A stretch of 52,775 nucleotides of DNA from a virus. The position numbers and the translations under genes were made by a program. Shown in pieces: positions 1 through 52,775 of the stretch (positions within the stretch are counted from its first letter, which is position 1; every line of letters begins with the position of its first letter). The notes under the pieces were generated by a model. The model worked only from the letters and a program-made list of their open reading frames with translations. It made no database searches and had not been told where the DNA came from. The stretch spans positions 1 through 52,775 of IMG/VR virus record IMGVR_UViG_3300032174_000008. The stretch is one strand, 5' to 3'.

Positions 1-127
1 GCAACCTTGCACGCGTCCCACCATTCGATCTGGATAAACGACTGCGTACTGCTTACCCATTGGTTATGGTGTATGCGCTCGAATTCGTTGGGTAACAGCT
101 GCTGGGCTTCCGATTCATAGTAACTCG
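1..127. repeat. Terminal direct repeat, left copy
   Basis: The first 127 bases are identical to 52649-52775. The terL reading frame continues in register through the copy, so the two ends join into a circle of about 52,648 bp. A length of 127 equals a common maximum assembler k-mer, so this is most likely an assembly overlap from a circular or circularly permuted molecule, not a biological terminal repeat. Confidence 0.95.
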
Positions 128-914
128 TAGTTTGCCACGGCAAGCGCGGCGTTGTATTCCACATGGCGAACGAACGCCCATTCGCATAGAACGGATACTC
201 ACTGCTGATGCGGTTCTCGTCTTTAACCAGTCGCTGGAACAGCGGTTCGAGGATCGGGCTTTCGCCTGAGTAGCCTGCGTAAGAATCAATCCACCGTTGC
301 GCTTTGCCAGTGAGCAAGGGGGACAGCTTTGTTTCGGTCCACATCAATTGGCTTGCCGCGTGTTTGGCAGCATGCAGTTCGGTGTATTCCACCATGTGAT
401 CCGACCCTCCGGCCTCCCCTCCAGGGTCAACCGGCACGGCCTCAATATTTGCGCCATTGCTAAGGTGAGTGATCAGGTACTTGTTGACATTGAACTGAGC
501 GCCCAACTTCTGATTCATCTGCAAACAGGTGGTAATCGAATCGAATACACGGCTGGCCGCCTGCTTCAAGTCGTTCGCCACAATCCGAAACTTGCCGCGT
601 TCCGTGTTCAGCGCCCGCCACAACACCACTGCGCCCGCAATCGTTGATTTGGCTGACTTTGCGATGTCCGACCACAGCACTAAGTCGTACTTGAAATTGC
701 CGTCTGTATCAGTTGCCAGCGCTTCTTTGAGAGCCGCGATCTGATGGGGATACAGAACCATCGGGCCGTTGAGTTCGGGAATGTAGAATTCCGACTGTAT
801 CCAGTCGACAATCGGACGCTTAGCGGATTGTGCCGACTTCGCAGCACGCCGCCGTTTGACCTCTTGCCATGCCTCAGCGTACAGCGCGTCAACCGCCTGA
901 CGGGAAAGTGTCAC
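1..914 (-). CDS. terL: Terminase large subunit, N-terminal part (continues at the right end)
   Basis: ATPase half of the DNA-packaging motor. Read from 914 downwards and joined to 52648-52093, it gives a 489-residue protein, a normal length for TerL. The GTG start at 914 overlaps the terS stop as GTGA. Visible motifs are a P-loop-like stretch, SDIAKSAKST, at about residues 82-91, and an acidic segment, VEYTE, at about 174-178 in the Walker B position. Both are variants of the textbook forms, as in many phage terminases. The chain is cut by the window start and resumes without a frameshift in the right-hand copy of the 127-bp repeat. It is expressed with terS and translationally coupled to it. 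Identity is secure from the motifs, the length, the neighbours and the nuclease half. Confidence 0.93.
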   Translation of the reverse strand, partial: MTLSRQAVDALYAEAWQEVKRRRAAKSAQSAKRPIVDWIQSEFYIPELNGPMVLYPHQIAALKEALATDTDGNFKYDLVLWSDIAKSAKSTIAGAVVLWRALNTERGKFRIVANDLKQAASRVFDSITTCLQMNQKLGAQFNVNKYLITHLSNGANIEAVPVDPGGEAGGSDHMVEYTELHAAKHAASQLMWTETKLSPLLTGKAQRWIDSYAGYSGESPILEPLFQRLVKDENRISSEYPFYANGRSFAMWNTTPRLPWQTTSYYESEAQQLLPNEFERIHHNQWVSSTQSFIQIEWWDACKV

Positions 915-1498
915 AAGCCCCCGTGGGATTCGTCCTTGTCGGATAACGCGGACTCGACATCGGCAATCGCTTTACCAAGCAAACTGTCAGCCGGGATATT
1001 GAGCGTCTGGGCTTCCTTGCGCCAATCAGCAATCTCAATCTGTGTGGTCAGCAGTTTGTGATACTTCGCCAGGTCACGCAGCGCCTCGTGTGCGCTGTAC
1101 AACTCGAATTCCGTGGTTTCGACTTGCGAGTCGTCTTTGGTCACGGTCACATATTTTATCTTTTTAACAAGGTGCAATTTGCCGTTGGAGGCGGCCTGAC
1201 GCAGGTCAACCGATAATGAATCGGGATCAATGAAATCGTCCATTGTGCCACCGGCAATGTCAGACAGCCGAGCCAGCACCTCATCGGCGCCCATTGTTCG
1301 CTGGCGAAGTTTAGCTTCAATCGCCTTTTTAATTAGAGGTTTTTGTAGGTTCTCTCGTGCCACCGCACTGAGCGTTAAATATTCGCCTTTGTACCCGGCT
1401 GCTTGCGCGGCCCGAACGCCGTTCATGCCGTTCTCTAAATAGGCCGCAATGAATAACCGCTGCTTGCCAGTGAGCGCCCGCGTTCTTTTACGTTGCAT
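911..1498 (-). CDS. terS: Terminase small subunit
   Basis: A 195-residue protein, the DNA-recognition partner of TerL. The N-terminal segment LTGKQRLFIAAYLENGMNG, followed by an Ala-rich helix (RAAQAAGYKG), is the usual helix-turn-helix opening of the terminase_2 (XtmA-like) small-subunit family. The middle holds a DDFIDPDSLSVDL-type segment also common in that family, and the C-terminal half is helical with a charged tail. ATG at 1498 overlaps the previous gene by 11 bases, and its stop overlaps the terL GTG. It probably binds the packaging site, which in many phages lies next to terS; here the gene-poor 1967-2294 stretch is the obvious candidate. Confidence 0.88.
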   Translation of the reverse strand: MQRKRTRALTGKQRLFIAAYLENGMNGVRAAQAAGYKGEYLTLSAVARENLQKPLIKKAIEAKLRQRTMGADEVLARLSDIAGGTMDDFIDPDSLSVDLRQAASNGKLHLVKKIKYVTVTKDDSQVETTEFELYSAHEALRDLAKYHKLLTTQIEIADWRKEAQTLNIPADSLLGKAIADVESALSDKDESHGGL

Positions 1499-1736
1499 CC
1501 TGATTAACCTGTGCCGCCTCGTGCAGCCTCACCGTTTGCCGGTACTCCTTTTCACGCGCGATCAATTCAACGAGGCCCACCGCGTCGTGATACTCCTCCA
1601 GAAGCGGCGGCGGCAAAATGTCGCGGCTGACCTTTTGTAGAGTCTTGGCCCGCTCGATTACCGATTGCGCCTCGCGCTCAAGGCAGTTCAGCGCCACATC
1701 GGCCAGTGCCGGAAAATACCAAGTCGGAGTGTTCAT
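1488..1736 (-). CDS. Hypothetical protein upstream of terS
   Basis: An 82-residue protein with no family I recognise. It is mostly predicted helix (CLEREAQSVIERAKTLQKV, then LLEEYHDAVGLVELI), with no Cys pairs, signal or membrane segment. It overlaps the gene before it by four bases and terS by 11, so it is part of the packaging operon. A packaging accessory role is possible from position alone. Confidence 0.7.
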   Translation of the reverse strand: MNTPTWYFPALADVALNCLEREAQSVIERAKTLQKVSRDILPPPLLEEYHDAVGLVELIAREKEYRQTVRLHEAAQVNQDAT

Positions 1737-1948
1737 GGCGTCGATAAATGCCTGTCTAAGAAATAGCGAGTTAAATTAGCTTGCGTATCCAATAATTGCA
1801 GTGCTCTCAAGGAGGCAATTAAATCATCAGGGTCAAGTTCGCGTGTTGTGCTGTCATCATAATGCACCACGATACCAACTACTGGATTAGATTGTTGGTC
1901 AAGCTTGTCAAGCAAGTCCTGTATCAGTTGTCTGCCCTTGGTGTCCAT
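1733..1948 (-). CDS. Hypothetical protein, first gene of the late operon
   Basis: A 71-residue acidic, helical protein of unknown function (MDTKGRQLIQDLLDKLDQQ at the start, then a short beta-like stretch VVGIVVHYDD). I chose ATG 1948. An in-frame TTG at 1966 is possible but would lie across a perfect TATAAT at 1955-1960. A weak GAG lies just upstream of 1948, so translation may be near-leaderless. The stop overlaps the next start by four bases, making this the first gene of the terS-terL operon. Confidence 0.65.
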   Translation of the reverse strand: MDTKGRQLIQDLLDKLDQQSNPVVGIVVHYDDSTTRELDPDDLIASLRALQLLDTQANLTRYFLDRHLSTP

Positions 1949-1954
1949 AAGCTC

Positions 1955-1960
1955 ATTATA
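1955..1960 (-). promoter_or_regulatory. -10 box TATAAT ahead of the packaging/late operon
   Basis: Perfect TATAAT on the minus strand. The best -35 at 17 bases is TTGGGC, matching only its first three bases to TTGACA. It sits so close to ATG 1948 that a transcript from here would be almost leaderless. It is the best visible promoter for the late genes apart from the box at 2179-2184. Confidence 0.45.
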
Positions 1961-2178
1961 ACCCAAAAACGCAAACGCCCAACCTTTCGATTGAGCGCTT
2001 GCATGTACACTCTGCGGCCATCAGTACCACTCGGCCTATGAGTTCAGCGCTCGGTTGCCCTCCTGAACCGCCTTATCATGGCCTCACTGCTTTACGGGCG
2101 AATGAAGAACGGATAAGGATAACGCTTCATTTCCGGTGGTCCGGGCCGCGCCGTAGTAATCAGCGTTACATTGCAATC

Positions 2179-2184
2179 ATTCTA
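2179..2184 (-). promoter_or_regulatory. Candidate -10 box TAGAAT just after a terminator
   Basis: On the minus strand, TGTTTTGTGG is followed by TAGAAT, immediately downstream of the hairpin at 2195-2226. The same arrangement (TGTTTGATGG then TACAAT) follows the capsid terminator at 44988. No -35 box is apparent. It would give the terS operon a leader of about 220 bases. Confidence 0.3.
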
Positions 2185-2226
2185 CCACAAAACAGTTAAC
2201 CCGTCCACGGGAGTAGGCGGGTCAAC
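2185..2226 (-). terminator. Probable terminator of the early minus-strand operon
   Basis: An imperfect 11-bp stem (2195-2205 with 2216-2226, 10-base loop), followed on the minus strand by TGTTTTGT. It lies about 70 bases past the stop of the last early gene. Confidence 0.5.
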
Positions 2227-2294
2227 CAAACGGAGGCAACGACACACGAGCGATAGAATACCGCAGTGGAGGACGGTTGTCAAATGGCGGGCGA

Positions 2295-2765
2295 TTATCC
2301 CCCACTGAGCAGCAGCGGCATAGGATCACCAGCATAGCCGCGTTCGATTTGCGGGATCAGCACTTCGCCAACCGTGCGACGTTGCGGATCGCCGGGCGCT
2401 TCCAGTTGCGCCAGAAACGCCTGATCGAGCGTCTCGATGCCACTCTGAACCGACTCCAGCTTAGCCTTGATTACCAGCAGCAGCGACCGCCAACGCTCCT
2501 GGACCGCCTGCTTGTACGCGCGATCCATCTCGTCAGGTGAGCGTTTAGTTCGTGCGTGTTGATTAACGCCCTTGAATTTCATATCAGCGAGGTCGGGCAG
2601 TGGGACCGTGAACCGAATATTACGGTTGCCAACGCGAAAGCCCAGTTGAATAGCATCGTCCGTTTCGAGCGTGCCAATAGCTTCGGCCTTGTAGCGCTTT
2701 AAGGTAGTCCTGATTTCGGTGAACGTGCGCTCAGTGCTCACCGTGGTTCCCTTAGCATATGTCAT
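2295..2765 (-). CDS. Conserved-type phage hypothetical protein
   Basis: A 156-residue soluble protein. The N-terminus (residues ~8-60) is a beta-rich region that appears to act on a target such as LGFRVGNRNIRFTVPLP. The middle is a long charged helix (DEMDRAYKQAVQERWRSLLL) that predicts a two-domain fold. I have an impression that proteins of this shape recur in siphovirus early regions without known function, but cannot name the family. ATG 2765 overlaps the upstream membrane-protein stop (ATGA). It is the last gene of the early leftward operon, followed by a terminator at 2185-2226. Confidence 0.7.
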   Translation of the reverse strand: MTYAKGTTVSTERTFTEIRTTLKRYKAEAIGTLETDDAIQLGFRVGNRNIRFTVPLPDLADMKFKGVNQHARTKRSPDEMDRAYKQAVQERWRSLLLVIKAKLESVQSGIETLDQAFLAQLEAPGDPQRRTVGEVLIPQIERGYAGDPMPLLLSGG

Positions 2766-3478
2766 GATCGTTTCGCCTCACCCCATACATTACGCCCGAT
2801 CTTGCCCCACTCATCTGTGACATTGCCCTCCAGCCAGCGAGTCGGCCTGTCACGTAATGCCACGTCGCTGTCAAGTTTGGCACGCGCCCTGGCAAGTTGT
2901 GACGGTTTGTTCGTGACGCCAACCGTTAATTCCGTGCCATTCGATTTGGCAAACGCTACCAGTGCCGTTTCCTCCTTGTTGGCAGTTGTGACAAGTTTGG
3001 CAGTTGTCGGTTTCTTTGGCTTGCCATAACTGAATGTGTACAGCAGTGTCGAAAGTGGCAGGAGTGCCGGGATAAAGAATATCGCGCTGTCACGGATGAG
3101 TGTCACAAGCGGTATCCACTCAGCACGCACGCCCGCCGACACTGCCAACGCTGGCACGTGCTCAATCATGTAGATCATCTGTAGCAGATAGGTGAATCCG
3201 GCAAACGTGGCAAACGTGGCATATTTGGCACGACTGCGTTCGCCAGATCGCAGTTCGGAACTTGTCACAATCTGACCGAGGTCCACGGCAAACGCGATCA
3301 GCGCACCTGGCACTAGCCATGCCAACCACTGCCAGGTGAACTGGATTGGCTCAATACCGCCGAATAGAGTGGCAAGTGTCCAACTTGAGTGGATAAATGC
3401 CGCCGCGCCGGTTGCCGTGACGAGCGGTTGTGCCAACATCAGCCTGATAAATGGCATACGTGACAAGAAGGTGGTCAT
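2762..3478 (-). CDS. Four-helix membrane protein with cytoplasmic tail
   Basis: A 238-residue protein. Hydrophobic segments lie at about residues 18-40, 50-70, 86-107 and 128-152, so an inner-membrane protein with four spanning helices is likely. The remaining ~85 residues are polar and basic (from GKPKKPTTAKL onward) and probably cytoplasmic. The layout, a membrane bundle followed by a charged tail, recalls DUF2637-like proteins of actinobacterial plasmids and phages, but I cannot assign it. It is translationally coupled on both sides (four-base overlaps), between a small coiled-coil protein and the 156-residue protein. Superinfection exclusion or host takeover at the membrane is a guess from its early position. 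Confidence 0.72.
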   Translation of the reverse strand: MTTFLSRMPFIRLMLAQPLVTATGAAAFIHSSWTLATLFGGIEPIQFTWQWLAWLVPGALIAFAVDLGQIVTSSELRSGERSRAKYATFATFAGFTYLLQMIYMIEHVPALAVSAGVRAEWIPLVTLIRDSAIFFIPALLPLSTLLYTFSYGKPKKPTTAKLVTTANKEETALVAFAKSNGTELTVGVTNKPSQLARARAKLDSDVALRDRPTRWLEGNVTDEWGKIGRNVWGEAKRS

Positions 3479-3726
3479 ATCGACTGCTCCTCGTCATATG
3501 GCACGCCCGCGTTAGTCGCCAAGATCGTAATCAGTTCAGCCGGTCGCATCAGCAACCGGATCGCCTCGTCTTTGGTTTCCAGTTCGCGCTCTAACTCCGC
3601 ATTCCGTATCAACACCGCGCGCACGTCCTCGACGAACAGCGCCGTCGTGCCGCGCTGGTGCTCTGCGGCCACGGCGAGCATGCTTTTGATGCGTTCAATT
3701 GCTTGTTGTGTTATAGTTGTTGACAT
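3475..3726 (-). CDS. Small coiled-coil hypothetical protein
   Basis: An 83-residue, mainly helical protein. Residues ~35-62 (AVLIRNAELERELETKDEAI) have heptad spacing typical of a short coiled coil, suggesting a dimer. No recognised family. ATG 3726 is preceded by AGGGAG, and the leader contains a hairpin at 3749-3774. The stop overlaps the membrane-protein start, so the two are probably made together. Confidence 0.7.
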   Translation of the reverse strand: MSTTITQQAIERIKSMLAVAAEHQRGTTALFVEDVRAVLIRNAELERELETKDEAIRLLMRPAELITILATNAGVPYDEEQSI

Positions 3727-3748
3727 ACAGTTTTCTCCCTGTTGACAG

Positions 3749-3774
3749 TGCCCGGATCGAAAGTGGTCCGGGCA
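3749..3774 (-). promoter_or_regulatory. Intergenic hairpin ahead of 3726 gene
   Basis: A perfect 8-bp stem (TGCCCGGA/TCCGGGCA) with a 10-base loop between the 340-residue gene and the next. On the minus strand no T-run follows it and an SD comes soon after, so it may be a processing or attenuation structure rather than a full terminator. On the plus strand it is followed by TTTGATTT. Confidence 0.5.
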
Positions 3775-3793
3775 TTTGATTTACGGTTAAACG

Positions 3794-4816
3794 CTACTTT
3801 GCTTTCGGATGGATCGCCCGGATATTGCGGTACGGATTCCCTTTGCTGTTCAGCTTCTTGGACAACTCGTAATCCACCGTAGCCGGGAAGTCGTACCGCG
3901 TAGCCAGTTGCATCGCGTCCACGTTCACCAGCGCGTACACCAGTTCCTTGTCGGCGTCGCTTTTTAGATAGAACATGGCATATTGTGCCTGTTTGCCATC
4001 TTCCAGCACCGGGTACAGGTCGATTTCCACTTTGCCGTCTTTCGCTGTAACCTTCTCGATCTGGTTGATTTCGGCATGCTGAATACCGCCGGTTTGCTGA
4101 ACATCTGGATCGAATGACTTGACCGGGGATGGAGCCGGGGCCGGGGTGTTTTGCGGCAACGCTGACCCTGGAGGGACAGTCGGCGGCGCATTCGTTGGCC
4201 CAACCCGCCGGTCAGCGGTTGACGGTGCCTCATTCGGTGTACGGCTCGATGCGTACCGCCCGCCGTCGCCCAACAGGGTATCCAGTACCGTCTCCAATCG
4301 TTTCACGCCGTCACTGACCATCGAGGAACGCACGGTCAGCAACACCTCTACGTTGTACTGCTTGTGCCACACTTTGACGGTTGCCGAGAACGGCGCTTCG
4401 GCAAGGTTGTCTAGGTTGGCGTTTACCTGTTGCGCGGGTGTTGGTTGCGGTTCGGTTTTCACGGTCGACTCCTCTGGACTGACGTAATCGGTTTCGTCGC
4501 CAACTTCCTCCTCAGCTTCTTTCGTTGGTTGTGCCGTCTTTGGATTCTTGTCAATTTTGACAATGAACGCCGCGATCTTCTTTGCCCAAAAATCGGCGGG
4601 ATTCTTGTCGAACAGCGGCCTCAGTTCAGCCGTGCCGCACGCCGCTTGCAGGATCGCCTTCCGTTTGCCAGCGTTCGCGCCCGGTGCCAGTTCGTCTAAA
4701 GTCGCACTGATTTGCATCTCGAAATCGGCATACGCCGCGTCGATGTCAACTTTGCCGGTGTCGTTGCGCGGGAAGTACGTATCTAACTCGGTGTTCGCTT
4801 GATTTTGTGAAGTCAT
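3794..4816 (-). CDS. Modular protein, possible OB-fold C-terminus (SSB-like?)
   Basis: A 340-residue acidic protein in three blocks: a helical N-terminal domain (~1-105), a beta-like middle (~140-200) and a C-terminal domain (~245-338), joined by acidic and Pro-rich linkers (PEESTVKTEPQPTPAQQ; NAPPTVPPGSALPQNTPAP). The C-terminal block reads as alternating short strands and ends with basic and aromatic residues (LNSKGNPYRNIRAIHPK). This would suit an OB-fold nucleic-acid binder such as a single-strand binding protein, but that is inference from texture and not a match. It is the largest gene of the early leftward operon, 5 bases after the 88-residue gene. Confidence 0.65.
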   Translation of the reverse strand: MTSQNQANTELDTYFPRNDTGKVDIDAAYADFEMQISATLDELAPGANAGKRKAILQAACGTAELRPLFDKNPADFWAKKIAAFIVKIDKNPKTAQPTKEAEEEVGDETDYVSPEESTVKTEPQPTPAQQVNANLDNLAEAPFSATVKVWHKQYNVEVLLTVRSSMVSDGVKRLETVLDTLLGDGGRYASSRTPNEAPSTADRRVGPTNAPPTVPPGSALPQNTPAPAPSPVKSFDPDVQQTGGIQHAEINQIEKVTAKDGKVEIDLYPVLEDGKQAQYAMFYLKSDADKELVYALVNVDAMQLATRYDFPATVDYELSKKLNSKGNPYRNIRAIHPKAK

Positions 4817-4821
4817 CTCGA

Positions 4822-5088
4822 TTAATCCTTTTTAGCCCGGCTACCGCCGTTTTTCACTGTGAACAATTCGACCAGCGCCTTCCGAGTTATCCCCTGCCGC
4901 GCTGCCGCCCTGACCACTGACGGGTTATCCGCGAGTAACCGGCGCACAATCGCGCCGAATGAGCCGCGCTCCCACGTCATCCCGTATTCGATGGCCGCCG
5001 ATTTCAGCAGCACCTCGACCGGCTCAGGAACGATAAACTGAACCAGTTCCTTGCCGATGCCGTCTTTGCCTGTTTCCCACTTTGCCAT
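4822..5088 (-). CDS. Small basic hypothetical protein
   Basis: An 88-residue protein with a core VQFIVPEPVEVLLKSAAIEY followed by two helices and a basic tail (GGSRAKKD). The strand-then-two-helices layout resembles ribbon-helix-helix-type regulators, but no family is recognised. It is in the early leftward operon, just upstream of the 340-residue protein. Confidence 0.65.
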   Translation of the reverse strand: MAKWETGKDGIGKELVQFIVPEPVEVLLKSAAIEYGMTWERGSFGAIVRRLLADNPSVVRAAARQGITRKALVELFTVKNGGSRAKKD

Positions 5089-5097
5089 GATTACTCC

Positions 5098-5337
5098 TTA
5101 ATTACGCGGCGGCTGGATGCTGCCGGTATATTCATCAATGCGTGCAACGACATTTTCCAGCGCGTCGGGCAGATTTGATCCTAAGAATACTTCATCTGAG
5201 CGGCCAAATTGCTGCATAATCCAACCGCGCCGCCCATCCTCTTGCCGATAACCGCGCCAAACGCGATACGACTGCCTATGCAGTGCGCTATACTCCGCCA
5301 CCATCCCTACAAGCTGTTTACGTGTAATCCGTGACAT
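5098..5337 (-). CDS. Hypothetical protein
   Basis: A 79-residue protein of unknown function: a basic helical N-terminus (MSRITRKQLVGMVAEYSAL) and a beta/Trp-rich middle (GWIMQQFGRSDEVFLGSN). No cofactor or metal motif is visible. It is the second gene of the early leftward operon, 9 bases after the 64-residue gene. Confidence 0.62.
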   Translation of the reverse strand: MSRITRKQLVGMVAEYSALHRQSYRVWRGYRQEDGRRGWIMQQFGRSDEVFLGSNLPDALENVVARIDEYTGSIQPPRN

Positions 5338-5346
5338 TTTAATCTC

Positions 5347-5541
5347 CTATTCCATCGCTACGCGGCTGATCCCGCGTGTTACCTGCCGACTCTGTATCTT
5401 GCGCACGTTGAATTCGGCGCGCCGCTCCAACCGCGTCGCCTCGTTCACCGACCACACGCCCGAACCGCCTCCCAGCGACCGGATTAACATGGCGGTAATC
5501 GTGTCCTGGTTCGCTTTGCTGATTAACATTTGCTTCGACAT
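5347..5541 (-). CDS. Hypothetical protein, first gene of early leftward operon
   Basis: A 64-residue protein of unknown function. ATG 5541 is chosen because it has the phage's typical site AAGGATCAA ahead of it and lies 30 bases from the promoter -10 box at 5571. An overlapping longer frame starting at 5575 would begin inside the promoter and was rejected. The C-terminal half is rich in Arg (RLERRAEFNVRKIQSRQ), so nucleic-acid contact is possible. Confidence 0.62.
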   Translation of the reverse strand: MSKQMLISKANQDTITAMLIRSLGGGSGVWSVNEATRLERRAEFNVRKIQSRQVTRGISRVAME

Positions 5542-5570
5542 CTGGTTGATCCTTCTTGGTTGATTTCACT

Positions 5571-5599
5571 ATCATATATCATAAACGAGCGTTTGTCAA
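5571..5599 (-). promoter_or_regulatory. Strong leftward early promoter
   Basis: Minus-strand TTGACA (5594-5599), exactly 17 bases, then TATGAT (5571-5576), the -10 box being part of the string ATGATATATGAT. The same string and spacing recur in the rightward promoter at 6485-6513. It drives the 5541-2295 operon. Confidence 0.85.
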
Positions 5600-5603
5600 T
5601 AAG

Positions 5604-5618
5604 CAGTTTTTAAAACTG
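5604..5618. promoter_or_regulatory. Operator-like palindrome between divergent promoters
   Basis: CAGTTTT-T-AAAACTG, perfect 7-bp arms around one base. It sits between the leftward -35 box and the rightward TATAAT at 5630, over the place where the rightward -35 would be, so a bound regulator could act on both directions. The DNA-binding protein encoded at 5706 is a natural candidate. Confidence 0.5.
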
Positions 5619-5629
5619 GTCTAGCGGAG

Positions 5630-5635
5630 TATAAT
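5630..5635 (+). promoter_or_regulatory. -10 box TATAAT for the 5706 regulator gene
   Basis: Perfect TATAAT. The expected -35 position reads TTTTTA and overlaps the palindrome at 5604-5618. A leader hairpin at 5659-5679 follows. Probably needs activation or is repressible. Confidence 0.55.
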
Positions 5636-5658
5636 TACTATCTATCGAAATAGAAAAG

Positions 5659-5703
5659 CCCGACGCGGTTAACGTCGGGACTTTAAGCCCTGAATTGGAG
5701 GGC
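5659..5703 (+). promoter_or_regulatory. Leader hairpins of the 5706 gene, second one covering its SD
   Basis: Hairpin 1: CCCGACG/CGTCGGG (5659-5665 with 5673-5679, 7-base loop). Hairpin 2: GCCCT/AGGGC (5687-5691 with 5699-5703), whose right arm includes most of the SD GGAGGG just three bases before ATG 5706. This suggests control at the RNA level. Confidence 0.5.
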
Positions 5704-5705
5704 AT

Positions 5706-6473
5706 ATGACAGAGTCTAATTCAAACCTGCCTGTTCGTCAACCCGGACAATCGATGTTTGCCGGGTTAAAGCCATCTGGCGACATGTCCAAACCAGAGGC
5801 GTTGACATCTATAAATCAAATCAACAACAAACTGACAGCCATTGAAGGGCATCTAAGTCAAATACGGCGCTTAGTTGTTGAACTGAACGAGCGCAAAGGT
5901 TGGAAAGCGCTTGGCTATACTTCGTTTCGTGAATGCGCTGAAGCTGAGTTTGGAAAGTCAATGCGAACCATTTACAACATGCTTACTTCGGGAATTGTTG
6001 AGCGCAATGTTTTTCCGGACTCGGAGAATTTTGCAGAGTCTGCAAACATACACCCGGTAATACCTGACGTGGTAGCAAAAGAACTGAAAACGCTTGAACC
6101 CGCCGATCAGAAAGCCGTTTACGAGTTTGCCGTTGCGACTGCGCCTGAAGGCAATGTGACGGCACGGTGGGCAAAGGCGACCAGGGTTGTTTACGAGCAA
6201 GCTAAGCTGACGGGCGGCTATGTGGACATCGGCAACGGAGAGAGTACAGCATTAGAAGCTGCTGTCGCTCAAGAAGCACATGAAACAATGCTCCGCCAGA
6301 AACAGCATATTGCCGAGAGCACGAGAAAGAAGATTAAAATCTATAGCGGGCGCGGATTTGTACGCGATGACGGGCTTATCCGGCCTATGGATGACGATCA
6401 ACCTGTCCCGTTCGGGCACTACGTAAAAATAACAATATACGAGGAGGATGAGGAGGAAGATACAACCATCTGA
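5706..6473 (+). CDS. DNA-binding regulator-like protein
   Basis: A 255-residue protein. Residues ~38-100 contain a helical block (LNERKGWKALGYTSFRECAE, then SMRTIYNML) of the type seen in ParB/KorB-like or DUF3102-like helix-turn-helix proteins: a conserved GW..LGY..F.EC segment and a second helix with S.RT.Y. The remainder is helical with an acidic C-terminus (YEEDEEEDTTI). It sits between two divergent promoters with a palindrome and leader hairpins upstream, consistent with an autoregulated early regulator. The family name is uncertain; DNA binding is likely. Confidence 0.65.
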   Translation: MTESNSNLPVRQPGQSMFAGLKPSGDMSKPEALTSINQINNKLTAIEGHLSQIRRLVVELNERKGWKALGYTSFRECAEAEFGKSMRTIYNMLTSGIVERNVFPDSENFAESANIHPVIPDVVAKELKTLEPADQKAVYEFAVATAPEGNVTARWAKATRVVYEQAKLTGGYVDIGNGESTALEAAVAQEAHETMLRQKQHIAESTRKKIKIYSGRGFVRDDGLIRPMDDDQPVPFGHYVKITIYEEDEEEDTTI

Positions 6474-6484
6474 CAAATTGGTTG

Positions 6485-6513
6485 TTGACACGCCGCGCAA
6501 TATGATATATGAT
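6485..6513 (+). promoter_or_regulatory. Strong rightward early promoter
   Basis: TTGACA (6485-6490), 17 bases, TATGAT (6508-6513), with the same ATGATATATGAT string as the leftward promoter at 5571. It drives 6551 and the genes that follow. It also shows that the longer frame starting at 6509 is not the real start. Confidence 0.88.
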
Positions 6514-6550
6514 TGTGCGTATCGTATGTCACTCTAAAAAGGATCAACGT

Positions 6551-6778
6551 ATGGATTACGCGATCACACTGTTACCCGGCGGCAAGATAATCCGCCTGTC
6601 AACTGTACACTACTGGTGTACGGTTAGCGCGGCCTGGTGGGGCGCGCGCACGGATGCACAGCGCACGGCGTACGCCAACGGGCTGACGGCGAAGAATGCA
6701 CACGGGATCGCGCAAACGAGCGTGCAATGTGGCGCGCGGGCGTGGTCGTTTCCGATGGGAGCGTGGCTCAATGGCTGA
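6551..6778 (+). CDS. Small hypothetical protein, first gene of main early operon
   Basis: A 75-residue protein rich in Trp and Ala, of unknown function. ATG 6551 has AAAAAGGATCAACGT ahead of it; the longer frame from 6509 would start within the -10 box. The last eight bases overlap the next gene. Confidence 0.65.
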   Translation: MDYAITLLPGGKIIRLSTVHYWCTVSAAWWGARTDAQRTAYANGLTAKNAHGIAQTSVQCGARAWSFPMGAWLNG

Positions 6779-7046
6779 CAAACCGTTGAAAGTACACGTC
6801 CGTTTGGTGAAGATCGTACCCGGCCCGGCGTTTCTCGGCTGGCGGCGTATCGTGTTGTTTGAGGGCGTTCGCAGTACAGATGAAGTGCAACAAACCGCTT
6901 ACGTCTGGTTACGCGCCTTCATCAACACGCACGACGTTTACATTCCGGGTGACCCAGTATATGGACCGGGAAGGCTGTCTGACATATTCCCCGCTGATCA
7001 TCACATCGGATCGCCGTCGTATCAGGTCGAGGTGAGCTATGTCTGA
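6771..7046 (+). CDS. Small hypothetical protein
   Basis: A 91-residue protein (MADKPLKVHVRLVKIVPG...), beta-rich at the N-terminus and unrecognised. ATG 6771 overlaps the previous gene by 8 bases, and the end overlaps the following gene by 8 bases, the same coupling on both sides. The longer frame from 6696 lies inside the preceding gene and is rejected. Confidence 0.65.
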   Translation: MADKPLKVHVRLVKIVPGPAFLGWRRIVLFEGVRSTDEVQQTAYVWLRAFINTHDVYIPGDPVYGPGRLSDIFPADHHIGSPSYQVEVSYV

Positions 7047-7236
7047 AAAGCTCAGCAACACCTTCGTCGGCACGATGCGACCGCGCGAATACGCGGCGTA
7101 CCAGATTGCGATTGCGGCGGGGCTGGAAGTCAAAGCGCGAATTGAGAAGCGCAAACAGCAGGAAAACAGTGAGCGCCCGGTGAATGCCGAGCGCCCGCCG
7201 ACTTCTGATCAACTGGGATGTCTACTCAATAAGTAA
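7039..7236 (+). CDS. Small charged hypothetical protein
   Basis: A 65-residue, mostly helical protein. The middle (LEVKARIEKRKQQENSERP) is strongly charged. No family recognised. Overlaps the previous gene by 8 bases. Confidence 0.6.
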   Translation: MSEKLSNTFVGTMRPREYAAYQIAIAAGLEVKARIEKRKQQENSERPVNAERPPTSDQLGCLLNK

Positions 7237-7304
7237 CCTCCCTGAATTCCTGAGGGCCAGTTATCTGGCAACGAAAAGCGTAACGCTAAACGAAAAGGAT
7301 TGCA

Positions 7305-7721
7305 ATGGGAAAACACGCAACTATCAAAGCGCTAGAGCCAGTGTACATAACGCTCAGCGACCGAACCAATCCCGACCTGGGGAACTTTCTCAAAATCAGC
7401 ATGAGCGAACAACTGTTCATCAACGCGCTGTCATACTTTGGAAAAGACTTGCCAACGCCGGTATGCGAGTTTCGATTCAATCGACCGGCAAAGCACCGCG
7501 CCGATTTCGCGTGGATGGAAGCGTGGCTGCTTGTCGAATGTGACGGCGGTACACACAAGCAGGGCGGCGGACGGCATGGCGGGGACGCTGACCGGGTGAA
7601 ACTGAACTTTGCCGCCATCCTCGGCTATCGCGTGTTACGTTTCAGCACCGACATGCTGCAATCCAATCCTGAAACGTGTATCCAGGTGGTGAGTAAAGCG
7701 CTTGCTTATGGCAATCGCTAG
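7305..7721 (+). CDS. PD-(D/E)XK-type nuclease (DUF559/VSR-like)
   Basis: A 138-residue protein, the size of small phage endonucleases. Core: a helix with Glu35 (SEQLF), then FRFNRPAKHRADFAW with Asp67, then LLVECDGGTH with Glu79, then GYRVLRFS. This strand-Asp, strand-ExDG..H, RVLRF order is the restriction-endonuclease-like fold of DUF559/VSR-type nucleases, with Asp67 and Glu79 likely binding metal. SD AAAAGGATT precedes ATG 7305. Its role may be in recombination, repair or host DNA breakdown; the substrate cannot be told. Confidence 0.78.
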   Translation: MGKHATIKALEPVYITLSDRTNPDLGNFLKISMSEQLFINALSYFGKDLPTPVCEFRFNRPAKHRADFAWMEAWLLVECDGGTHKQGGGRHGGDADRVKLNFAAILGYRVLRFSTDMLQSNPETCIQVVSKALAYGNR

Positions 7722-7871
7722 AAACGAAAACGCCGCCGGTAGAAGGATCAAAACTCCGGTAGCGCTTCCGACTTCACCCAAACATACGAACCACGTTTAG
7801 AATACACGTAAATCGTGAAACTGTCAACCGAGGATTAATCCTCATAATTGAGCTTATCGGAAGGAACCAGC
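7722..7871. other. 150-bp non-coding gap with an operator-like palindrome
   Basis: No gene fits. It holds a perfect 14-bp palindrome (GAGGATTAATCCTC, 7830-7843) about 30 bases before the next ATG, and an orphan-looking AGAAGGATCAAAA SD-like stretch near 7741 with no start codon after it. The palindrome could be an operator or a short hairpin. Confidence 0.45.
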
Positions 7872-8153
7872 ATGGACGTTGAACCAATCGGATTTTTGAG
7901 AGCGATAGAACATTCTGATAGCGCATGGGTCGTCACCGCCATGCGTCGCAATTATGGACGCCATCGCACGATAGTCATCGAACGAATGGACAGTCATTTA
8001 GCAAATGACACGACCTGGTTCATGCGCGTATTCAACAAGGGGCTACTTATGTACCAGCGCCCAGGAATCGCCACTGTCTACGATGCAATTGCCCAGGCTG
8101 AAGATTGGATAACGCGACACCCCCACCCCGATGAAGAACAGGAGGCGCAGTGA
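7872..8153 (+). CDS. Small hypothetical protein
   Basis: A 93-residue alpha/beta protein with no known motif. ATG 7872 follows SD AAGGAA; a start at 7848 has no SD. The C-terminus ends in an acidic tail. The stop overlaps the next GTG start (GTGA). Confidence 0.62.
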   Translation: MDVEPIGFLRAIEHSDSAWVVTAMRRNYGRHRTIVIERMDSHLANDTTWFMRVFNKGLLMYQRPGIATVYDAIAQAEDWITRHPHPDEEQEAQ

Positions 8154-8347
8154 ATACAAAGGGTCTAGGAAAACGCGAAATAGCCCTGCTCCGTGAGTTG
8201 CGCAAAGCTCCACAAACATATACCTGTTGGGATCGTCGGTTCATTGCATTGGCTGATCGCGGGCTTATTGATGGTAAAGGCGTGTATGGAAGTTGGACTT
8301 TCGCCCTTACTGAGAAGGGTCGCGCCTATGTTGATTACTCCCGATAA
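8150..8347 (+). CDS. Small winged-helix-like protein
   Basis: A 65-residue protein with GTG start overlapping the prior stop. The order helix (GKREIALLRELRKAP), helix (CWDRRFIALADRGLI), then wing strand (YGSWTFALTEKGRAYV) is the usual texture of a compact winged-helix domain with 'LT.KG' at its end, as seen in many small phage proteins. DNA binding is likely but unproven. Confidence 0.65.
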   Translation: MNTKGLGKREIALLRELRKAPQTYTCWDRRFIALADRGLIDGKGVYGSWTFALTEKGRAYVDYSR

Positions 8348-8376
8348 ACGACGATCTCGGAAGTAAAGGATCAACC

Positions 8377-8556
8377 ATGACCAAAATCAAACAACCGTAC
8401 ACCGCCCGCGCCAAAGAGCCGCGAAAAACGTGCCCAGTATGCCGTGAGCTTAACCGGGACTACAGGTACCTCTTTAAGGACGAGTACGGCAACTGGTACT
8501 GTTTAGGTTGCCGGAAGCGCGATAGGTTATTGGCGCTGCACGAGGACCAACGATGA
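8377..8556 (+). CDS. 59-residue zinc-finger protein
   Basis: Short gene with SD TAAAGGA six bases before ATG 8377 and an ATGA overlap with the cytosine methyltransferase. The protein has two Cys pairs, CPVC (19-22) and CLGC (42-45), and is Arg/Lys-rich on both sides, so a four-Cys zinc ribbon that touches nucleic acid is likely. The tight coupling suggests it serves or is co-produced with the methyltransferase. No specific family recognised. Confidence 0.7.
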   Translation: MTKIKQPYTARAKEPRKTCPVCRELNRDYRYLFKDEYGNWYCLGCRKRDRLLALHEDQR

Positions 8557-9269
8557 CTAAGCCGCGATTGCTCGATCTGTTTTGCGGCGCTGGCGGGGCT
8601 GGAGTGGGTTACAGCCGGGCTGGCTTCGAGGTGGTCGGTGTGGACATCGCACACCAGAAACATTACCCTTTCGAGTTTCATCAGGCCGACGCGCTGAAAT
8701 ATGCAGCAGCACACGGCCACGAATTTGACGTGATACACGCCAGCCCGCCGTGCCAACGCTACTCAGTTATGACAAAAGGCAGATGGGCAGACCGCGAACA
8801 TCCCGATTTAATTGCAAAGTCGCGCGCGGTAATCGCTTTGTTCGGTGTGCCATACGTCATAGAAAATGTCAGCGGCGCGTCAGGCGAATTGATTTGCCCG
8901 ATTGTACTGTGCGGTACGATGTTCGGGCTTTCCACAAGAAGCGGCAATCAACTACGACGACATCGGCTGTTTGAATGTGGCGGATTTTGGTGTCTGGTTC
9001 CGAACTGCCAGCACAATGACGGGTCAGCGATTGGCGTCTATGGTGGTGGACAAAACCCGCAGCGTAGACGACCCGCCACTGTTGGCGTATGGGGGCACAG
9101 TGGCGGGTCGTCTACGCGAGATAGGATAGTTCAATTCACAGCAAGCGAACGCAACCAAGCCATGGGTATCGATTGGATGACGCAAGCCGAGTTGTCAGAG
9201 GCCATTCCGCCTGCTTACACCGAGTTCATCGGCAAGCAGTTGATACCGCTAACCGCTTGCGCGCCATAG
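8553..9269 (+). CDS. C5-cytosine DNA methyltransferase
   Basis: A 238-residue protein, short for the family. It adds a methyl group to C5 of cytosine in DNA. Conserved motifs are in order: I, LFCGAGGAGVGY (residues ~9-20, SAM binding); IV, SPPCQRYS with catalytic Cys67; VI, VIENV (~102-106); VIII, RRHRLFE (~135-141); and X-like, AIPPAYTEFIGKQL near the C-terminus. The target-recognition region between VIII and X is small, so specificity is probably short. Its gene carries a perfect 21-bp inverted repeat at 9062-9117. It may protect phage DNA from restriction or tune replication; recognition site unknown. Coupled to the zinc-finger gene by ATGA. Confidence 0.9.
   Translation: MTKPRLLDLFCGAGGAGVGYSRAGFEVVGVDIAHQKHYPFEFHQADALKYAAAHGHEFDVIHASPPCQRYSVMTKGRWADREHPDLIAKSRAVIALFGVPYVIENVSGASGELICPIVLCGTMFGLSTRSGNQLRRHRLFECGGFWCLVPNCQHNDGSAIGVYGGGQNPQRRRPATVGVWGHSGGSSTRDRIVQFTASERNQAMGIDWMTQAELSEAIPPAYTEFIGKQLIPLTACAP
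9062..9117. repeat. Perfect 21-bp inverted repeat inside the methyltransferase gene
   Basis: Arms 9062-9082 and 9097-9117 are exact reverse complements with a 14-base loop. It is fully inside the coding frame (encoding a basic RRRPATV stretch and a GGSSTRD stretch). Much longer than any other stem in the window. Confidence 0.95.
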
Positions 9270-9285
9270 CAGGCCGGGGTATACT
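9257..9285 (+). promoter_or_regulatory. Candidate promoter for the replication genes
   Basis: TTGCGC (9257-9262), 17 bases, TATACT (9280-9285), straddling the end of the methyltransferase gene. Moderate match. It is followed by a hairpin (9305-9331) and then the initiator gene. Confidence 0.5.
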
Positions 9286-9304
9286 CGTAAGCATCTAAAT
9301 AGAA

Positions 9305-9331
9305 AAACCGCCTGCTGGGAACAAGCGGTTT
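9305..9331 (+). terminator. Leader hairpin, terminator-like
   Basis: AAACCGC/GCGGTTT 7-bp stem with a 13-base loop; only a short T-run (GCGGTTTCTGC). Just beyond it is an incomplete dyad GGTTA-GTA-TAACC (about 9346-9358). It may end methyltransferase transcripts or act as a leader structure for the initiator gene. Confidence 0.45.
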
Positions 9332-9402
9332 CTGCAAACCACTAAGGTTAGTATAACCCACATGGTTCGCAGTTACAACCCCCATAGAGAAAGCAAACCA
9401 CG

Positions 9403-10284
9403 ATGACAAGTTTACACTGGGAAGTACGTAAATACGCCCACGACCTGCGACCGGACGGACGGTTAGCGGTTCTTGTGGTGTTGATACTTCATTCCAACGT
9501 TCGATTGCGCTGCTGGCCGAGCGTTGATTTATTGGAATACGAGACGGGTTGGGGTCGCGCCTCAGTCGTTGACGCCAAACAATGGTTAATCGATCACGGT
9601 GCGATTGAACTTGTTCCACATGACAAGCGCGTGGGGGACGAACTTGAATTGCCGCCACGACAACATATTTACCAGTTGACCGGCGTAATTACAGTCAATG
9701 GCGTTCAACACCCTTATCTATACCTGAATCCTAAAGAAACCGCACCGTTGCCCAATAGTACGGTAGGCGAAAGTTCGGTAGGCGAAAGTTCGCCCAGCGA
9801 ACCTAAAGGTATTCCATTGGATCAAGGTATTCCAGAACCTAAAGATAACTATGCGCCTAACGGCGCGGAGCCGGATCTTGATGCTCCATTGACATTCAAG
9901 ACAAAGAGGGGACCGGTCAAACAACCACCGACCTATGGCGATCTGTTCGTTTCAATCCGTGACTGGCTAGGGACTGGAGAAGCGTATACTGGAAAGCTGA
10001 CTAAGGCGTTGCTTAAAGAATGCCCAGATGCTACAGCGCTCGAATTCAAGCGTTTCATTAGCTATTGGAGCGACAGAGGACTCGAAAAGCCCAGCGGCAC
10101 CGATACGCTGCCGAAGCAGTTTGGAATATGGCGCAAGGATCACGTACCTGATGTGAGTGCCGTGATCGAAGTCACGCCCCAGCCAGATGAAACTGCATAT
10201 GGTTGGCTATCAACGTACAAGGCCGCGCCCGCGCCTATCCATCACGAACCGCCCGCTGACGATGACGACATGGGGGTATGGTGA
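9403..10284 (+). CDS. Replication initiation protein (lambda O-like organisation)
   Basis: A 293-residue protein. The N-terminus (~1-85) is a winged-helix/HTH block: MTSLHWEVRKYAHDLRPDGR, then WPSVDLLEYETGWGRASVVDAKQWLIDHGAI. This is typical of phage replication initiators, where a helix-turn-helix chooses between conserved positions. A low-complexity linker (~115-150) is encoded by tandem repeats that may be the origin. The C-terminal domain (~170-250) resembles the helicase-loader side of such proteins. It directly precedes the primase-helicase gene and overlaps its start. It would bind its own gene and recruit the helicase. Assignment rests on the HTH, the position and the internal repeats. 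Confidence 0.7.
   Translation: MTSLHWEVRKYAHDLRPDGRLAVLVVLILHSNVRLRCWPSVDLLEYETGWGRASVVDAKQWLIDHGAIELVPHDKRVGDELELPPRQHIYQLTGVITVNGVQHPYLYLNPKETAPLPNSTVGESSVGESSPSEPKGIPLDQGIPEPKDNYAPNGAEPDLDAPLTFKTKRGPVKQPPTYGDLFVSIRDWLGTGEAYTGKLTKALLKECPDATALEFKRFISYWSDRGLEKPSGTDTLPKQFGIWRKDHVPDVSAVIEVTPQPDETAYGWLSTYKAAPAPIHHEPPADDDDMGVW
9761..9834 (+). repeat. Iteron-like repeats; candidate replication origin
   Basis: Two adjacent exact copies of CGGTAGGCGAAAGTT (9761-9775 and 9776-9790), then a related partial copy, then two exact copies of AAGGTATTCCA (9806-9816 and 9824-9834). They lie in the linker of the initiator gene, as in the lambda O gene. Confidence 0.6.
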
Positions 10285-12311
10285 ATATGGACAAGCTCAA
10301 AGCACGCGGCATTGACAGCGTAGCGCTGGACAACGAATGGCGACCGGGGCCGTGGACGCGGCATAACGACGATGGTTCAACGACTACGTTTGATGGCTGG
10401 TACGCACCGCTGTTTGACAGTATGGGTAAGCGCCTGGTAAACCACGAAAAGGGTAAGCCGGTTCTCACCTGGAAAAACGCTGATAGCAGCGCCGATCCCC
10501 ATGATACGTGGATCAACTACATCCAGGGGTATAAACCGCTGATGTTGCCCAAGCGCGGCATTCAGGATAGCGTAAAACGCGCCAACGGCACACTGAACAT
10601 GGTTGAGGGAAAGGCCGATACGCTGTCGATGTGGAGCGCCAAAATCGGGAACTGCATCGGCATATTCGGCGCCAGTTTCGTGCCTGGCGATCTACTTACC
10701 CAATTCCGGCAATGGGGCGTTGACCTGCTGCGCGTGTTCGTACACCCCGACGAGGCCGGGTTGAAATCGGCGCAAAAGATCGCCGATGCGCTGGATGATC
10801 ATCTGGATATCCATTTTCTCGTACTGCCCGAAATCGACGGCAAGAAATTCGATCTCAATGACTTCTGGGTACGCGCCGGGTTTGACAATGCGGTGTTTCG
10901 CACGGCGCTACAAAAGTTGCCCGAACGTGAATTCAAGCCGCGTCCAATTCCTCAATGGAAACCAGTACCCACCGTACCCACCGACATTCCATTGAACCGG
11001 CTACAGGCCTACGCCAACGCCGCGTTTAATCACATCCTGTCCGATTTACTGACCGTGACTAGCGCTCGTAACATCGCGCTGAATAATGCCGCGTTCAAAA
11101 CAGGCACGTTCGTCGGGTCCGGGGCGCTGGACAACAATCACGTTGAGAATGAGTTGATCCAGGCTGGAGTCAGCATCGGGCTGGGCCACAATGCCAGCGC
11201 CGCAACGGTTCTATCCGGGTTGACGGCAGGGGTTAAAAGTCCGGCTGACCTATCGCAATTGAAACCGCGTGACCGACAAACAACTACTCGCGTTCGGATA
11301 ATCGACGCGTCAACCGATGGTCTATCGACTGAAAACGCCGAACCGGATAGCGCGCAAGCCGTGACCAACATAACCACCAAGTCAGCCCTGATTAAGCAGC
11401 GCCGTGCCGAAATGGCCGCCCGGCAAGCAACCAACACACTCCCAATGCCTTTTCAGACGGTAGCCCAGAAACGCGGCTTCGCATCGGCTTTCAAGCGTAA
11501 AAAGGTGTACGCGTTTATCGCTGATAGCGGAGCCGGTAAAACATCGATGCTCGAAACGTTGATTGATTTCTACTTGCAGAACGGGTTTTCCGGTGTGGTG
11601 TACAGTCCAGAGTGGGACGGCGACGAATGGGTTATGGGAACCATTCAGCGGGCTGGCGGCCCGTCGTATATGGCTCAAGTCGAACATGACTCACGCCAAT
11701 CTTCAAACGATACTGAGCACGAGGCCGAATACATCGCTACAGTGAACGCCGTACTTGACCGGATTGACGCGTGGCCTGGTGACATTCGATTTGTCGAACA
11801 AGCCGAATCGCCGTGCGCTGAGGACATCCTTGCCGGAATGAGCGCGGCGTATATCGACAGTGAGGCTAAAGGTAAGCTGCTGTCGTTTGCCGCTGTCGAT
11901 TACGCTCAGATGTTCCTATCCCGAACCGGAAAAACTGAACTTGAGCAGATGAACCGGGCGCTGTATCAGTTCAAACGCTTTTGTATCGCGCACGATATGG
12001 TTGGGTTGGTAGGCAGTCAGATCACCAAAGAGGCCGGGCAAGCCAAAGGCAGGCCGTCGCATACCGGCATGATGGGTGCTCGGTCGGACGCTTTCAATTT
12101 TGCCGCGTTCATTATCCGCGAACGGGACACTGACGACAGTTACAAGCCGAATGCCAAACTGCACATTGTCAAGAATTCGCGCGGCAGGCTGGGCAAGTGC
12201 GAGATATACCAGCATCCCGTTACCGCCGCGTGGCACTCCGGCGTATGGCAACCGGAACCGTACACCAACGGGCGGTATATTGAACCGGAAACGGAGGCAA
12301 TACCGTTCTGA
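10278..12311 (+). CDS. Primase-helicase: TOPRIM plus DnaB-like ATPase
   Basis: A 677-residue replication protein. TOPRIM signature: Glu110 in MVEGKAD and the acidic VHPDEAG (~156-161) in the metal-binding position, with the usual Asp partly replaced. RecA/DnaB-type helicase domain at the C-terminus: Walker A SGAGKTS (~417-423), VDYAQMF (Walker B-like), and a conserved IVKNSRG-type segment late in the domain. There is no Cys zinc domain at the N-terminus, unlike T7 gp4. Possible starts: ATG 10278, GTG 10281 (GTGA overlap with the initiator stop) or ATG 10287. It would unwind the fork and lay down primers, loaded by the preceding initiator protein. Confidence 0.85.
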   Translation: MVNMDKLKARGIDSVALDNEWRPGPWTRHNDDGSTTTFDGWYAPLFDSMGKRLVNHEKGKPVLTWKNADSSADPHDTWINYIQGYKPLMLPKRGIQDSVKRANGTLNMVEGKADTLSMWSAKIGNCIGIFGASFVPGDLLTQFRQWGVDLLRVFVHPDEAGLKSAQKIADALDDHLDIHFLVLPEIDGKKFDLNDFWVRAGFDNAVFRTALQKLPEREFKPRPIPQWKPVPTVPTDIPLNRLQAYANAAFNHILSDLLTVTSARNIALNNAAFKTGTFVGSGALDNNHVENELIQAGVSIGLGHNASAATVLSGLTAGVKSPADLSQLKPRDRQTTTRVRIIDASTDGLSTENAEPDSAQAVTNITTKSALIKQRRAEMAARQATNTLPMPFQTVAQKRGFASAFKRKKVYAFIADSGAGKTSMLETLIDFYLQNGFSGVVYSPEWDGDEWVMGTIQRAGGPSYMAQVEHDSRQSSNDTEHEAEYIATVNAVLDRIDAWPGDIRFVEQAESPCAEDILAGMSAAYIDSEAKGKLLSFAAVDYAQMFLSRTGKTELEQMNRALYQFKRFCIAHDMVGLVGSQITKEAGQAKGRPSHTGMMGARSDAFNFAAFIIRERDTDDSYKPNAKLHIVKNSRGRLGKCEIYQHPVTAAWHSGVWQPEPYTNGRYIEPETEAIPF

Positions 12312-12601
12312 TGAGCGCGATAGCCGATTGGACTGTTGAGGATTTGCTTGTGCTGTTGACCCACGATCTTGACCGCGTGGATATTCGGCGTATAGCTGGA
12401 CGATTTGTCATCATTGACGAATGGGCCGGCGGGTTTCGGTATACTGACCTGACGCCCCTGGTCGATGAGGCGATACGCGCTAAACTGATGACAATCAATT
12501 CAAGGATGCTGTGCTTAACCGGCAAAGGTTACGACATGGCGCGTGACGCCGAACAAGAGCAGTTTATCGCGTCAATCGTATGGAATACCAAAAAGGATTA
12601 A
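12311..12601 (+). CDS. Hypothetical acidic protein
   Basis: A 96-residue, mostly helical, acidic protein of unknown function (MSAIADWTVEDLLVLLTHDL...). The start overlaps the primase-helicase stop by one base (TGATG). Possibly a replication accessory from its position. Confidence 0.62.
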   Translation: MSAIADWTVEDLLVLLTHDLDRVDIRRIAGRFVIIDEWAGGFRYTDLTPLVDEAIRAKLMTINSRMLCLTGKGYDMARDAEQEQFIASIVWNTKKD

Positions 12602-12604
12602 CCA

Positions 12605-12832
12605 ATGACCGCCAAACAACTCGTAAAGGCGCTTCTCCTGGCGCTGGTGAACGGTATCACCACCGATGACCTTGACCGGATGATCGTCGCTATCTACCGC
12701 CTCGAAACAGAACGCGAATCGCTCGCTGAGCAGTTATTCATTAGCCGCGCTCAGGTGTACGTGATGCAGCACAAGGATCGGAAGCCGACGCAGTTCAAAC
12801 ACCGGGCAAATCATCTATACTCAGCCGAATGA
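12605..12832 (+). CDS. Hypothetical protein
   Basis: A 75-residue helical protein with a basic C-terminus. SD AAAAAGGATTAACC before ATG 12605. No recognised family. Confidence 0.62.
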   Translation: MTAKQLVKALLLALVNGITTDDLDRMIVAIYRLETERESLAEQLFISRAQVYVMQHKDRKPTQFKHRANHLYSAE

Positions 12833-12858
12833 TAGAAAGTGTAAAAAGGATCAAAACC

Positions 12859-15120
12859 ATGTCAAACATCAAATCATACGCCGAATTTCTAGAATCGAAA
12901 ACGCTGATTGTTCAGCCATCGGGCAAGGCAATCGACCCCGCGTTAGTAAATCCTGTACTGTTTCCATTCCAGCGCGATATTGTCGTATGGGCAGTACGCA
13001 AAGGGCGGGCGGCTATTTTCGCGTCTACAGGGCTAGGAAAAACCGCTATGCAGGTCGAATGGGCACGGTTGGTCGGTGAGCGAACAATCATCGTAGCGCC
13101 CCTGTCTGTAGCGCGTCAGACGGTACGTGAATCGCTGTCCTTGTTGGGTGTGACGATAAAGTACGTGCGGGGCGACTCGGAGATTGACGACAGCCACAAG
13201 TTATACATCACGAACTACGAGATGATCGAGCACTTCGATCCGGCGTTGTTTGGTGCGGTTGTACTGGACGAGTCCTCAATCCTCAAATCAATTGATGGTG
13301 CAACCAAAGATCGTCTAATTGAAATGTTCGCCGATACGCCTTATCGGTTGTGTGCCACGGCTACCCCTGCACCAAACGACATCAAGGAATTGGCGAACCA
13401 CTCCGAATTTCTCGGCATTATGAACCGCCGCGAAATGCTCAGTTGCTTTTTCCGGTACACGCAATCGAGCAGCACCGAACGCGCCGACGCGTGGCAACTG
13501 AAGGGGCACGCCGTACAAACGTTTTACGAGTGGCTGGCTTCATGGTCTATCGCTATCGTCAAGCCGTCCGATCTGGGTTACTCGGATAACGGGTACATAT
13601 TACCAAAACTGACCGTTGACCTCGTGACCGCTGAAACCGATTACACGCCGGACGGCTTGTTGCCGGGTATGCTGATCAAGGCGGTCAGCGCGATTGAGGC
13701 GAAACGGTTACGCCATCAAACGATTGCCGACCGCGCCGCGCTGGTTGCCACAACGATAAACGCCAGTGCAGAGCAGTGGATCGTGTGGGTCGGCTTGAAT
13801 GATGAGGGCGACTTGCTCGAAAAGCTGATCGGCGACAGCGTGCAGGTATATGGCAGTCAAACGCCTGAACAGAAATCAGAACTCATCGAAGCATTCCAGG
13901 ACGGTAAACACCGTGTCATGATCACAAAATGCAAGATCGCCGGATTTGGATTAAACCTCCAAAACTGCCATAACATGGTGTTTTTCGGGATCGACTATTC
14001 GTGGGAATCATATTACCAGGCCGTTCGGCGCTGCTATCGGTTTGGGCAACAATTCCCGGTCAATGTTCAGATCGTCACCTCCAGTCAGGAGATTGACGTA
14101 TATAACACTCTCATGCAAAAGGAAAAAGAGGCAACCGCCATGATCGATAAACTGGTGCAATCCGTTGCGCCCAATTCGGAATTGAACCCGTTAGCGCACA
14201 AATCGGCGGCTTACAAAACCGACAAGCAAACCGGCAACGGCTGGACACTGATGCTTGGTGACAGCACCGAACGGCTGAGCGAAATACCAGACGAGTCGAT
14301 TGACTTATCTGTATATTCGCCGCCGTTCAGCGACCTGTTTGTATACAGTGCCAGCGTGCGTGACATCGGCAACTCGAAGTCTCAAAACGAATTCTTTGAG
14401 CATTACGGGTATATCATCCGTGAAAACTTGCGCGTGACGAAACCGGGCCGCCTGTGCTGTGTTCACTGTCAGGATTTACGCGCCTACCAGAACCAGGATA
14501 ACTACATTGGCATGAAGGATTTCACTGGCGACGTTATCCAGGCCTACCGTGATAACGGCTGGGAATTCTGGCATCGGATCACAATCGACAAAGATCCGCA
14601 AGTGCAGGCCGTTCGCCTGAAGGATAGCCGGTTGCTGTTTGTGACACTGCGCAAGGATAGCACGCGGCTGGCCGGTGGGTACGCCGACTACGTGCTGATC
14701 TTCAAAAAACCGGGCGATAATCAGGTTCCGGTTGTGCCTGATGTGTCAGAGCAGGAATGGATCAATTGGGCGCGTCCGGTTTGGAACGGTATCAAAGAAA
14801 CCGCCGTGTTACCCGTTCGGCAAGCCAAGGCGTCAGATGACGAAAAGCACATGTGCCCAACGCAACTACCGGTACTGGAGCGCTGTATCCGGTTGTGGTC
14901 AAACAAAGGCGAAACGGTGTTATCTCCGTTCGCTGGGATCGGCAGTGAAGGGCACGAGTCTATCCGGTTGGGCCGTCAGTTCGTGGGGATTGAATTGAAG
15001 CCGGAATACTACAACGTGGCGCTGATTAACTTGCGCAACGCCGAACACCTCGCCGGGTCACATGACCTGTTCGCGTGGGCTGAACAGAACGCCGAACTGG
15101 AAGTGGAGGGGGAACCGTGA
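12859..15120 (+). CDS. SF2/SNF2-like helicase fused to a beta-class DNA methyltransferase
   Basis: A 753-residue fusion. N-terminal ATPase (~35-430): Q-like PFQRDIV, Walker A TGLGKTAM (~58-63), DEAD-like VVLDESS (~135-140), TATPAP (~167), then a second RecA-like lobe with GFGLNLQNCHNMVFF and YRFGQQFPV at motif VI, close to SNF2-family helicases. C-terminal methyltransferase (~460-753): motif IV SPPF at ~486, then motif I LSPFAGIGSEGHES at ~689, an order (IV before I) that defines beta-class N4-cytosine/N6-adenine enzymes. ATG 12859 has SD AAAAAGGATC; the longer frame from 12829 is rejected. The stop overlaps the MazG gene (GTGA). Confidence 0.88.
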   Translation: MSNIKSYAEFLESKTLIVQPSGKAIDPALVNPVLFPFQRDIVVWAVRKGRAAIFASTGLGKTAMQVEWARLVGERTIIVAPLSVARQTVRESLSLLGVTIKYVRGDSEIDDSHKLYITNYEMIEHFDPALFGAVVLDESSILKSIDGATKDRLIEMFADTPYRLCATATPAPNDIKELANHSEFLGIMNRREMLSCFFRYTQSSSTERADAWQLKGHAVQTFYEWLASWSIAIVKPSDLGYSDNGYILPKLTVDLVTAETDYTPDGLLPGMLIKAVSAIEAKRLRHQTIADRAALVATTINASAEQWIVWVGLNDEGDLLEKLIGDSVQVYGSQTPEQKSELIEAFQDGKHRVMITKCKIAGFGLNLQNCHNMVFFGIDYSWESYYQAVRRCYRFGQQFPVNVQIVTSSQEIDVYNTLMQKEKEATAMIDKLVQSVAPNSELNPLAHKSAAYKTDKQTGNGWTLMLGDSTERLSEIPDESIDLSVYSPPFSDLFVYSASVRDIGNSKSQNEFFEHYGYIIRENLRVTKPGRLCCVHCQDLRAYQNQDNYIGMKDFTGDVIQAYRDNGWEFWHRITIDKDPQVQAVRLKDSRLLFVTLRKDSTRLAGGYADYVLIFKKPGDNQVPVVPDVSEQEWINWARPVWNGIKETAVLPVRQAKASDDEKHMCPTQLPVLERCIRLWSNKGETVLSPFAGIGSEGHESIRLGRQFVGIELKPEYYNVALINLRNAEHLAGSHDLFAWAEQNAELEVEGEP

Positions 15121-15500
15121 GCACCGACCCAATCTTGACTGCGATATTCGAGGACATCCAAAAGGAACTTGTTTACCAAGAAAGCAAGTTCGGCACTGAC
15201 CGCGTACACGAACCGGCGCTCTGGGCTGTCGTTCTGGGTGAGGAATACGGCGAAGTGTGCAAGGCTGTATTAGAGCACGACGGCAACGGGTATATAGCAG
15301 AACTGGTTGACGTTGCCGCTGTATGCGTTAGTGCTATACGATCAGCGTTGCTAGAGCGTGGCGGCAAGCCTGTGACGCGCACCTGTGCCACGAGCACGCT
15401 GAACCTGACCAATCAGGCGCACAAGTCAGCCAAATACCGTGTACCCATCGATTCGACGCTGTACAGGGCACTCGTTGCCGCTGGCATAGTGGACGAATAG
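15117..15500 (+). CDS. MazG-like nucleotide pyrophosphohydrolase
   Basis: A 127-residue protein with the all-alpha NTP-PPase pattern: GEEYGE (Glu42, Glu43, Glu46) and, 16 residues on, ELVDVAAV (Glu62, Asp65), binding Mg. Removes pyrophosphate from NTPs or dNTPs, or lowers (p)ppGpp in phage-type MazG. GTG start overlaps the helicase-methyltransferase stop. Last gene of the early operon, ahead of a bidirectional terminator. Confidence 0.82.
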   Translation: MSTDPILTAIFEDIQKELVYQESKFGTDRVHEPALWAVVLGEEYGEVCKAVLEHDGNGYIAELVDVAAVCVSAIRSALLERGGKPVTRTCATSTLNLTNQAHKSAKYRVPIDSTLYRALVAAGIVDE

Positions 15501-15510
15501 CCAAAACAAA

Positions 15511-15540
15511 AACCGGAGTTCATCGCTCCGGTTTCGCTTT
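15511..15540. terminator. Bidirectional terminator between convergent operons
   Basis: AACCGGAG/CTCCGGTT stem (15511-15518 with 15526-15533), 7-base loop. Followed by TCGCTTT on plus and TTTGTTTTGG on minus, so it ends both the early rightward operon and the 17368-15563 operon. Confidence 0.82.
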
Positions 15541-15562
15541 CTCAATCGCGCCGTTCTACTTA

Positions 15563-15772
15563 TTAACGTTCTATGTTCTTCCCCAGTATTCCAGATACCG
15601 CCTTTACGAGGTCTTCGCGCACCTCCTCAGGTAAATCGAACCATCGATCAACGTTCGGCAACCTGATGTAATAGGGCATCGTCCTGAGCAGATGTGAACG
15701 GATAGCTTTGCGGTAAATGCCGTATAGCATTTGTGCCTTTTGTGTGGCTTCATCTTCGGTTTTTTGTGTCAC
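15563..15772 (-). CDS. Hypothetical protein
   Basis: A 69-residue helical protein, Arg- and Leu-rich in the middle, unrecognised. Last gene of the DinD-like operon, ending at the terminator at 15511-15533. Confidence 0.62.
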   Translation of the reverse strand: MTQKTEDEATQKAQMLYGIYRKAIRSHLLRTMPYYIRLPNVDRWFDLPEEVREDLVKAVSGILGKNIER

Positions 15773-15774
15773 GA

Positions 15775-16095
15775 TTACCGTTTCCCGTTGTCGGCAAGCC
15801 AGCGCTTCGGGCGTGCCCTGATTTTGATTAGCAGCGCGTCGTGTTTCGCTACAGCTTCGAGATATTCGGATGCACGGCGCGGCTCATACGGTTCTGGCAT
15901 CGGCGGACGGTCTATGAACGCTTGCACAATGCGCCAGGCTTGTCGGATGTTTTCGATGCTTTCTAAGCGCTCTAACTCGGTAACTGGGCCGTTGGTTGCC
16001 TCCCACCATTCGATATACCGAATACACACCGCAACCGCGTCCTGTTCGGTGGGAGCGCTGATAACCTCCTCGTGCAGGGTGCTGGGGTTGGTCAC
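15775..16095 (-). CDS. Hypothetical protein
   Basis: A 106-residue, helical, acidic protein of unknown function. GTG 16095 is preferred over an upstream ATG at 16131 because it makes the phage's usual GTGA overlap with the preceding stop. No motif recognised. Confidence 0.62.
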   Translation of the reverse strand: MTNPSTLHEEVISAPTEQDAVAVCIRYIEWWEATNGPVTELERLESIENIRQAWRIVQAFIDRPPMPEPYEPRRASEYLEAVAKHDALLIKIRARPKRWLADNGKR

Positions 16096-16478
16096 GGTTG
16101 CGACTCTTTCCAGGCTAACCACGCACGGCACACGGCAAATGCTGGAGTTTCGGCTAGTCCTTGCGGAACAGGAGGCACTTTAAACCAACATTGCCAGATG
16201 TTAGGCGCTGGCGACTGTAAATGGAAATCGCCCTTTACACTGTCAATCAGCGTCAACGCGGCGTCAGTGTCCGTGCTGTATTCGCAAATTGGTTCCTGTA
16301 TCATGCCGCCTTGGACGCGGTACGGATCGTCGTCAGGACGTGTCGGGCGTGTTCCGTATAGTATCTGTGTCCAATCGCTGACCTGTAAATCTGTATAGCC
16401 GAGTTTCTCCGCTATCAGCTTGTCCAATTCGCGCCCAGCTTCCATTGTTCCCCAGTTGACGGTTTGCGTGTCAGTCAT
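16092..16478 (-). CDS. Phage ABA-sandwich domain protein
   Basis: A 128-residue protein. Its pattern matches the Phage_ABA_S domain: GRELDKLIAEKLGY near the start, then YSTDTDAALTLIDSV, then a Trp strand, then LAETPAFAVCRAWLAW at the end. This small alpha-beta-alpha domain is common in phage early operons, function unknown. It starts at 16478 and overlaps the preceding DinD-like stop by four bases. Confidence 0.75.
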   Translation of the reverse strand: MTDTQTVNWGTMEAGRELDKLIAEKLGYTDLQVSDWTQILYGTRPTRPDDDPYRVQGGMIQEPICEYSTDTDAALTLIDSVKGDFHLQSPAPNIWQCWFKVPPVPQGLAETPAFAVCRAWLAWKESQP

Positions 16479-17368
16479 CGTGTACCTCCTGTCAACAGCG
16501 GTATACCCGTCGCAATATCCAGTCCTAACCGTCTATTCAACGCCAGTACGCTTGGTCGCAAATCGTTTGTAATCATGCCCATGATGCGACAAGCCTCCTC
16601 GAATGATACGCTATCGCGCCCGCGCAACATCTCAGTACATGCAATTTCTGCCGTTCGGACAAGCCCTAAGCCAGCAGGTGTTAACCCGTTTCGTGCACTA
16701 CTTGCACCAGTCTCCGCTTTAATCTGTTTGGCTGTTCGGCTGAACAACCCCTGATATTCGATGTTGGTGAAATCGCCATAGATAATTGCACCGCTTACGA
16801 CGTTTCTCAGTACATCGGTTAAGTCAGTACGACTTACAGCGGCGTCAACCCGATCTGCAATCTGTAGCATGATGTCATCTTGGCTGTAACCCTGTTTCAA
16901 TTTGTCCTTAATGTATTGACGTGGGGTTGTGCCGAGTCGCGCGGCCTCCAAACGCGCTGCGTCTACAAACGCCCCGGCTTGTGCTAGGAATTCTTTGATC
17001 GCTTTCACCAAGGGGCGCTTTTCAGTGGAGCGGAATTCTTGTGTAATCCGATACAGTACTACATCAAGCACGTATTCAGTTTTCACGGTTTGCCCGCTGT
17101 CCGATTTTTCGTCAATCATCAAGGCGTTATTTGAAATAACACCTTTGTTTCTCAACTGTCGGATGGTTAAATCGGTTGCGCCGCCAATGCATCCGTCAAC
17201 CCACTGGCGCACATTGTAGTATTCGCGTTTTCTATGCGTGATATACGAAAGCGGAAACCCAAACTTCTTGGCAACTTGAATCGGTAAGGGTACTTTTGAA
17301 AAGCAGTCTTCACTGTTTGGCTGGTCACCAAAAAGGCTTAGTTGTGTGGTAGAATTCTTAACTGACAT
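16475..17368 (-). CDS. DinD/BRO-like protein, possible antirepressor
   Basis: A 297-residue protein. The N-terminal half contains a segment resembling a BRO-N/DinD-type domain (YYNVRQWVDGCIGGATDLT, then a DVVLYRITQEFRST helix). The C-terminal half has LFSRTAKQIKAETGA, the LFGKDA.Q.K.E.G pattern of DNA-damage-inducible protein D, followed by GLVRTAEIACTEMLRG. E. coli DinD is known to inhibit RecA; phage relatives are often called antirepressors. Function here is unproven. Its leader has a TATAAT at 17439 and an 8-bp hairpin, and it heads a four-gene operon. Confidence 0.6.
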   Translation of the reverse strand: MSVKNSTTQLSLFGDQPNSEDCFSKVPLPIQVAKKFGFPLSYITHRKREYYNVRQWVDGCIGGATDLTIRQLRNKGVISNNALMIDEKSDSGQTVKTEYVLDVVLYRITQEFRSTEKRPLVKAIKEFLAQAGAFVDAARLEAARLGTTPRQYIKDKLKQGYSQDDIMLQIADRVDAAVSRTDLTDVLRNVVSGAIIYGDFTNIEYQGLFSRTAKQIKAETGASSARNGLTPAGLGLVRTAEIACTEMLRGRDSVSFEEACRIMGMITNDLRPSVLALNRRLGLDIATGIPLLTGGTR

Positions 17369-17389
17369 CGGGTCTACTCCTTTGTCAAG

Positions 17390-17416
17390 CCCGCCGGTTT
17401 AGTCTTGTCCGGCGGG
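17390..17416 (-). promoter_or_regulatory. Leader hairpin of DinD-like gene
   Basis: CCCGCCGG/CCGGCGGG 8-bp stem, 11-base loop, followed on the minus strand by CTTGACAAAGGAG with the SD. On the plus strand it is followed by TTCTTTATTT and could stop rightward transcripts. Confidence 0.6.
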
Positions 17417-17438
17417 TTCTTTATTTACGATGCTTTTT

Positions 17439-17444
17439 ATTATA
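17439..17444 (-). promoter_or_regulatory. -10 box TATAAT for the DinD-like operon
   Basis: Perfect TATAAT on the minus strand, about 70 bases before ATG 17368. No -35 box at 15-19 bases. Same design as the homing-endonuclease units. Confidence 0.55.
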
Positions 17445-17545
17445 CCTCGCTTTTTCCAATTGTGATCGCATTGTAACGCCGCCGTCCGTGTTTCGCGGTA
17501 TACTGAGCGCATCAGTCGAAACCGAAAGTAAGAAGGATCAAACCC

Positions 17546-17743
17546 ATGAACAAGCAATTTGCGACCCGCGACGAATGCCTGGCAGCCCTGAAGTCGCTCG
17601 AAGACACGCTCGAAACCGCCCGCGTTGCCATCGTGGAGGCGAAAGCGACCTGCGACAAGGTGGCGGCGTACCAGGTGAGCCGCGATGAGTTGGATAAGCA
17701 CGAGGCGGAGGAACGCGCCAGGGTGAAGGCGCTGAGGTACTGA
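17546..17743 (+). CDS. Small coiled-coil protein
   Basis: A 65-residue, wholly helical protein (LKSLEDTLETARVAIVEAKA..., DELDKHEAEERARVKA) with regular heptads, of unknown function. Strong SD AGAAGGATC before ATG 17546, TATACT at 17499-17504 upstream without a good -35, and a terminator directly after it, so it is a one-gene unit. Confidence 0.68.
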   Translation: MNKQFATRDECLAALKSLEDTLETARVAIVEAKATCDKVAAYQVSRDELDKHEAEERARVKALRY

Positions 17744-17744
17744 A

Positions 17745-17866
17745 AAGAACGAAGCCCGGTGATTATCCGGGCTTTTTGTTGGGAAACGCCTACCTATTTT
17801 AATCACCGTTGACAGACAGTGTTTTTATCGGAGGCTGTCACACTCCAACAAATCGGCGCTTCCCGA
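17745..17866 (-). ncRNA. Candidate small RNA of about 120 nt
   Basis: Minus-strand TATAAT at 17873-17878 and, about 110 bases on, the terminator hairpin 17774-17752 with a T-rich tail. No ORF with an SD between them. Contains a small GGAG/CCTC hairpin. It could simply be the 3' end of lysis-operon transcripts. Confidence 0.35.
17752..17777. terminator. Bidirectional terminator
   Basis: AAGCCCGG/CCGGGCTT (17752-17759 with 17767-17774), 7-base loop; plus side continues TTTG, minus side CGTTCTTTTC. Ends the 17546 gene and, from the other side, the late lysis transcripts. Confidence 0.85.
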
Positions 17867-17872
17867 TGAACA

Positions 17873-17878
17873 TTATAG
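17873..17878 (-). promoter_or_regulatory. -10 box TATAAT after the holin gene
   Basis: Perfect TATAAT on the minus strand, beginning six bases past the holin stop. No -35 match. It points toward the candidate small RNA. Confidence 0.35.
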
Positions 17879-17884
17879 CGTATT

Positions 17885-18046
17885 TCACCCGCCAACGGGT
17901 GCGACTGCCATCCCCGCGATTGCGCCGAGAAACAGCACCGCAACCAACGCCACGTCAAGGCCGCCAACGTGCAGGGCGAACAGGACCATCACCACGATAC
18001 CAACCACCCACATGATCAGTGAAATAACACGGATTACGTTACCCAT
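17885..18046 (-). CDS. 53-residue two-helix membrane protein, holin candidate
   Basis: Small gene. ATG 18046 has AAGGAG seven bases ahead. The protein has two hydrophobic segments (about residues 6-24 and 31-47) separated by a short turn with His-Val-Gly-Gly-Leu-Asp, and nothing else. Size, topology and its place directly after the endolysin as the last late gene fit a class II holin, which makes the membrane lesion for lysis. The other candidate is the one-helix protein at 20307. No sequence family recognised. Confidence 0.68.
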   Translation of the reverse strand: MGNVIRVISLIMWVVGIVVMVLFALHVGGLDVALVAVLFLGAIAGMAVAPVGG

Positions 18047-18058
18047 CGTTTGAACTCC

Positions 18059-19228
18059 TTATGATCCCCACCATTTAGTCAATTCTTCCAGTGTACCATT
18101 GAATTGGCTGCGGTCATACGAATTTTGTAGTCCGGCGAACCGGCGCGGCTCAGGGCCAAGCGAACCGTCTGTATATTGGTGCAATGTCCAATTAGCCCAG
18201 CCAGCCGGAACGCGCGGATTATCGCCATACGCGGCCAGCCACAATGCGCAATTCACAAGGGCGCTGTTTCCATTCCACCCTAACCCCTGAAGTACGTAGA
18301 AACCCGTGTACAACACCGGCCAGCGCCCAGTACGATCATGCACTTGTTTGACAAACATCTCCGCTTGCACGAGCGTCATACTCGAACCATCGGGGTTGGT
18401 TTCAAGGTCTAACGCAATCAGTGTTTTGTTGTCGGGCTTCGCCGTGTTAAGGAAATGGTTGGCTTGCGCTATGCCGTCTGATCCGTCTGCATAATGATAC
18501 GCGCCCCACAGCAGTCCTTGCGCCGCCGCGTCTGTACGCCTGATAGCGTACCCGCCGTCTACAAAGGTCAAGCCCTGTGTCGCTTTGTGTATGATGGCGG
18601 TCACGCCGGCGGACTTGACGGTTGCCATATCCTCTACCATTGCACGCGCGCCATTCAGGTCAATGATCGTGTTGATTATGGCGGCCGCGACGACTGCTCG
18701 GTTGTACACCAACCCCTGCCACGGAACAGGCGATAATCGCATCGCGTCAAGAAACTGAGCGTTTGATATTTGCCAATTGTGACCATCTTCACGGGTGTTG
18801 GTTCCCTGATTCCACCAGTCGGGATCGTTTACATAAACGAATTGATCGTCTATGCCTACAATCACGACAAAATGCCCAGACGTGTCGCTTATATTTTCCC
18901 GGCCCAATAACGGCTTGTAACTTATCAACGCTAAGCAGGGTCGTCCTGCATCGATTTCGGACTGAATGTAATCTAACCCTAGTTCAACAAGTTTCAACGT
19001 TACGCCATGTCTTGCAGCCAGCGGAATAAGCGCGGTTGTTGTCAATCCGTCGTCGTTCGTTGCCAGTGTTGTTTCTGATGCGAGAGTGTCAATAGGAATA
19101 TTGGGCAGCGGTTGACCGGCTTGTTGTGCTTGGAAGTCGATGTACATGGCGACACACGCCGGACCGCAATCGTTACGGAAACGCCGGGCGTCGGGGTCTT
19201 CCTGAGATCGGTATGGTACGTTCAGCAA
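18059..19228 (-). CDS. Two-domain endolysin: C39-like peptidase and GH25 muramidase
   Basis: A 389-residue protein. N-terminal papain-like peptidase (~1-175): catalytic Cys21 in NDCGPACVAMY, His119 in SGHFVVIVGID and Asp135 in YVNDPDWW, the Cys-His-Asp order of C39-like enzymes. C-terminal glycoside hydrolase 25 (~190-389): IDLNGAR, HKATQGLTFVD, YHYADGSDGIAQANHFL, LDLETNP and a WLAAYGDNP / YTDG / QFNGT end, with the acidic Asp and Glu of LDLE. It would cut both a peptide and the sugar chain of peptidoglycan. TTG start at 19228, with AGAGG about 10 bases before. No signal peptide, so it needs a holin. Confidence 0.88.
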   Translation of the reverse strand: MLNVPYRSQEDPDARRFRNDCGPACVAMYIDFQAQQAGQPLPNIPIDTLASETTLATNDDGLTTTALIPLAARHGVTLKLVELGLDYIQSEIDAGRPCLALISYKPLLGRENISDTSGHFVVIVGIDDQFVYVNDPDWWNQGTNTREDGHNWQISNAQFLDAMRLSPVPWQGLVYNRAVVAAAIINTIIDLNGARAMVEDMATVKSAGVTAIIHKATQGLTFVDGGYAIRRTDAAAQGLLWGAYHYADGSDGIAQANHFLNTAKPDNKTLIALDLETNPDGSSMTLVQAEMFVKQVHDRTGRWPVLYTGFYVLQGLGWNGNSALVNCALWLAAYGDNPRVPAGWANWTLHQYTDGSLGPEPRRFAGLQNSYDRSQFNGTLEELTKWWGS

Positions 19229-19229
19229 A

Positions 19230-20267
19230 TCAAAGAAACCTCTGATTGACTATAGCAGTTGCTAGTGCCCCTGCCGCGCTGTCGATAGACGACTTTTCCC
19301 AGCCACCCAAACTGCCGAACGTATAGAGATTCACCCCCACCACGTATGGCGCAACCTGATAGAGGTTTTGCATCTGACCGGCAAAGTGAATCAGCGCGTT
19401 AGCGCCCTCAAATTCGCCGTGTGCGTACTCGTGCCCACACTCACTGATCACGAGGTCAGGCCGCGCGTTGCCTGGCACGGCGGCATACAGCCGCATTGGA
19501 CGCCCCTCAAAGTCGGCTTGATCAGCGCTCAGTTGTCCAACCGGCGTCCCCTGCTGACAGTAGATATGGAGCGTTGCCAGATGTCCGTTCTCCATTGCGT
19601 ATTCAAGCGCTGGCGTCATGGTTGCCCATTGGTCAGGCTCAGGGCCACCAACTGAGTACGAACCAATCACGCCCTGCCGATTTTGCGCTTCGAGTGCCTG
19701 TAACATTCCCAGCCAGAATTGGCCGTGACCTGGCGACCACTTGATCTCGTTGACCAACTGAACCGCAACGCCATGAGGCAACGCGTTAATCCAGCCTAAC
19801 CGCTCATGCACGCACTGTTGACCAAGAGCAAACGCGGCGGCGGGATCGTCGGGGATCGAGGTTATCGTTTCGGATGCGGTGTTGCGAAACACTACATAAT
19901 TTGCACGCACAACGCCCAACAGTTTCGGCTCATTGAGGATCGTCGCGGCTGGCAATGAAACTGTGCCAAGTCCCGCCATTAACTGAGTGGCGGCGGGTAT
20001 CGCGTCCTGGAGGAAGTGCGCGCCAACGATTCGACGTGGCACTGAGGGGGGCACGGTGTTCACCAGGAAATTGGCGGCAACCCATCCAATCGTGTTATCC
20101 GCAAGTGCTATCGCTTGCCATTTGTAGGCGACGCCGTTCAGTGCAGCGTTAATCGTCGGCACATTGATAAGCGTGATCTGCACGCCGTTATTGATAACAC
20201 CGATAAACGGGCCGGCCGGGCGCGTTCTGAGGTTCACGCCACCGGGATTGGAGATAACTACACCCAT
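19230..20267 (-). CDS. SH3 domain plus clan GH-A-type glycosidase
   Basis: A 345-residue protein. Residues ~1-65 match a bacterial SH3 domain (VNLRTRPAG...GWVAANFL), typical of cell-wall attachment. The rest looks like a TIM-barrel glycosidase: LVNEIKW supplies the Asn-Glu acid/base pair and LVISECGHE the nucleophile Glu, as in GH-A families such as GH39 or GH5. The substrate is unknown. It directly precedes the endolysin (one base between), so it may be an auxiliary lysin or a tail-borne depolymerase. Confidence 0.7.
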   Translation of the reverse strand: MGVVISNPGGVNLRTRPAGPFIGVINNGVQITLINVPTINAALNGVAYKWQAIALADNTIGWVAANFLVNTVPPSVPRRIVGAHFLQDAIPAATQLMAGLGTVSLPAATILNEPKLLGVVRANYVVFRNTASETITSIPDDPAAAFALGQQCVHERLGWINALPHGVAVQLVNEIKWSPGHGQFWLGMLQALEAQNRQGVIGSYSVGGPEPDQWATMTPALEYAMENGHLATLHIYCQQGTPVGQLSADQADFEGRPMRLYAAVPGNARPDLVISECGHEYAHGEFEGANALIHFAGQMQNLYQVAPYVVGVNLYTFGSLGGWEKSSIDSAAGALATAIVNQRFL

Positions 20268-20306
20268 TTTAGATGTCCTCTTGGTGTTGGCGCGTAACGA
20301 CTTCGA

Positions 20307-20891
20307 TCAACCGCCAGGCGCGTTTGCCGTGTCGGGCTTTGGCGGCAGGACTGCACTTTGGTCATTGATATTGGTAAACGAGGTTGAGGCATTGCCACTT
20401 TTGGGCGGCACTGGTGCGACAATCGCGGCTCGTATTGCAGCCGTTGGTGTGGTGTTGATCGCGGTGGTTAGATACGTTTCGTTCTTAAGCAAGAACGCAT
20501 GAGCCTCAGAGAATAAATCCTGTGCCCGTGCGACGAACGTAGAGAGGGGTACAAGCGATTTAATCACACCGACTGGTATTGTGATCGCCCCGATGGTCAG
20601 ACTGTCAGGAATGAGCGCATAGATTTTTGTCGCAAGGGCAACCTGATCGACGCTTGACAGTTCTGTGTCGAAATCCATAATTGCGCCGCGCGCCGTTCGT
20701 TCACCGGCTACAACTGCCATAAGCGCCCATTTTTCGAGCGCCTGGAGTACGAGTTGTTCGGTGGGCGTGATCGTTGGATTCTTGCTCAGGCGAAGCAGTT
20801 CACGGTAGCCAAGCGTGAGCAGTAACGCGGCTAATGCGCCGACGAGCAGCGCAACCGCAATCGTCAACAGGGTGGAAACGTCCATATTCAA
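20307..20891 (-). CDS. One-helix membrane protein, alternative holin candidate
   Basis: A 194-residue protein with one N-terminal hydrophobic segment (~7-27) and then helical, largely soluble sequence ending in a Pro-rich tail. This is the layout of LLH-type phage holins, although the tail is longer. It starts with ATG overlapping the previous stop. It could equally be a membrane-anchored structural protein. Confidence 0.55.
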   Translation of the reverse strand: MNMDVSTLLTIAVALLVGALAALLLTLGYRELLRLSKNPTITPTEQLVLQALEKWALMAVVAGERTARGAIMDFDTELSSVDQVALATKIYALIPDSLTIGAITIPVGVIKSLVPLSTFVARAQDLFSEAHAFLLKNETYLTTAINTTPTAAIRAAIVAPVPPKSGNASTSFTNINDQSAVLPPKPDTANAPGG

Positions 20892-21355
20892 CCTTTCATT
20901 CCGGTTGCCCGGTCAAATTCTGATTTCGATACCGAATACGCAAGGAAATGGTGTTGTCCGTATGGCGTGCCGCTGTAGGTCAAATTCATAAAGGCAAACA
21001 CCAAGAGCGTGTTATCGTTGTTCGCCTGTTTCCAGAACCACACCTCCTCGTCAGGTGCGCCGGTTGCAGCCAACTGGACTTCGGCATACCAGTCGCCGTT
21101 CGCCGGGTATGTGAAATCACCGAAGTAGTGGTTCGGCGTGCTATAACCATCGAAACCAACTGGCACGCCGCGAATAGCTAACACTGACCAGGGATCGACG
21201 TTATCAAGCCAGTTTCGCGTATGCCAATCGTAGACAAACACCACGCGGTTCGTGTCCAGCCCGGCGAAGATGTTGACAGCTCGCTGGTCGGCGTGTGCCG
21301 GCGTGATATTCAGCACGAGCAACAAAAACACCGCAATTAACAGTTTCAAGCGCAA
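20888..21355 (-). CDS. Secreted protein of unknown function
   Basis: A 155-residue protein with a clear signal peptide: MRLK then a hydrophobic core and an AHA cleavage site at about residue 22. The mature part is beta-rich, aromatic and Trp-rich (VFVYDWHTRNWLDNVD, EVWFWKQAN). TTG start with AAGGAA ahead. Exported phage proteins between the fibre and lysis genes are uncommon. No family recognised. Confidence 0.68.
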   Translation of the reverse strand: MRLKLLIAVFLLLVLNITPAHADQRAVNIFAGLDTNRVVFVYDWHTRNWLDNVDPWSVLAIRGVPVGFDGYSTPNHYFGDFTYPANGDWYAEVQLAATGAPDEEVWFWKQANNDNTLLVFAFMNLTYSGTPYGQHHFLAYSVSKSEFDRATGMKG

Positions 21356-21357
21356 GA

Positions 21358-22122
21358 TTACGTTCCTTCCTGTTTAGGAGTATCCGCCGGGACAATCGGC
21401 GGCCCATTTACATTTACCGTCTGCACAGCGTCAGGCGGTCGATTTATAGCTTTGCCAAGTGCATCGGCCACGGCCACGCGTACCGTTTCCGCCTGCTCAA
21501 TGCGCATGGTTTCGACTTTGGCCGTGAGCGCTTTCATATCCGCCGACAGCGCTGTGATGATGATGTCGGGGTCGGTTTTGTTGGTGTTGATTGCGGCTTC
21601 CAATCTAGCACCCATCGCCTTGATCTCTTCGACGAGAAGCTCAAAAAGGGATTTAGTGTTGTCATTAACCATATTAACCGCCAATCCAAGTTGGTCAACC
21701 ACCTTATCGGTACTTTTATCGGTTTGCGCTTGCGTTTGTTCACCGAGACTGGCAAACTGACGCGCCCGAAGTGATGTGTCATCGGCGGTACGCGTTTTCA
21801 AATCTCCGATGTGTGCGACCAACTCCTTCAAGATTTGATCGGTTGTATCTCGTGCCGCCTCGCGCGCCTGCAATCGCGCTATTTGCTTTTGTTGTTCTTC
21901 ATACTGGCTCTGTACGATTTGAAGGTTCTTGAGGTCGGATGCGCGCACGGCCTCATCTAATTCAATGCTTGCCGCTGCCGTTTTCTGCTTAGCGATTTTG
22001 AGTTCAGCGTTTGCCGCGTCCAATTTTCGACGGTAATGAATACGAGAACCAACCCAGACGCTACCGGCAGCAATTAACATTGCGATAGCGGTATAGATTG
22101 CGCTGGAGATTTCAGGCGGCAT
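21358..22122 (-). CDS. Membrane-anchored coiled-coil protein
   Basis: A 254-residue protein: one hydrophobic segment (~7-25) followed by long coiled-coil stretches (~35-110 and ~150-215) and a Pro-rich end. The shape resembles an inner-membrane anchored spanin or a DUF-type phage membrane protein, but no outer-membrane partner is seen, so the role is open. Confidence 0.62.
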   Translation of the reverse strand: MPPEISSAIYTAIAMLIAAGSVWVGSRIHYRRKLDAANAELKIAKQKTAAASIELDEAVRASDLKNLQIVQSQYEEQQKQIARLQAREAARDTTDQILKELVAHIGDLKTRTADDTSLRARQFASLGEQTQAQTDKSTDKVVDQLGLAVNMVNDNTKSLFELLVEEIKAMGARLEAAINTNKTDPDIIITALSADMKALTAKVETMRIEQAETVRVAVADALGKAINRPPDAVQTVNVNGPPIVPADTPKQEGT

Positions 22123-22132
22123 GATTAACCCT

Positions 22133-22513
22133 TTAGCAGGTCCGATTAGGATCGTAGATCAGATAGTACAACGGCGTGGTATCTGACGTTTGCCAGGCAT
22201 ATAAGTATATCTGCACGTTACCGTTCTGGCTGACAACGCCGGTCGCCCAACCGCCCTGATAGAAGTTCAGCGCCTCGTCTTGAGAATACAACCAGGCGCC
22301 ATTGGCGTTGTCGATGATAGACAGATGCAGCCCAACTGGTGAACCGGACAACGGGCCACCTTTGATGATCAATTTGGCAAGTTCGCCGCCGCCGAGTTGT
22401 GGACCGGCGCACTGGTAAATTTCCGTCCAACCGCTGGCAACAATGTTATGTGGTCGAATCGGAACGATCACGGACAACGCGATTAACGCGGTAATTAGCA
22501 GTCGTTTGAACAT
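22133..22513 (-). CDS. Secreted small protein
   Basis: A 126-residue protein. ATG 22513 (MFKRLLITALIALSV) has GGAG ahead and begins a signal peptide; the longer frame from 22609 lies inside the upstream gene and is rejected. The mature protein is beta-rich with several Trp and Tyr and two Cys. It resembles the protein at 20888 in general type but not in sequence. Confidence 0.68.
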   Translation of the reverse strand: MFKRLLITALIALSVIVPIRPHNIVASGWTEIYQCAGPQLGGGELAKLIIKGGPLSGSPVGLHLSIIDNANGAWLYSQDEALNFYQGGWATGVVSQNGNVQIYLYAWQTSDTTPLYYLIYDPNRTC

Positions 22514-22524
22514 ACCCGATACTC

Positions 22525-23859
22525 CTACGCCCCCATGAGGCTCATTGCTGACAGGCTGATAAAATCGCCATTGCACTGCGCGGTAGCTGTACCCGCGTTC
22601 GTCTTCCATTGTATCTTGAAAGTCGTTGACACGCCCGCCGATAACCCGGTGACGATCACGCTGATTGAGATTGGAATATGCGCCGTGCTTGTCTGATCGT
22701 AACGCGCCAATCCGTTAGTTCCGCCCCACCGCACGCCGTTTACCGCAACGTCTACATTGACCGTAGCGCCGGTGGTCGTGATGGATGGAATTTGAACAGT
22801 TACCAGCGCCTTTGTACCAACCGGAACAATCGTCACAGCCAGGTTGGTGGTATCCATGTCTGTAAACGATGTGGAGGCAGTCGTATAATCCGCACCGTTG
22901 TTGAATTTGGCCTCGGCGTTGGTCAACCCTTTTTGGAAGATATAGCCCAGATTGTCAGCGTTGACGCGCGAAGCATCGACAAACGCGGGAATTAGACCGC
23001 TGCCCGATGTGGTAGACATGGCGTAGGCAAATGCGCCAATCGATCCAATCGGCCCGGTGAAACTTGCTTGTTTTGCTGTGCCGGATTGAACCAGAGCATT
23101 ACCGTTTGTTATGGCGTTGTTGGTATTTACCCACCCGATGCCTTTGACAAGTATCAGCCCGTTACGCGCCGATCCGATACGTCCCACCACAACCCCGGCC
23201 ACGTTCTGATCGGCTACCGTTGTGCTTGTCGTTACAGCCTGCTGTGCGGTTGTGTCCCATACCACCACGTCGCCAGTAACTAGCGTTTGCCCGCTGTTGT
23301 TGAGAACAGTCATGTACAACCCTTGCGGCATGGAGGCAGGCGTTGCGCGCGGGGTGATATTCGCAGTGGTAATCGTCGCCGCGCCATTGGCTACGGTGAC
23401 ATCGGCAAGCGGAATCTCCCACGTTACGCCTGCTGATTGGATGAGTGTCGGCGGCACTGGTGAGCCGGCGGGAGTGCCCTGGTTGACCTGGACGACGGCG
23501 GTTTGTGCCACGTAATCAAGGTGAATTACCACCGTGTCAATGCGGGTCAAACCGGAAACGTTCGCGCCGATAACCAGGTTGTTGATCGCCGTCGCCTCAA
23601 CAAAAGTGCCATTGACAACTGCCATTCCAGTTCCCACGTTTACGCTCATGTTCGGTGCAATGGCCTGGTACACGTCTAGCCCGAAACCAACGAGCAGCAG
23701 CGGCGGGGCCGATGATCGATTGGAGCCGAGGATAATTCCACTTTCAGCGCCAGTATTACGGTACAGTCCATCGAAAAACGCCGCGAATTGCGCCGCGCTG
23801 TACGGGCCTGCCGATCCGGGTGTTGTGCCCTGCCACGGGAACGAATTCAAAGGGGCCAT
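22525..23859 (-). CDS. Tail fibre / baseplate protein
   Basis: A 444-residue protein. The N-terminal part (~1-130) has the texture of tail-fibre/baseplate attachment regions: FFDGLYRNTGAESGIILG, then repeated VNVGTGMAVVNGTFV-type strands. The remainder is Ala/Thr/Val/Gly-rich beta, as in trimeric fibres. It follows the Dit and hub genes in the usual order. The C-terminal part would meet the host receptor. No chaperone or enzymatic domain seen. Confidence 0.7.
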   Translation of the reverse strand: MAPLNSFPWQGTTPGSAGPYSAAQFAAFFDGLYRNTGAESGIILGSNRSSAPPLLLVGFGLDVYQAIAPNMSVNVGTGMAVVNGTFVEATAINNLVIGANVSGLTRIDTVVIHLDYVAQTAVVQVNQGTPAGSPVPPTLIQSAGVTWEIPLADVTVANGAATITTANITPRATPASMPQGLYMTVLNNSGQTLVTGDVVVWDTTAQQAVTTSTTVADQNVAGVVVGRIGSARNGLILVKGIGWVNTNNAITNGNALVQSGTAKQASFTGPIGSIGAFAYAMSTTSGSGLIPAFVDASRVNADNLGYIFQKGLTNAEAKFNNGADYTTASTSFTDMDTTNLAVTIVPVGTKALVTVQIPSITTTGATVNVDVAVNGVRWGGTNGLARYDQTSTAHIPISISVIVTGLSAGVSTTFKIQWKTNAGTATAQCNGDFISLSAMSLMGA

Positions 23860-23869
23860 TGTTTAGCTT

Positions 23870-25078
23870 TCATATTGCAAACCATTGATTTTGATAACTG
23901 ATACTTGCCGACGAATTCGCGCCAAAACCGGGCATAACGATGTTGAACACGTTCACGCCGTTCGGCACTTCGGGGTTGCCGCGAATATTGAAGTCCACGA
24001 GGTCGGAGGTCGGTCCCAATTCGCTGAAGAAATCGTTCCCGTTCGCATCCGTGACCGACAATTGGCCCGGTGTTGTGTTGATTATCCGTGTCTGACCGTC
24101 AGCCAATGGCACGGACATCACGATATACACGCCGGTTGAAACGTTCAGGATCGTGCAAAACGTGTACCGTCCGGTCAGCGTGATGATCGGGTAGCCGTAC
24201 CATGAGCCGGGGTATGTGATTGTGCCGGTCATCAATATGCCATTTGTCCCGAACACAATCGGAAACGTGATCGGGAACACGAGATTTTGCTGTGCAGCAA
24301 CCGGGAACAACGTAACTTGAGTCGCCGGGTCAAACCAGATGGGATTGAACGCAGTGAAGTTCACTTCCTCATCCACATACCACCCAGACTCGCGTTGTGG
24401 ATCTTTGGGCAGCGACATACCGGGATCGGCCCGCACAATGATCGAGCGCTGGTTAGTCGTGCCGTTGCCGGAATACGGATACAGCGAAGAGTAGATCGCT
24501 GTTCCGATATTGTGACCCGTGGGTCCCACTTTGTTAACGAACCGTTGAACTAGGAGCGTGTTGGTTGTGTAATTGATGCCCGTAATAAGCATCTGTTCAA
24601 AATTGATTTGAATAAGTTGACCGACAAAAAAGCGCGGGGTACGGCCCCAGTAATCAACGCCGCTAGCATTGTTTACCACGAACGACGTTTGGCTAACGCC
24701 GATGTTCGGGCAAAAGTCGCCAGAATTCTGAATGACAAGCGGTTGACTGTCATCCGACCCGCCGCGAATAACGGTCAACGTCAGCGGTCCCAGCCGGTTG
24801 TGGCGGAGGAACTCATGCAGTGTGGCACGGTTTTGCCAGTACTGGGATCGGCTCTGCGCTTTGCTGTAGTGCAGCTGTAGCGTGATTGGGCGCTTTTGAA
24901 GTGTCCAACCAACTTCAGTCTCGCCATGTTGGCGGTAGCCCTGCTTAGTCGTCCACGTTACCGGCGGGGCGCCGAACCCTCCCCATGTCACAACCGATAT
25001 ATCCTGGTTGGGCATGGTCAACACAAGTCCATCGGCTGTGGTGAGGCTAAAGAAGTCGCCTATCTGTGAGCGCGTCAT
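23870..25078 (-). CDS. Distal tail (Dit-like) protein
   Basis: A 402-residue protein. The N-terminal part (~20-110: TWGGFGAPPVTWTTKQGYRQ, then VGWTLQKRPITLQLHY) follows the galectin-like pattern of Sipho_tail/Dit proteins, with the arm and a C-terminal extension after ~200. It overlaps the small gene 25078-25392. Its position between the hub and fibre genes fits the role of linking tail tube and baseplate. Confidence 0.7.
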   Translation of the reverse strand: MTRSQIGDFFSLTTADGLVLTMPNQDISVVTWGGFGAPPVTWTTKQGYRQHGETEVGWTLQKRPITLQLHYSKAQSRSQYWQNRATLHEFLRHNRLGPLTLTVIRGGSDDSQPLVIQNSGDFCPNIGVSQTSFVVNNASGVDYWGRTPRFFVGQLIQINFEQMLITGINYTTNTLLVQRFVNKVGPTGHNIGTAIYSSLYPYSGNGTTNQRSIIVRADPGMSLPKDPQRESGWYVDEEVNFTAFNPIWFDPATQVTLFPVAAQQNLVFPITFPIVFGTNGILMTGTITYPGSWYGYPIITLTGRYTFCTILNVSTGVYIVMSVPLADGQTRIINTTPGQLSVTDANGNDFFSELGPTSDLVDFNIRGNPEVPNGVNVFNIVMPGFGANSSASISYQNQWFAI

Positions 25079-25392
25079 CAGTTGACCGCCTGAGCATCGT
25101 CAGTAATTCTAAGCCAATGAGATGTTGCCGGGTTCCAGTAGGCAATCACGCCGGTTCCATGTCCAGCCGATTCGCCGATCTTGCGCCCGTCAATCACCCA
25201 GTACAGATCACCGCCCGTGTTGTTTGTCGTGGGCAGGTTGGCGAGCAACAGGTTTTGAACGCCGCCCGCAACTTCAGCCCGTTCGCGCGCGGTGTTGACG
25301 AGGGTTACATTTGCTTTGAGTGCCCGTATCTCAGACTTGAGCTTTTGCCACATTAATTCTTCGAGTGAAGGCAAGTTGCTGTTTTCTGGCAT
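25078..25392 (-). CDS. Small tail protein
   Basis: A 104-residue protein between the Dit-like and hub genes, overlapping both by a base or a stop. Helical start, then a Tyr/Trp-rich C-terminal half (GDLYWVIDGRK). Unknown, presumably a minor tail component. Confidence 0.6.
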   Translation of the reverse strand: MPENSNLPSLEELMWQKLKSEIRALKANVTLVNTARERAEVAGGVQNLLLANLPTTNNTGGDLYWVIDGRKIGESAGHGTGVIAYWNPATSHWLRITDDAQAVN

Positions 25393-26516
25393 TAGATTAT
25401 TGACACCGTGGTTTGTATGGTCTCACCCTGCTGTGAGATAAAGGCCTCAATTCCAGTGATTCTCAAATCGGCACTGTATCCCGCATACGAGACCGAGATT
25501 AGATCTCCGAGAAAATAATCTTGCTGGTACAAATTGCCGGGTTCTGTCCCTAATCCTTTAAACGTAAAACTCGGTGCATACCCATTCTTCTTGAGGCTTG
25601 CGCGCGCCGCCGTCAACAAGCCCGTTGCATCGCCCTTCTGTACGTTTGTGCTCGTGTCCGTGTACTCGATGTAATTGAATGGGCTGTCTAATGCACTGTC
25701 AGCAGCCGAGATGAGAAACTCGCGGTTCACGTCCTGCCCCTGACCAAGCGCGTACACGACGTTTTTTTCAGCTTTGCGATCCTGTAGCAAGTTCGGGTCG
25801 CTCAGATTGCCGCGTTGCGGATTGAGTAGCACGAACGGCCCCCACGGGTAATGTGTGCTTTGCCGTCTGTCCGTGCCAATGGTTGCGATGTCAAGCTCCA
25901 TTGCCGCGCCGGTTGTGCGTTGGATGTTGAAGTCCACGCCGCCGCGCGCCGTCGCGTCCTGAAACGTCTTGTACAGGTCATCGAACCGCAACCGATAACC
26001 GACCCCCAGTCCGACGCCCAACGGCACTGGAATAGATAACCCTGGACACTGACGGGCGATTGACGCACCCGGCCCCAGATTGTAATTGGCGTAATGCCAT
26101 AACACCATGTCAGCCGGGCCGGCTTGCGTGCTGTATCCACCCGCCGCGCTGGGATCATCGAATGGATTGACCACCCGCCGCGCTACGAGGTGGTTCAGGT
26201 GCAACCCGCCGATGACAAGGTTTTCAATGTTCGTTTGTCTGTAAACGTTGAAGTATCGCGCAAAATAGTAATCCTCTACTGCCAACAATCCAGTAACCGG
26301 GCTTGTGCGCATTACCTGTATGATGCTGTCCAGTTTGAAAGCTGACGCGGTTTCTGGCGTATACGGCAACGTTATCGTAATTACACCCACGTCGTTAAGA
26401 ATGCGTGAATAGCGGAGATCGAAGAATGTCACGCTATCGAAAACAGCGCTCGTCAACCCGGTGACCGGATCGGTCACGACGACTTGAAACGCGGGTTGAG
26501 TAAACGCTACAGGCAT
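25392..26516 (-). CDS. Tail hub protein, ReqiPepy6 Gp37-like
   Basis: A 374-residue protein matching the pattern of the Siphovirus Gp37-like family: VTFFDLRYSRILNDVGVITI early, then GGLHLNHLVARRVV and DYFLGDLISVSYAGYSADLR near the end. These proteins form the tail hub at the tip of siphovirus tails. Located directly after the tape measure. It sits in the same position as Tal in other phages. Confidence 0.75.
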   Translation of the reverse strand: MPVAFTQPAFQVVVTDPVTGLTSAVFDSVTFFDLRYSRILNDVGVITITLPYTPETASAFKLDSIIQVMRTSPVTGLLAVEDYYFARYFNVYRQTNIENLVIGGLHLNHLVARRVVNPFDDPSAAGGYSTQAGPADMVLWHYANYNLGPGASIARQCPGLSIPVPLGVGLGVGYRLRFDDLYKTFQDATARGGVDFNIQRTTGAAMELDIATIGTDRRQSTHYPWGPFVLLNPQRGNLSDPNLLQDRKAEKNVVYALGQGQDVNREFLISAADSALDSPFNYIEYTDTSTNVQKGDATGLLTAARASLKKNGYAPSFTFKGLGTEPGNLYQQDYFLGDLISVSYAGYSADLRITGIEAFISQQGETIQTTVSII

Positions 26517-29495
26517 TTAATATCCTGAAACCGCCTGTAAAAACGCAAACTTGCGCACGGCGTCTTGTGCCCCTTCGACCCCATTAAACGTGATCGATTG
26601 CTGTGAGGAGTTATACGTGTTGGTGTAGTTCGCGCCGGTCGGACGGGTGAGTATGCTGGTTAGACGGTCGATTGCAGTAACGAATTGTGCAGGAAACACA
26701 CCTATCGGCGACGCTGAACCTATCAACTCCGGCCCACGTTCGCCAACACGCAGCAACCCGCCGCCGAACATACCGCCGGACGCCGCGCCTGCAATCGTCG
26801 GATACGGTATATGCGTAAATGACGATACTGCGAAAATTGGCGTAACCGCTGGCCCGCCGCCAGGTATGATCGTTCGGGCTTGGTTGTAAATGGCAATTGC
26901 GGTGTTAATCGTCGAAATCACCTGATTGATAAACGTACTGATCCCGGTCAATACCCCGTTTAGTGCATCGATAATCGGATCGACGAACGTCTTGATTAGC
27001 GACGTGCCCAGCGCCTTAAGCGCCCCCGCTGCCTTATCTGGCAACCCGCCGAGGAAGGTCATCACTTGGTGAAAAACGCCGGGTAAAGTGTTGGGGTTCG
27101 ATTCGTCCCCGTTAAGAAAATCCCATACACTACCGATCAGGTTCTGAATTTTGGTAATGAACGGCTGCACTAGAGAAGCGTCAATATTCGCGCCCAACGT
27201 CGCCAGTGCCGCCGGTAGGTCGGTTGATGCGAAGTTGGCGAGCTTTGTCCAGATTGATTTCGGGTTACCAGGAAGAAGAAACTGTACAACCTCCTGCACC
27301 TTATCTCCGAACGGCCCGACCAAATTGGTTTCAAGATTTGCCCCGAAATCGGCAAACGCCCCCGGCAACTTGCCAAGAAACACCTGTATACTGTTGGGAC
27401 CGCCATCGAATAGACCGTTCAGCGCTTTACCAATGTCAGCTACCTTATCTTTGAAAGGCTGAACCAACGCTTTATCCAGTTGCGCGCCAATGTTTCCAAC
27501 TGCGCCGCTAATACGATTACCCGCCGCCTTTAATTGCGATTCGTTGGCCGCAAACATTGCCGATCCTGTATCTCCTGCCGCGCCGGTGAACCCTTCCTGA
27601 TAGGACTGCTGTAAATCGATCCCGGCTTGCTGTGCAGCGGTTTGTTGATCAGGGGTAGGCGTCAGGTCAGGCACACCGCCGCCATCCGTACCAGGAGCCG
27701 CCCCCTTGCCGCCTTTTGGTTTCGGCGGTGCTTTTGCGACTGGCTGCTTAGTGGTCAATGAGGCGGCTTGCTGTAGCATTGCCTGTTGCGTAAGCAGTGC
27801 ATCACGTTGCGCCGATTGCTGAAGTTTCGCTAGTCCCAATTGAATTTCAGCGTTATCAACGACGATTTGCTGTTGATCGGCATAGTCGGTAAGCGCTTGT
27901 TTTTGAGCATCTAACGCCTTTATCTGATCGGCGGCTGTCGTGCTTCCCCTTGCCAGTGCCGATTGTGCCAACGCGATTTGTCGATCAATGGCGTCAAGTG
28001 CCGGTTTCGTGACGGCGGTAATGTCATCAAAGTGATTTTTAACGAGGTCAAGTTGTTCCTGAAACGGCGCAATCGCATCATCCAACGCCAATAGTTTTGA
28101 CTTGACCTGCTCAAGACTCATACTGGCAACCGTGCCCATTGCCGCGTTGACATCAGCCGCAACCTGCTTAACTGGCTCAAGACTGACGCCGGTAAAGCCT
28201 TCCATCCATGCCAGCATGACGTTCGCGCCGCCTTGATCGATGTTGTGAAGTGGCCCTAATGGAGGCGGTGATAGACCGCTAAGGAAGTCGGCAATGAAGT
28301 TCGCTATACCGATCACTGCGGGGAAAATGTAAGTATTCGCCGCGTAAGTGATACCGCCCGCCAATGCACCAAGTGCCCTAGCGCCGCCCTCAAAGAAGTT
28401 TTTAGCCAGCGTGCTGATGTCTTGTGCTACTATCTCCATAGCTGTTTTTACGTTTTTAATCGTGTCGGCTGCCTTTTGCCCTCCAGATACCATATTCGAC
28501 ATGCCGCCCGTTATCAGATTGGCGATAGCCTCAATGTACGGAGAAATGCTGCTTATCGCATCCCCGATAACGGTCACAATGGTATTTATCTGGTCTAGGA
28601 TAGCCCCAAAAATCGGCTGTATCGCTTTTGATAAATCGTCAAATATATTGGTTATGGTTGTGCCAATCTGCTGCATTTTCGTTGCGTTCGACTCTTGCGC
28701 GTTGCCAAGTTCGTCAGTCACCTGCTTACCCGCCGCCAACGTCGCATTGAGTAGCGCCTGTTCCTGATCGGCTTTGGTCATTGACTTTACGCTGATGTCC
28801 ATCGACTTCGCGTAATCGTCGTATGCCTTTTTCTGATCAACGATAATGCCAATGGCGGCCAGCCCGCGTGTTTGCCCGCGTTTAATCGCTTCGGTGATCC
28901 GGTCGAATACGCTAACCGTATCCTGTCCGGTTGCCAGCGCAATCGTTCTGGCGATCTGCATCATCTGGGGTAAATCTTGCCCGAATGACTTTTGCAGTTC
29001 AGCGTTCACGCCCAGCAGCGCGTTGTTACTGATGGTCATCAGTTGAATGTCGTCAATCGTGCCTTGCGAGGCTGTGTGCAGTTGGCTCAGCAACGTATCA
29101 GCCGTAACACCCGCCGCTGCTGTCAGGTGAGCGAACCCGTTTTCAATATCTGAGAAACCGGCGCCGCGTTCAGCTAGCGCAAAGAACGCCGCTAATGCTG
29201 CAATCGCCACGCCGATAGGGATCGCAATCTCGGCTATCTGCGCGCCGGTCATGCCAAACGCCGGGCCGAGATTGGTGATTGCGGATTGAGCTTGACCAAT
29301 TTGGGGAACAAATTGCTTGAGGGTATTCGCCGCACCCTGGAGGGACTGATCCATTGCGCCGACGTTGGTTGCCGCGCCTTTGATGCCTTGTCCAGCGGCG
29401 TTAGTCTGGCTGACCATCTGCTGGAGCGCGGTTTGGTATTGCGCCGCGCCCTGCACCACAGCGGCCACGCCGATTTTTGGAAAGTTACCGGGCAT
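26517..29495 (-). CDS. Tail tape measure protein
   Basis: A 992-residue protein, the longest in the genome: Gly/Ala-rich helical repeats, long coiled-coil stretches, several hydrophobic segments (e.g. ~92-107, ~305-345) and a low-complexity Pro/Lys-rich region around 600. This is typical of tape measures, which set tail length; at about 1.5 angstrom per residue the tail would be roughly 150 nm. Its gene follows the chaperone frameshift, overlapping by 11 bases. No peptidase or transglycosylase domain recognised. Confidence 0.9.
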   Translation of the reverse strand: MPGNFPKIGVAAVVQGAAQYQTALQQMVSQTNAAGQGIKGAATNVGAMDQSLQGAANTLKQFVPQIGQAQSAITNLGPAFGMTGAQIAEIAIPIGVAIAALAAFFALAERGAGFSDIENGFAHLTAAAGVTADTLLSQLHTASQGTIDDIQLMTISNNALLGVNAELQKSFGQDLPQMMQIARTIALATGQDTVSVFDRITEAIKRGQTRGLAAIGIIVDQKKAYDDYAKSMDISVKSMTKADQEQALLNATLAAGKQVTDELGNAQESNATKMQQIGTTITNIFDDLSKAIQPIFGAILDQINTIVTVIGDAISSISPYIEAIANLITGGMSNMVSGGQKAADTIKNVKTAMEIVAQDISTLAKNFFEGGARALGALAGGITYAANTYIFPAVIGIANFIADFLSGLSPPPLGPLHNIDQGGANVMLAWMEGFTGVSLEPVKQVAADVNAAMGTVASMSLEQVKSKLLALDDAIAPFQEQLDLVKNHFDDITAVTKPALDAIDRQIALAQSALARGSTTAADQIKALDAQKQALTDYADQQQIVVDNAEIQLGLAKLQQSAQRDALLTQQAMLQQAASLTTKQPVAKAPPKPKGGKGAAPGTDGGGVPDLTPTPDQQTAAQQAGIDLQQSYQEGFTGAAGDTGSAMFAANESQLKAAGNRISGAVGNIGAQLDKALVQPFKDKVADIGKALNGLFDGGPNSIQVFLGKLPGAFADFGANLETNLVGPFGDKVQEVVQFLLPGNPKSIWTKLANFASTDLPAALATLGANIDASLVQPFITKIQNLIGSVWDFLNGDESNPNTLPGVFHQVMTFLGGLPDKAAGALKALGTSLIKTFVDPIIDALNGVLTGISTFINQVISTINTAIAIYNQARTIIPGGGPAVTPIFAVSSFTHIPYPTIAGAASGGMFGGGLLRVGERGPELIGSASPIGVFPAQFVTAIDRLTSILTRPTGANYTNTYNSSQQSITFNGVEGAQDAVRKFAFLQAVSGY

Positions 29496-29760
29496 GTTGG
29501 GCTTTCCTTGCGGAGGCCTCGGCGTACACGGCTGAAATCAGCGTCTTAGCACGGAAAGCGGCGATCACATCGGCTTTGCTTAATTGAAGTGTATCTGATG
29601 TTATCCAGTCCGATGTGCCGGGCATTCTGTCCCATTCCTCAACGCTGATATGTAACTCTGACCTGGCCTCTAACTCCTCCAACACGCCCCGATGGATGAT
29701 ATTGATCGGCGGATCGGGCAACCGAAACAGATCGATGTCTTCACCGTTCGCCGTTATCTG
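29485..29760 (-). CDS. Frameshifted C-terminal part of tail chaperone (gpGT-type)
   Basis: 91-residue extension read only after a +1 slip from the upstream gene. Slip site: TTT at 29764-29762 with C at 29761, so Phe-tRNA can move from UUU to UUC and go on with CAG. Downstream the frame stays open to 29485, giving a fused protein of about 265 residues. A stand-alone start exists at 29844 but has no SD and would add an Arg-rich unlikely N-terminus. Such G/GT pairs before a tape measure are the rule in siphoviruses, but are more often -1 than +1. Confidence 0.7.
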   Translation of the reverse strand, partial: QITANGEDIDLFRLPDPPINIIHRGVLEELEARSELHISVEEWDRMPGTSDWITSDTLQLSKADVIAAFRAKTLISAVYAEASARKAQHAR

Positions 29761-30283
29761 GAAACGCGCCCATCGCTTGCGAGATCGCTTCCTCCGTTGG
29801 CGTGTTCTGCGAGTTAATCGCCTCAACAAGGGACGCAATCTCATCGGCTGAAATGAGCGAAGTCAGGTAGTAGTACCGCAATTCGTTTTCCGTAGCATCG
29901 GGATATTCGCTGCGATACTGATCCTGAAACTCGGCTGGCACTTCGAGTTCCACGCCATTGCCCAGACAGTACACCGTCGCGCGCATTTGGTTAGATTGCA
30001 ACCATTCCGTCTTTTGTTCGATGTACGCCGGGTCATTCGGATTGGCCTCAGTGCCGATGTGCCCTTCACCGTAGCTGACGACGGTTTGCGGGATCATCGG
30101 CTTACCGCGATTGTCGGACAACATGCGCTGCACCATGCCGCTTGATATGCGCTTGAGCGTGAACGTAAAACCGCCCTGACTTGTCCAGGTGCGTTGTACG
30201 GCGTTGATGCCCGGCTTATTGCCGTTTGCGCCGGGCTTGCGGATGGGAGCGACTTTAACCGCGTCAACCATTCGTGGCCTCAT
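29741..30283 (-). CDS. Tail assembly chaperone (gpG-type)
   Basis: A 180-residue protein. Position (after the tail tube, before the tape measure) and pairing with an overlapping +1-shifted frame identify it. The sequence itself is acidic, helical at the C-terminus, with no recognised domain. It overlaps the 82-residue gene at its start by 20 bases. The unshifted protein would be in excess over the shifted form; the ratio normally matters for tail assembly. Confidence 0.72.
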   Translation of the reverse strand: MRPRMVDAVKVAPIRKPGANGNKPGINAVQRTWTSQGGFTFTLKRISSGMVQRMLSDNRGKPMIPQTVVSYGEGHIGTEANPNDPAYIEQKTEWLQSNQMRATVYCLGNGVELEVPAEFQDQYRSEYPDATENELRYYYLTSLISADEIASLVEAINSQNTPTEEAISQAMGAFPDNGER

Positions 30284-30512
30284 CAGCGGGCGTGAAGTCC
30301 ACGTAGTACGATTTGTCCAGTTCGAACTGCGTGTAGGCGTCAGGATTCAAAATCTGAATATTGATGTTTCCGGTCGGGGTTGTCCCGAAGAAAGCCTTGT
30401 TTTCGGCACTGTCGTTTACAACCGGGTGCATTTCGATTGCCACTATCTGCTTGCCGGTTGACCACTTACGATACGTAATCTGATCAACCGTGAATTTAGC
30501 CCGTACTGCCAT
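30264..30512 (-). CDS. Small tail-region protein
   Basis: An 82-residue beta-rich protein (FTVDQITYRKW, VAIEMHPV) between tail tube and chaperone. No family recognised. Overlaps the chaperone gene start. Confidence 0.65.
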   Translation of the reverse strand: MAVRAKFTVDQITYRKWSTGKQIVAIEMHPVVNDSAENKAFFGTTPTGNINIQILNPDAYTQFELDKSYYVDFTPADEATNG

Positions 30513-30523
30513 TCAGCCTCCTG

Positions 30524-32035
30524 TTAGTTCGGATTCCTTGCCAACGCCATGTACCCAACACCGCCCGCCGTCTTACGCCCAACGGATAGACAAGTATTGG
30601 CCCCGCATGGTGCTAACACGTCAACACGCGCCGGAGCGCCCGGCAAAATGCCAATTTCGCTTGACGGGCTGTAACGCCACGAATTGCCGCCATCGACCGT
30701 GCGGTATACGCGCGCCGCGCCCGCGACTTCGGTTGCCAGATAGCCGACGTTCTCGTCGAACATCTGCAAATCGTCGATGGTCGTGATCCCGCTGTCCAGT
30801 GTGATCCGCGTCCAGCTTGACCCGCTGTTGGTCGTGTACCACAACTGCCCGTTGCCGGTTGCGACAAACCACGTAATCGCGCTCACACACCACACGGCGC
30901 TGAGGTTCTGACCAACAAGCGGTCCCGTAACCAGCGCCCACGAATTGCCCTCGTTGATGCTCACCAAAACGCCGTTGTTGTTCTGAACCGCCACAATCGT
31001 GCGCCCGTAGTAGTGAATATCGTTGATGTCCTGAGCGGAGAGTGAGCCATCCTGAACCACCGATACTGCCGCGCCAACCGAAGTCAGGCTGTAGATAACG
31101 CCGCCTTGTGCGCCGATAAAGCACGAGTTCGGATTACGCGTAACGATGCAGCGCGGCGATTTGCCAACGGTGAACCCGGTTGTGATCTGTGTCCAGTTGA
31201 CGGTTCCGACTTGAATGTCGGTGAACTTCGCAAAGTGATACGCGCCCTGGAGATTGCTTACCACGATGCAGTACAAGCCCATCGGGGCCATACGCGACGC
31301 GCTCAACCCGCCGAGTGTCGGGATGTCGATCCCGGCCCACGTGTACCCGCCGTCTGACGCGTACAGCAGTTGACTGGACAAGCCCGGCGATCCGGCGTTG
31401 GCTATTTGCAACGCATACGCTTTCTGACAGCCGTCTGAGGCAGGTCCGCAATCGCCGCACTGGATTTGATCGTAGAAAAACGCGTCAACGATTTCAGCCA
31501 GCGTGATAACCGACCCAACTTGCTCGAAAACCATCGGCAACACGACAGTCATCGATTCGGCGCTGAAATCGCCGTTAATATCGACAATCGCGTTCTTTGA
31601 TGCTTCCAACGGATTGAACAGCGAAAAGCCGAACTTCTCCAACCGCGTGCGTCCCAAGATGATCTGGCTGTCCCATTGATCTGGCTGATCGGGCCGTGCG
31701 CAATTCGAGTTGATTACCTTGAGATTGAAATCGCAGCCGCGCGCCCGCAAACTCTCCCAGCGATCAGACAGAAAACGGTTAGCGTGCTGAATGAAACCGG
31801 ACGTAATCAGCGCCGGGGATGCAATGATCGCGTCCACGATGTCCCAGCGGTTGCGTACGTCGCTTGACGGTATCCAAACCGGCGTCTTCTTGCCCAGGTC
31901 TTGATCGGTTTTCTGCAATTCGACCAAGCCTTGATAGTTGTACGATACGCCGGGATTGGCGTAACCTTCCTGAAGCCAAACACGGCTTTTGCCAGCCTGT
32001 AATAGGCTTGGATCGTTTATCTGACCGACTGCCAT
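30524..32035 (-). CDS. Major tail tube protein fused to a beta-propeller
   Basis: A 503-residue protein, far longer than usual tube proteins. Residues ~1-190 look like the tube domain (IINSNCARPDQPDQW...RLEKFGF, then SFDSESMTVVLP-type strands). A Cys-rich link (CGDCGPASDGC) follows. From ~205 to the end there are repeats of about 40-45 residues with S.GG.TW, N.GNSW, S.GSSW and DGGNSW motifs, the pattern of BNR/Ycf48-like propeller blades. The propeller would decorate the tail outside. ATG 32035 has AAGGAG. Tube assignment rests on position (between completion proteins and chaperone), the propeller on visible repeats. Confidence 0.72.
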   Translation of the reverse strand: MAVGQINDPSLLQAGKSRVWLQEGYANPGVSYNYQGLVELQKTDQDLGKKTPVWIPSSDVRNRWDIVDAIIASPALITSGFIQHANRFLSDRWESLRARGCDFNLKVINSNCARPDQPDQWDSQIILGRTRLEKFGFSLFNPLEASKNAIVDINGDFSAESMTVVLPMVFEQVGSVITLAEIVDAFFYDQIQCGDCGPASDGCQKAYALQIANAGSPGLSSQLLYASDGGYTWAGIDIPTLGGLSASRMAPMGLYCIVVSNLQGAYHFAKFTDIQVGTVNWTQITTGFTVGKSPRCIVTRNPNSCFIGAQGGVIYSLTSVGAAVSVVQDGSLSAQDINDIHYYGRTIVAVQNNNGVLVSINEGNSWALVTGPLVGQNLSAVWCVSAITWFVATGNGQLWYTTNSGSSWTRITLDSGITTIDDLQMFDENVGYLATEVAGAARVYRTVDGGNSWRYSPSSEIGILPGAPARVDVLAPCGANTCLSVGRKTAGGVGYMALARNPN

Positions 32036-32047
32036 TAATAGCGCTCC

Positions 32048-32347
32048 TTAATCCAACATTGAACGGGCTAAACTGATGATACTCAAGGCGTCCTCACGCA
32101 CACAATCAAGCACAGCGTCCCGCGTCAATTCATGGCCACCAGGACGTAGAAAATCTCGCGGCTCAACGAGTCCGCGCGAAAATAACGCGCTGCTCAATTG
32201 TGCCACGAAATCAGGCGGGGCGTGCTCGTACAGGTGGTCTAGGTTGAGCGACAAGGGTACGCCCTCCTCAGGATTGGCGTCATCGTGTGGCAAGAGGACA
32301 CGGCGCATAATACCGCGCTCGTCACGGAAGTCTTTGGTGACGGTCAT
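32048..32347 (-). CDS. Head-tail joining candidate
   Basis: A 99-residue protein of unknown family: a charged N-terminus, then helices (HAPPDFVAQLSSALF...), in the place where tail-terminator or head-closure genes sit. Coupled by overlap with the upstream gene (ATGA). Confidence 0.58.
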   Translation of the reverse strand: MTVTKDFRDERGIMRRVLLPHDDANPEEGVPLSLNLDHLYEHAPPDFVAQLSSALFSRGLVEPRDFLRPGGHELTRDAVLDCVREDALSIISLARSMLD

Positions 32348-32628
32348 TCTCTGCCCCGAAGATCGAAGTTGTTGAAAATGAAGTCGATAACTTGCGCCAT
32401 TTGCGCGATTATCATTAGCTGGTTATGTCCGGTTGTTCCGTGGTGAAAATTAGCGGCGTAATAGTCGGCAAACTCAATTTCCTTTTGCTGGCGTTCGTCA
32501 AAGTATTCGCGCCAATCGTGTTCGATGTCCGTGTCGCTATCTAAGGTAAACATCCGCTCATCGTCAGCTTGCTTAGATAGAATCTCATATAAACGCGGTG
32601 CGCCGTCTTTCGTCACTGGAGCAGGCAT
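32344..32628 (-). CDS. Head-tail joining candidate
   Basis: A 94-residue, acidic, helical protein (EYFDERQQKEIEFADYYAAN). No family recognised. Overlaps both neighbours. Position suggests a connector or closure protein. Confidence 0.58.
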   Translation of the reverse strand: MPAPVTKDGAPRLYEILSKQADDERMFTLDSDTDIEHDWREYFDERQQKEIEFADYYAANFHHGTTGHNQLMIIAQMAQVIDFIFNNFDLRGRE

Positions 32629-33881
32629 TAGTTTATTGACACTCCCTCAAAAATTCTAAGTCTTTTAATCCTTTGCCATGCCCACAACGCCCCGGCGCGC
32701 GGCTCAAATGGACAATCTGAAACTTCCTCAGGCAACAATGATCTTTCGGTTCCTAAGCCGTCGGTTGGGTAGCTCCTCCACTCCCGGATAATGCGCTGAG
32801 AACGTTCACAGCCACATTTATCTGAAGGTAAGAATGAAGTCGCCAACCGTGCGACGATGTCAGCCATAGTCCGATCCATGCGCCCGTCCGCTTGACGCGG
32901 CATACCGGCTACGTAATTCACCACAACTCGATCCGGTTCCCGGCCCTGACTCGGCTGGTTCTGACCGCCCAACAGGTAATCAATCGCGGCCTGCCCCATC
33001 TCCCAGTTCCGATCCCCAACGCACACCGGCCACACTTCGACCTGGCACGGCGTAATCGTACACGGCGTCAGAATACCGCCGCTCATGGTTCCTTCCCACT
33101 CCGCTTGCCCTTGCGCGGGGTCGCTTGTCGTCGTGCTCGTATCCAGCACAAGCGAGTAGACTTCGAGTTGCGCGACAAAGTTCCCGGCAACCGTCACGTC
33201 AAGCGGCACAGCGGCATAGGCTGATTGCAGTTCGGGCTTAACGCACAGCGACCGATGTCCGGTGATCGTCGCCGTACCCCCTGCAATCGAAACGCGCACG
33301 GGCCGCAAGCGCCATGTATCATCGAATGGCGCGTTGTCCCGGTCGGACAGCGTAAAGTACACAGCAAGCTGTGTCGGGTCGGTAATCGTCGTGGCAAAGG
33401 TGATTGTGAACGTGTCCAGTATACCGTTCGCCGCGTTGACGCTGTTGGCTGAGGAGTAGGCGACGTTTTGCGCGCCGAGGTCTGTGGCGACGATGGAGCC
33501 AGCGCCCTGCACCATGCCGTACTTCAGTTGCACAGACTTATTTTGGCCTCGTTTATTTGTGCCAGCGCCGAACAGGTAGCGCTCAGCCGGACGGGGGTAT
33601 TTGATCTCTTCTGAGGAGATATAGCGCGGGGAAGGCCAGAATCCGAGTTCTTCTTGTACAGCCTCCTCGCTGCGCTGTATTGCGTTGCCGACTTCACTCC
33701 TGCTTAAGAAGTCCTGTTGCCAGGAATACTGGTAAAACACGTGCTCGCACGCGGCCAGAGCAGTGTTGGAACTGCCAACCGGGAAGCCATAGCTAACCTG
33801 ATTGAGTTCATAAGGCTCGATTCCCATCAAAGCGCCCCACTCATCGATTCCTAACCCCGAGATCGCGTCGCTTCGGGCCAT
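32628..33881 (-). CDS. Likely head-tail connector/adaptor with a large beta insertion
   Basis: A 417-residue protein. The N-terminus (~30-110) has the helical look of gp6-like adaptors (ACEHVFYQYSWQQDFLSRSE, then EEAVQEELGFWPSPRYIS). A central beta-rich insertion (~125-265, NAANGILDTFTITFA...) could be a decoration domain. The C-terminal part has CGC and Trp-rich helices. This is an unusually long adaptor, and the assignment is tentative. The gene is immediately downstream of a homing endonuclease gene. Confidence 0.5.
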   Translation of the reverse strand: MARSDAISGLGIDEWGALMGIEPYELNQVSYGFPVGSSNTALAACEHVFYQYSWQQDFLSRSEVGNAIQRSEEAVQEELGFWPSPRYISSEEIKYPRPAERYLFGAGTNKRGQNKSVQLKYGMVQGAGSIVATDLGAQNVAYSSANSVNAANGILDTFTITFATTITDPTQLAVYFTLSDRDNAPFDDTWRLRPVRVSIAGGTATITGHRSLCVKPELQSAYAAVPLDVTVAGNFVAQLEVYSLVLDTSTTTSDPAQGQAEWEGTMSGGILTPCTITPCQVEVWPVCVGDRNWEMGQAAIDYLLGGQNQPSQGREPDRVVVNYVAGMPRQADGRMDRTMADIVARLATSFLPSDKCGCERSQRIIREWRSYPTDGLGTERSLLPEEVSDCPFEPRAGALWAWQRIKRLRIFEGVSIN

Positions 33882-33895
33882 ATCATAGTTCCCTA

Positions 33896-34549
33896 TTATT
33901 CAGCATAACGACACTTCCAACCTTTATGATTAGAGTACTCGCCCCTAGCCACGCGGCACATGCTGCCTGCTGTTAAACCCCGACTTTCGCTAAACCCCTT
34001 TAGATTGACAAATTCAAATTCTTCGCCATCGGGAGAGGTAGCTATCCAATGTAAACTGTGTTTTAGTCTACATTCATCAGACATCTTAACGCCCTTGCGC
34101 GCTTCGCTCATGCGCTTTCGTGCCTCGGGTGAAGGGATTTTACCTTTATGGCTATCGCTCAATTTCTGACGCATCCCGGGCAAGTTAATTCTTTCTTTTG
34201 CAGCGTCACTTATTTTCTTGCGTGTTTCGGGAGAATGCTCACAACCGTTAGCTTTAGGGCAAATATTAAAGCCCCGATTCCCAAAAGGCTTAAGCTTTTT
34301 GAACCAATACTGCTCGCGCTCAAGAACGTTCCAGGGCATAACCAACTCAAGCACTTCAAACCTAAAAGCATCAATGCCGTATTTGTTATAAGCGTTTTGG
34401 AGATGTGCGTTGCCGTGTTTACCAAGCTTAAGCTTGCTAAAATGCGTATGCCGACGTGCTTGCAAATTTACGGCACTACCGATATAGATTTTTCCATTTG
34501 CCGTACACGTTATCATGTAAATCCCGGATGTTGTTGGTATACTTGCCAT
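33896..34549 (-). CDS. GIY-YIG homing endonuclease with NUMOD3 motifs (copy 1)
   Basis: A 217-residue protein. N-terminal GIY-YIG domain: SGIYMITCTANGKIYIGSA (~8-26), then a conserved Arg and LEREQYWFKKLKPFGNRGFN with the catalytic Glu. Three NUMOD3 repeats follow (HSPETRKKISDAAKE; MRQKLSDSHKG; EARKRMSEARKG), then a small helix-turn-helix (GFSESRGLTAGSM) that ends HKGWKCRYAE. Free-standing, in the gap between genes, with its own TATAAT unit. It is a relative of copy 2 at 35241. It cuts DNA to move into homologous phages. Confidence 0.88.
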   Translation of the reverse strand: MASIPTTSGIYMITCTANGKIYIGSAVNLQARRHTHFSKLKLGKHGNAHLQNAYNKYGIDAFRFEVLELVMPWNVLEREQYWFKKLKPFGNRGFNICPKANGCEHSPETRKKISDAAKERINLPGMRQKLSDSHKGKIPSPEARKRMSEARKGVKMSDECRLKHSLHWIATSPDGEEFEFVNLKGFSESRGLTAGSMCRVARGEYSNHKGWKCRYAE

Positions 34550-34574
34550 TGGCTGTGCGGTCCTTTCGCATAGT

Positions 34575-34604
34575 GCCGTCGGCGGTTTGCCCCGCGTGGA
34601 CGGC
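34575..34604 (-). promoter_or_regulatory. Leader hairpin of homing endonuclease 1
   Basis: GCCGTC/GACGGC stem with an inner GCGG/CCGC pairing, between TATAAT (34621-34626) and the ATG at 34549. Confidence 0.5.
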
Positions 34605-34620
34605 GTTTACATTGCCGCTA

Positions 34621-34626
34621 ATTATA
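34621..34626 (-). promoter_or_regulatory. -10 box TATAAT for homing endonuclease 1
   Basis: Perfect TATAAT on the minus strand about 70 bases before ATG 34549; no -35 box found. Confidence 0.5.
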
Positions 34627-34632
34627 ACTCAT

Positions 34633-34944
34633 CTAAGGGTTATCGGCCTCAAACGGATTAATCACGCTGTCGGCTAATTCAACCTTTGCCTTGAGCCATT
34701 CAATGTAGTGTGCCATCCACGACGGATGCCGGAACTCTATGATATGCGGACTTATGTTGCCATTGAACTCCTTAGGCTCATGCAACAAAGCCTCAAACAA
34801 TTCCTTCTCCATGTCCGCACGGTACTTGACCCACGCCGCGTCAAGTGACGCCTTTGCGATTTCGACCTTGCGCTTGCCAGCGTCACGCGCCTCTATTTCG
34901 GCGTCGTTTATATCCATAAGCACACCGAATTTCGATTTACCCAT
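34633..34944 (-). CDS. Hypothetical helical protein
   Basis: A 103-residue acidic helical protein (EIEARDAGKRKVEIAKASL). ATG 34944 overlaps the previous gene by 8 bases; the longer frame from 34989 is rejected because it would run within that gene. Function unknown. Confidence 0.6.
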   Translation of the reverse strand: MGKSKFGVLMDINDAEIEARDAGKRKVEIAKASLDAAWVKYRADMEKELFEALLHEPKEFNGNISPHIIEFRHPSWMAHYIEWLKAKVELADSVINPFEADNP

Positions 34945-35230
34945 GATGCACCACACTTTCCACGATAATCGCCCCGGCACTGAACCCAAACCAATCGAGC
35001 GCGGCGATCAGCCAGCTATCGCCCCGGTACAGCGCCACAGCCAGTGCCACAACAGCACTAACCCACAACGACATGCAAAACACGCAGCAAAAAGCACCGG
35101 CCAATCCATGCCCAACGCACTGACTATACTCATCGTGTCTAACCCCCACGGCATGCCGTAACTTGGCAAACACGTCACCCGGCCCGGCTTCGGTTACGAT
35201 GAGTGAGCTAATTCTGAACGTAACTAACAT
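34937..35230 (-). CDS. DUF1360-like membrane protein
   Basis: A 97-residue protein with start MLVTFRISSLIVTEAGPGDVF, followed by a Cys pair segment (CCVFCMSLWVSAVVALAVAL) and further hydrophobic helices (~2 in total). This is the pattern of DUF1360, small membrane proteins common in phages and Bacillus: FR..RLI..EDGP, then C.FC.S.W. SD GAGG about 10 bases before ATG 35230; the longer frame from 35281 starts inside the neighbouring homing endonuclease gene and is rejected. Function unknown. Confidence 0.75.
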   Translation of the reverse strand: MLVTFRISSLIVTEAGPGDVFAKLRHAVGVRHDEYSQCVGHGLAGAFCCVFCMSLWVSAVVALAVALYRGDSWLIAALDWFGFSAGAIIVESVVHHG

Positions 35231-35240
35231 ACATAAAACC

Positions 35241-35945
35241 TCAAGCACGTCTACACTTCCAGCCTTTATGGTGTTTGGCATAACCGTATGCCACTTGTCC
35301 CATAGCGCTACGATTAAGATTATGCTCGAGACAAAAACGCTGTAAATTTACAATTTTCGCCTCATGCCCATCAGGATCGATAACAACCCACTCGAGCGAT
35401 TTTGAGGCACTCATCTTTTCGCGTATCTCGAGTGAAGGATTTTTGCTTGCGGCACTAAGCTTCGCACGTGTTTCTTCGGTAGGATGCTTTCCCTTGTTCG
35501 CTGGTGATTGTCCTTTGTGAGATACGCTCAGTCTTTCTCGAGTTTCGGCTGAATGATGCTTTCCTTTATTCCATGCCGGTTTTCCAATATTCGAAGCGCT
35601 AATCCTTTGGCGTACTTCCAAAGGAGCGTTAAGCATTGGAGATTCGGCATTACGTGAAACATTAAAACCACGTGGCTCGAATGGTTTTAATTTGTCGAGC
35701 CAATATTGCTCTCGAGCCAATAATGCAAACGGAAAAACGTATTCTAGAACCTTAAACGTGAAACTTTCTTCGCCATACTTGTTCCAAGCGCTTTGCAAAT
35801 GGCGATTACCGTGTTTATTGTGACGTAAGTTAGAGCAATGCTGCTGCATACGCGTGCGCAGATTTGCCGTGCTACCTATATAAATTTTCCCATTTGCAAT
35901 GCACGTGATCATGTAAATTCCCGAAGTTGACGATATACTTTCCAT
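35241..35945 (-). CDS. GIY-YIG homing endonuclease with NUMOD3 motifs (copy 2)
   Basis: A 234-residue protein and paralogue of 33896: SGIYMITCIANGKIYIGSTA, LAREQYWLDKLKPFEPRGFN, four NUMOD3 repeats (EVRQRISASNIGK; ETRERLSVSHKGQ; ETRAKLSAASKN; EIREKMSASKS), and a small helix-turn-helix near the end (FCLEHNLNRSAM, then HHKGWKCRRA). Own TATAAT and leader hairpin. It lies between the three-domain glycosyltransferase and the DUF1360-like gene. Confidence 0.88.
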   Translation of the reverse strand: MESISSTSGIYMITCIANGKIYIGSTANLRTRMQQHCSNLRHNKHGNRHLQSAWNKYGEESFTFKVLEYVFPFALLAREQYWLDKLKPFEPRGFNVSRNAESPMLNAPLEVRQRISASNIGKPAWNKGKHHSAETRERLSVSHKGQSPANKGKHPTEETRAKLSAASKNPSLEIREKMSASKSLEWVVIDPDGHEAKIVNLQRFCLEHNLNRSAMGQVAYGYAKHHKGWKCRRA

Positions 35946-35972
35946 AGCTGATGCACCTCTACTGCATTAGAA

Positions 35973-36000
35973 CCGTTGGCGGTGGCGACCGCGCGAACGG
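35973..36000 (-). promoter_or_regulatory. Leader hairpin of homing endonuclease 2
   Basis: CCGTT/AACGG outer and GCGGT/ACCGC inner stem, between TATAAT (36018-36023) and ATG 35945. Confidence 0.5.
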
Positions 36001-36017
36001 TATTATCGTTGATTGAT

Positions 36018-36023
36018 ATTATA
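36018..36023 (-). promoter_or_regulatory. -10 box TATAAT for homing endonuclease 2
   Basis: Perfect TATAAT on the minus strand just after the glycosyltransferase stop. No -35 box. Confidence 0.5.
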
Positions 36024-36029
36024 CCCCTT

Positions 36030-36341
36030 TTAAAGCGCAGCTACAGGCTGACGCTGAATTGTTGGTGGGGGCGGCGGGATAGGAGTAGATTGCTTTTCCT
36101 CGGCTATTTCTGCTATGGGAGTAAAGCGCTGATCGTTTTGAAGATCTGCCAATTTTACGTAGAATGTCGCACCGCCCATTCGGTATCCATAGTTTGTTTT
36201 TGTTATTGGCCCGTACACTTGCGTTTGTCCGGGCGGCCCGTTGTACACGATCCTCACCAGTTGATCGGGCGTTGGCGGTTGGCCGTTGACGCCCTGGATA
36301 ACCTGCTTGCTGGTTGGCGCATTGTTTTTGCAGCCGCACAT
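36030..36341 (-). CDS. Internal in-frame start: C-terminal 103-residue product
   Basis: Within the glycosyltransferase gene, ATG 36341 is preceded by a perfect AGGAGG with four bases between (36346-36351), in the same frame. It would give MCGCKNNAPTSKQ... as a free protein of 103 residues, Pro-rich at its end. It is also the best-scoring SD of the area. Either a nested product or the trace of a former separate gene fused to the enzyme. Confidence 0.55.
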   Translation of the reverse strand: MCGCKNNAPTSKQVIQGVNGQPPTPDQLVRIVYNGPPGQTQVYGPITKTNYGYRMGGATFYVKLADLQNDQRFTPIAEIAEEKQSTPIPPPPPTIQRQPVAAL

Positions 36342-38702
36342 TTTGCCTCCTGAGATGTACTCGCCATACTTCTGATTGAACGCTGCGATAATTTCAGCCT
36401 TGATCGTTTCGCCCCGTTCACGCCGCTGGCCGGTCAAATATCGGTATATGAATAATGGCTCAGCCACGCGCGCGCCGCAAATATCGGCCTTCGCAAGATC
36501 CATGAAATATTGGACGTCCTCCCAGGATACCATCGATTCATCGAAGCCGCCGATTTGTTCGTGCCACGCCTTCTTAAGTAGGATGTTCACGGCATGACCT
36601 ACCGGCTTTTGGAACACATCCCCCGTCACAAACTCCGGCGTTTCGTGCCCTTCGAGCATGCCCTCTTTGTTCACCGATAGCCAGTCGGTGTACACGTACC
36701 GCCCGGTTCGCTGGTACATGCGCAACGTCTTTTCGAGGAACGTCGGCATCAAGATGTCATCGGCATCGAGAAACGTCACGAACGGCGCTGTAGCGTGTTT
36801 GACGCCCAGATTACGGGCTGCCCCTGCACCAACGTGCCCCGCCGTATCGATTACGCGCGCCCACGGGAACGGCGCAAGTCCGGGTAGCGGTTCGCCGGTA
36901 TCGTTGACAATGATCGCTTCCCAGTATCGCTCAGTCTGGCGTTCTATGCTGTCAAGGGCTTGCGCTAGATAAGGAATGTGGTATCCGGCCACTGGCACAA
37001 TAACCGATACCTTAGGCCGATCGTAGTTGCGTACCGGGCGCGCAATGCCAGCGGCGGCCAGCGGGTATTGCTTGTCATTTATAAATGGCTTGTCTCCAAC
37101 CCAGTCCGGTTCGGTTTGTTTTCCAGTTCGCACACCTTCAGATAAACTCCCGCTGTGAAGGCGATAATGAAACCATCCGGCATCAGTGACCTGTTTGGCA
37201 CGGAAGCCAAGCGAGACAATGCGCAAGAATAACTCTGCATCCTCAGCCGGTTGATACTGCGAGCGATAGCCTCCCGCTCGACGCCACGCATCACGACGAA
37301 ACATGCAGCACGTTGGCACTTGGTTATGGCGGTCAACTTGTTTCTCCCACGAAAATCCTTTAGGCCACTCGCTGACAGCGCCTAACTTGCCGTCAGCATC
37401 AATCGTCTGCAATCCGGTGAATGCAATGCCCAGCCCGCGATCAGCGTCTAGAGCATCGGCTAACGTTTGCAGAAAGCGCGGATCACCTAACTTGTCATCG
37501 GCATCCAGACAACAGATATAGTCGCCCTTTGCCTCTTTGATGCCGCGATTGCGCGCGTTGGCGACGCCGGAGTTTGGCTGATCGATAACACGCGCGTCAT
37601 ACAGAACCTGGTTTGTATCGAAGCCGGAAACGCTAAGTGCTTCGATTATCGCGTCATGCGACCCGTCGGTTGATCCGTCGTTGACTATAATTAATTCGAC
37701 ATTCCATCCTGTAGTCGGTGCTTTTAACGACTGTTTAGAAACGCTGGCTATCGCCTCACCGACATATTGCGCGTAATTGTGGCACGGAATAATGACGCTA
37801 ATTTTTGGATGTGAATGCGTGTCGAATAGGCTATCGTAAACTTCAGCAATCGAAGCCGCCACGCCCTGCCACGTGAACAGCCGTGCGACTTCGCGGGCGT
37901 TCGCGCCCAACGTTTCGCGGTGCTTGAGACAGTACGCCAACCCTTCAATTAGCCCGTCAATGTCGCCTGGTTCGCACAAAAAACCGTTAATGCCGTGTTT
38001 GACAAGATTCGGCATGTTGCCGTGTGCGTAGCCAAGTATTGGCACTCCTGCAGCCATGAATTCTAGCGCCCCAATGCAAAACGTTTCCTTCGTGGTACAC
38101 AATCCGATAGACGCGCCTCGAATTAGACCTTTCATCACGTCAAAAGTTTGACGCCCGATGACGCGCAAGTTCGGAGTCGCCGCCTGCCCGAACGTGCTCA
38201 GGAAGTGCATCTGTGGCACTTTCTTTGCCAGTTCGGTGATCGGCGTCGGGTCGCACACCGGATCGCTTCGGGTCTTATTCCACAACACATACCCTTGATT
38301 GTTGCCCGGTTCCCACTCGTCAAAGTCGATGGCCCACGGGATCACCGTCGGATTGATGTGGCAATCGCGCCTCAGCAGATCGGCAACCCATTCGCTGGGA
38401 GCGGTTACGACACGCGCCGACATAAAAGAATTCACAACTCCCTGATTGGCACTGACCATCCACGGTTCAATCAGGTGCGGGTAAGCGCTTGGGTATAAAC
38501 CATGGAGATGTGCCACGTCGGGCTGTCTGTCGTTGTGTTGCCCTGCATGTCCAGCAATTAAATCGGCTTCATTTATATTTTCGGTGAGTTGATACCCCCA
38601 CTCGGGTAAAGACTTCTCGAGATGGATTGTTATCGCGTTTATGCTGTTGGTCAGATCGTTTCTCGCATGAGATGGCAATGGCATCATGTAGCATTTACGC
38701 AT
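36030..38702 (-). CDS. Three-domain glycosyltransferase (GT4-like, GT2, GT2) with a C-terminal extension
   Basis: An 890-residue protein. First domain (~1-310): GT-B fold, VVTAPSEWVADLLRR and EFMAAGVPILGYAHGNMPNL, typical of GT4-like retaining enzymes. Second (~320-560): GT2 A-fold, ISVIIPCHNYAQYV, VNDGSTDGS, CLDADDK. Third (~580-800): again GT2, VSVIVPVAGYHIPYL, VNDTGEP, FLDADDIL, GGFDESM. The last ~100 residues are separate: the MCGCKNN... block described at 36030-36341. ATG 38702 is used; an in-frame GTG at 38753 also exists. It lies between the homing endonuclease and virion genes, consistent with modification of virion proteins or of host glycan. No signal peptide. Confidence 0.8.
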   Translation of the reverse strand: MRKCYMMPLPSHARNDLTNSINAITIHLEKSLPEWGYQLTENINEADLIAGHAGQHNDRQPDVAHLHGLYPSAYPHLIEPWMVSANQGVVNSFMSARVVTAPSEWVADLLRRDCHINPTVIPWAIDFDEWEPGNNQGYVLWNKTRSDPVCDPTPITELAKKVPQMHFLSTFGQAATPNLRVIGRQTFDVMKGLIRGASIGLCTTKETFCIGALEFMAAGVPILGYAHGNMPNLVKHGINGFLCEPGDIDGLIEGLAYCLKHRETLGANAREVARLFTWQGVAASIAEVYDSLFDTHSHPKISVIIPCHNYAQYVGEAIASVSKQSLKAPTTGWNVELIIVNDGSTDGSHDAIIEALSVSGFDTNQVLYDARVIDQPNSGVANARNRGIKEAKGDYICCLDADDKLGDPRFLQTLADALDADRGLGIAFTGLQTIDADGKLGAVSEWPKGFSWEKQVDRHNQVPTCCMFRRDAWRRAGGYRSQYQPAEDAELFLRIVSLGFRAKQVTDAGWFHYRLHSGSLSEGVRTGKQTEPDWVGDKPFINDKQYPLAAAGIARPVRNYDRPKVSVIVPVAGYHIPYLAQALDSIERQTERYWEAIIVNDTGEPLPGLAPFPWARVIDTAGHVGAGAARNLGVKHATAPFVTFLDADDILMPTFLEKTLRMYQRTGRYVYTDWLSVNKEGMLEGHETPEFVTGDVFQKPVGHAVNILLKKAWHEQIGGFDESMVSWEDVQYFMDLAKADICGARVAEPLFIYRYLTGQRRERGETIKAEIIAAFNQKYGEYISGGKMCGCKNNAPTSKQVIQGVNGQPPTPDQLVRIVYNGPPGQTQVYGPITKTNYGYRMGGATFYVKLADLQNDQRFTPIAEIAEEKQSTPIPPPPPTIQRQPVAAL

Positions 38703-38791
38703 GGCGGCACATCCAGTGACGATGATGGTTACGCCTACCGTTGGCAACTGCACACATTTTCGTTGTACTTAGTCCGTTCTGACGGCAAAAT

Positions 38792-39100
38792 TCAGTTAAG
38801 TTGTGCACTTCGTTCAATGTCTTCTTGCTCCTGAACAAATCTCATACGGGCATACAGGTTCGCGCTGCCATAATTTCGATACTCAGGTTTGCGCTCCCAA
38901 CCTAAAAAACTGACGGGTTGCCATTTTCCGGGAACATCCCGATTTAGCATTAGTTCGACTTCGCGAACGGCGTCTTCTTTTGTTGCATAGTCGAATTTCT
39001 GGCAATATTCAAAATCAACAATCCCCCACGGATTGTAGTAGATACGATAGACAGTCGGGACCGTAAGGTCTACAACCAAGTGGGGATTTTCGGCTTTCAT
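38792..39100 (-). CDS. Hypothetical protein
   Basis: A 102-residue protein with Tyr-rich, beta-like N-terminal half (YRIYYNPWGIVDFEY) and charged helical C-terminal half. No family recognised. Coupled to the methyltransferase before it (ATGA). Confidence 0.6.
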   Translation of the reverse strand: MKAENPHLVVDLTVPTVYRIYYNPWGIVDFEYCQKFDYATKEDAVREVELMLNRDVPGKWQPVSFLGWERKPEYRNYGSANLYARMRFVQEQEDIERSAQLN

Positions 39101-39687
39101 GCCGTTCGCTCCAAAACCAGCATCGTATGAACCACCTTGACCGACTTCCAGCTATCGGGATTCTCCGCCTTCCAATCTGCCACGGCCTTGCTCACTTCAA
39201 CGTGTAGCGGGTGCGCAACGTGCCCTGGATGTGCGTCGCTAGCGGTCACGGCGTTATCGTGTACCAGCACAAAGCCGCCAACCTTAACCAACGGCGTGTA
39301 CAGCGATAAGTCGGCAAGTGCATCAGTATACGAATGCCCGCCGTCAATGAACAAAACGTCAATAGCTTTGTTGCGCAGTTTCTTCTTCAGTTGAGCGAGC
39401 GTCGCCTTGTCGCTCGAATTGCCGACAATTAGCGGCGGCGGTACTAACCCGGCCTCGGTCAGGTTCGCCGAGTACGCGTCAAGTGGGTTGATCTCAATGC
39501 CGTATACGGTTGCGGTGGGCGCGTATTTCACAAACGCCGCCATTGAGCGTCCGAATTCCACGCCGACATTAACGATTACGCCGCCTTCGGGTACGGTTTT
39601 CGCGTACTCGATCAGCGTATCTTCCTCATCCGTTTCAAGCCAGCCGGGTACATCCGTGTACGGGCTGTACGGTGCATTACCGATCAT
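39097..39687 (-). CDS. Class I SAM-dependent methyltransferase
   Basis: A 196-residue protein: GGVIVNVGVEFGRSMAAF (motif I), VYGIEINPL (acidic end of strand 2), DVLFIDGGHSYTDALADL, a Methyltransf_24-like signature with acidic DGGH, and VGGFVLVHDNA. ATG 39687 is used (AAAGGGGG ahead); an in-frame GTG 15 bases earlier is likely not the start. Its neighbours suggest sugar or glycan O-methylation. DNA as a substrate is unlikely from the motifs. Confidence 0.78.
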   Translation of the reverse strand: MIGNAPYSPYTDVPGWLETDEEDTLIEYAKTVPEGGVIVNVGVEFGRSMAAFVKYAPTATVYGIEINPLDAYSANLTEAGLVPPPLIVGNSSDKATLAQLKKKLRNKAIDVLFIDGGHSYTDALADLSLYTPLVKVGGFVLVHDNAVTASDAHPGHVAHPLHVEVSKAVADWKAENPDSWKSVKVVHTMLVLERTA

Positions 39688-39698
39688 CGTACCCCCTT

Positions 39699-39998
39699 TC
39701 ACTGCAATCGATTGATAAGCAAGTCGAAGTGGCCTTCTATGGCGGTGCTAGCCCCTTGCGGTGCGCCAAACAACAACGCCACGTACTGCCAAGCGCCGTA
39801 CACCGCCGCCCCTTGCCCGGCAGCCCAGCCGTATCGCGCTTCCAAGTTTGTGAAAGTAGCGCCGTCGGTTTGGTGTTGCAGTAAACCGTATACTGAAAGC
39901 ACTTGCGAAACGGCTTGACGCATCGCATCGCGCGCGTTACCGAGTGCTTGCGCGTCCGAGTTCGCGCTCCGGTTAGTGATTATCTCGTCTGATGCCAT
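39699..39998 (-). CDS. Small structural-type protein
   Basis: A 99-residue Ala/Gln-rich helical protein with a few aromatic residues (FTNLEARYGWAAGQGAAVY). No family recognised. ATG 39998 follows AGGAG. Confidence 0.6.
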   Translation of the reverse strand: MASDEIITNRSANSDAQALGNARDAMRQAVSQVLSVYGLLQHQTDGATFTNLEARYGWAAGQGAAVYGAWQYVALLFGAPQGASTAIEGHFDLLINRLQ

Positions 39999-40037
39999 CG
40001 TTCATACTCCTATTCGTTAGTTGTCCGTTTCATTCTA

Positions 40038-40769
40038 TCATAGAGGCGTACTCAACGTCGTGATCGCCGCGCCCGACTTCACGTCGCTGAATAGGCTGAA
40101 GCCCGCGAGCCAGCCTTTCCAGTAGGTGCCGCCATTAAGGCGAGCCAGTGTGCAAAGTGCGTTAGTCAGCGAACCTGTCCACGCACCGGCTAGAGTGTGC
40201 GAACTAGGCGCACCGCCGTCTATGTACAATTTAAGCGCATTGCCTGCCTGATCCCATGTCTCAATTATGTTATGCCAACCAGCAGTCACCGCAAGCGATA
40301 CGGTTATCGATGAAATTGACCCGCCTTTTTTGTCATAGATAATGACTGTACTTGCTGTTTCCTTACCGCCCACAACGAAATTATTGGTGTCAACTCCTAT
40401 CGAATAGAAATACTCTGTTGTAGGCCAACTTCCATTGGTGTTTATCCAGATTGAGATCGTACCCTTGGTTGGATCAAACACGCTATTCAACGCCACCGCT
40501 GGCAACTGCCCAAATCCGGTCGTGCCATCAAACAACGGCGCATTGCCCATGCTTGCGCCCGGCCCGGCAAGGTTCGCCAGTGCCACGCCGCCGTTGTATG
40601 TGCCGTTGAGTCCACTGTTGTTCGGGCAAACTATCGTTGTACCGGCGTTCTCGTTCAGCGGGTAGTAGGCAATCAGGTTGCCAAGTCCCTGAACCGCCGA
40701 CTGATACGCCGGAACGCCAGTGCCTCCGCGCCTGAGAAGATACTGGCCTAGAAGATGGTGGAAACTCAA
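40038..40769 (-). CDS. LamG-like lectin-type virion protein
   Basis: A 243-residue protein. Residues ~30-230 follow the LamG/concanavalin-A-like jelly roll: LIAYYPLNENAGTTIVCPNNS, LFDGTTGFGQLP, GTISIWINTNG, GWHNIIETWDQAGNALKLYIDG. Such domains bind carbohydrates and often sit as virion decoration. The short N-terminus may anchor it. Directly next to the 124-residue decoration-type protein. Confidence 0.75.
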   Translation of the reverse strand: MSFHHLLGQYLLRRGGTGVPAYQSAVQGLGNLIAYYPLNENAGTTIVCPNNSGLNGTYNGGVALANLAGPGASMGNAPLFDGTTGFGQLPAVALNSVFDPTKGTISIWINTNGSWPTTEYFYSIGVDTNNFVVGGKETASTVIIYDKKGGSISSITVSLAVTAGWHNIIETWDQAGNALKLYIDGGAPSSHTLAGAWTGSLTNALCTLARLNGGTYWKGWLAGFSLFSDVKSGAAITTLSTPL

Positions 40770-40770
40770 C

Positions 40771-41145
40771 TCAGCTTGTCCAGTAGTATTGCAGCGAGTA
40801 GCCGACTTGCACGCCGGTTGACAGGTTGATGATCAGCGCATTGCCATTCTGAGCCTGATCAAAACCTAGACTAATCCCGCGCCCCGGCACGAGCGGCAAG
40901 CATACGCCGTCGCCTTGATTCTGTGCCAACGTTCGCCAAAATGGGGAACCGCCCGCCTTGACGATAATCGTAACCGGCGTCGCGCTTTCGTTTTGCACCT
41001 GGAGCGCGGTGATTACCAATCGTTGCGGTACGTTCGGCTGGGCAATAACCACGTTATCGCCGTTGCCGTTAATGGTTCCGGTTTTGAACAGAAATCCGCC
41101 GGGCACTTGCGGATCTTGCGTGACAACCACATATTCCATTGGCAT
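40771..41145 (-). CDS. Decoration-type beta protein
   Basis: A 124-residue, nearly all-beta protein (VITALQVQNESATPVTIIVKA, RGISLGFDQAQNGNALIINLS). It resembles small phage decoration or fibre-attachment proteins in texture only; no domain is recognised. It precedes the LamG-like gene. Confidence 0.6.
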   Translation of the reverse strand: MPMEYVVVTQDPQVPGGFLFKTGTINGNGDNVVIAQPNVPQRLVITALQVQNESATPVTIIVKAGGSPFWRTLAQNQGDGVCLPLVPGRGISLGFDQAQNGNALIINLSTGVQVGYSLQYYWTS

Positions 41146-41146
41146 G

Positions 41147-41707
41147 TTAGATTGTTCTCCGTTGCTCTGCCATTGAATATAATGCGAACTTGCTCAAATT
41201 CGCCTCTTTGAACTTCTTCGGTCTACGTGCTTTGATGAACACACCCGGTTCAGACGGATCATCCATCAGCGCGAGTATCTCAAAGTCGGCAAAGATCGCC
41301 CGCATGTCATCACAATTGTAGCGCCAGGCGTCTATCGGGTATTCGTGATATTGAAATCCTTCCGACCGCGTGGTAATGAATAACACGCCGCCCGGTTTCA
41401 ACACGCGTTTGTAATTGCTGATCACCGCGCGCCAGTCGCTAACATGCTCGATTACCTCAGTCGATACCAGCACGTCAAACGAGCGCGCGCCGAACGTTTT
41501 TACAAGATCCTCAGCCGCGCAAATGCGATCAACACAGATACCCGGTACGATGTCCGTGCCAACGTATCGATTACAACCCAGCCGCTCGAAATGCCAGCGT
41601 GCCGAACCGTTCACGTCCTGCGAACCGCTTTCGATAATGTCCTTGCCGAATGCCTCGTCTTTAGCAAGGTTGTCGCGCACGAATTCAAGGCAACGTATAT
41701 TACACAC
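41147..41707 (-). CDS. Class I SAM-dependent methyltransferase (type 11-like)
   Basis: A 186-residue protein: YVGTDIVPGICVD with the acidic residue after strand 2, FDVLVSTEVIEHVSDW (the motif IV position of type-11 enzymes), then ISNYKRVLKPGGVLFITTRSEGFQYHEYP. The usual glycine-rich motif I is weak. Probably acts on a small molecule or sugar with the neighbouring glycosyltransferase. Overlaps that gene by 8 bases. Confidence 0.75.
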   Translation of the reverse strand: MCNIRCLEFVRDNLAKDEAFGKDIIESGSQDVNGSARWHFERLGCNRYVGTDIVPGICVDRICAAEDLVKTFGARSFDVLVSTEVIEHVSDWRAVISNYKRVLKPGGVLFITTRSEGFQYHEYPIDAWRYNCDDMRAIFADFEILALMDDPSEPGVFIKARRPKKFKEANLSKFALYSMAEQRRTI

Positions 41708-42470
41708 TGATCGTCGTCTTTTCCGTGTCGAGTGTCGAGTGTTGGTAACTTTTGCCGATGTGATCGAAGTACGTGTTTATCCACTCTGGCAACACAGTAA
41801 TCACTGGCGACTGAGGCTCACTCCGCATTTTATCAAGTACCATGTGACTGTACGCCTCCTCAGTCGCGCCCAACTTCAGCCCTTCGGGATAATACCCGTA
41901 GAATTGCGGGTGAAACGTTGCGCGCTTGAGGTGCGGCGTGTTGCTATAAATCCAAAGTGTCGGGGAACCGCTATCCAAAAGTAAGTAACACAGCTTGCCG
42001 AACAACCCCATGCCCTCACGGTAATCGGGTATCCAGTGCGATATGTCGGCCTCCATTTGATGGAGAATACACTGAGTACCACTTGTGCCGCCGAACCGCA
42101 TCATGCCGATTTCCGGCTTGACCTCCATACACGCAATCGCCGCCTGAAGGTCAAGTTCCTTCTGTAGAATTCGGTCATCTTCGACCTGAATTACGAAAGG
42201 TGCACTACTATAACGAAGTGCACGATTTACATTAAACCCCCACCCGCCGTTAACGCCTCGATGTGGCACAAACTCATAGTTTATGAAATTAAATATGTAT
42301 GACTTTGCAAGTTTAGATTGATAATCACCTGGGGAAGCATCATCCGCAATCAAGTATCGAAGTTTATCCTTCGGATAATCAATTTTTTTATGGAGGGCCT
42401 CCATTGTGAGGATTATCTCATTCAAACGATCGTACGTGACGACTATAATATCAACGCGGGGCCACTCCAT
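41700..42470 (-). CDS. GT2-like glycosyltransferase
   Basis: A 256-residue protein with GT-A start VDIIVVTYDRLNEIILTMEAL, IADDASPGDY and, later, VIQVEDDRILQKELDLQAA with the DxD-like acidic pair VEDD. No membrane helices. It is between the type-11 methyltransferase and an HNH endonuclease, which overlaps its start by 20 bases. Confidence 0.75.
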   Translation of the reverse strand: MEWPRVDIIVVTYDRLNEIILTMEALHKKIDYPKDKLRYLIADDASPGDYQSKLAKSYIFNFINYEFVPHRGVNGGWGFNVNRALRYSSAPFVIQVEDDRILQKELDLQAAIACMEVKPEIGMMRFGGTSGTQCILHQMEADISHWIPDYREGMGLFGKLCYLLLDSGSPTLWIYSNTPHLKRATFHPQFYGYYPEGLKLGATEEAYSHMVLDKMRSEPQSPVITVLPEWINTYFDHIGKSYQHSTLDTEKTTISV

Positions 42471-43209
42471 TTATTTCAACGCTCCGAACGTGGCTAAAGA
42501 ACTCCAGAATGCTGGACTGTTTTTTGAGAGCCACGCGTTTTCCATATTCTTCAACAAGCCACCCCATAGCATTCTTTTTGCCTTTACTATTGTTGCATCC
42601 ATCGATTCCGTGACAAAGGGGAACAATATTGCCGGGGACTGTATTGCCCCCGTCGCAAACAGGTATCCAGTGGTCAAGCGCCAATGTGTGCCAAAAGCCA
42701 ATAGTACGCCCGCAAATAGCGCAGCGGTTACGCCAATAATCAAGAGCAAATAACCAGTCGTCTTTGGTGAAATCAACAACGGTTTCCAGTTTCTTTGCGC
42801 GCCGTCGCTCAACGGCGATCTTTTGGTTAAGTTGTATTGTTCCTTTATCTCTCCGCCGAATATAAGACTCGCGCGAGCGCTCACGAAAAACATCCCGGTT
42901 ATCTTGATAACGCTTCTTGTGATAGAGCGCACTTTCGGCCTTATGCCTTCGGTAGCGCATTTTATTGGCAGCGCCATATTGCTCTCGGTGTTGTTCGTAA
43001 TGATGATGCTTGTACTCAGGGTTTTTATCAAACCACGCCTTCTTAGATGCCTTAACACGGTCCTTGTGAGTTTCGGTGTACCGATGTTGGTTGACTTTTC
43101 GACAAGCCTTGCACTGTTTATCAAGCCCGGTTGACTTGTTCCGGTAGAACCATTCGGCTGTTGCTGGAAACTCTTGCTTGCACTTCGAACAACGTCTATA
43201 CTCTTCCAT
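42451..43209 (-). CDS. HNH homing endonuclease with zinc-finger N-terminus
   Basis: A 252-residue protein. N-terminus: CSKC and CKAC pairs (~8-36), a zinc-binding motif. The middle is a long basic helical region rich in Tyr-Arg-His (~45-125). C-terminus: HNH, CAICGR, ALDHWIPVCDGG with the first His, then VPGNIVPLCHGIDGCNNSKG with the second pair. Intruder in the operon: own TATAAT (43276-43281) and leader hairpin, and its end overlaps the next gene by 20 bases. Confidence 0.85.
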   Translation of the reverse strand: MEEYRRCSKCKQEFPATAEWFYRNKSTGLDKQCKACRKVNQHRYTETHKDRVKASKKAWFDKNPEYKHHHYEQHREQYGAANKMRYRRHKAESALYHKKRYQDNRDVFRERSRESYIRRRDKGTIQLNQKIAVERRRAKKLETVVDFTKDDWLFALDYWRNRCAICGRTIGFWHTLALDHWIPVCDGGNTVPGNIVPLCHGIDGCNNSKGKKNAMGWLVEEYGKRVALKKQSSILEFFSHVRSVEINGVAPR

Positions 43210-43234
43210 AGTGCCTCCTGTTCAGGCGCTCAAC

Positions 43235-43260
43235 CCCCGGTTGTTTTCAGCAACGCGGGG
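43235..43260 (-). promoter_or_regulatory. Leader hairpin of HNH endonuclease
   Basis: CCCCG/CGGGG stem with a further GTTG/CAAC inner pairing, between TATAAT and the SD AGGAGG before ATG 43209. Confidence 0.5.
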
Positions 43261-43275
43261 ACTTCAATTCAGCTT

Positions 43276-43281
43276 ATTATA
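43276..43281 (-). promoter_or_regulatory. -10 box TATAAT for HNH endonuclease
   Basis: Perfect TATAAT on the minus strand, overlapping the end of the exonuclease gene. No -35 box. Confidence 0.5.
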
Positions 43282-43885
43282 CCTCAGCACTCGCCATTTT
43301 CTTGATCAGCGCCAGGGTCGCAATGCAATCGCTGAGGGCCGTGTGTCCCCCGCCCGGCAACCGTTGCCATTTAAAATTGCCGTGATACTCGTTGTACTCA
43401 CCAACGAACTCGGCATACGGATTCATGATGTCGATAGTCCGCACTCCGCCTTGAATTAATGAGACATCGGCCCACGTTCCGTCGTTTTTCATGTGGTGCG
43501 ACTTGATGCCAACATGCTTAGCCGACTGCTCAACAATCCGTGTGTCGAAATCGGCATTGTAAATAGCCACATGCAAACCGTCTGTTAAAAGCTGCACAAG
43601 GCTATCCCACACCTGGTCAAACGTCGGCGCGTCCTTGACCATCTCGTTGCTTATGCCGTGAACCGCAAACGCGCGCCCGCGTTCGTCAATCGGCTTGCTC
43701 GGCTTAACCAGCGTGTCAAGTAGCACGTTGCCGTCACTGTCGATCACGGCGATCTGCACGACTTCGGCGCTGTCGTCGAGACCGGTTGTCTCGGTATCCA
43801 AAATAAGGAACTTCTTTGCCGCAAGCTGTTTCATGGCGGCTATCGCGTCGGCGCGAGCACTCAGATAATCAACTTCACTTTGCAT
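43277..43885 (-). CDS. DnaQ-like 3'-5' exonuclease
   Basis: A 202-residue DEDD-family exonuclease: FLILDTETTGLDD (Exo I, DxE), IYNADFDTRIV (Exo II, D) and HTALSDCIATLALI (Exo III, His and Asp, so DEDDh type). Acts on DNA or RNA ends, e.g. proofreading-like or in nucleic-acid turnover. ATG 43885 with AAAAAGGAT is used; the frame upstream to 44203 is rejected as unusual and without SD. TACACT (43960-43965) and a leader hairpin precede it. Confidence 0.85.
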   Translation of the reverse strand: MQSEVDYLSARADAIAAMKQLAAKKFLILDTETTGLDDSAEVVQIAVIDSDGNVLLDTLVKPSKPIDERGRAFAVHGISNEMVKDAPTFDQVWDSLVQLLTDGLHVAIYNADFDTRIVEQSAKHVGIKSHHMKNDGTWADVSLIQGGVRTIDIMNPYAEFVGEYNEYHGNFKWQRLPGGGHTALSDCIATLALIKKMASAEV

Positions 43886-43905
43886 CACAAATATCCTTTT
43901 TAGGT

Positions 43906-43933
43906 GGGACTGTGACCCACGGGACACAGCCCC
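43906..43933 (-). promoter_or_regulatory. Leader hairpin of the DnaQ-like gene
   Basis: GGG-CTGTG with CACAG-CCC pairing, about 20 bases ahead of the ATG; -10-like TACACT at 43960-43965. Confidence 0.45.
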
Positions 43934-43973
43934 CAACCGTCTCAGCAAGAACAGTTCACAGTGTACCATAAAA

Positions 43974-44240
43974 TCAAGGTATAGGTAGCGGTCTGTTGTA
44001 ATCCGCCCAATCCTTGAGTACTGCCTTTTGGTCAACCCCAAAGTAAGCGCTGATATGCTCCAACAGAAACAACCACCAGTCCGATTTGTCGGTAATTGTC
44101 GATTGAAATTGGCGGGGTACAGGTTCATTGCGAAGGCGGTCGAACGTAAACATGGCGAACATGACATTTTCATCGGCATTGTCGGACGGATTACCTTCAA
44201 CACGGAAAGCGTAATTGTCGATAACCATTATTCCGCTCAT
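43974..44240 (-). CDS. Hypothetical protein
   Basis: An 88-residue protein with beta start (VIDNYAFRVEGN) and a Trp-rich helical C-terminus (DWWLFLLEHISAYFG). No known family. It is one base after the Zn-ribbon stop, in the same operon. Confidence 0.62.
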   Translation of the reverse strand: MSGIMVIDNYAFRVEGNPSDNADENVMFAMFTFDRLRNEPVPRQFQSTITDKSDWWLFLLEHISAYFGVDQKAVLKDWADYNRPLPIP

Positions 44241-44241
44241 G

Positions 44242-44880
44242 TTAGTTTCCTTTCAGGCTGTTGAAGTGAGCTACCATGTACTCGTTCATGATACCAGCAG
44301 TAATTTCAGCGTTTTTCCTCATGTCGATTTCAACCTGATGCCAACCATAAGCATCGTCGCTAGACCAATCCTCATCCTTAGCGCCAAGTTCGCGTAGTGG
44401 ATTGTCGGGATCAGGCATTAGCGGTATCTGCTCACCACGCACCAATGCGTCACCATCAATCAGCCGCATTATCTGCCTATAGCAATCCTTGCAAATAACT
44501 TCTTTGCGCATATCAGGCTGAATATACCGCATCCAATCAGCACCCCGAACGGCAAAGAACTTGCGTTCCTCGTTGCCACACCGCACGCAACGCACTGGAT
44601 AGCGAATATAAGGTATTCGTCCCTTATTGGTCAACATCAACTCCCATCGAGCCGCGTCAATTACTGACAGCCCTTTCGTATATACATCGAGCGGCAAGTA
44701 GGATGTTTCAAGTGTGTATTTGGCTCTATCCATTATGCCAAGTTGCACGTATTTGCAGAAACATGAAAGAAGTTGCCCGCCGCAAAACGGGCATATCTCA
44801 TGATCGCAATTCGGAAAAAATTTATGCAACTGACCTTCTCGGCAACCGCAGTCACCGCATGTGTGGATTTGTGGAGACAT
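44242..44880 (-). CDS. Zinc-ribbon protein
   Basis: A 212-residue protein with several Cys pairs: CGDCGC, CPFCGG with CFC, CVRCG and CKDC (roughly residues 8-13, 30-43, 98-101 and 126-129), so two or more zinc ribbons. The rest is helical and acidic at the C-terminus. DNA or RNA contact is plausible. It is the first gene after the capsid terminator, with -10-like TACAAT (44969-44974) and an extended leader hairpin (44914-44964). Confidence 0.68.
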   Translation of the reverse strand: MSPQIHTCGDCGCREGQLHKFFPNCDHEICPFCGGQLLSCFCKYVQLGIMDRAKYTLETSYLPLDVYTKGLSVIDAARWELMLTNKGRIPYIRYPVRCVRCGNEERKFFAVRGADWMRYIQPDMRKEVICKDCYRQIMRLIDGDALVRGEQIPLMPDPDNPLRELGAKDEDWSSDDAYGWHQVEIDMRKNAEITAGIMNEYMVAHFNSLKGN

Positions 44881-44913
44881 ACCCCGTTTACCTCAAGTTG
44901 GTTTACCTGATGG

Positions 44914-44964
44914 GTGTGGCGACCGCCGGTAAAAAGCGGTATTCGGGAATGACCCTAGCCACAC
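44914..44964 (-). promoter_or_regulatory. Leader hairpin of the zinc-ribbon gene
   Basis: Outer GTGTGGC/GCCACAC stem (44914-44920 with 44958-44964) and inner ACCGC/GCGGT (44922-44926 with 44936-44940). Confidence 0.5.
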
Positions 44965-44968
44965 AAGA

Positions 44969-44974
44969 ATTGTA
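44969..44974 (-). promoter_or_regulatory. -10 box TACAAT for the zinc-ribbon unit
   Basis: TACAAT preceded by TGATGG, just after the capsid terminator; no -35 box. Confidence 0.4.
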
Positions 44975-44987
44975 CCATCAAACAGAA

Positions 44988-45009
44988 CCGGGCGCAACGT
45001 TGCGCCCGG
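44988..45009 (-). terminator. Terminator after the major capsid gene
   Basis: A perfect 22-bp palindrome, CCGGGCGCAAC/GTTGCGCCCGG, starting 22 bases past the capsid stop, followed on the minus strand by TTCTGTTT. It would split head-gene from later transcripts. Confidence 0.75.
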
Positions 45010-45031
45010 AGTAATCGCTGAATTGCGAACT

Positions 45032-46663
45032 TTACGCAATGACCACGGGTGGGCTGCTTTGCCAGTCCACATAATAGGAAGTCTGCGCAGGCGCCGAGGT
45101 CCTCCCGCCGTCTTTGAAGTATTGTGAATTCGGATCGTATGACGCCACGTGCTGGAGCGGAGCGTATCCGACATTCTGAAGGCGACCTGCCAACTGTGGC
45201 ATATGCGTACGCACCCTAAAGCGGGTAACCGTGTCCCACTGAACGCAAGGTCCATTGTAGTATACGTACCAGCGGAAAATCCCGCCGTCGGTCGTGAACG
45301 TGTGCAGCAACCCGCCCTGCTGTACGACGTCATCCATGATCCCGTTCTCCCAGTTGAATGGCTGGATATACGATATTGGCATTTCGCCAAGCACACGGTA
45401 CGGCATGAAGTAGATACCACTGGCGTACTGTCCGGCGCTCAATTTGTTATTGTTGGTGACGTTGGTTTCGGTGATCGTGTCGTCCTGGATGACCTCGTAG
45501 GGCACGCCGCGAATCGGCAGGTACGACCCTTGCCGCATAGCGTTGCGCAAGTCAACGGTTTCCTTGCCGTCGATGGTCACGCGCCCGTTGTTGAAAGCGC
45601 CGATTGCGGTTAGGGCTTCGGTGTACTCGTACACCGGCCACACCTTGACGATTTCGTCAAACAAGTTCGGGTGAACGACGAACTTCCAGGTGCAGGGCAG
45701 CAGCCCCTGACGCTGGGCGTTCCACCAGCACGAGCGAACCATCATATCCATACGGCTGTAGAACGACTGCCCGTTTGAGCCGCTCGATACGATGGATGAT
45801 CCGAAGTCGTCAAGGTACGAGTCCAACGCGGTACACACGTTCTGGCTGAACACGTCCTTGTGATTGCCCTGGTTGATCTGAAGATCGAACCCTTCGATCT
45901 GCTGGTAGTTTTGCGACGTGCTGCTGTTTGCCGGGTTGCCCGCGTACGTCTGAGTGGCAAGCAACCGCTTGAGGCCAACGGCCATCACAAACGCGCGCTT
46001 TGAAAACTCATTCAAGAGGATTTGATTGCCGCCGCCCTGCCCCAACATTTGCGGGATCAGGTTGGTTTGTGGCGGGGCCATATTCATCAACTGGAGGTAC
46101 GTCGGGTCGGCGCGGTCACGCAATGTAGCGATGTTTTCGAGGTTCATTGAGAACGAACCGCGATACTTGCCAAACGGCATTGTCACCGTGCAAGCCTTGA
46201 GCAGTCCGGCTTCCGGCCCAACGGCGCATTGGGTAGTCGGTTGATTGGCTACCGAGTCCAGGTTGCCGGACGTTACACCGGTGATATAGGTGTGCAGCGG
46301 AGCCGAAAAGCCGCCGAACCCCTGATCGCCGCCGTCAAACTCCTGACCGAGTCCCTCGAAGATGATCGGCAAGTCGTCAATCAGCCCTTGCATCGGCAAC
46401 ATCATCGCGCTGAAGATTTGCGGCATTTGACCGGGCACGGAAAAGAGACCGCCATTACCATGGACATATGGTCCTACTGGATTTGCGCCAACACCCGTTG
46501 GATTGTTTTTGAAGCCGGTCATCTGGTCATCAGTTCCGGCCAGTTGTTTCTGCTGGAAGCTGAGCGGGATGTTTTTCGCGTTCTTGTTGGTAACGTGATA
46601 CGGATTATCGAACGGCGAAAACGGATTGAAACGGTGCGGTTGCTGTTGAACTTGTAGTGTCAT
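45032..46663 (-). CDS. Major capsid protein
   Basis: A 543-residue protein, HK97-type by position (portal, protease/scaffold, capsid). It is longer than the HK97 protein and has a long N-terminal segment (~1-100) that may be partly cleaved. Contains beta-rich internal stretches and the pattern FDEIVKVWPVYEYTEALTAI near the middle. No sequence motif is diagnostic, so the call is by order, size and abundance-type composition (Gln/Asn/Phe-rich). A terminator follows. Confidence 0.8.
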   Translation of the reverse strand: MTLQVQQQPHRFNPFSPFDNPYHVTNKNAKNIPLSFQQKQLAGTDDQMTGFKNNPTGVGANPVGPYVHGNGGLFSVPGQMPQIFSAMMLPMQGLIDDLPIIFEGLGQEFDGGDQGFGGFSAPLHTYITGVTSGNLDSVANQPTTQCAVGPEAGLLKACTVTMPFGKYRGSFSMNLENIATLRDRADPTYLQLMNMAPPQTNLIPQMLGQGGGNQILLNEFSKRAFVMAVGLKRLLATQTYAGNPANSSTSQNYQQIEGFDLQINQGNHKDVFSQNVCTALDSYLDDFGSSIVSSGSNGQSFYSRMDMMVRSCWWNAQRQGLLPCTWKFVVHPNLFDEIVKVWPVYEYTEALTAIGAFNNGRVTIDGKETVDLRNAMRQGSYLPIRGVPYEVIQDDTITETNVTNNNKLSAGQYASGIYFMPYRVLGEMPISYIQPFNWENGIMDDVVQQGGLLHTFTTDGGIFRWYVYYNGPCVQWDTVTRFRVRTHMPQLAGRLQNVGYAPLQHVASYDPNSQYFKDGGRTSAPAQTSYYVDWQSSPPVVIA

Positions 46664-46666
46664 GAT

Positions 46667-48817
46667 TTAACCCCTGTGCCCGTTCTGGAATGCCGTGGGC
46701 AGTCCGATAAACGCCGCCATGTCAACCGCCTTGATGTTTTCGACGGGCGTGTTTGGTGCGGTATTGCCGCCGATACCTTCCATGCGTGCCTTGATTGACA
46801 CCAACGCCGGATCGTCGGGTGGCACTTGCGTATACGGCGAACGACTGGCCGGCGTCGGGTTGTACAACTCCTTTGCCAGCGCGTTGATACCCGCTTCAAG
46901 CCCGGCCTGTTTTTGATTGATAGCGACCAACGCCTGAGACACTTGACCCAACGCGTCACCAATAGCCTTATAGCCGGTTGCCAGTTCCTTCAGCCCGGTT
47001 TCGGGAGTGCGCGCTTTGCGTCGCGCCTTCTTTGCCGGTGGGGTGTCGTCTTCCTCATCCTCACCATCTTCGCCGTCGTCCTCACCGTCTGACGCGGCAG
47101 CGGCTTTTGCCGCTTTCAGTTGGCGCTTGAGCTTGGCGACTTCCTTCTTGAGCCGCCCGAATTCCTCGTCCTCATCCTCGTCGGTTTCCGGCTCGTCTTC
47201 GGGATTATTCTGTTCTTCTTCGGTGACTGGTTGACCTTGACGCCCGGTTTTGGGCAGCGGCTCATCAGTCTTGGTCTTCTGACCGGCAAGGATCAAAACG
47301 GCGTTCTTGAGAGCCTTCACGTCTGAGGCAAGGTCGCTTTCCTCTGCGTCAACCTCCTTAAAGCTCGTTTCGATCTGGTCTAAGGCACGCGATTTCGTGC
47401 CAGCGGTTGCAAGCAGTTGTTTGGCTAGGGCGGGGCCTAAACGCCGTTCCAACTCCTTGCGCTTTTGCGCGGTTACTGTCATTTCCTTGAACTCCTCTAA
47501 GTTTGCAAACCCCGTCCATAAGTTCGCCGCCATATCGCTAGGCAACGGCGAAATTTCAAACGGCGTGTAATCGTGGTACACACCATCGACCAAAGCTGAT
47601 CGCGGGTAGAGATACCCGAATGAAACCAAATCATCGTCAGGCGCGGCGTTGACGTAGTATTCTTTCATAGCCTGGCTGAACTCGTCAGGCCAGAATTCGC
47701 CCGCCGCCATAACCACATGCCCCTCACGTCCCAACCAGAACGCCTCACCGTGATATGCTTTGCAGTGCCAGTAATCAAGTTTGGGCATAGGCGCCAGTCC
47801 GCTATCGATACGCTCAATCGCTTTGTCATGCGCCTTTTCAGCGAACCATTCGCCGTCACGGTCTTGCGCGTTATTCGAGTAGAACGCGACCCAGTACTGG
47901 TTGTCCGGCCCGAACGTCTTGAATCCGGTGGTGATGTCTAACGGCGGGTTGTGCCACTCAACTATGCCAAGCGCCTGTTTGACCGCCGTCTTGATGACTT
48001 CAATCAGTCCCGGTCGGTCAACTTCCTTGCCGCCGTCTACCACCGTTACCGGCTGTGCGTTTGCCGCGTCTTCCTCGTCGTCGTCTAGTTCGCGCAACCA
48101 CAGATTGCAAAGTCCCGGCGCTACGATGTCCCCAGCAACCAATCGGCAAGCTGCGTCATCAGCATCGAAGAATGCACAGTTCGCGCAAGCCGATGTCTTG
48201 TCGCCGCCCGTCGGCTCATACTGCACACGCGGATCATCGGGATCGAGTTTCGGTGTGAGTGTGTCACCCAGATAATCGTCACCATCATCGTCGAATTGCA
48301 CCGGGCTAGGATTGGACTGTTCAGCGAGTGGCGACCAACCGCCGCCGAATAGCGACTTTTTACCGTGCTTGGCTAACTCGGCGTGCAGGTCGGCTTTGTC
48401 GCTTTCGTCGTTTGCCAGTCGTCCGATACGCGCGTGGATGCGACTGAGCGCCTGCTTGCGATCTTCCGGTGACAAATCGGCGGCATGACCATGTGGGGCG
48501 CTAGCGTCAGAACCAAGCGCGGCAATGGCTAAGCCGAGGTGCTTACGGTCCTGGATCGGCAGCTTCCACGTTGACGGCTTATCCGGGTCAGGCACAACCG
48601 CGTAATCCTCACTCGAAGTCGGACGGCCCGCGCCCTGCTTAAAATCAAGTTCCTTCTTTTTCGGCTTGGTCGACTCGTTGGCGTACAGCGCCTTGATTTG
48701 AGCCGCCGCATGATGTCGGCTCGGATGTGTGCCGAGTGCCGGGCCTGACGGCTTGCCATCAGCGCCTTTTTTATGCACCTTAAACTTGTCGCCATGAGGA
48801 ACAATCATATATGGCAT
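46667..48817 (-). CDS. Prohead protease fused to scaffold, with a four-Cys domain
   Basis: A 716-residue protein. N-terminus (~1-150): charged, KVHKKGADGKPSGPALG and a DUF6582-like segment (KLPIQDRKHLGLAIAAL). A four-Cys domain CANCAFFDADDAACRLV...CNLW (~210-240). Protease core (~300-440): DYWHCKAYHGEAFWLG (His) and LVSFGYLYP (Ser), as in S78-type prohead proteases. Then a coiled-coil, Asp/Glu-rich scaffold (~470-610) and a basic tail with KKARRKAR (~600). The protease would cut the scaffold and the capsid N-terminus during maturation. It precedes the capsid gene by three bases. Confidence 0.75.
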   Translation of the reverse strand: MPYMIVPHGDKFKVHKKGADGKPSGPALGTHPSRHHAAAQIKALYANESTKPKKKELDFKQGAGRPTSSEDYAVVPDPDKPSTWKLPIQDRKHLGLAIAALGSDASAPHGHAADLSPEDRKQALSRIHARIGRLANDESDKADLHAELAKHGKKSLFGGGWSPLAEQSNPSPVQFDDDGDDYLGDTLTPKLDPDDPRVQYEPTGGDKTSACANCAFFDADDAACRLVAGDIVAPGLCNLWLRELDDDEEDAANAQPVTVVDGGKEVDRPGLIEVIKTAVKQALGIVEWHNPPLDITTGFKTFGPDNQYWVAFYSNNAQDRDGEWFAEKAHDKAIERIDSGLAPMPKLDYWHCKAYHGEAFWLGREGHVVMAAGEFWPDEFSQAMKEYYVNAAPDDDLVSFGYLYPRSALVDGVYHDYTPFEISPLPSDMAANLWTGFANLEEFKEMTVTAQKRKELERRLGPALAKQLLATAGTKSRALDQIETSFKEVDAEESDLASDVKALKNAVLILAGQKTKTDEPLPKTGRQGQPVTEEEQNNPEDEPETDEDEDEEFGRLKKEVAKLKRQLKAAKAAAASDGEDDGEDGEDEEDDTPPAKKARRKARTPETGLKELATGYKAIGDALGQVSQALVAINQKQAGLEAGINALAKELYNPTPASRSPYTQVPPDDPALVSIKARMEGIGGNTAPNTPVENIKAVDMAAFIGLPTAFQNGHRG

Positions 48818-49318
48818 CTAACTCACCTTTGCCGCTGCTTGATTAATCAGCGATACGATCAACGCTTCAAATCCGGCTTGCCGCTTATCGACAATCGCCT
48901 GATCAAATTCACGCCCTTCGCTACCCGGATGATGCACCCCAGCGCTAAACACGTCGTTGCCAAATGCCCCGCCGGATTGCGAACCGACCACGCGCTTAAC
49001 CGTTTTTGCCGTGTAACCGCTCATGAAGTGCAGTTTTTTGGCTTTAACCGGGAATATGTCATGCGGGATTGTGCCATTGTTCACATATCCGTACACTTCG
49101 TTATCGGTCCACACAGAGCCGACAATATCCGATCCCTGGTATGCGGCCCGGTCAACGTTGAAGTCCGGTGCTGATTTCCACGTAGCGGTTGTGCTGTCGA
49201 AGTCCGGTTTGATCATCGTGCTGGTTGCCTGATCGACTGCATCCATCAGCAACGACTCGCCAAGCGCCAGCCACGCCGCCGCCATATCAGGAGGTACGAT
49301 AGCGGTAAACTGAGTCAT
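48818..49318 (-). CDS. Minor head protein (gp10-like or MuF-adjacent)
   Basis: A 166-residue protein between the portal and protease genes. Opening AAAWLALGESLLMDAV, a middle loop, then AKKLHFMSGYTAKTVKRVVG with basic residues. It has the look of HK97 gp10-like tail/head components. The assignment is weak; position supports a virion-assembly role. Confidence 0.55.
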   Translation of the reverse strand: MTQFTAIVPPDMAAAWLALGESLLMDAVDQATSTMIKPDFDSTTATWKSAPDFNVDRAAYQGSDIVGSVWTDNEVYGYVNNGTIPHDIFPVKAKKLHFMSGYTAKTVKRVVGSQSGGAFGNDVFSAGVHHPGSEGREFDQAIVDKRQAGFEALIVSLINQAAAKVS

Positions 49319-51489
49319 GATACGTCCATTCCCCAGCTAACGGTACACCGACAATTCGACCCGCAATCATCCGAGCCGTCCCCTGGAACACCCACGCTAT
49401 TCGCCATATCTTCCCAACTATCGTATACCCCCGCCTTGTCAGGACACGTTGCGCAATGTTCAGCCGTCGGGTCTAAGTGCCGTTCGACTTGCTGGTTATC
49501 GCCGTCTTGTCTGAAGAAGTCGCCAACACCCTGCCACAACGACTCCCAAAAATGCCCGGCATACTGGCCTATCCGGTTCACAAACCCCGCCGCAAGGTCG
49601 CTAAACGCCTTGTTGCCGACTTCCTTTGTGTTGCTGAGGACGGCGCTTTTCAGGTCGTCCAACATGCCGTCAAAGTAATCGTTCGACTTGTTCTTAATCA
49701 ACTGTAGCTTGCGCTTGCCGAGTGCCGATGCACCTGGCGAATTGCCGCCGCTACCGTGGTCGAGTCCGGTGTTGAACGCCGCCGATAGCCCGCTGTTGGC
49801 AAGGGTCAGGTAATTGGCGCGCAGTTCGGCTAACCGGCTGTCAAGGTCACTTTCGCTTGACGGTGTGCCGCCATCGAAGAAGTCCTGCATCAGTCCCTTG
49901 AGCCGATCCTGGTAGGCGTTTGTGCGCGCGTGGAAGCGGGTTACATCGGGTTGCTTGCTTGCCGCCTTCTTAGCGGGTTTCATATCGCTAGTCGCCATAC
50001 GCGGCGTTGGTTTCGGCTGCTGTGGCGGCGGCGGCTTGATACCACCGGGCGGCACTGGCGACGTTGCACCAAGCGCGGCTGGCGGTTTCGCTAATTGTGG
50101 TGGGCCTTGTTGGGCGGGTACGGTAGTCTGTTGCACCGGCACTTGTTCTTCGGTGTACGGTTGCTCAGTGCTGGCCGGCTCTGCGCTTTCGGCTGACTGC
50201 ACGTTCTCAATAACATCTGGGTCAATCACGCCCGCGTTAACGAGCAGTGCCGTACCTTGCTCTGTGCTGATGTTCCCGGCTTGCTGCATCGTGCTCACGT
50301 TGGTAATGACCTGGAAATGGTATTGCGCCGTTGCCATTTGTTCGGCGTCGTCGGTGTAATCGAATTCCACCTCGCAGCCCAGCGCGTCAAGCACACCCCA
50401 GTTCAGCGCCCGCTCAATAGTGCTGGTAACATCGGCAATACCCTTGCCGCGCGCCTTTTCGTGCTGTACGGTTGCATCGGCTTTGGTTGCACCGCTACCC
50501 TGCCCCGGCCAGAACTCGCGCACATCAGTGCCGAACGCCAGCGCCAGGACGTTAACGTATGTTTCGGTGTCCGTCTTGGCATCAAATCCATCGGGCAAAT
50601 GGGCCAGGTCAATAATACTGGTTTTAATCTCCTGATTGACCGACACAAGCCACGGGATACCACGATACCGGGTAAACCCCTGGTTATCGTCAACTTCTTT
50701 GCTGGCGTCAATCGACGCGTTGAACTGTTTCGGCGTTAAACCGGAAGCAGTGCCGAGTGCCCTCGTGAACCGCCCGCCCACCTTCTCATGCTTAAAAATC
50801 TCAATATCACGTTCGATCTGGGCAAAACGCAAACAACGGCTCACTGCACAGAAGCCGATCCCGCGTGCCAGTTCGTCGGGTTGCGGACAACTTGACCCGG
50901 TGATAATCCGGCTGTAGTGCATTTTGTGGTAGGCGCCAGTGTATGGGTTAATGTAGATGACTGGGTATTCGGGATCGAACGTGCGCCACACCTGTTGGCT
51001 GTCCATTGTCGATAAATAAGTAACCAATCGCGGGTTGAGCGGCTTGTCCGGTCTACCGGGGCCAACACGCTCAATGAAAAACCCGTTGTCGGTGGTCAAC
51101 ATGTCGATCACGAGCTTTTGCAAGTCCAGCGCGTGCAACATGTCGGTCGCTTTAGCTTTGTTGCGCGGCGGCCCGTTGATCTTCGCTGGCAACGCTGATA
51201 TGCGCGCGCTGAACGAGTACACGCCGCCACTCAGGATCGCTTCAGTTTTCCAGAACGCGCGCAACTGCCGATCCCGCCGCATAGGGTAGTATCCCCACTG
51301 CACAATCTCGTCGGCAGCCTGCTGAAGCCCAAGAAACAGCGTACCGCCGCCCCACCATGCGCCCTCGAAACCGGGGCCAATGCCGGGCGCTGATGAACTG
51401 TCCCAGGGTGATTTTCGGGCGCGCGCTTGTACCGACTGCTGTTGTAAATCGGTTAAAACCGCATCTTCGATAGTGGCGTCTGCTGGCAA
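49315..51489 (-). CDS. Portal protein with C-terminal MuF-like domain
   Basis: A 724-residue protein. The first ~410 residues have portal character (AFWKTEAILSGGVYSFSARI, VTYLSTMDSQQVWR, YHKMHYSRIITGSSCPQ, FGTDVREFWPGQGSGATKADA). A Pro/Gln-rich linker follows (~430-510), then a C-terminal domain (~520-724) ending HCATCPDKAG ... DCGSNCRCTVSW, the Cys/His end of SPP1 gp7/MuF-type proteins. Fusion of portal and MuF occurs in some phages. TTG start 51489 has AGGAG eight bases ahead, folded into a hairpin (51498-51519); no other in-frame start follows the upstream stop. Confidence 0.8.
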   Translation of the reverse strand: MPADATIEDAVLTDLQQQSVQARARKSPWDSSSAPGIGPGFEGAWWGGGTLFLGLQQAADEIVQWGYYPMRRDRQLRAFWKTEAILSGGVYSFSARISALPAKINGPPRNKAKATDMLHALDLQKLVIDMLTTDNGFFIERVGPGRPDKPLNPRLVTYLSTMDSQQVWRTFDPEYPVIYINPYTGAYHKMHYSRIITGSSCPQPDELARGIGFCAVSRCLRFAQIERDIEIFKHEKVGGRFTRALGTASGLTPKQFNASIDASKEVDDNQGFTRYRGIPWLVSVNQEIKTSIIDLAHLPDGFDAKTDTETYVNVLALAFGTDVREFWPGQGSGATKADATVQHEKARGKGIADVTSTIERALNWGVLDALGCEVEFDYTDDAEQMATAQYHFQVITNVSTMQQAGNISTEQGTALLVNAGVIDPDVIENVQSAESAEPASTEQPYTEEQVPVQQTTVPAQQGPPQLAKPPAALGATSPVPPGGIKPPPPQQPKPTPRMATSDMKPAKKAASKQPDVTRFHARTNAYQDRLKGLMQDFFDGGTPSSESDLDSRLAELRANYLTLANSGLSAAFNTGLDHGSGGNSPGASALGKRKLQLIKNKSNDYFDGMLDDLKSAVLSNTKEVGNKAFSDLAAGFVNRIGQYAGHFWESLWQGVGDFFRQDGDNQQVERHLDPTAEHCATCPDKAGVYDSWEDMANSVGVPGDGSDDCGSNCRCTVSWGMDVS

Positions 51490-51497
51490 CTGAAAAA

Positions 51498-51519
51498 CTC
51501 CTAAGCATAAGCATAGGAG
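51498..51519 (-). promoter_or_regulatory. Hairpin covering the portal SD
   Basis: On the minus strand CTCCTA/TAGGAG, with the right arm being the portal SD AGGAG. Loop 10 bases. With the TTG start it may keep portal synthesis low, which suits a 12-copy protein. Confidence 0.5.
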
Positions 51520-51557
51520 TCAAGCGTTATCTTGTGAAGGTGGACAGTTGTACGAGT

Positions 51558-51884
51558 TTAACGGTTGCCGGGAACCGGGATTATCGCGGCACTACGCCAT
51601 GCGTTAGCCGATAGATCGACTTCACTCATCGGCGGATTGATGTTATCAAGGTACCACTGCGGCGGTAAATACTGAGCGCCGACGATACACAGTTTGCCGT
51701 TCAGCCGTTCGGCAATGCCATAGCGGAACATATTTTGTATGTGATGCTCAACGCCTGAGTGAGCTTTATTGAAGTGTTCGCCAATTTCACGTAATGTCGG
51801 ACTGTTGCCGCCATGCTCGATAGCGTATGATACGCACCATGCGGAGATTGAGAACATTACATGCGGGCGTCTGATTGAATTCAC
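51558..51884 (-). CDS. LexA-type winged-helix protein
   Basis: A 108-residue protein. The segment SPTLREIGEHFNKAHSGVEHHIQNM (~28-52), then GKLCIVG, matches the winged-helix DNA-binding half of LexA-like repressors (SPTLREIAE..G.S..TV..HL..L). No Ser-Lys protease half. It lies between terL and the portal gene and overlaps the preceding gene by four bases. Might regulate late genes. Confidence 0.75.
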   Translation of the reverse strand: MNSIRRPHVMFSISAWCVSYAIEHGGNSPTLREIGEHFNKAHSGVEHHIQNMFRYGIAERLNGKLCIVGAQYLPPQWYLDNINPPMSEVDLSANAWRSAAIIPVPGNR

Positions 51885-52090
51885 GTTTTATCTAAAACTT
51901 TTTCCGGTATTTGCAATCCGCAACGATAACAACGCCAACCGCCAACGAGATGCACGAACTGATGCTGGCAGTCGTTGAATAGTTCAGAAGGTACACCCAA
52001 CGACAATGCGACATACTCCCGCGCTATTTTATCTAGTTCGATCCACTTCTTATCGGCTTCACTTGGTTCAATCGGCTTAAACTCAGCCAT
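51881..52090 (-). CDS. Small metal-binding-type protein
   Basis: A 69-residue protein. ATG 52090 with GGAGTG is used; the longer frame from 52129 overlaps terL. Helical N-terminus, then CQHQFVHLVGGWRCYRCG, a Cys/His cluster that would form a zinc ribbon. Function unknown; common near terminase genes. Confidence 0.65.
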   Translation of the reverse strand: MAEFKPIEPSEADKKWIELDKIAREYVALSLGVPSELFNDCQHQFVHLVGGWRCYRCGLQIPEKVLDKT

Positions 52091-52092
52091 TC

Positions 52093-52775
52093 TCACTCCG
52101 GCAAATAGAATCTTGCTCTGTCGTCGCACATCGACAATGCTACCGCCAAATCGATTTTTAAGCTAAGCGACCGCTTGACAATGCGCAATGTGTTCTTGTC
52201 CTCAGCCGTGCTGTTGGCGTTCTGAAGATGTTCCCGCATATCGGGAAAGTCGCCGTTGTGGACAATCCGCCGTGCCATAATGTTATCGTACAGCGCCTTG
52301 TCAGCGATCAAGCGCGGCTTTTCCTGCTGGAATTCCTCAAACGCCGCCAACCCTTCAATCGACAAATCAGTAACAAAGCTATGTAGCTGATACGGGTCAT
52401 AGCAAACGATCACCACGTTGTACTCAGTACACAGCCAGCGCAACACGCCCTCAGGGTAATCGCGGTCAGCAGGATCGGCGGGGTTGCGATATTGGATCTT
52501 GCCATTGACCGGCAACCAGCGCCGGGCATAGCGCAGTGCCGTTTTATCGTCATGCCGTGATAGACAACATATGGCGAAACAATCATTACTTACCGCCGCG
52601 TCCAGAGCAACCACAACCTCCCTGTAACGGTTGAGCGCTGGCAACTCGGCAACCTTGCACGCGTCCCACCATTCGATCTGGATAAACGACTGCGTACTGC
52701 TTACCCATTGGTTATGGTGTATGCGCTCGAATTCGTTGGGTAACAGCTGCTGGGCTTCCGATTCATAGTAACTCG
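52093..52775 (-). CDS. terL: Terminase large subunit, C-terminal (nuclease) part
   Basis: The C-terminal part of the gene at 1-914, cut by the window end; the 127 bases from 52649 repeat the start of the window. Nuclease motifs of the RNase H-like fold are visible: VVVALDAAVS (first Asp), VIVCYDPYQLH (second Asp) and SLKIDLAVALSMCDD near the end (final Asp), which cuts concatemeric DNA during packaging. The ATPase half lies at the other end. Stop at 52093, two bases before the small zinc protein gene. Confidence 0.92.
   Translation of the reverse strand, partial: SYYESEAQQLLPNEFERIHHNQWVSSTQSFIQIEWWDACKVAELPALNRYREVVVALDAAVSNDCFAICCLSRHDDKTALRYARRWLPVNGKIQYRNPADPADRDYPEGVLRWLCTEYNVVIVCYDPYQLHSFVTDLSIEGLAAFEEFQQEKPRLIADKALYDNIMARRIVHNGDFPDMREHLQNANSTAEDKNTLRIVKRSLSLKIDLAVALSMCDDRARFYLPE
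52649..52775. repeat. Terminal direct repeat, right copy
   Basis: Identical to bases 1-127. See that entry. Confidence 0.95.

Follow-up and report, generated by a model that had tools for sequence, protein, structure and literature searches.

Positions 36030 to 42470 of the window, by which we mean the whole 52,775-base stretch of DNA analysed, contain eight open reading frames, all on the minus strand, at the place where the first-pass annotation had put a glycosylation gene set. In order of transcription, they encode a GT2-type glycosyltransferase (GT) of 256 amino acids (41700-42470; PF00535, 1.6e-07; no membrane helix), a SAM methyltransferase (MT) of the Methyltransf_11/23 type with 186 amino acids (41147-41707; PF13489, 1.4e-11), a predicted jelly-roll protein of 124 amino acids (40771-41145; all-beta model, with homologues encoded after a GT gene), a LamG/concanavalin-A-like protein of 243 amino acids (40038-40769; PF13385, 9.2e-12), a 99-amino acid protein with no family match (39699-39998), an O-methyltransferase-type enzyme of 201 amino acids (39097-39702; Methyltransf_24, CmcI/rhamnosyl O-methyltransferase; PF13578, 2.1e-14, and PF04989, 6.6e-09), a 102-amino acid protein with no family match and a low G+C gene (38792-39100), and a GT4-GT2-GT2 fusion of 907 amino acids, or 890 from Met18, recognized by its Pfam domains and catalytic motifs (36030-38753). 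The intergenic gaps within the set are, in the same order, -8, +1, +1, 39, -4, -4, and 89 bases, and this close packing makes the set look like one operon, in which the enzyme genes are interleaved with the presumed structural genes for the jelly-roll and LamG-like proteins. The G+C content is 0.51-0.58 in most of the cassette genes, the exceptions being the GT2 gene (0.476) and the gene for the 102-amino acid protein (0.453). No nucleotide-sugar synthesis gene was recognized within the set.

Comparison of the ends of the record showed an identical direct repeat of 127 bases (1-127 and 52649-52775), and the large terminase gene spans the genome ends. The genome was therefore considered complete, and matches to tape measure and distal tail proteins at 23.9-29.5 kb indicated that the virus is a tailed phage. 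The upstream border of the set is the gene for the presumed major capsid protein (MCP; 45032-46663, minus strand), which was assigned by its position after a protease/scaffold-like gene. The assignment of the set to a location between head and tail genes rests on the terminase, the tail matches, and the position of the MCP gene; the MCP itself had no matches in the family searches, and its structure prediction reached a pLDDT of 28.8. It is 77% identical to its counterpart in IMG/VR contig 3300024245_000013, and neither the MCP nor the portal-like protein had a match among 50,697 phage records. The relatives of the genome are few and were drawn only from IMG/VR; the terminase of one of them is only about 24% identical to those of known phages, mostly phages of Lachnospiraceae and kin. 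Neither the jelly-roll protein nor the MCP had a relative in two scans of genome contigs that could point to a host. Other regions of the genome encode a 763-amino acid protein in which a helicase is fused to an N6/N4 DNA methylase domain (12829-15120), a C39-like peptidase joined to a GH25 lysozyme domain, probably the endolysin (18059-19228), and, in the structural region, a 503-amino acid protein with weak sortilin/YCF48-like beta-propeller matches (30524-32035).

The Pfam searches identified GT2 domains in two stretches of the fusion (3.1e-46) and a GT1-group (GT4-type) domain (1.7e-12). Each of the three domains retains catalytic motifs: EX7E at 223 in the GT4 domain, and DxD together with ED in the two GT2 domains, at 417/504 and 663/745. 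The length of 890 residues previously given for this protein fits a start at Met18, and 907 residues is the longest frame. The nearest solved structures include those of chondroitin synthase (2z86/2z87, about 5e-15) and GalT1 (5hea), the PHROG matches are annotated as GtrB-like O-antigen conversion or glycosyltransferase, and the best phage match belongs to Pseudomonas phage Y4, an unverified and unannotated record. A C-terminal extension of approximately 100 amino acids (residues about 800-907; 36030-36350) had no family match above chance; a CGC motif is located within it. The best solved relative of the enzyme encoded at 39097-39702 is 6g7d, a protein with a possible sugar-specific role. 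No membrane helix was found in any GT or other protein of the cassette.

The first-pass annotation had also suggested that the set may be variable, and a comparison of the same slot in relatives supports this view. In contig 3300024245_000013, the MCP gene is followed by genes for a 134-amino acid protein, a GT2 enzyme (53% identical to that of the present set), and a jelly-roll protein (37%), with the GT2 and jelly-roll genes overlapping by one base. The methyltransferase gene found between GT2 and jelly-roll genes in the present set is absent from this close relative, and the exonuclease, cysteine-rich protein, and HNH genes that separate the MCP and GT2 genes are also missing there. In the present genome, the DnaQ-like exonuclease and the cysteine-rich protein are encoded at 43277-44880. 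Thus, the GT2 and jelly-roll genes keep their place, and the cassette content varies. A more remote contig, 3300037504_000674 (92.7 kb), has an MCP of another family, and shortly after the MCP gene, a GT gene overlaps the gene for a jelly-roll homologue (41%), which is followed by the gene for a 338-amino acid protein; further downstream are GT2, GT2, and GT4-type genes and then the tail tube gene. This arrangement resembles the present set in the succession of MCP, GT, and jelly-roll homologue and in the later GT2, GT2, and GT4-type genes, but the GT genes are separate, the MCP family is different, and no methyltransferase was recognized. The GTs adjoining the jelly-roll gene in the two genomes are not detectably related; therefore, the recurring element is a GT gene next to a jelly-roll gene and not one GT family.

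Phage homologues of the methyltransferase encoded at 41147-41707 are few, and they lie beside GT genes in four out of four contexts examined. Pontimonas phage phiPsal1 (MCP-GT4-MT-GT2-neck) is similar to the present genome in having the set between the MCP and neck genes, in the GT4 and GT2 types, and in the methyltransferase (37% to that at 41147-41707). It differs in that its genes are separate, the methyltransferase gene is on the other strand, and no jelly-roll or LamG gene is part of the set, the functions of which are predicted. In podovirus ctKR88, which has a 761-amino acid GT2...GT4 protein, GT and homologous methyltransferase genes follow the MCP gene, and in Synechococcus phage S-CBS4 they are arranged as portal-GT-GT-MT, with an HNH gene adjoining the set. 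Both resemble the present genome in carrying these genes among the head genes, but they represent other phage lineages with other gene orders, and their functions are also predictions. In phage Zuko, the order is GT-MT-GT, away from the head genes.

A studied analogue is found in the Corndogvirus group (Corndog, Firecracker, and Catdawg), represented in the gene-order comparison by the records of Firecracker and Catdawg. These phages encode an O-methyltransferase (TylF/Methyltransf_24) and three GTs between the portal and protease genes. As in the present genome, a PF13578 O-methyltransferase and several GTs are encoded on one strand among the head genes, the family PF13578 being common to the Firecracker O-methyltransferase and the enzyme encoded at 39097-39702. 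In contrast, the Corndog-group set is located between portal and protease and has three separate GTs, whereas the present set follows the MCP gene, includes a GT4-GT2-GT2 fusion and a methyltransferase of a second family, and has jelly-roll and LamG genes interspersed among the enzyme genes. BLAST detected no similarity between the enzymes of the set and the Corndog-group O-methyltransferase or the rest of that set, so that only fold families are common to both. Nonetheless, features of a Corndog/Che8-type cassette that can be read from the sequence were found here, among them soluble GTs with catalytic motifs accompanied by an O-methyltransferase (PF13578 in both, with no BLAST similarity). 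Modification of the capsid by these enzymes was proposed in a 2015 paper on the Corndog group (PMC4351075), and according to later reports, glycans are present on virion proteins of Corndog, Che8, and Myrna (PMC12363180, PMC11256854, PMC12619734; citing Freeman 2023).

Taken as predicted from sequence, the set is probably a cassette for virion glycosylation that would be expressed together with the late structural genes and whose glycan product would be methylated. The Corndog-group set and the reported glycosylation are the main reason for this interpretation. It is also the likeliest one because of the location of the set in a structural operon, the lack of membrane helices in the GTs, the conserved neighbours in relatives, and the absence from our searches of an integrase or serine recombinase and of a thymidylate-synthase-type enzyme. 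Hence, virion glycosylation, as proposed in the first-pass annotation, stands as the best reading, and the endonuclease-borne mobility proposed along with it is not supported. In the proposed pathway, the separate GT2 enzyme and the three domains of the fusion (GT4, GT2, and GT2) would be cytoplasmic and use nucleotide sugars of the host to assemble a short glycan chain on at least one virion protein. Candidate acceptors are the jelly-roll protein, whose gene is close by, the capsid protein, and the tail tube. The two methyltransferases would then methylate the resulting glycan. What the sequence shows directly is the presence of the genes with their domains and motifs, an operon-like packing, and a neighbourhood that recurs; we infer the late expression, the activity of the enzymes, the donor, the acceptor, the presence in the virion, and any benefit, which may consist of shielding, stability, or adsorption.

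GTs adjoining structural genes could also act on host glycans. During infection, the enzymes would in this case alter glycans of the host surface such as O-antigen, capsule, or teichoic acid, with the structural neighbourhood reflecting late expression only, and the effect would be to exclude other phages or to keep the progeny from binding debris. Cell-surface polysaccharide clusters typically combine sugar methyltransferases with GT2 and GT4 enzymes, and the relatives of the fusion described above, polysaccharide synthases among the nearest solved structures and GtrB-like O-antigen conversion proteins or glycosyltransferases among the PHROG matches, point in the same direction. However, a serotype-converting gtr cluster has a membrane-anchored GtrB-type GT and a flippase, usually in a temperate phage, and the present set does not fit this description: none of its GTs has a membrane helix, and the genome search found no tyrosine integrase (PF00589) or serine recombinase (PF07508). 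The interleaving with the jelly-roll and LamG genes and the recurrence of the GT/jelly-roll gene pair in unrelated phages also argue against an action on host glycans, which we consider unlikely.

The jelly-roll protein of 124 amino acids was described in the first-pass annotation as a beta decoration protein. The beta character agrees with the all-beta model, which is of medium confidence (pLDDT 61.7, pTM 0.56), and the decoration role is a guess; the protein has no family match. Alignment of the model with the HFTV1 turret gave Z 7.3 (rmsd 3.0, 97 residues) and that with the KHP40 cement protein Z 7.6 (rmsd 3.2, 98 residues). Values of Z under 8 are common for such a beta arrangement, and nucleoplasmins scored higher (Z 10.3, rmsd 2.3, 93 residues). 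Fucose-binding lectins found with the profile of the jelly-roll protein (best E 2e-06) were set aside; these lectins are repeat proteins, the match covers only about 37 positions, and none of their stretches passes the threshold by itself. The turret of HFTV1 comprises a base and a head protein for which a carbohydrate-binding domain has been proposed (PMC12494034), and by analogy, the set might mainly serve adsorption, with the jelly-roll protein as the base of a capsid turret, the LamG-like protein as its glycan-binding head, and the enzymes tuning the appendage or being incidental. The alignments with the HFTV1 and KHP40 proteins and the order of the genes, in which a jelly-roll gene precedes that of another putative surface protein here and in contig 3300037504_000674, favor such a role. 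Yet the medium confidence of the model, the higher scores of the nucleoplasmins, and the frequency of such Z values weaken the structural comparison, and the four enzyme genes are left unexplained; adsorption as the main function of the set is accordingly improbable. A turret-like role of the two proteins is possible and compatible with glycosylation. Both are probably particle surface proteins, and the modelled jelly-roll protein is a candidate surface protein and glycan acceptor. A bolder and rather doubtful version is that the jelly-roll family is the dedicated acceptor of the neighbouring GT, the pair recurring in phages whose capsid proteins differ, and that together with the downstream lectin-like protein it would form a glycosylated capsid appendage.

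The homing endonuclease genes said to flank the set were confirmed by Pfam, all on the minus strand. An HNH homing-type endonuclease gene (42451-43209; PF01844, 2.2e-04) overlaps the start of the GT2 gene by 20 bases, and a GIY-YIG homing-type endonuclease gene (PF01541 and NUMOD3) occupies 35241-35945. The gene for a second GIY-YIG homing-type endonuclease (33896-34549) was recognized by its start, where its DNA matches the first at 72%, and by the relatives that it shares with it; a small hydrophobic protein of PHROG 781 is encoded between the two (34937-35281). The flanking positions, and the HNH gene beside the S-CBS4 set, would agree with mobilization of the whole set between phages as one unit by the border endonucleases, a mode of spread that is independent of function. 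This is very unlikely. In the relatives, the endonuclease homologues were not found at the borders of the set but in other gaps: the GIY-YIG homologues are located between the terminase and portal genes in contig 3300024245_000013 and before the portal gene in relative L004, and the HNH homologue in contig 3300024245_000013 precedes the protease gene and is encoded on the opposite strand, whereas the GT2 and jelly-roll genes stay where they are. The G+C content of the GIY-YIG genes (0.44-0.45; 0.476 in the HNH gene) also departs from that of most of the cassette genes. The endonuclease genes seem to have invaded gaps of the late operon independently, and the earlier idea that they may make the set mobile is not supported.

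Glycosylation of modified bases in the phage DNA, a known activity of phage GTs according to work cited in PMC12619734 and one with which the DNA methylases encoded by the genome would agree, is the least probable function, given a set placed in the structural operon alongside sugar-type methyltransferases and a genome in which a search covering the thymidylate-synthase-type hydroxymethylase route (PF00303) found no such enzyme.

Virion glycosylation being the preferred interpretation, the cassette is most likely a further member of a kind already known from mycobacteriophages. Its less usual features include the three-domain fusion with the unmatched C-terminal extension and the recurring GT/jelly-roll gene pair, the latter being the feature that most merits further work and offering a concrete candidate acceptor. 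In the literature surveyed, covalent glycosylation of the virions of tailed phages has been reported for only a few mycobacteriophages. The presence of GT and methyltransferase sets among the head genes of several unrelated phages suggests that virion glycosylation may be much wider, which would have consequences for the encounters of phage particles with antibodies, mucus, and host surfaces.
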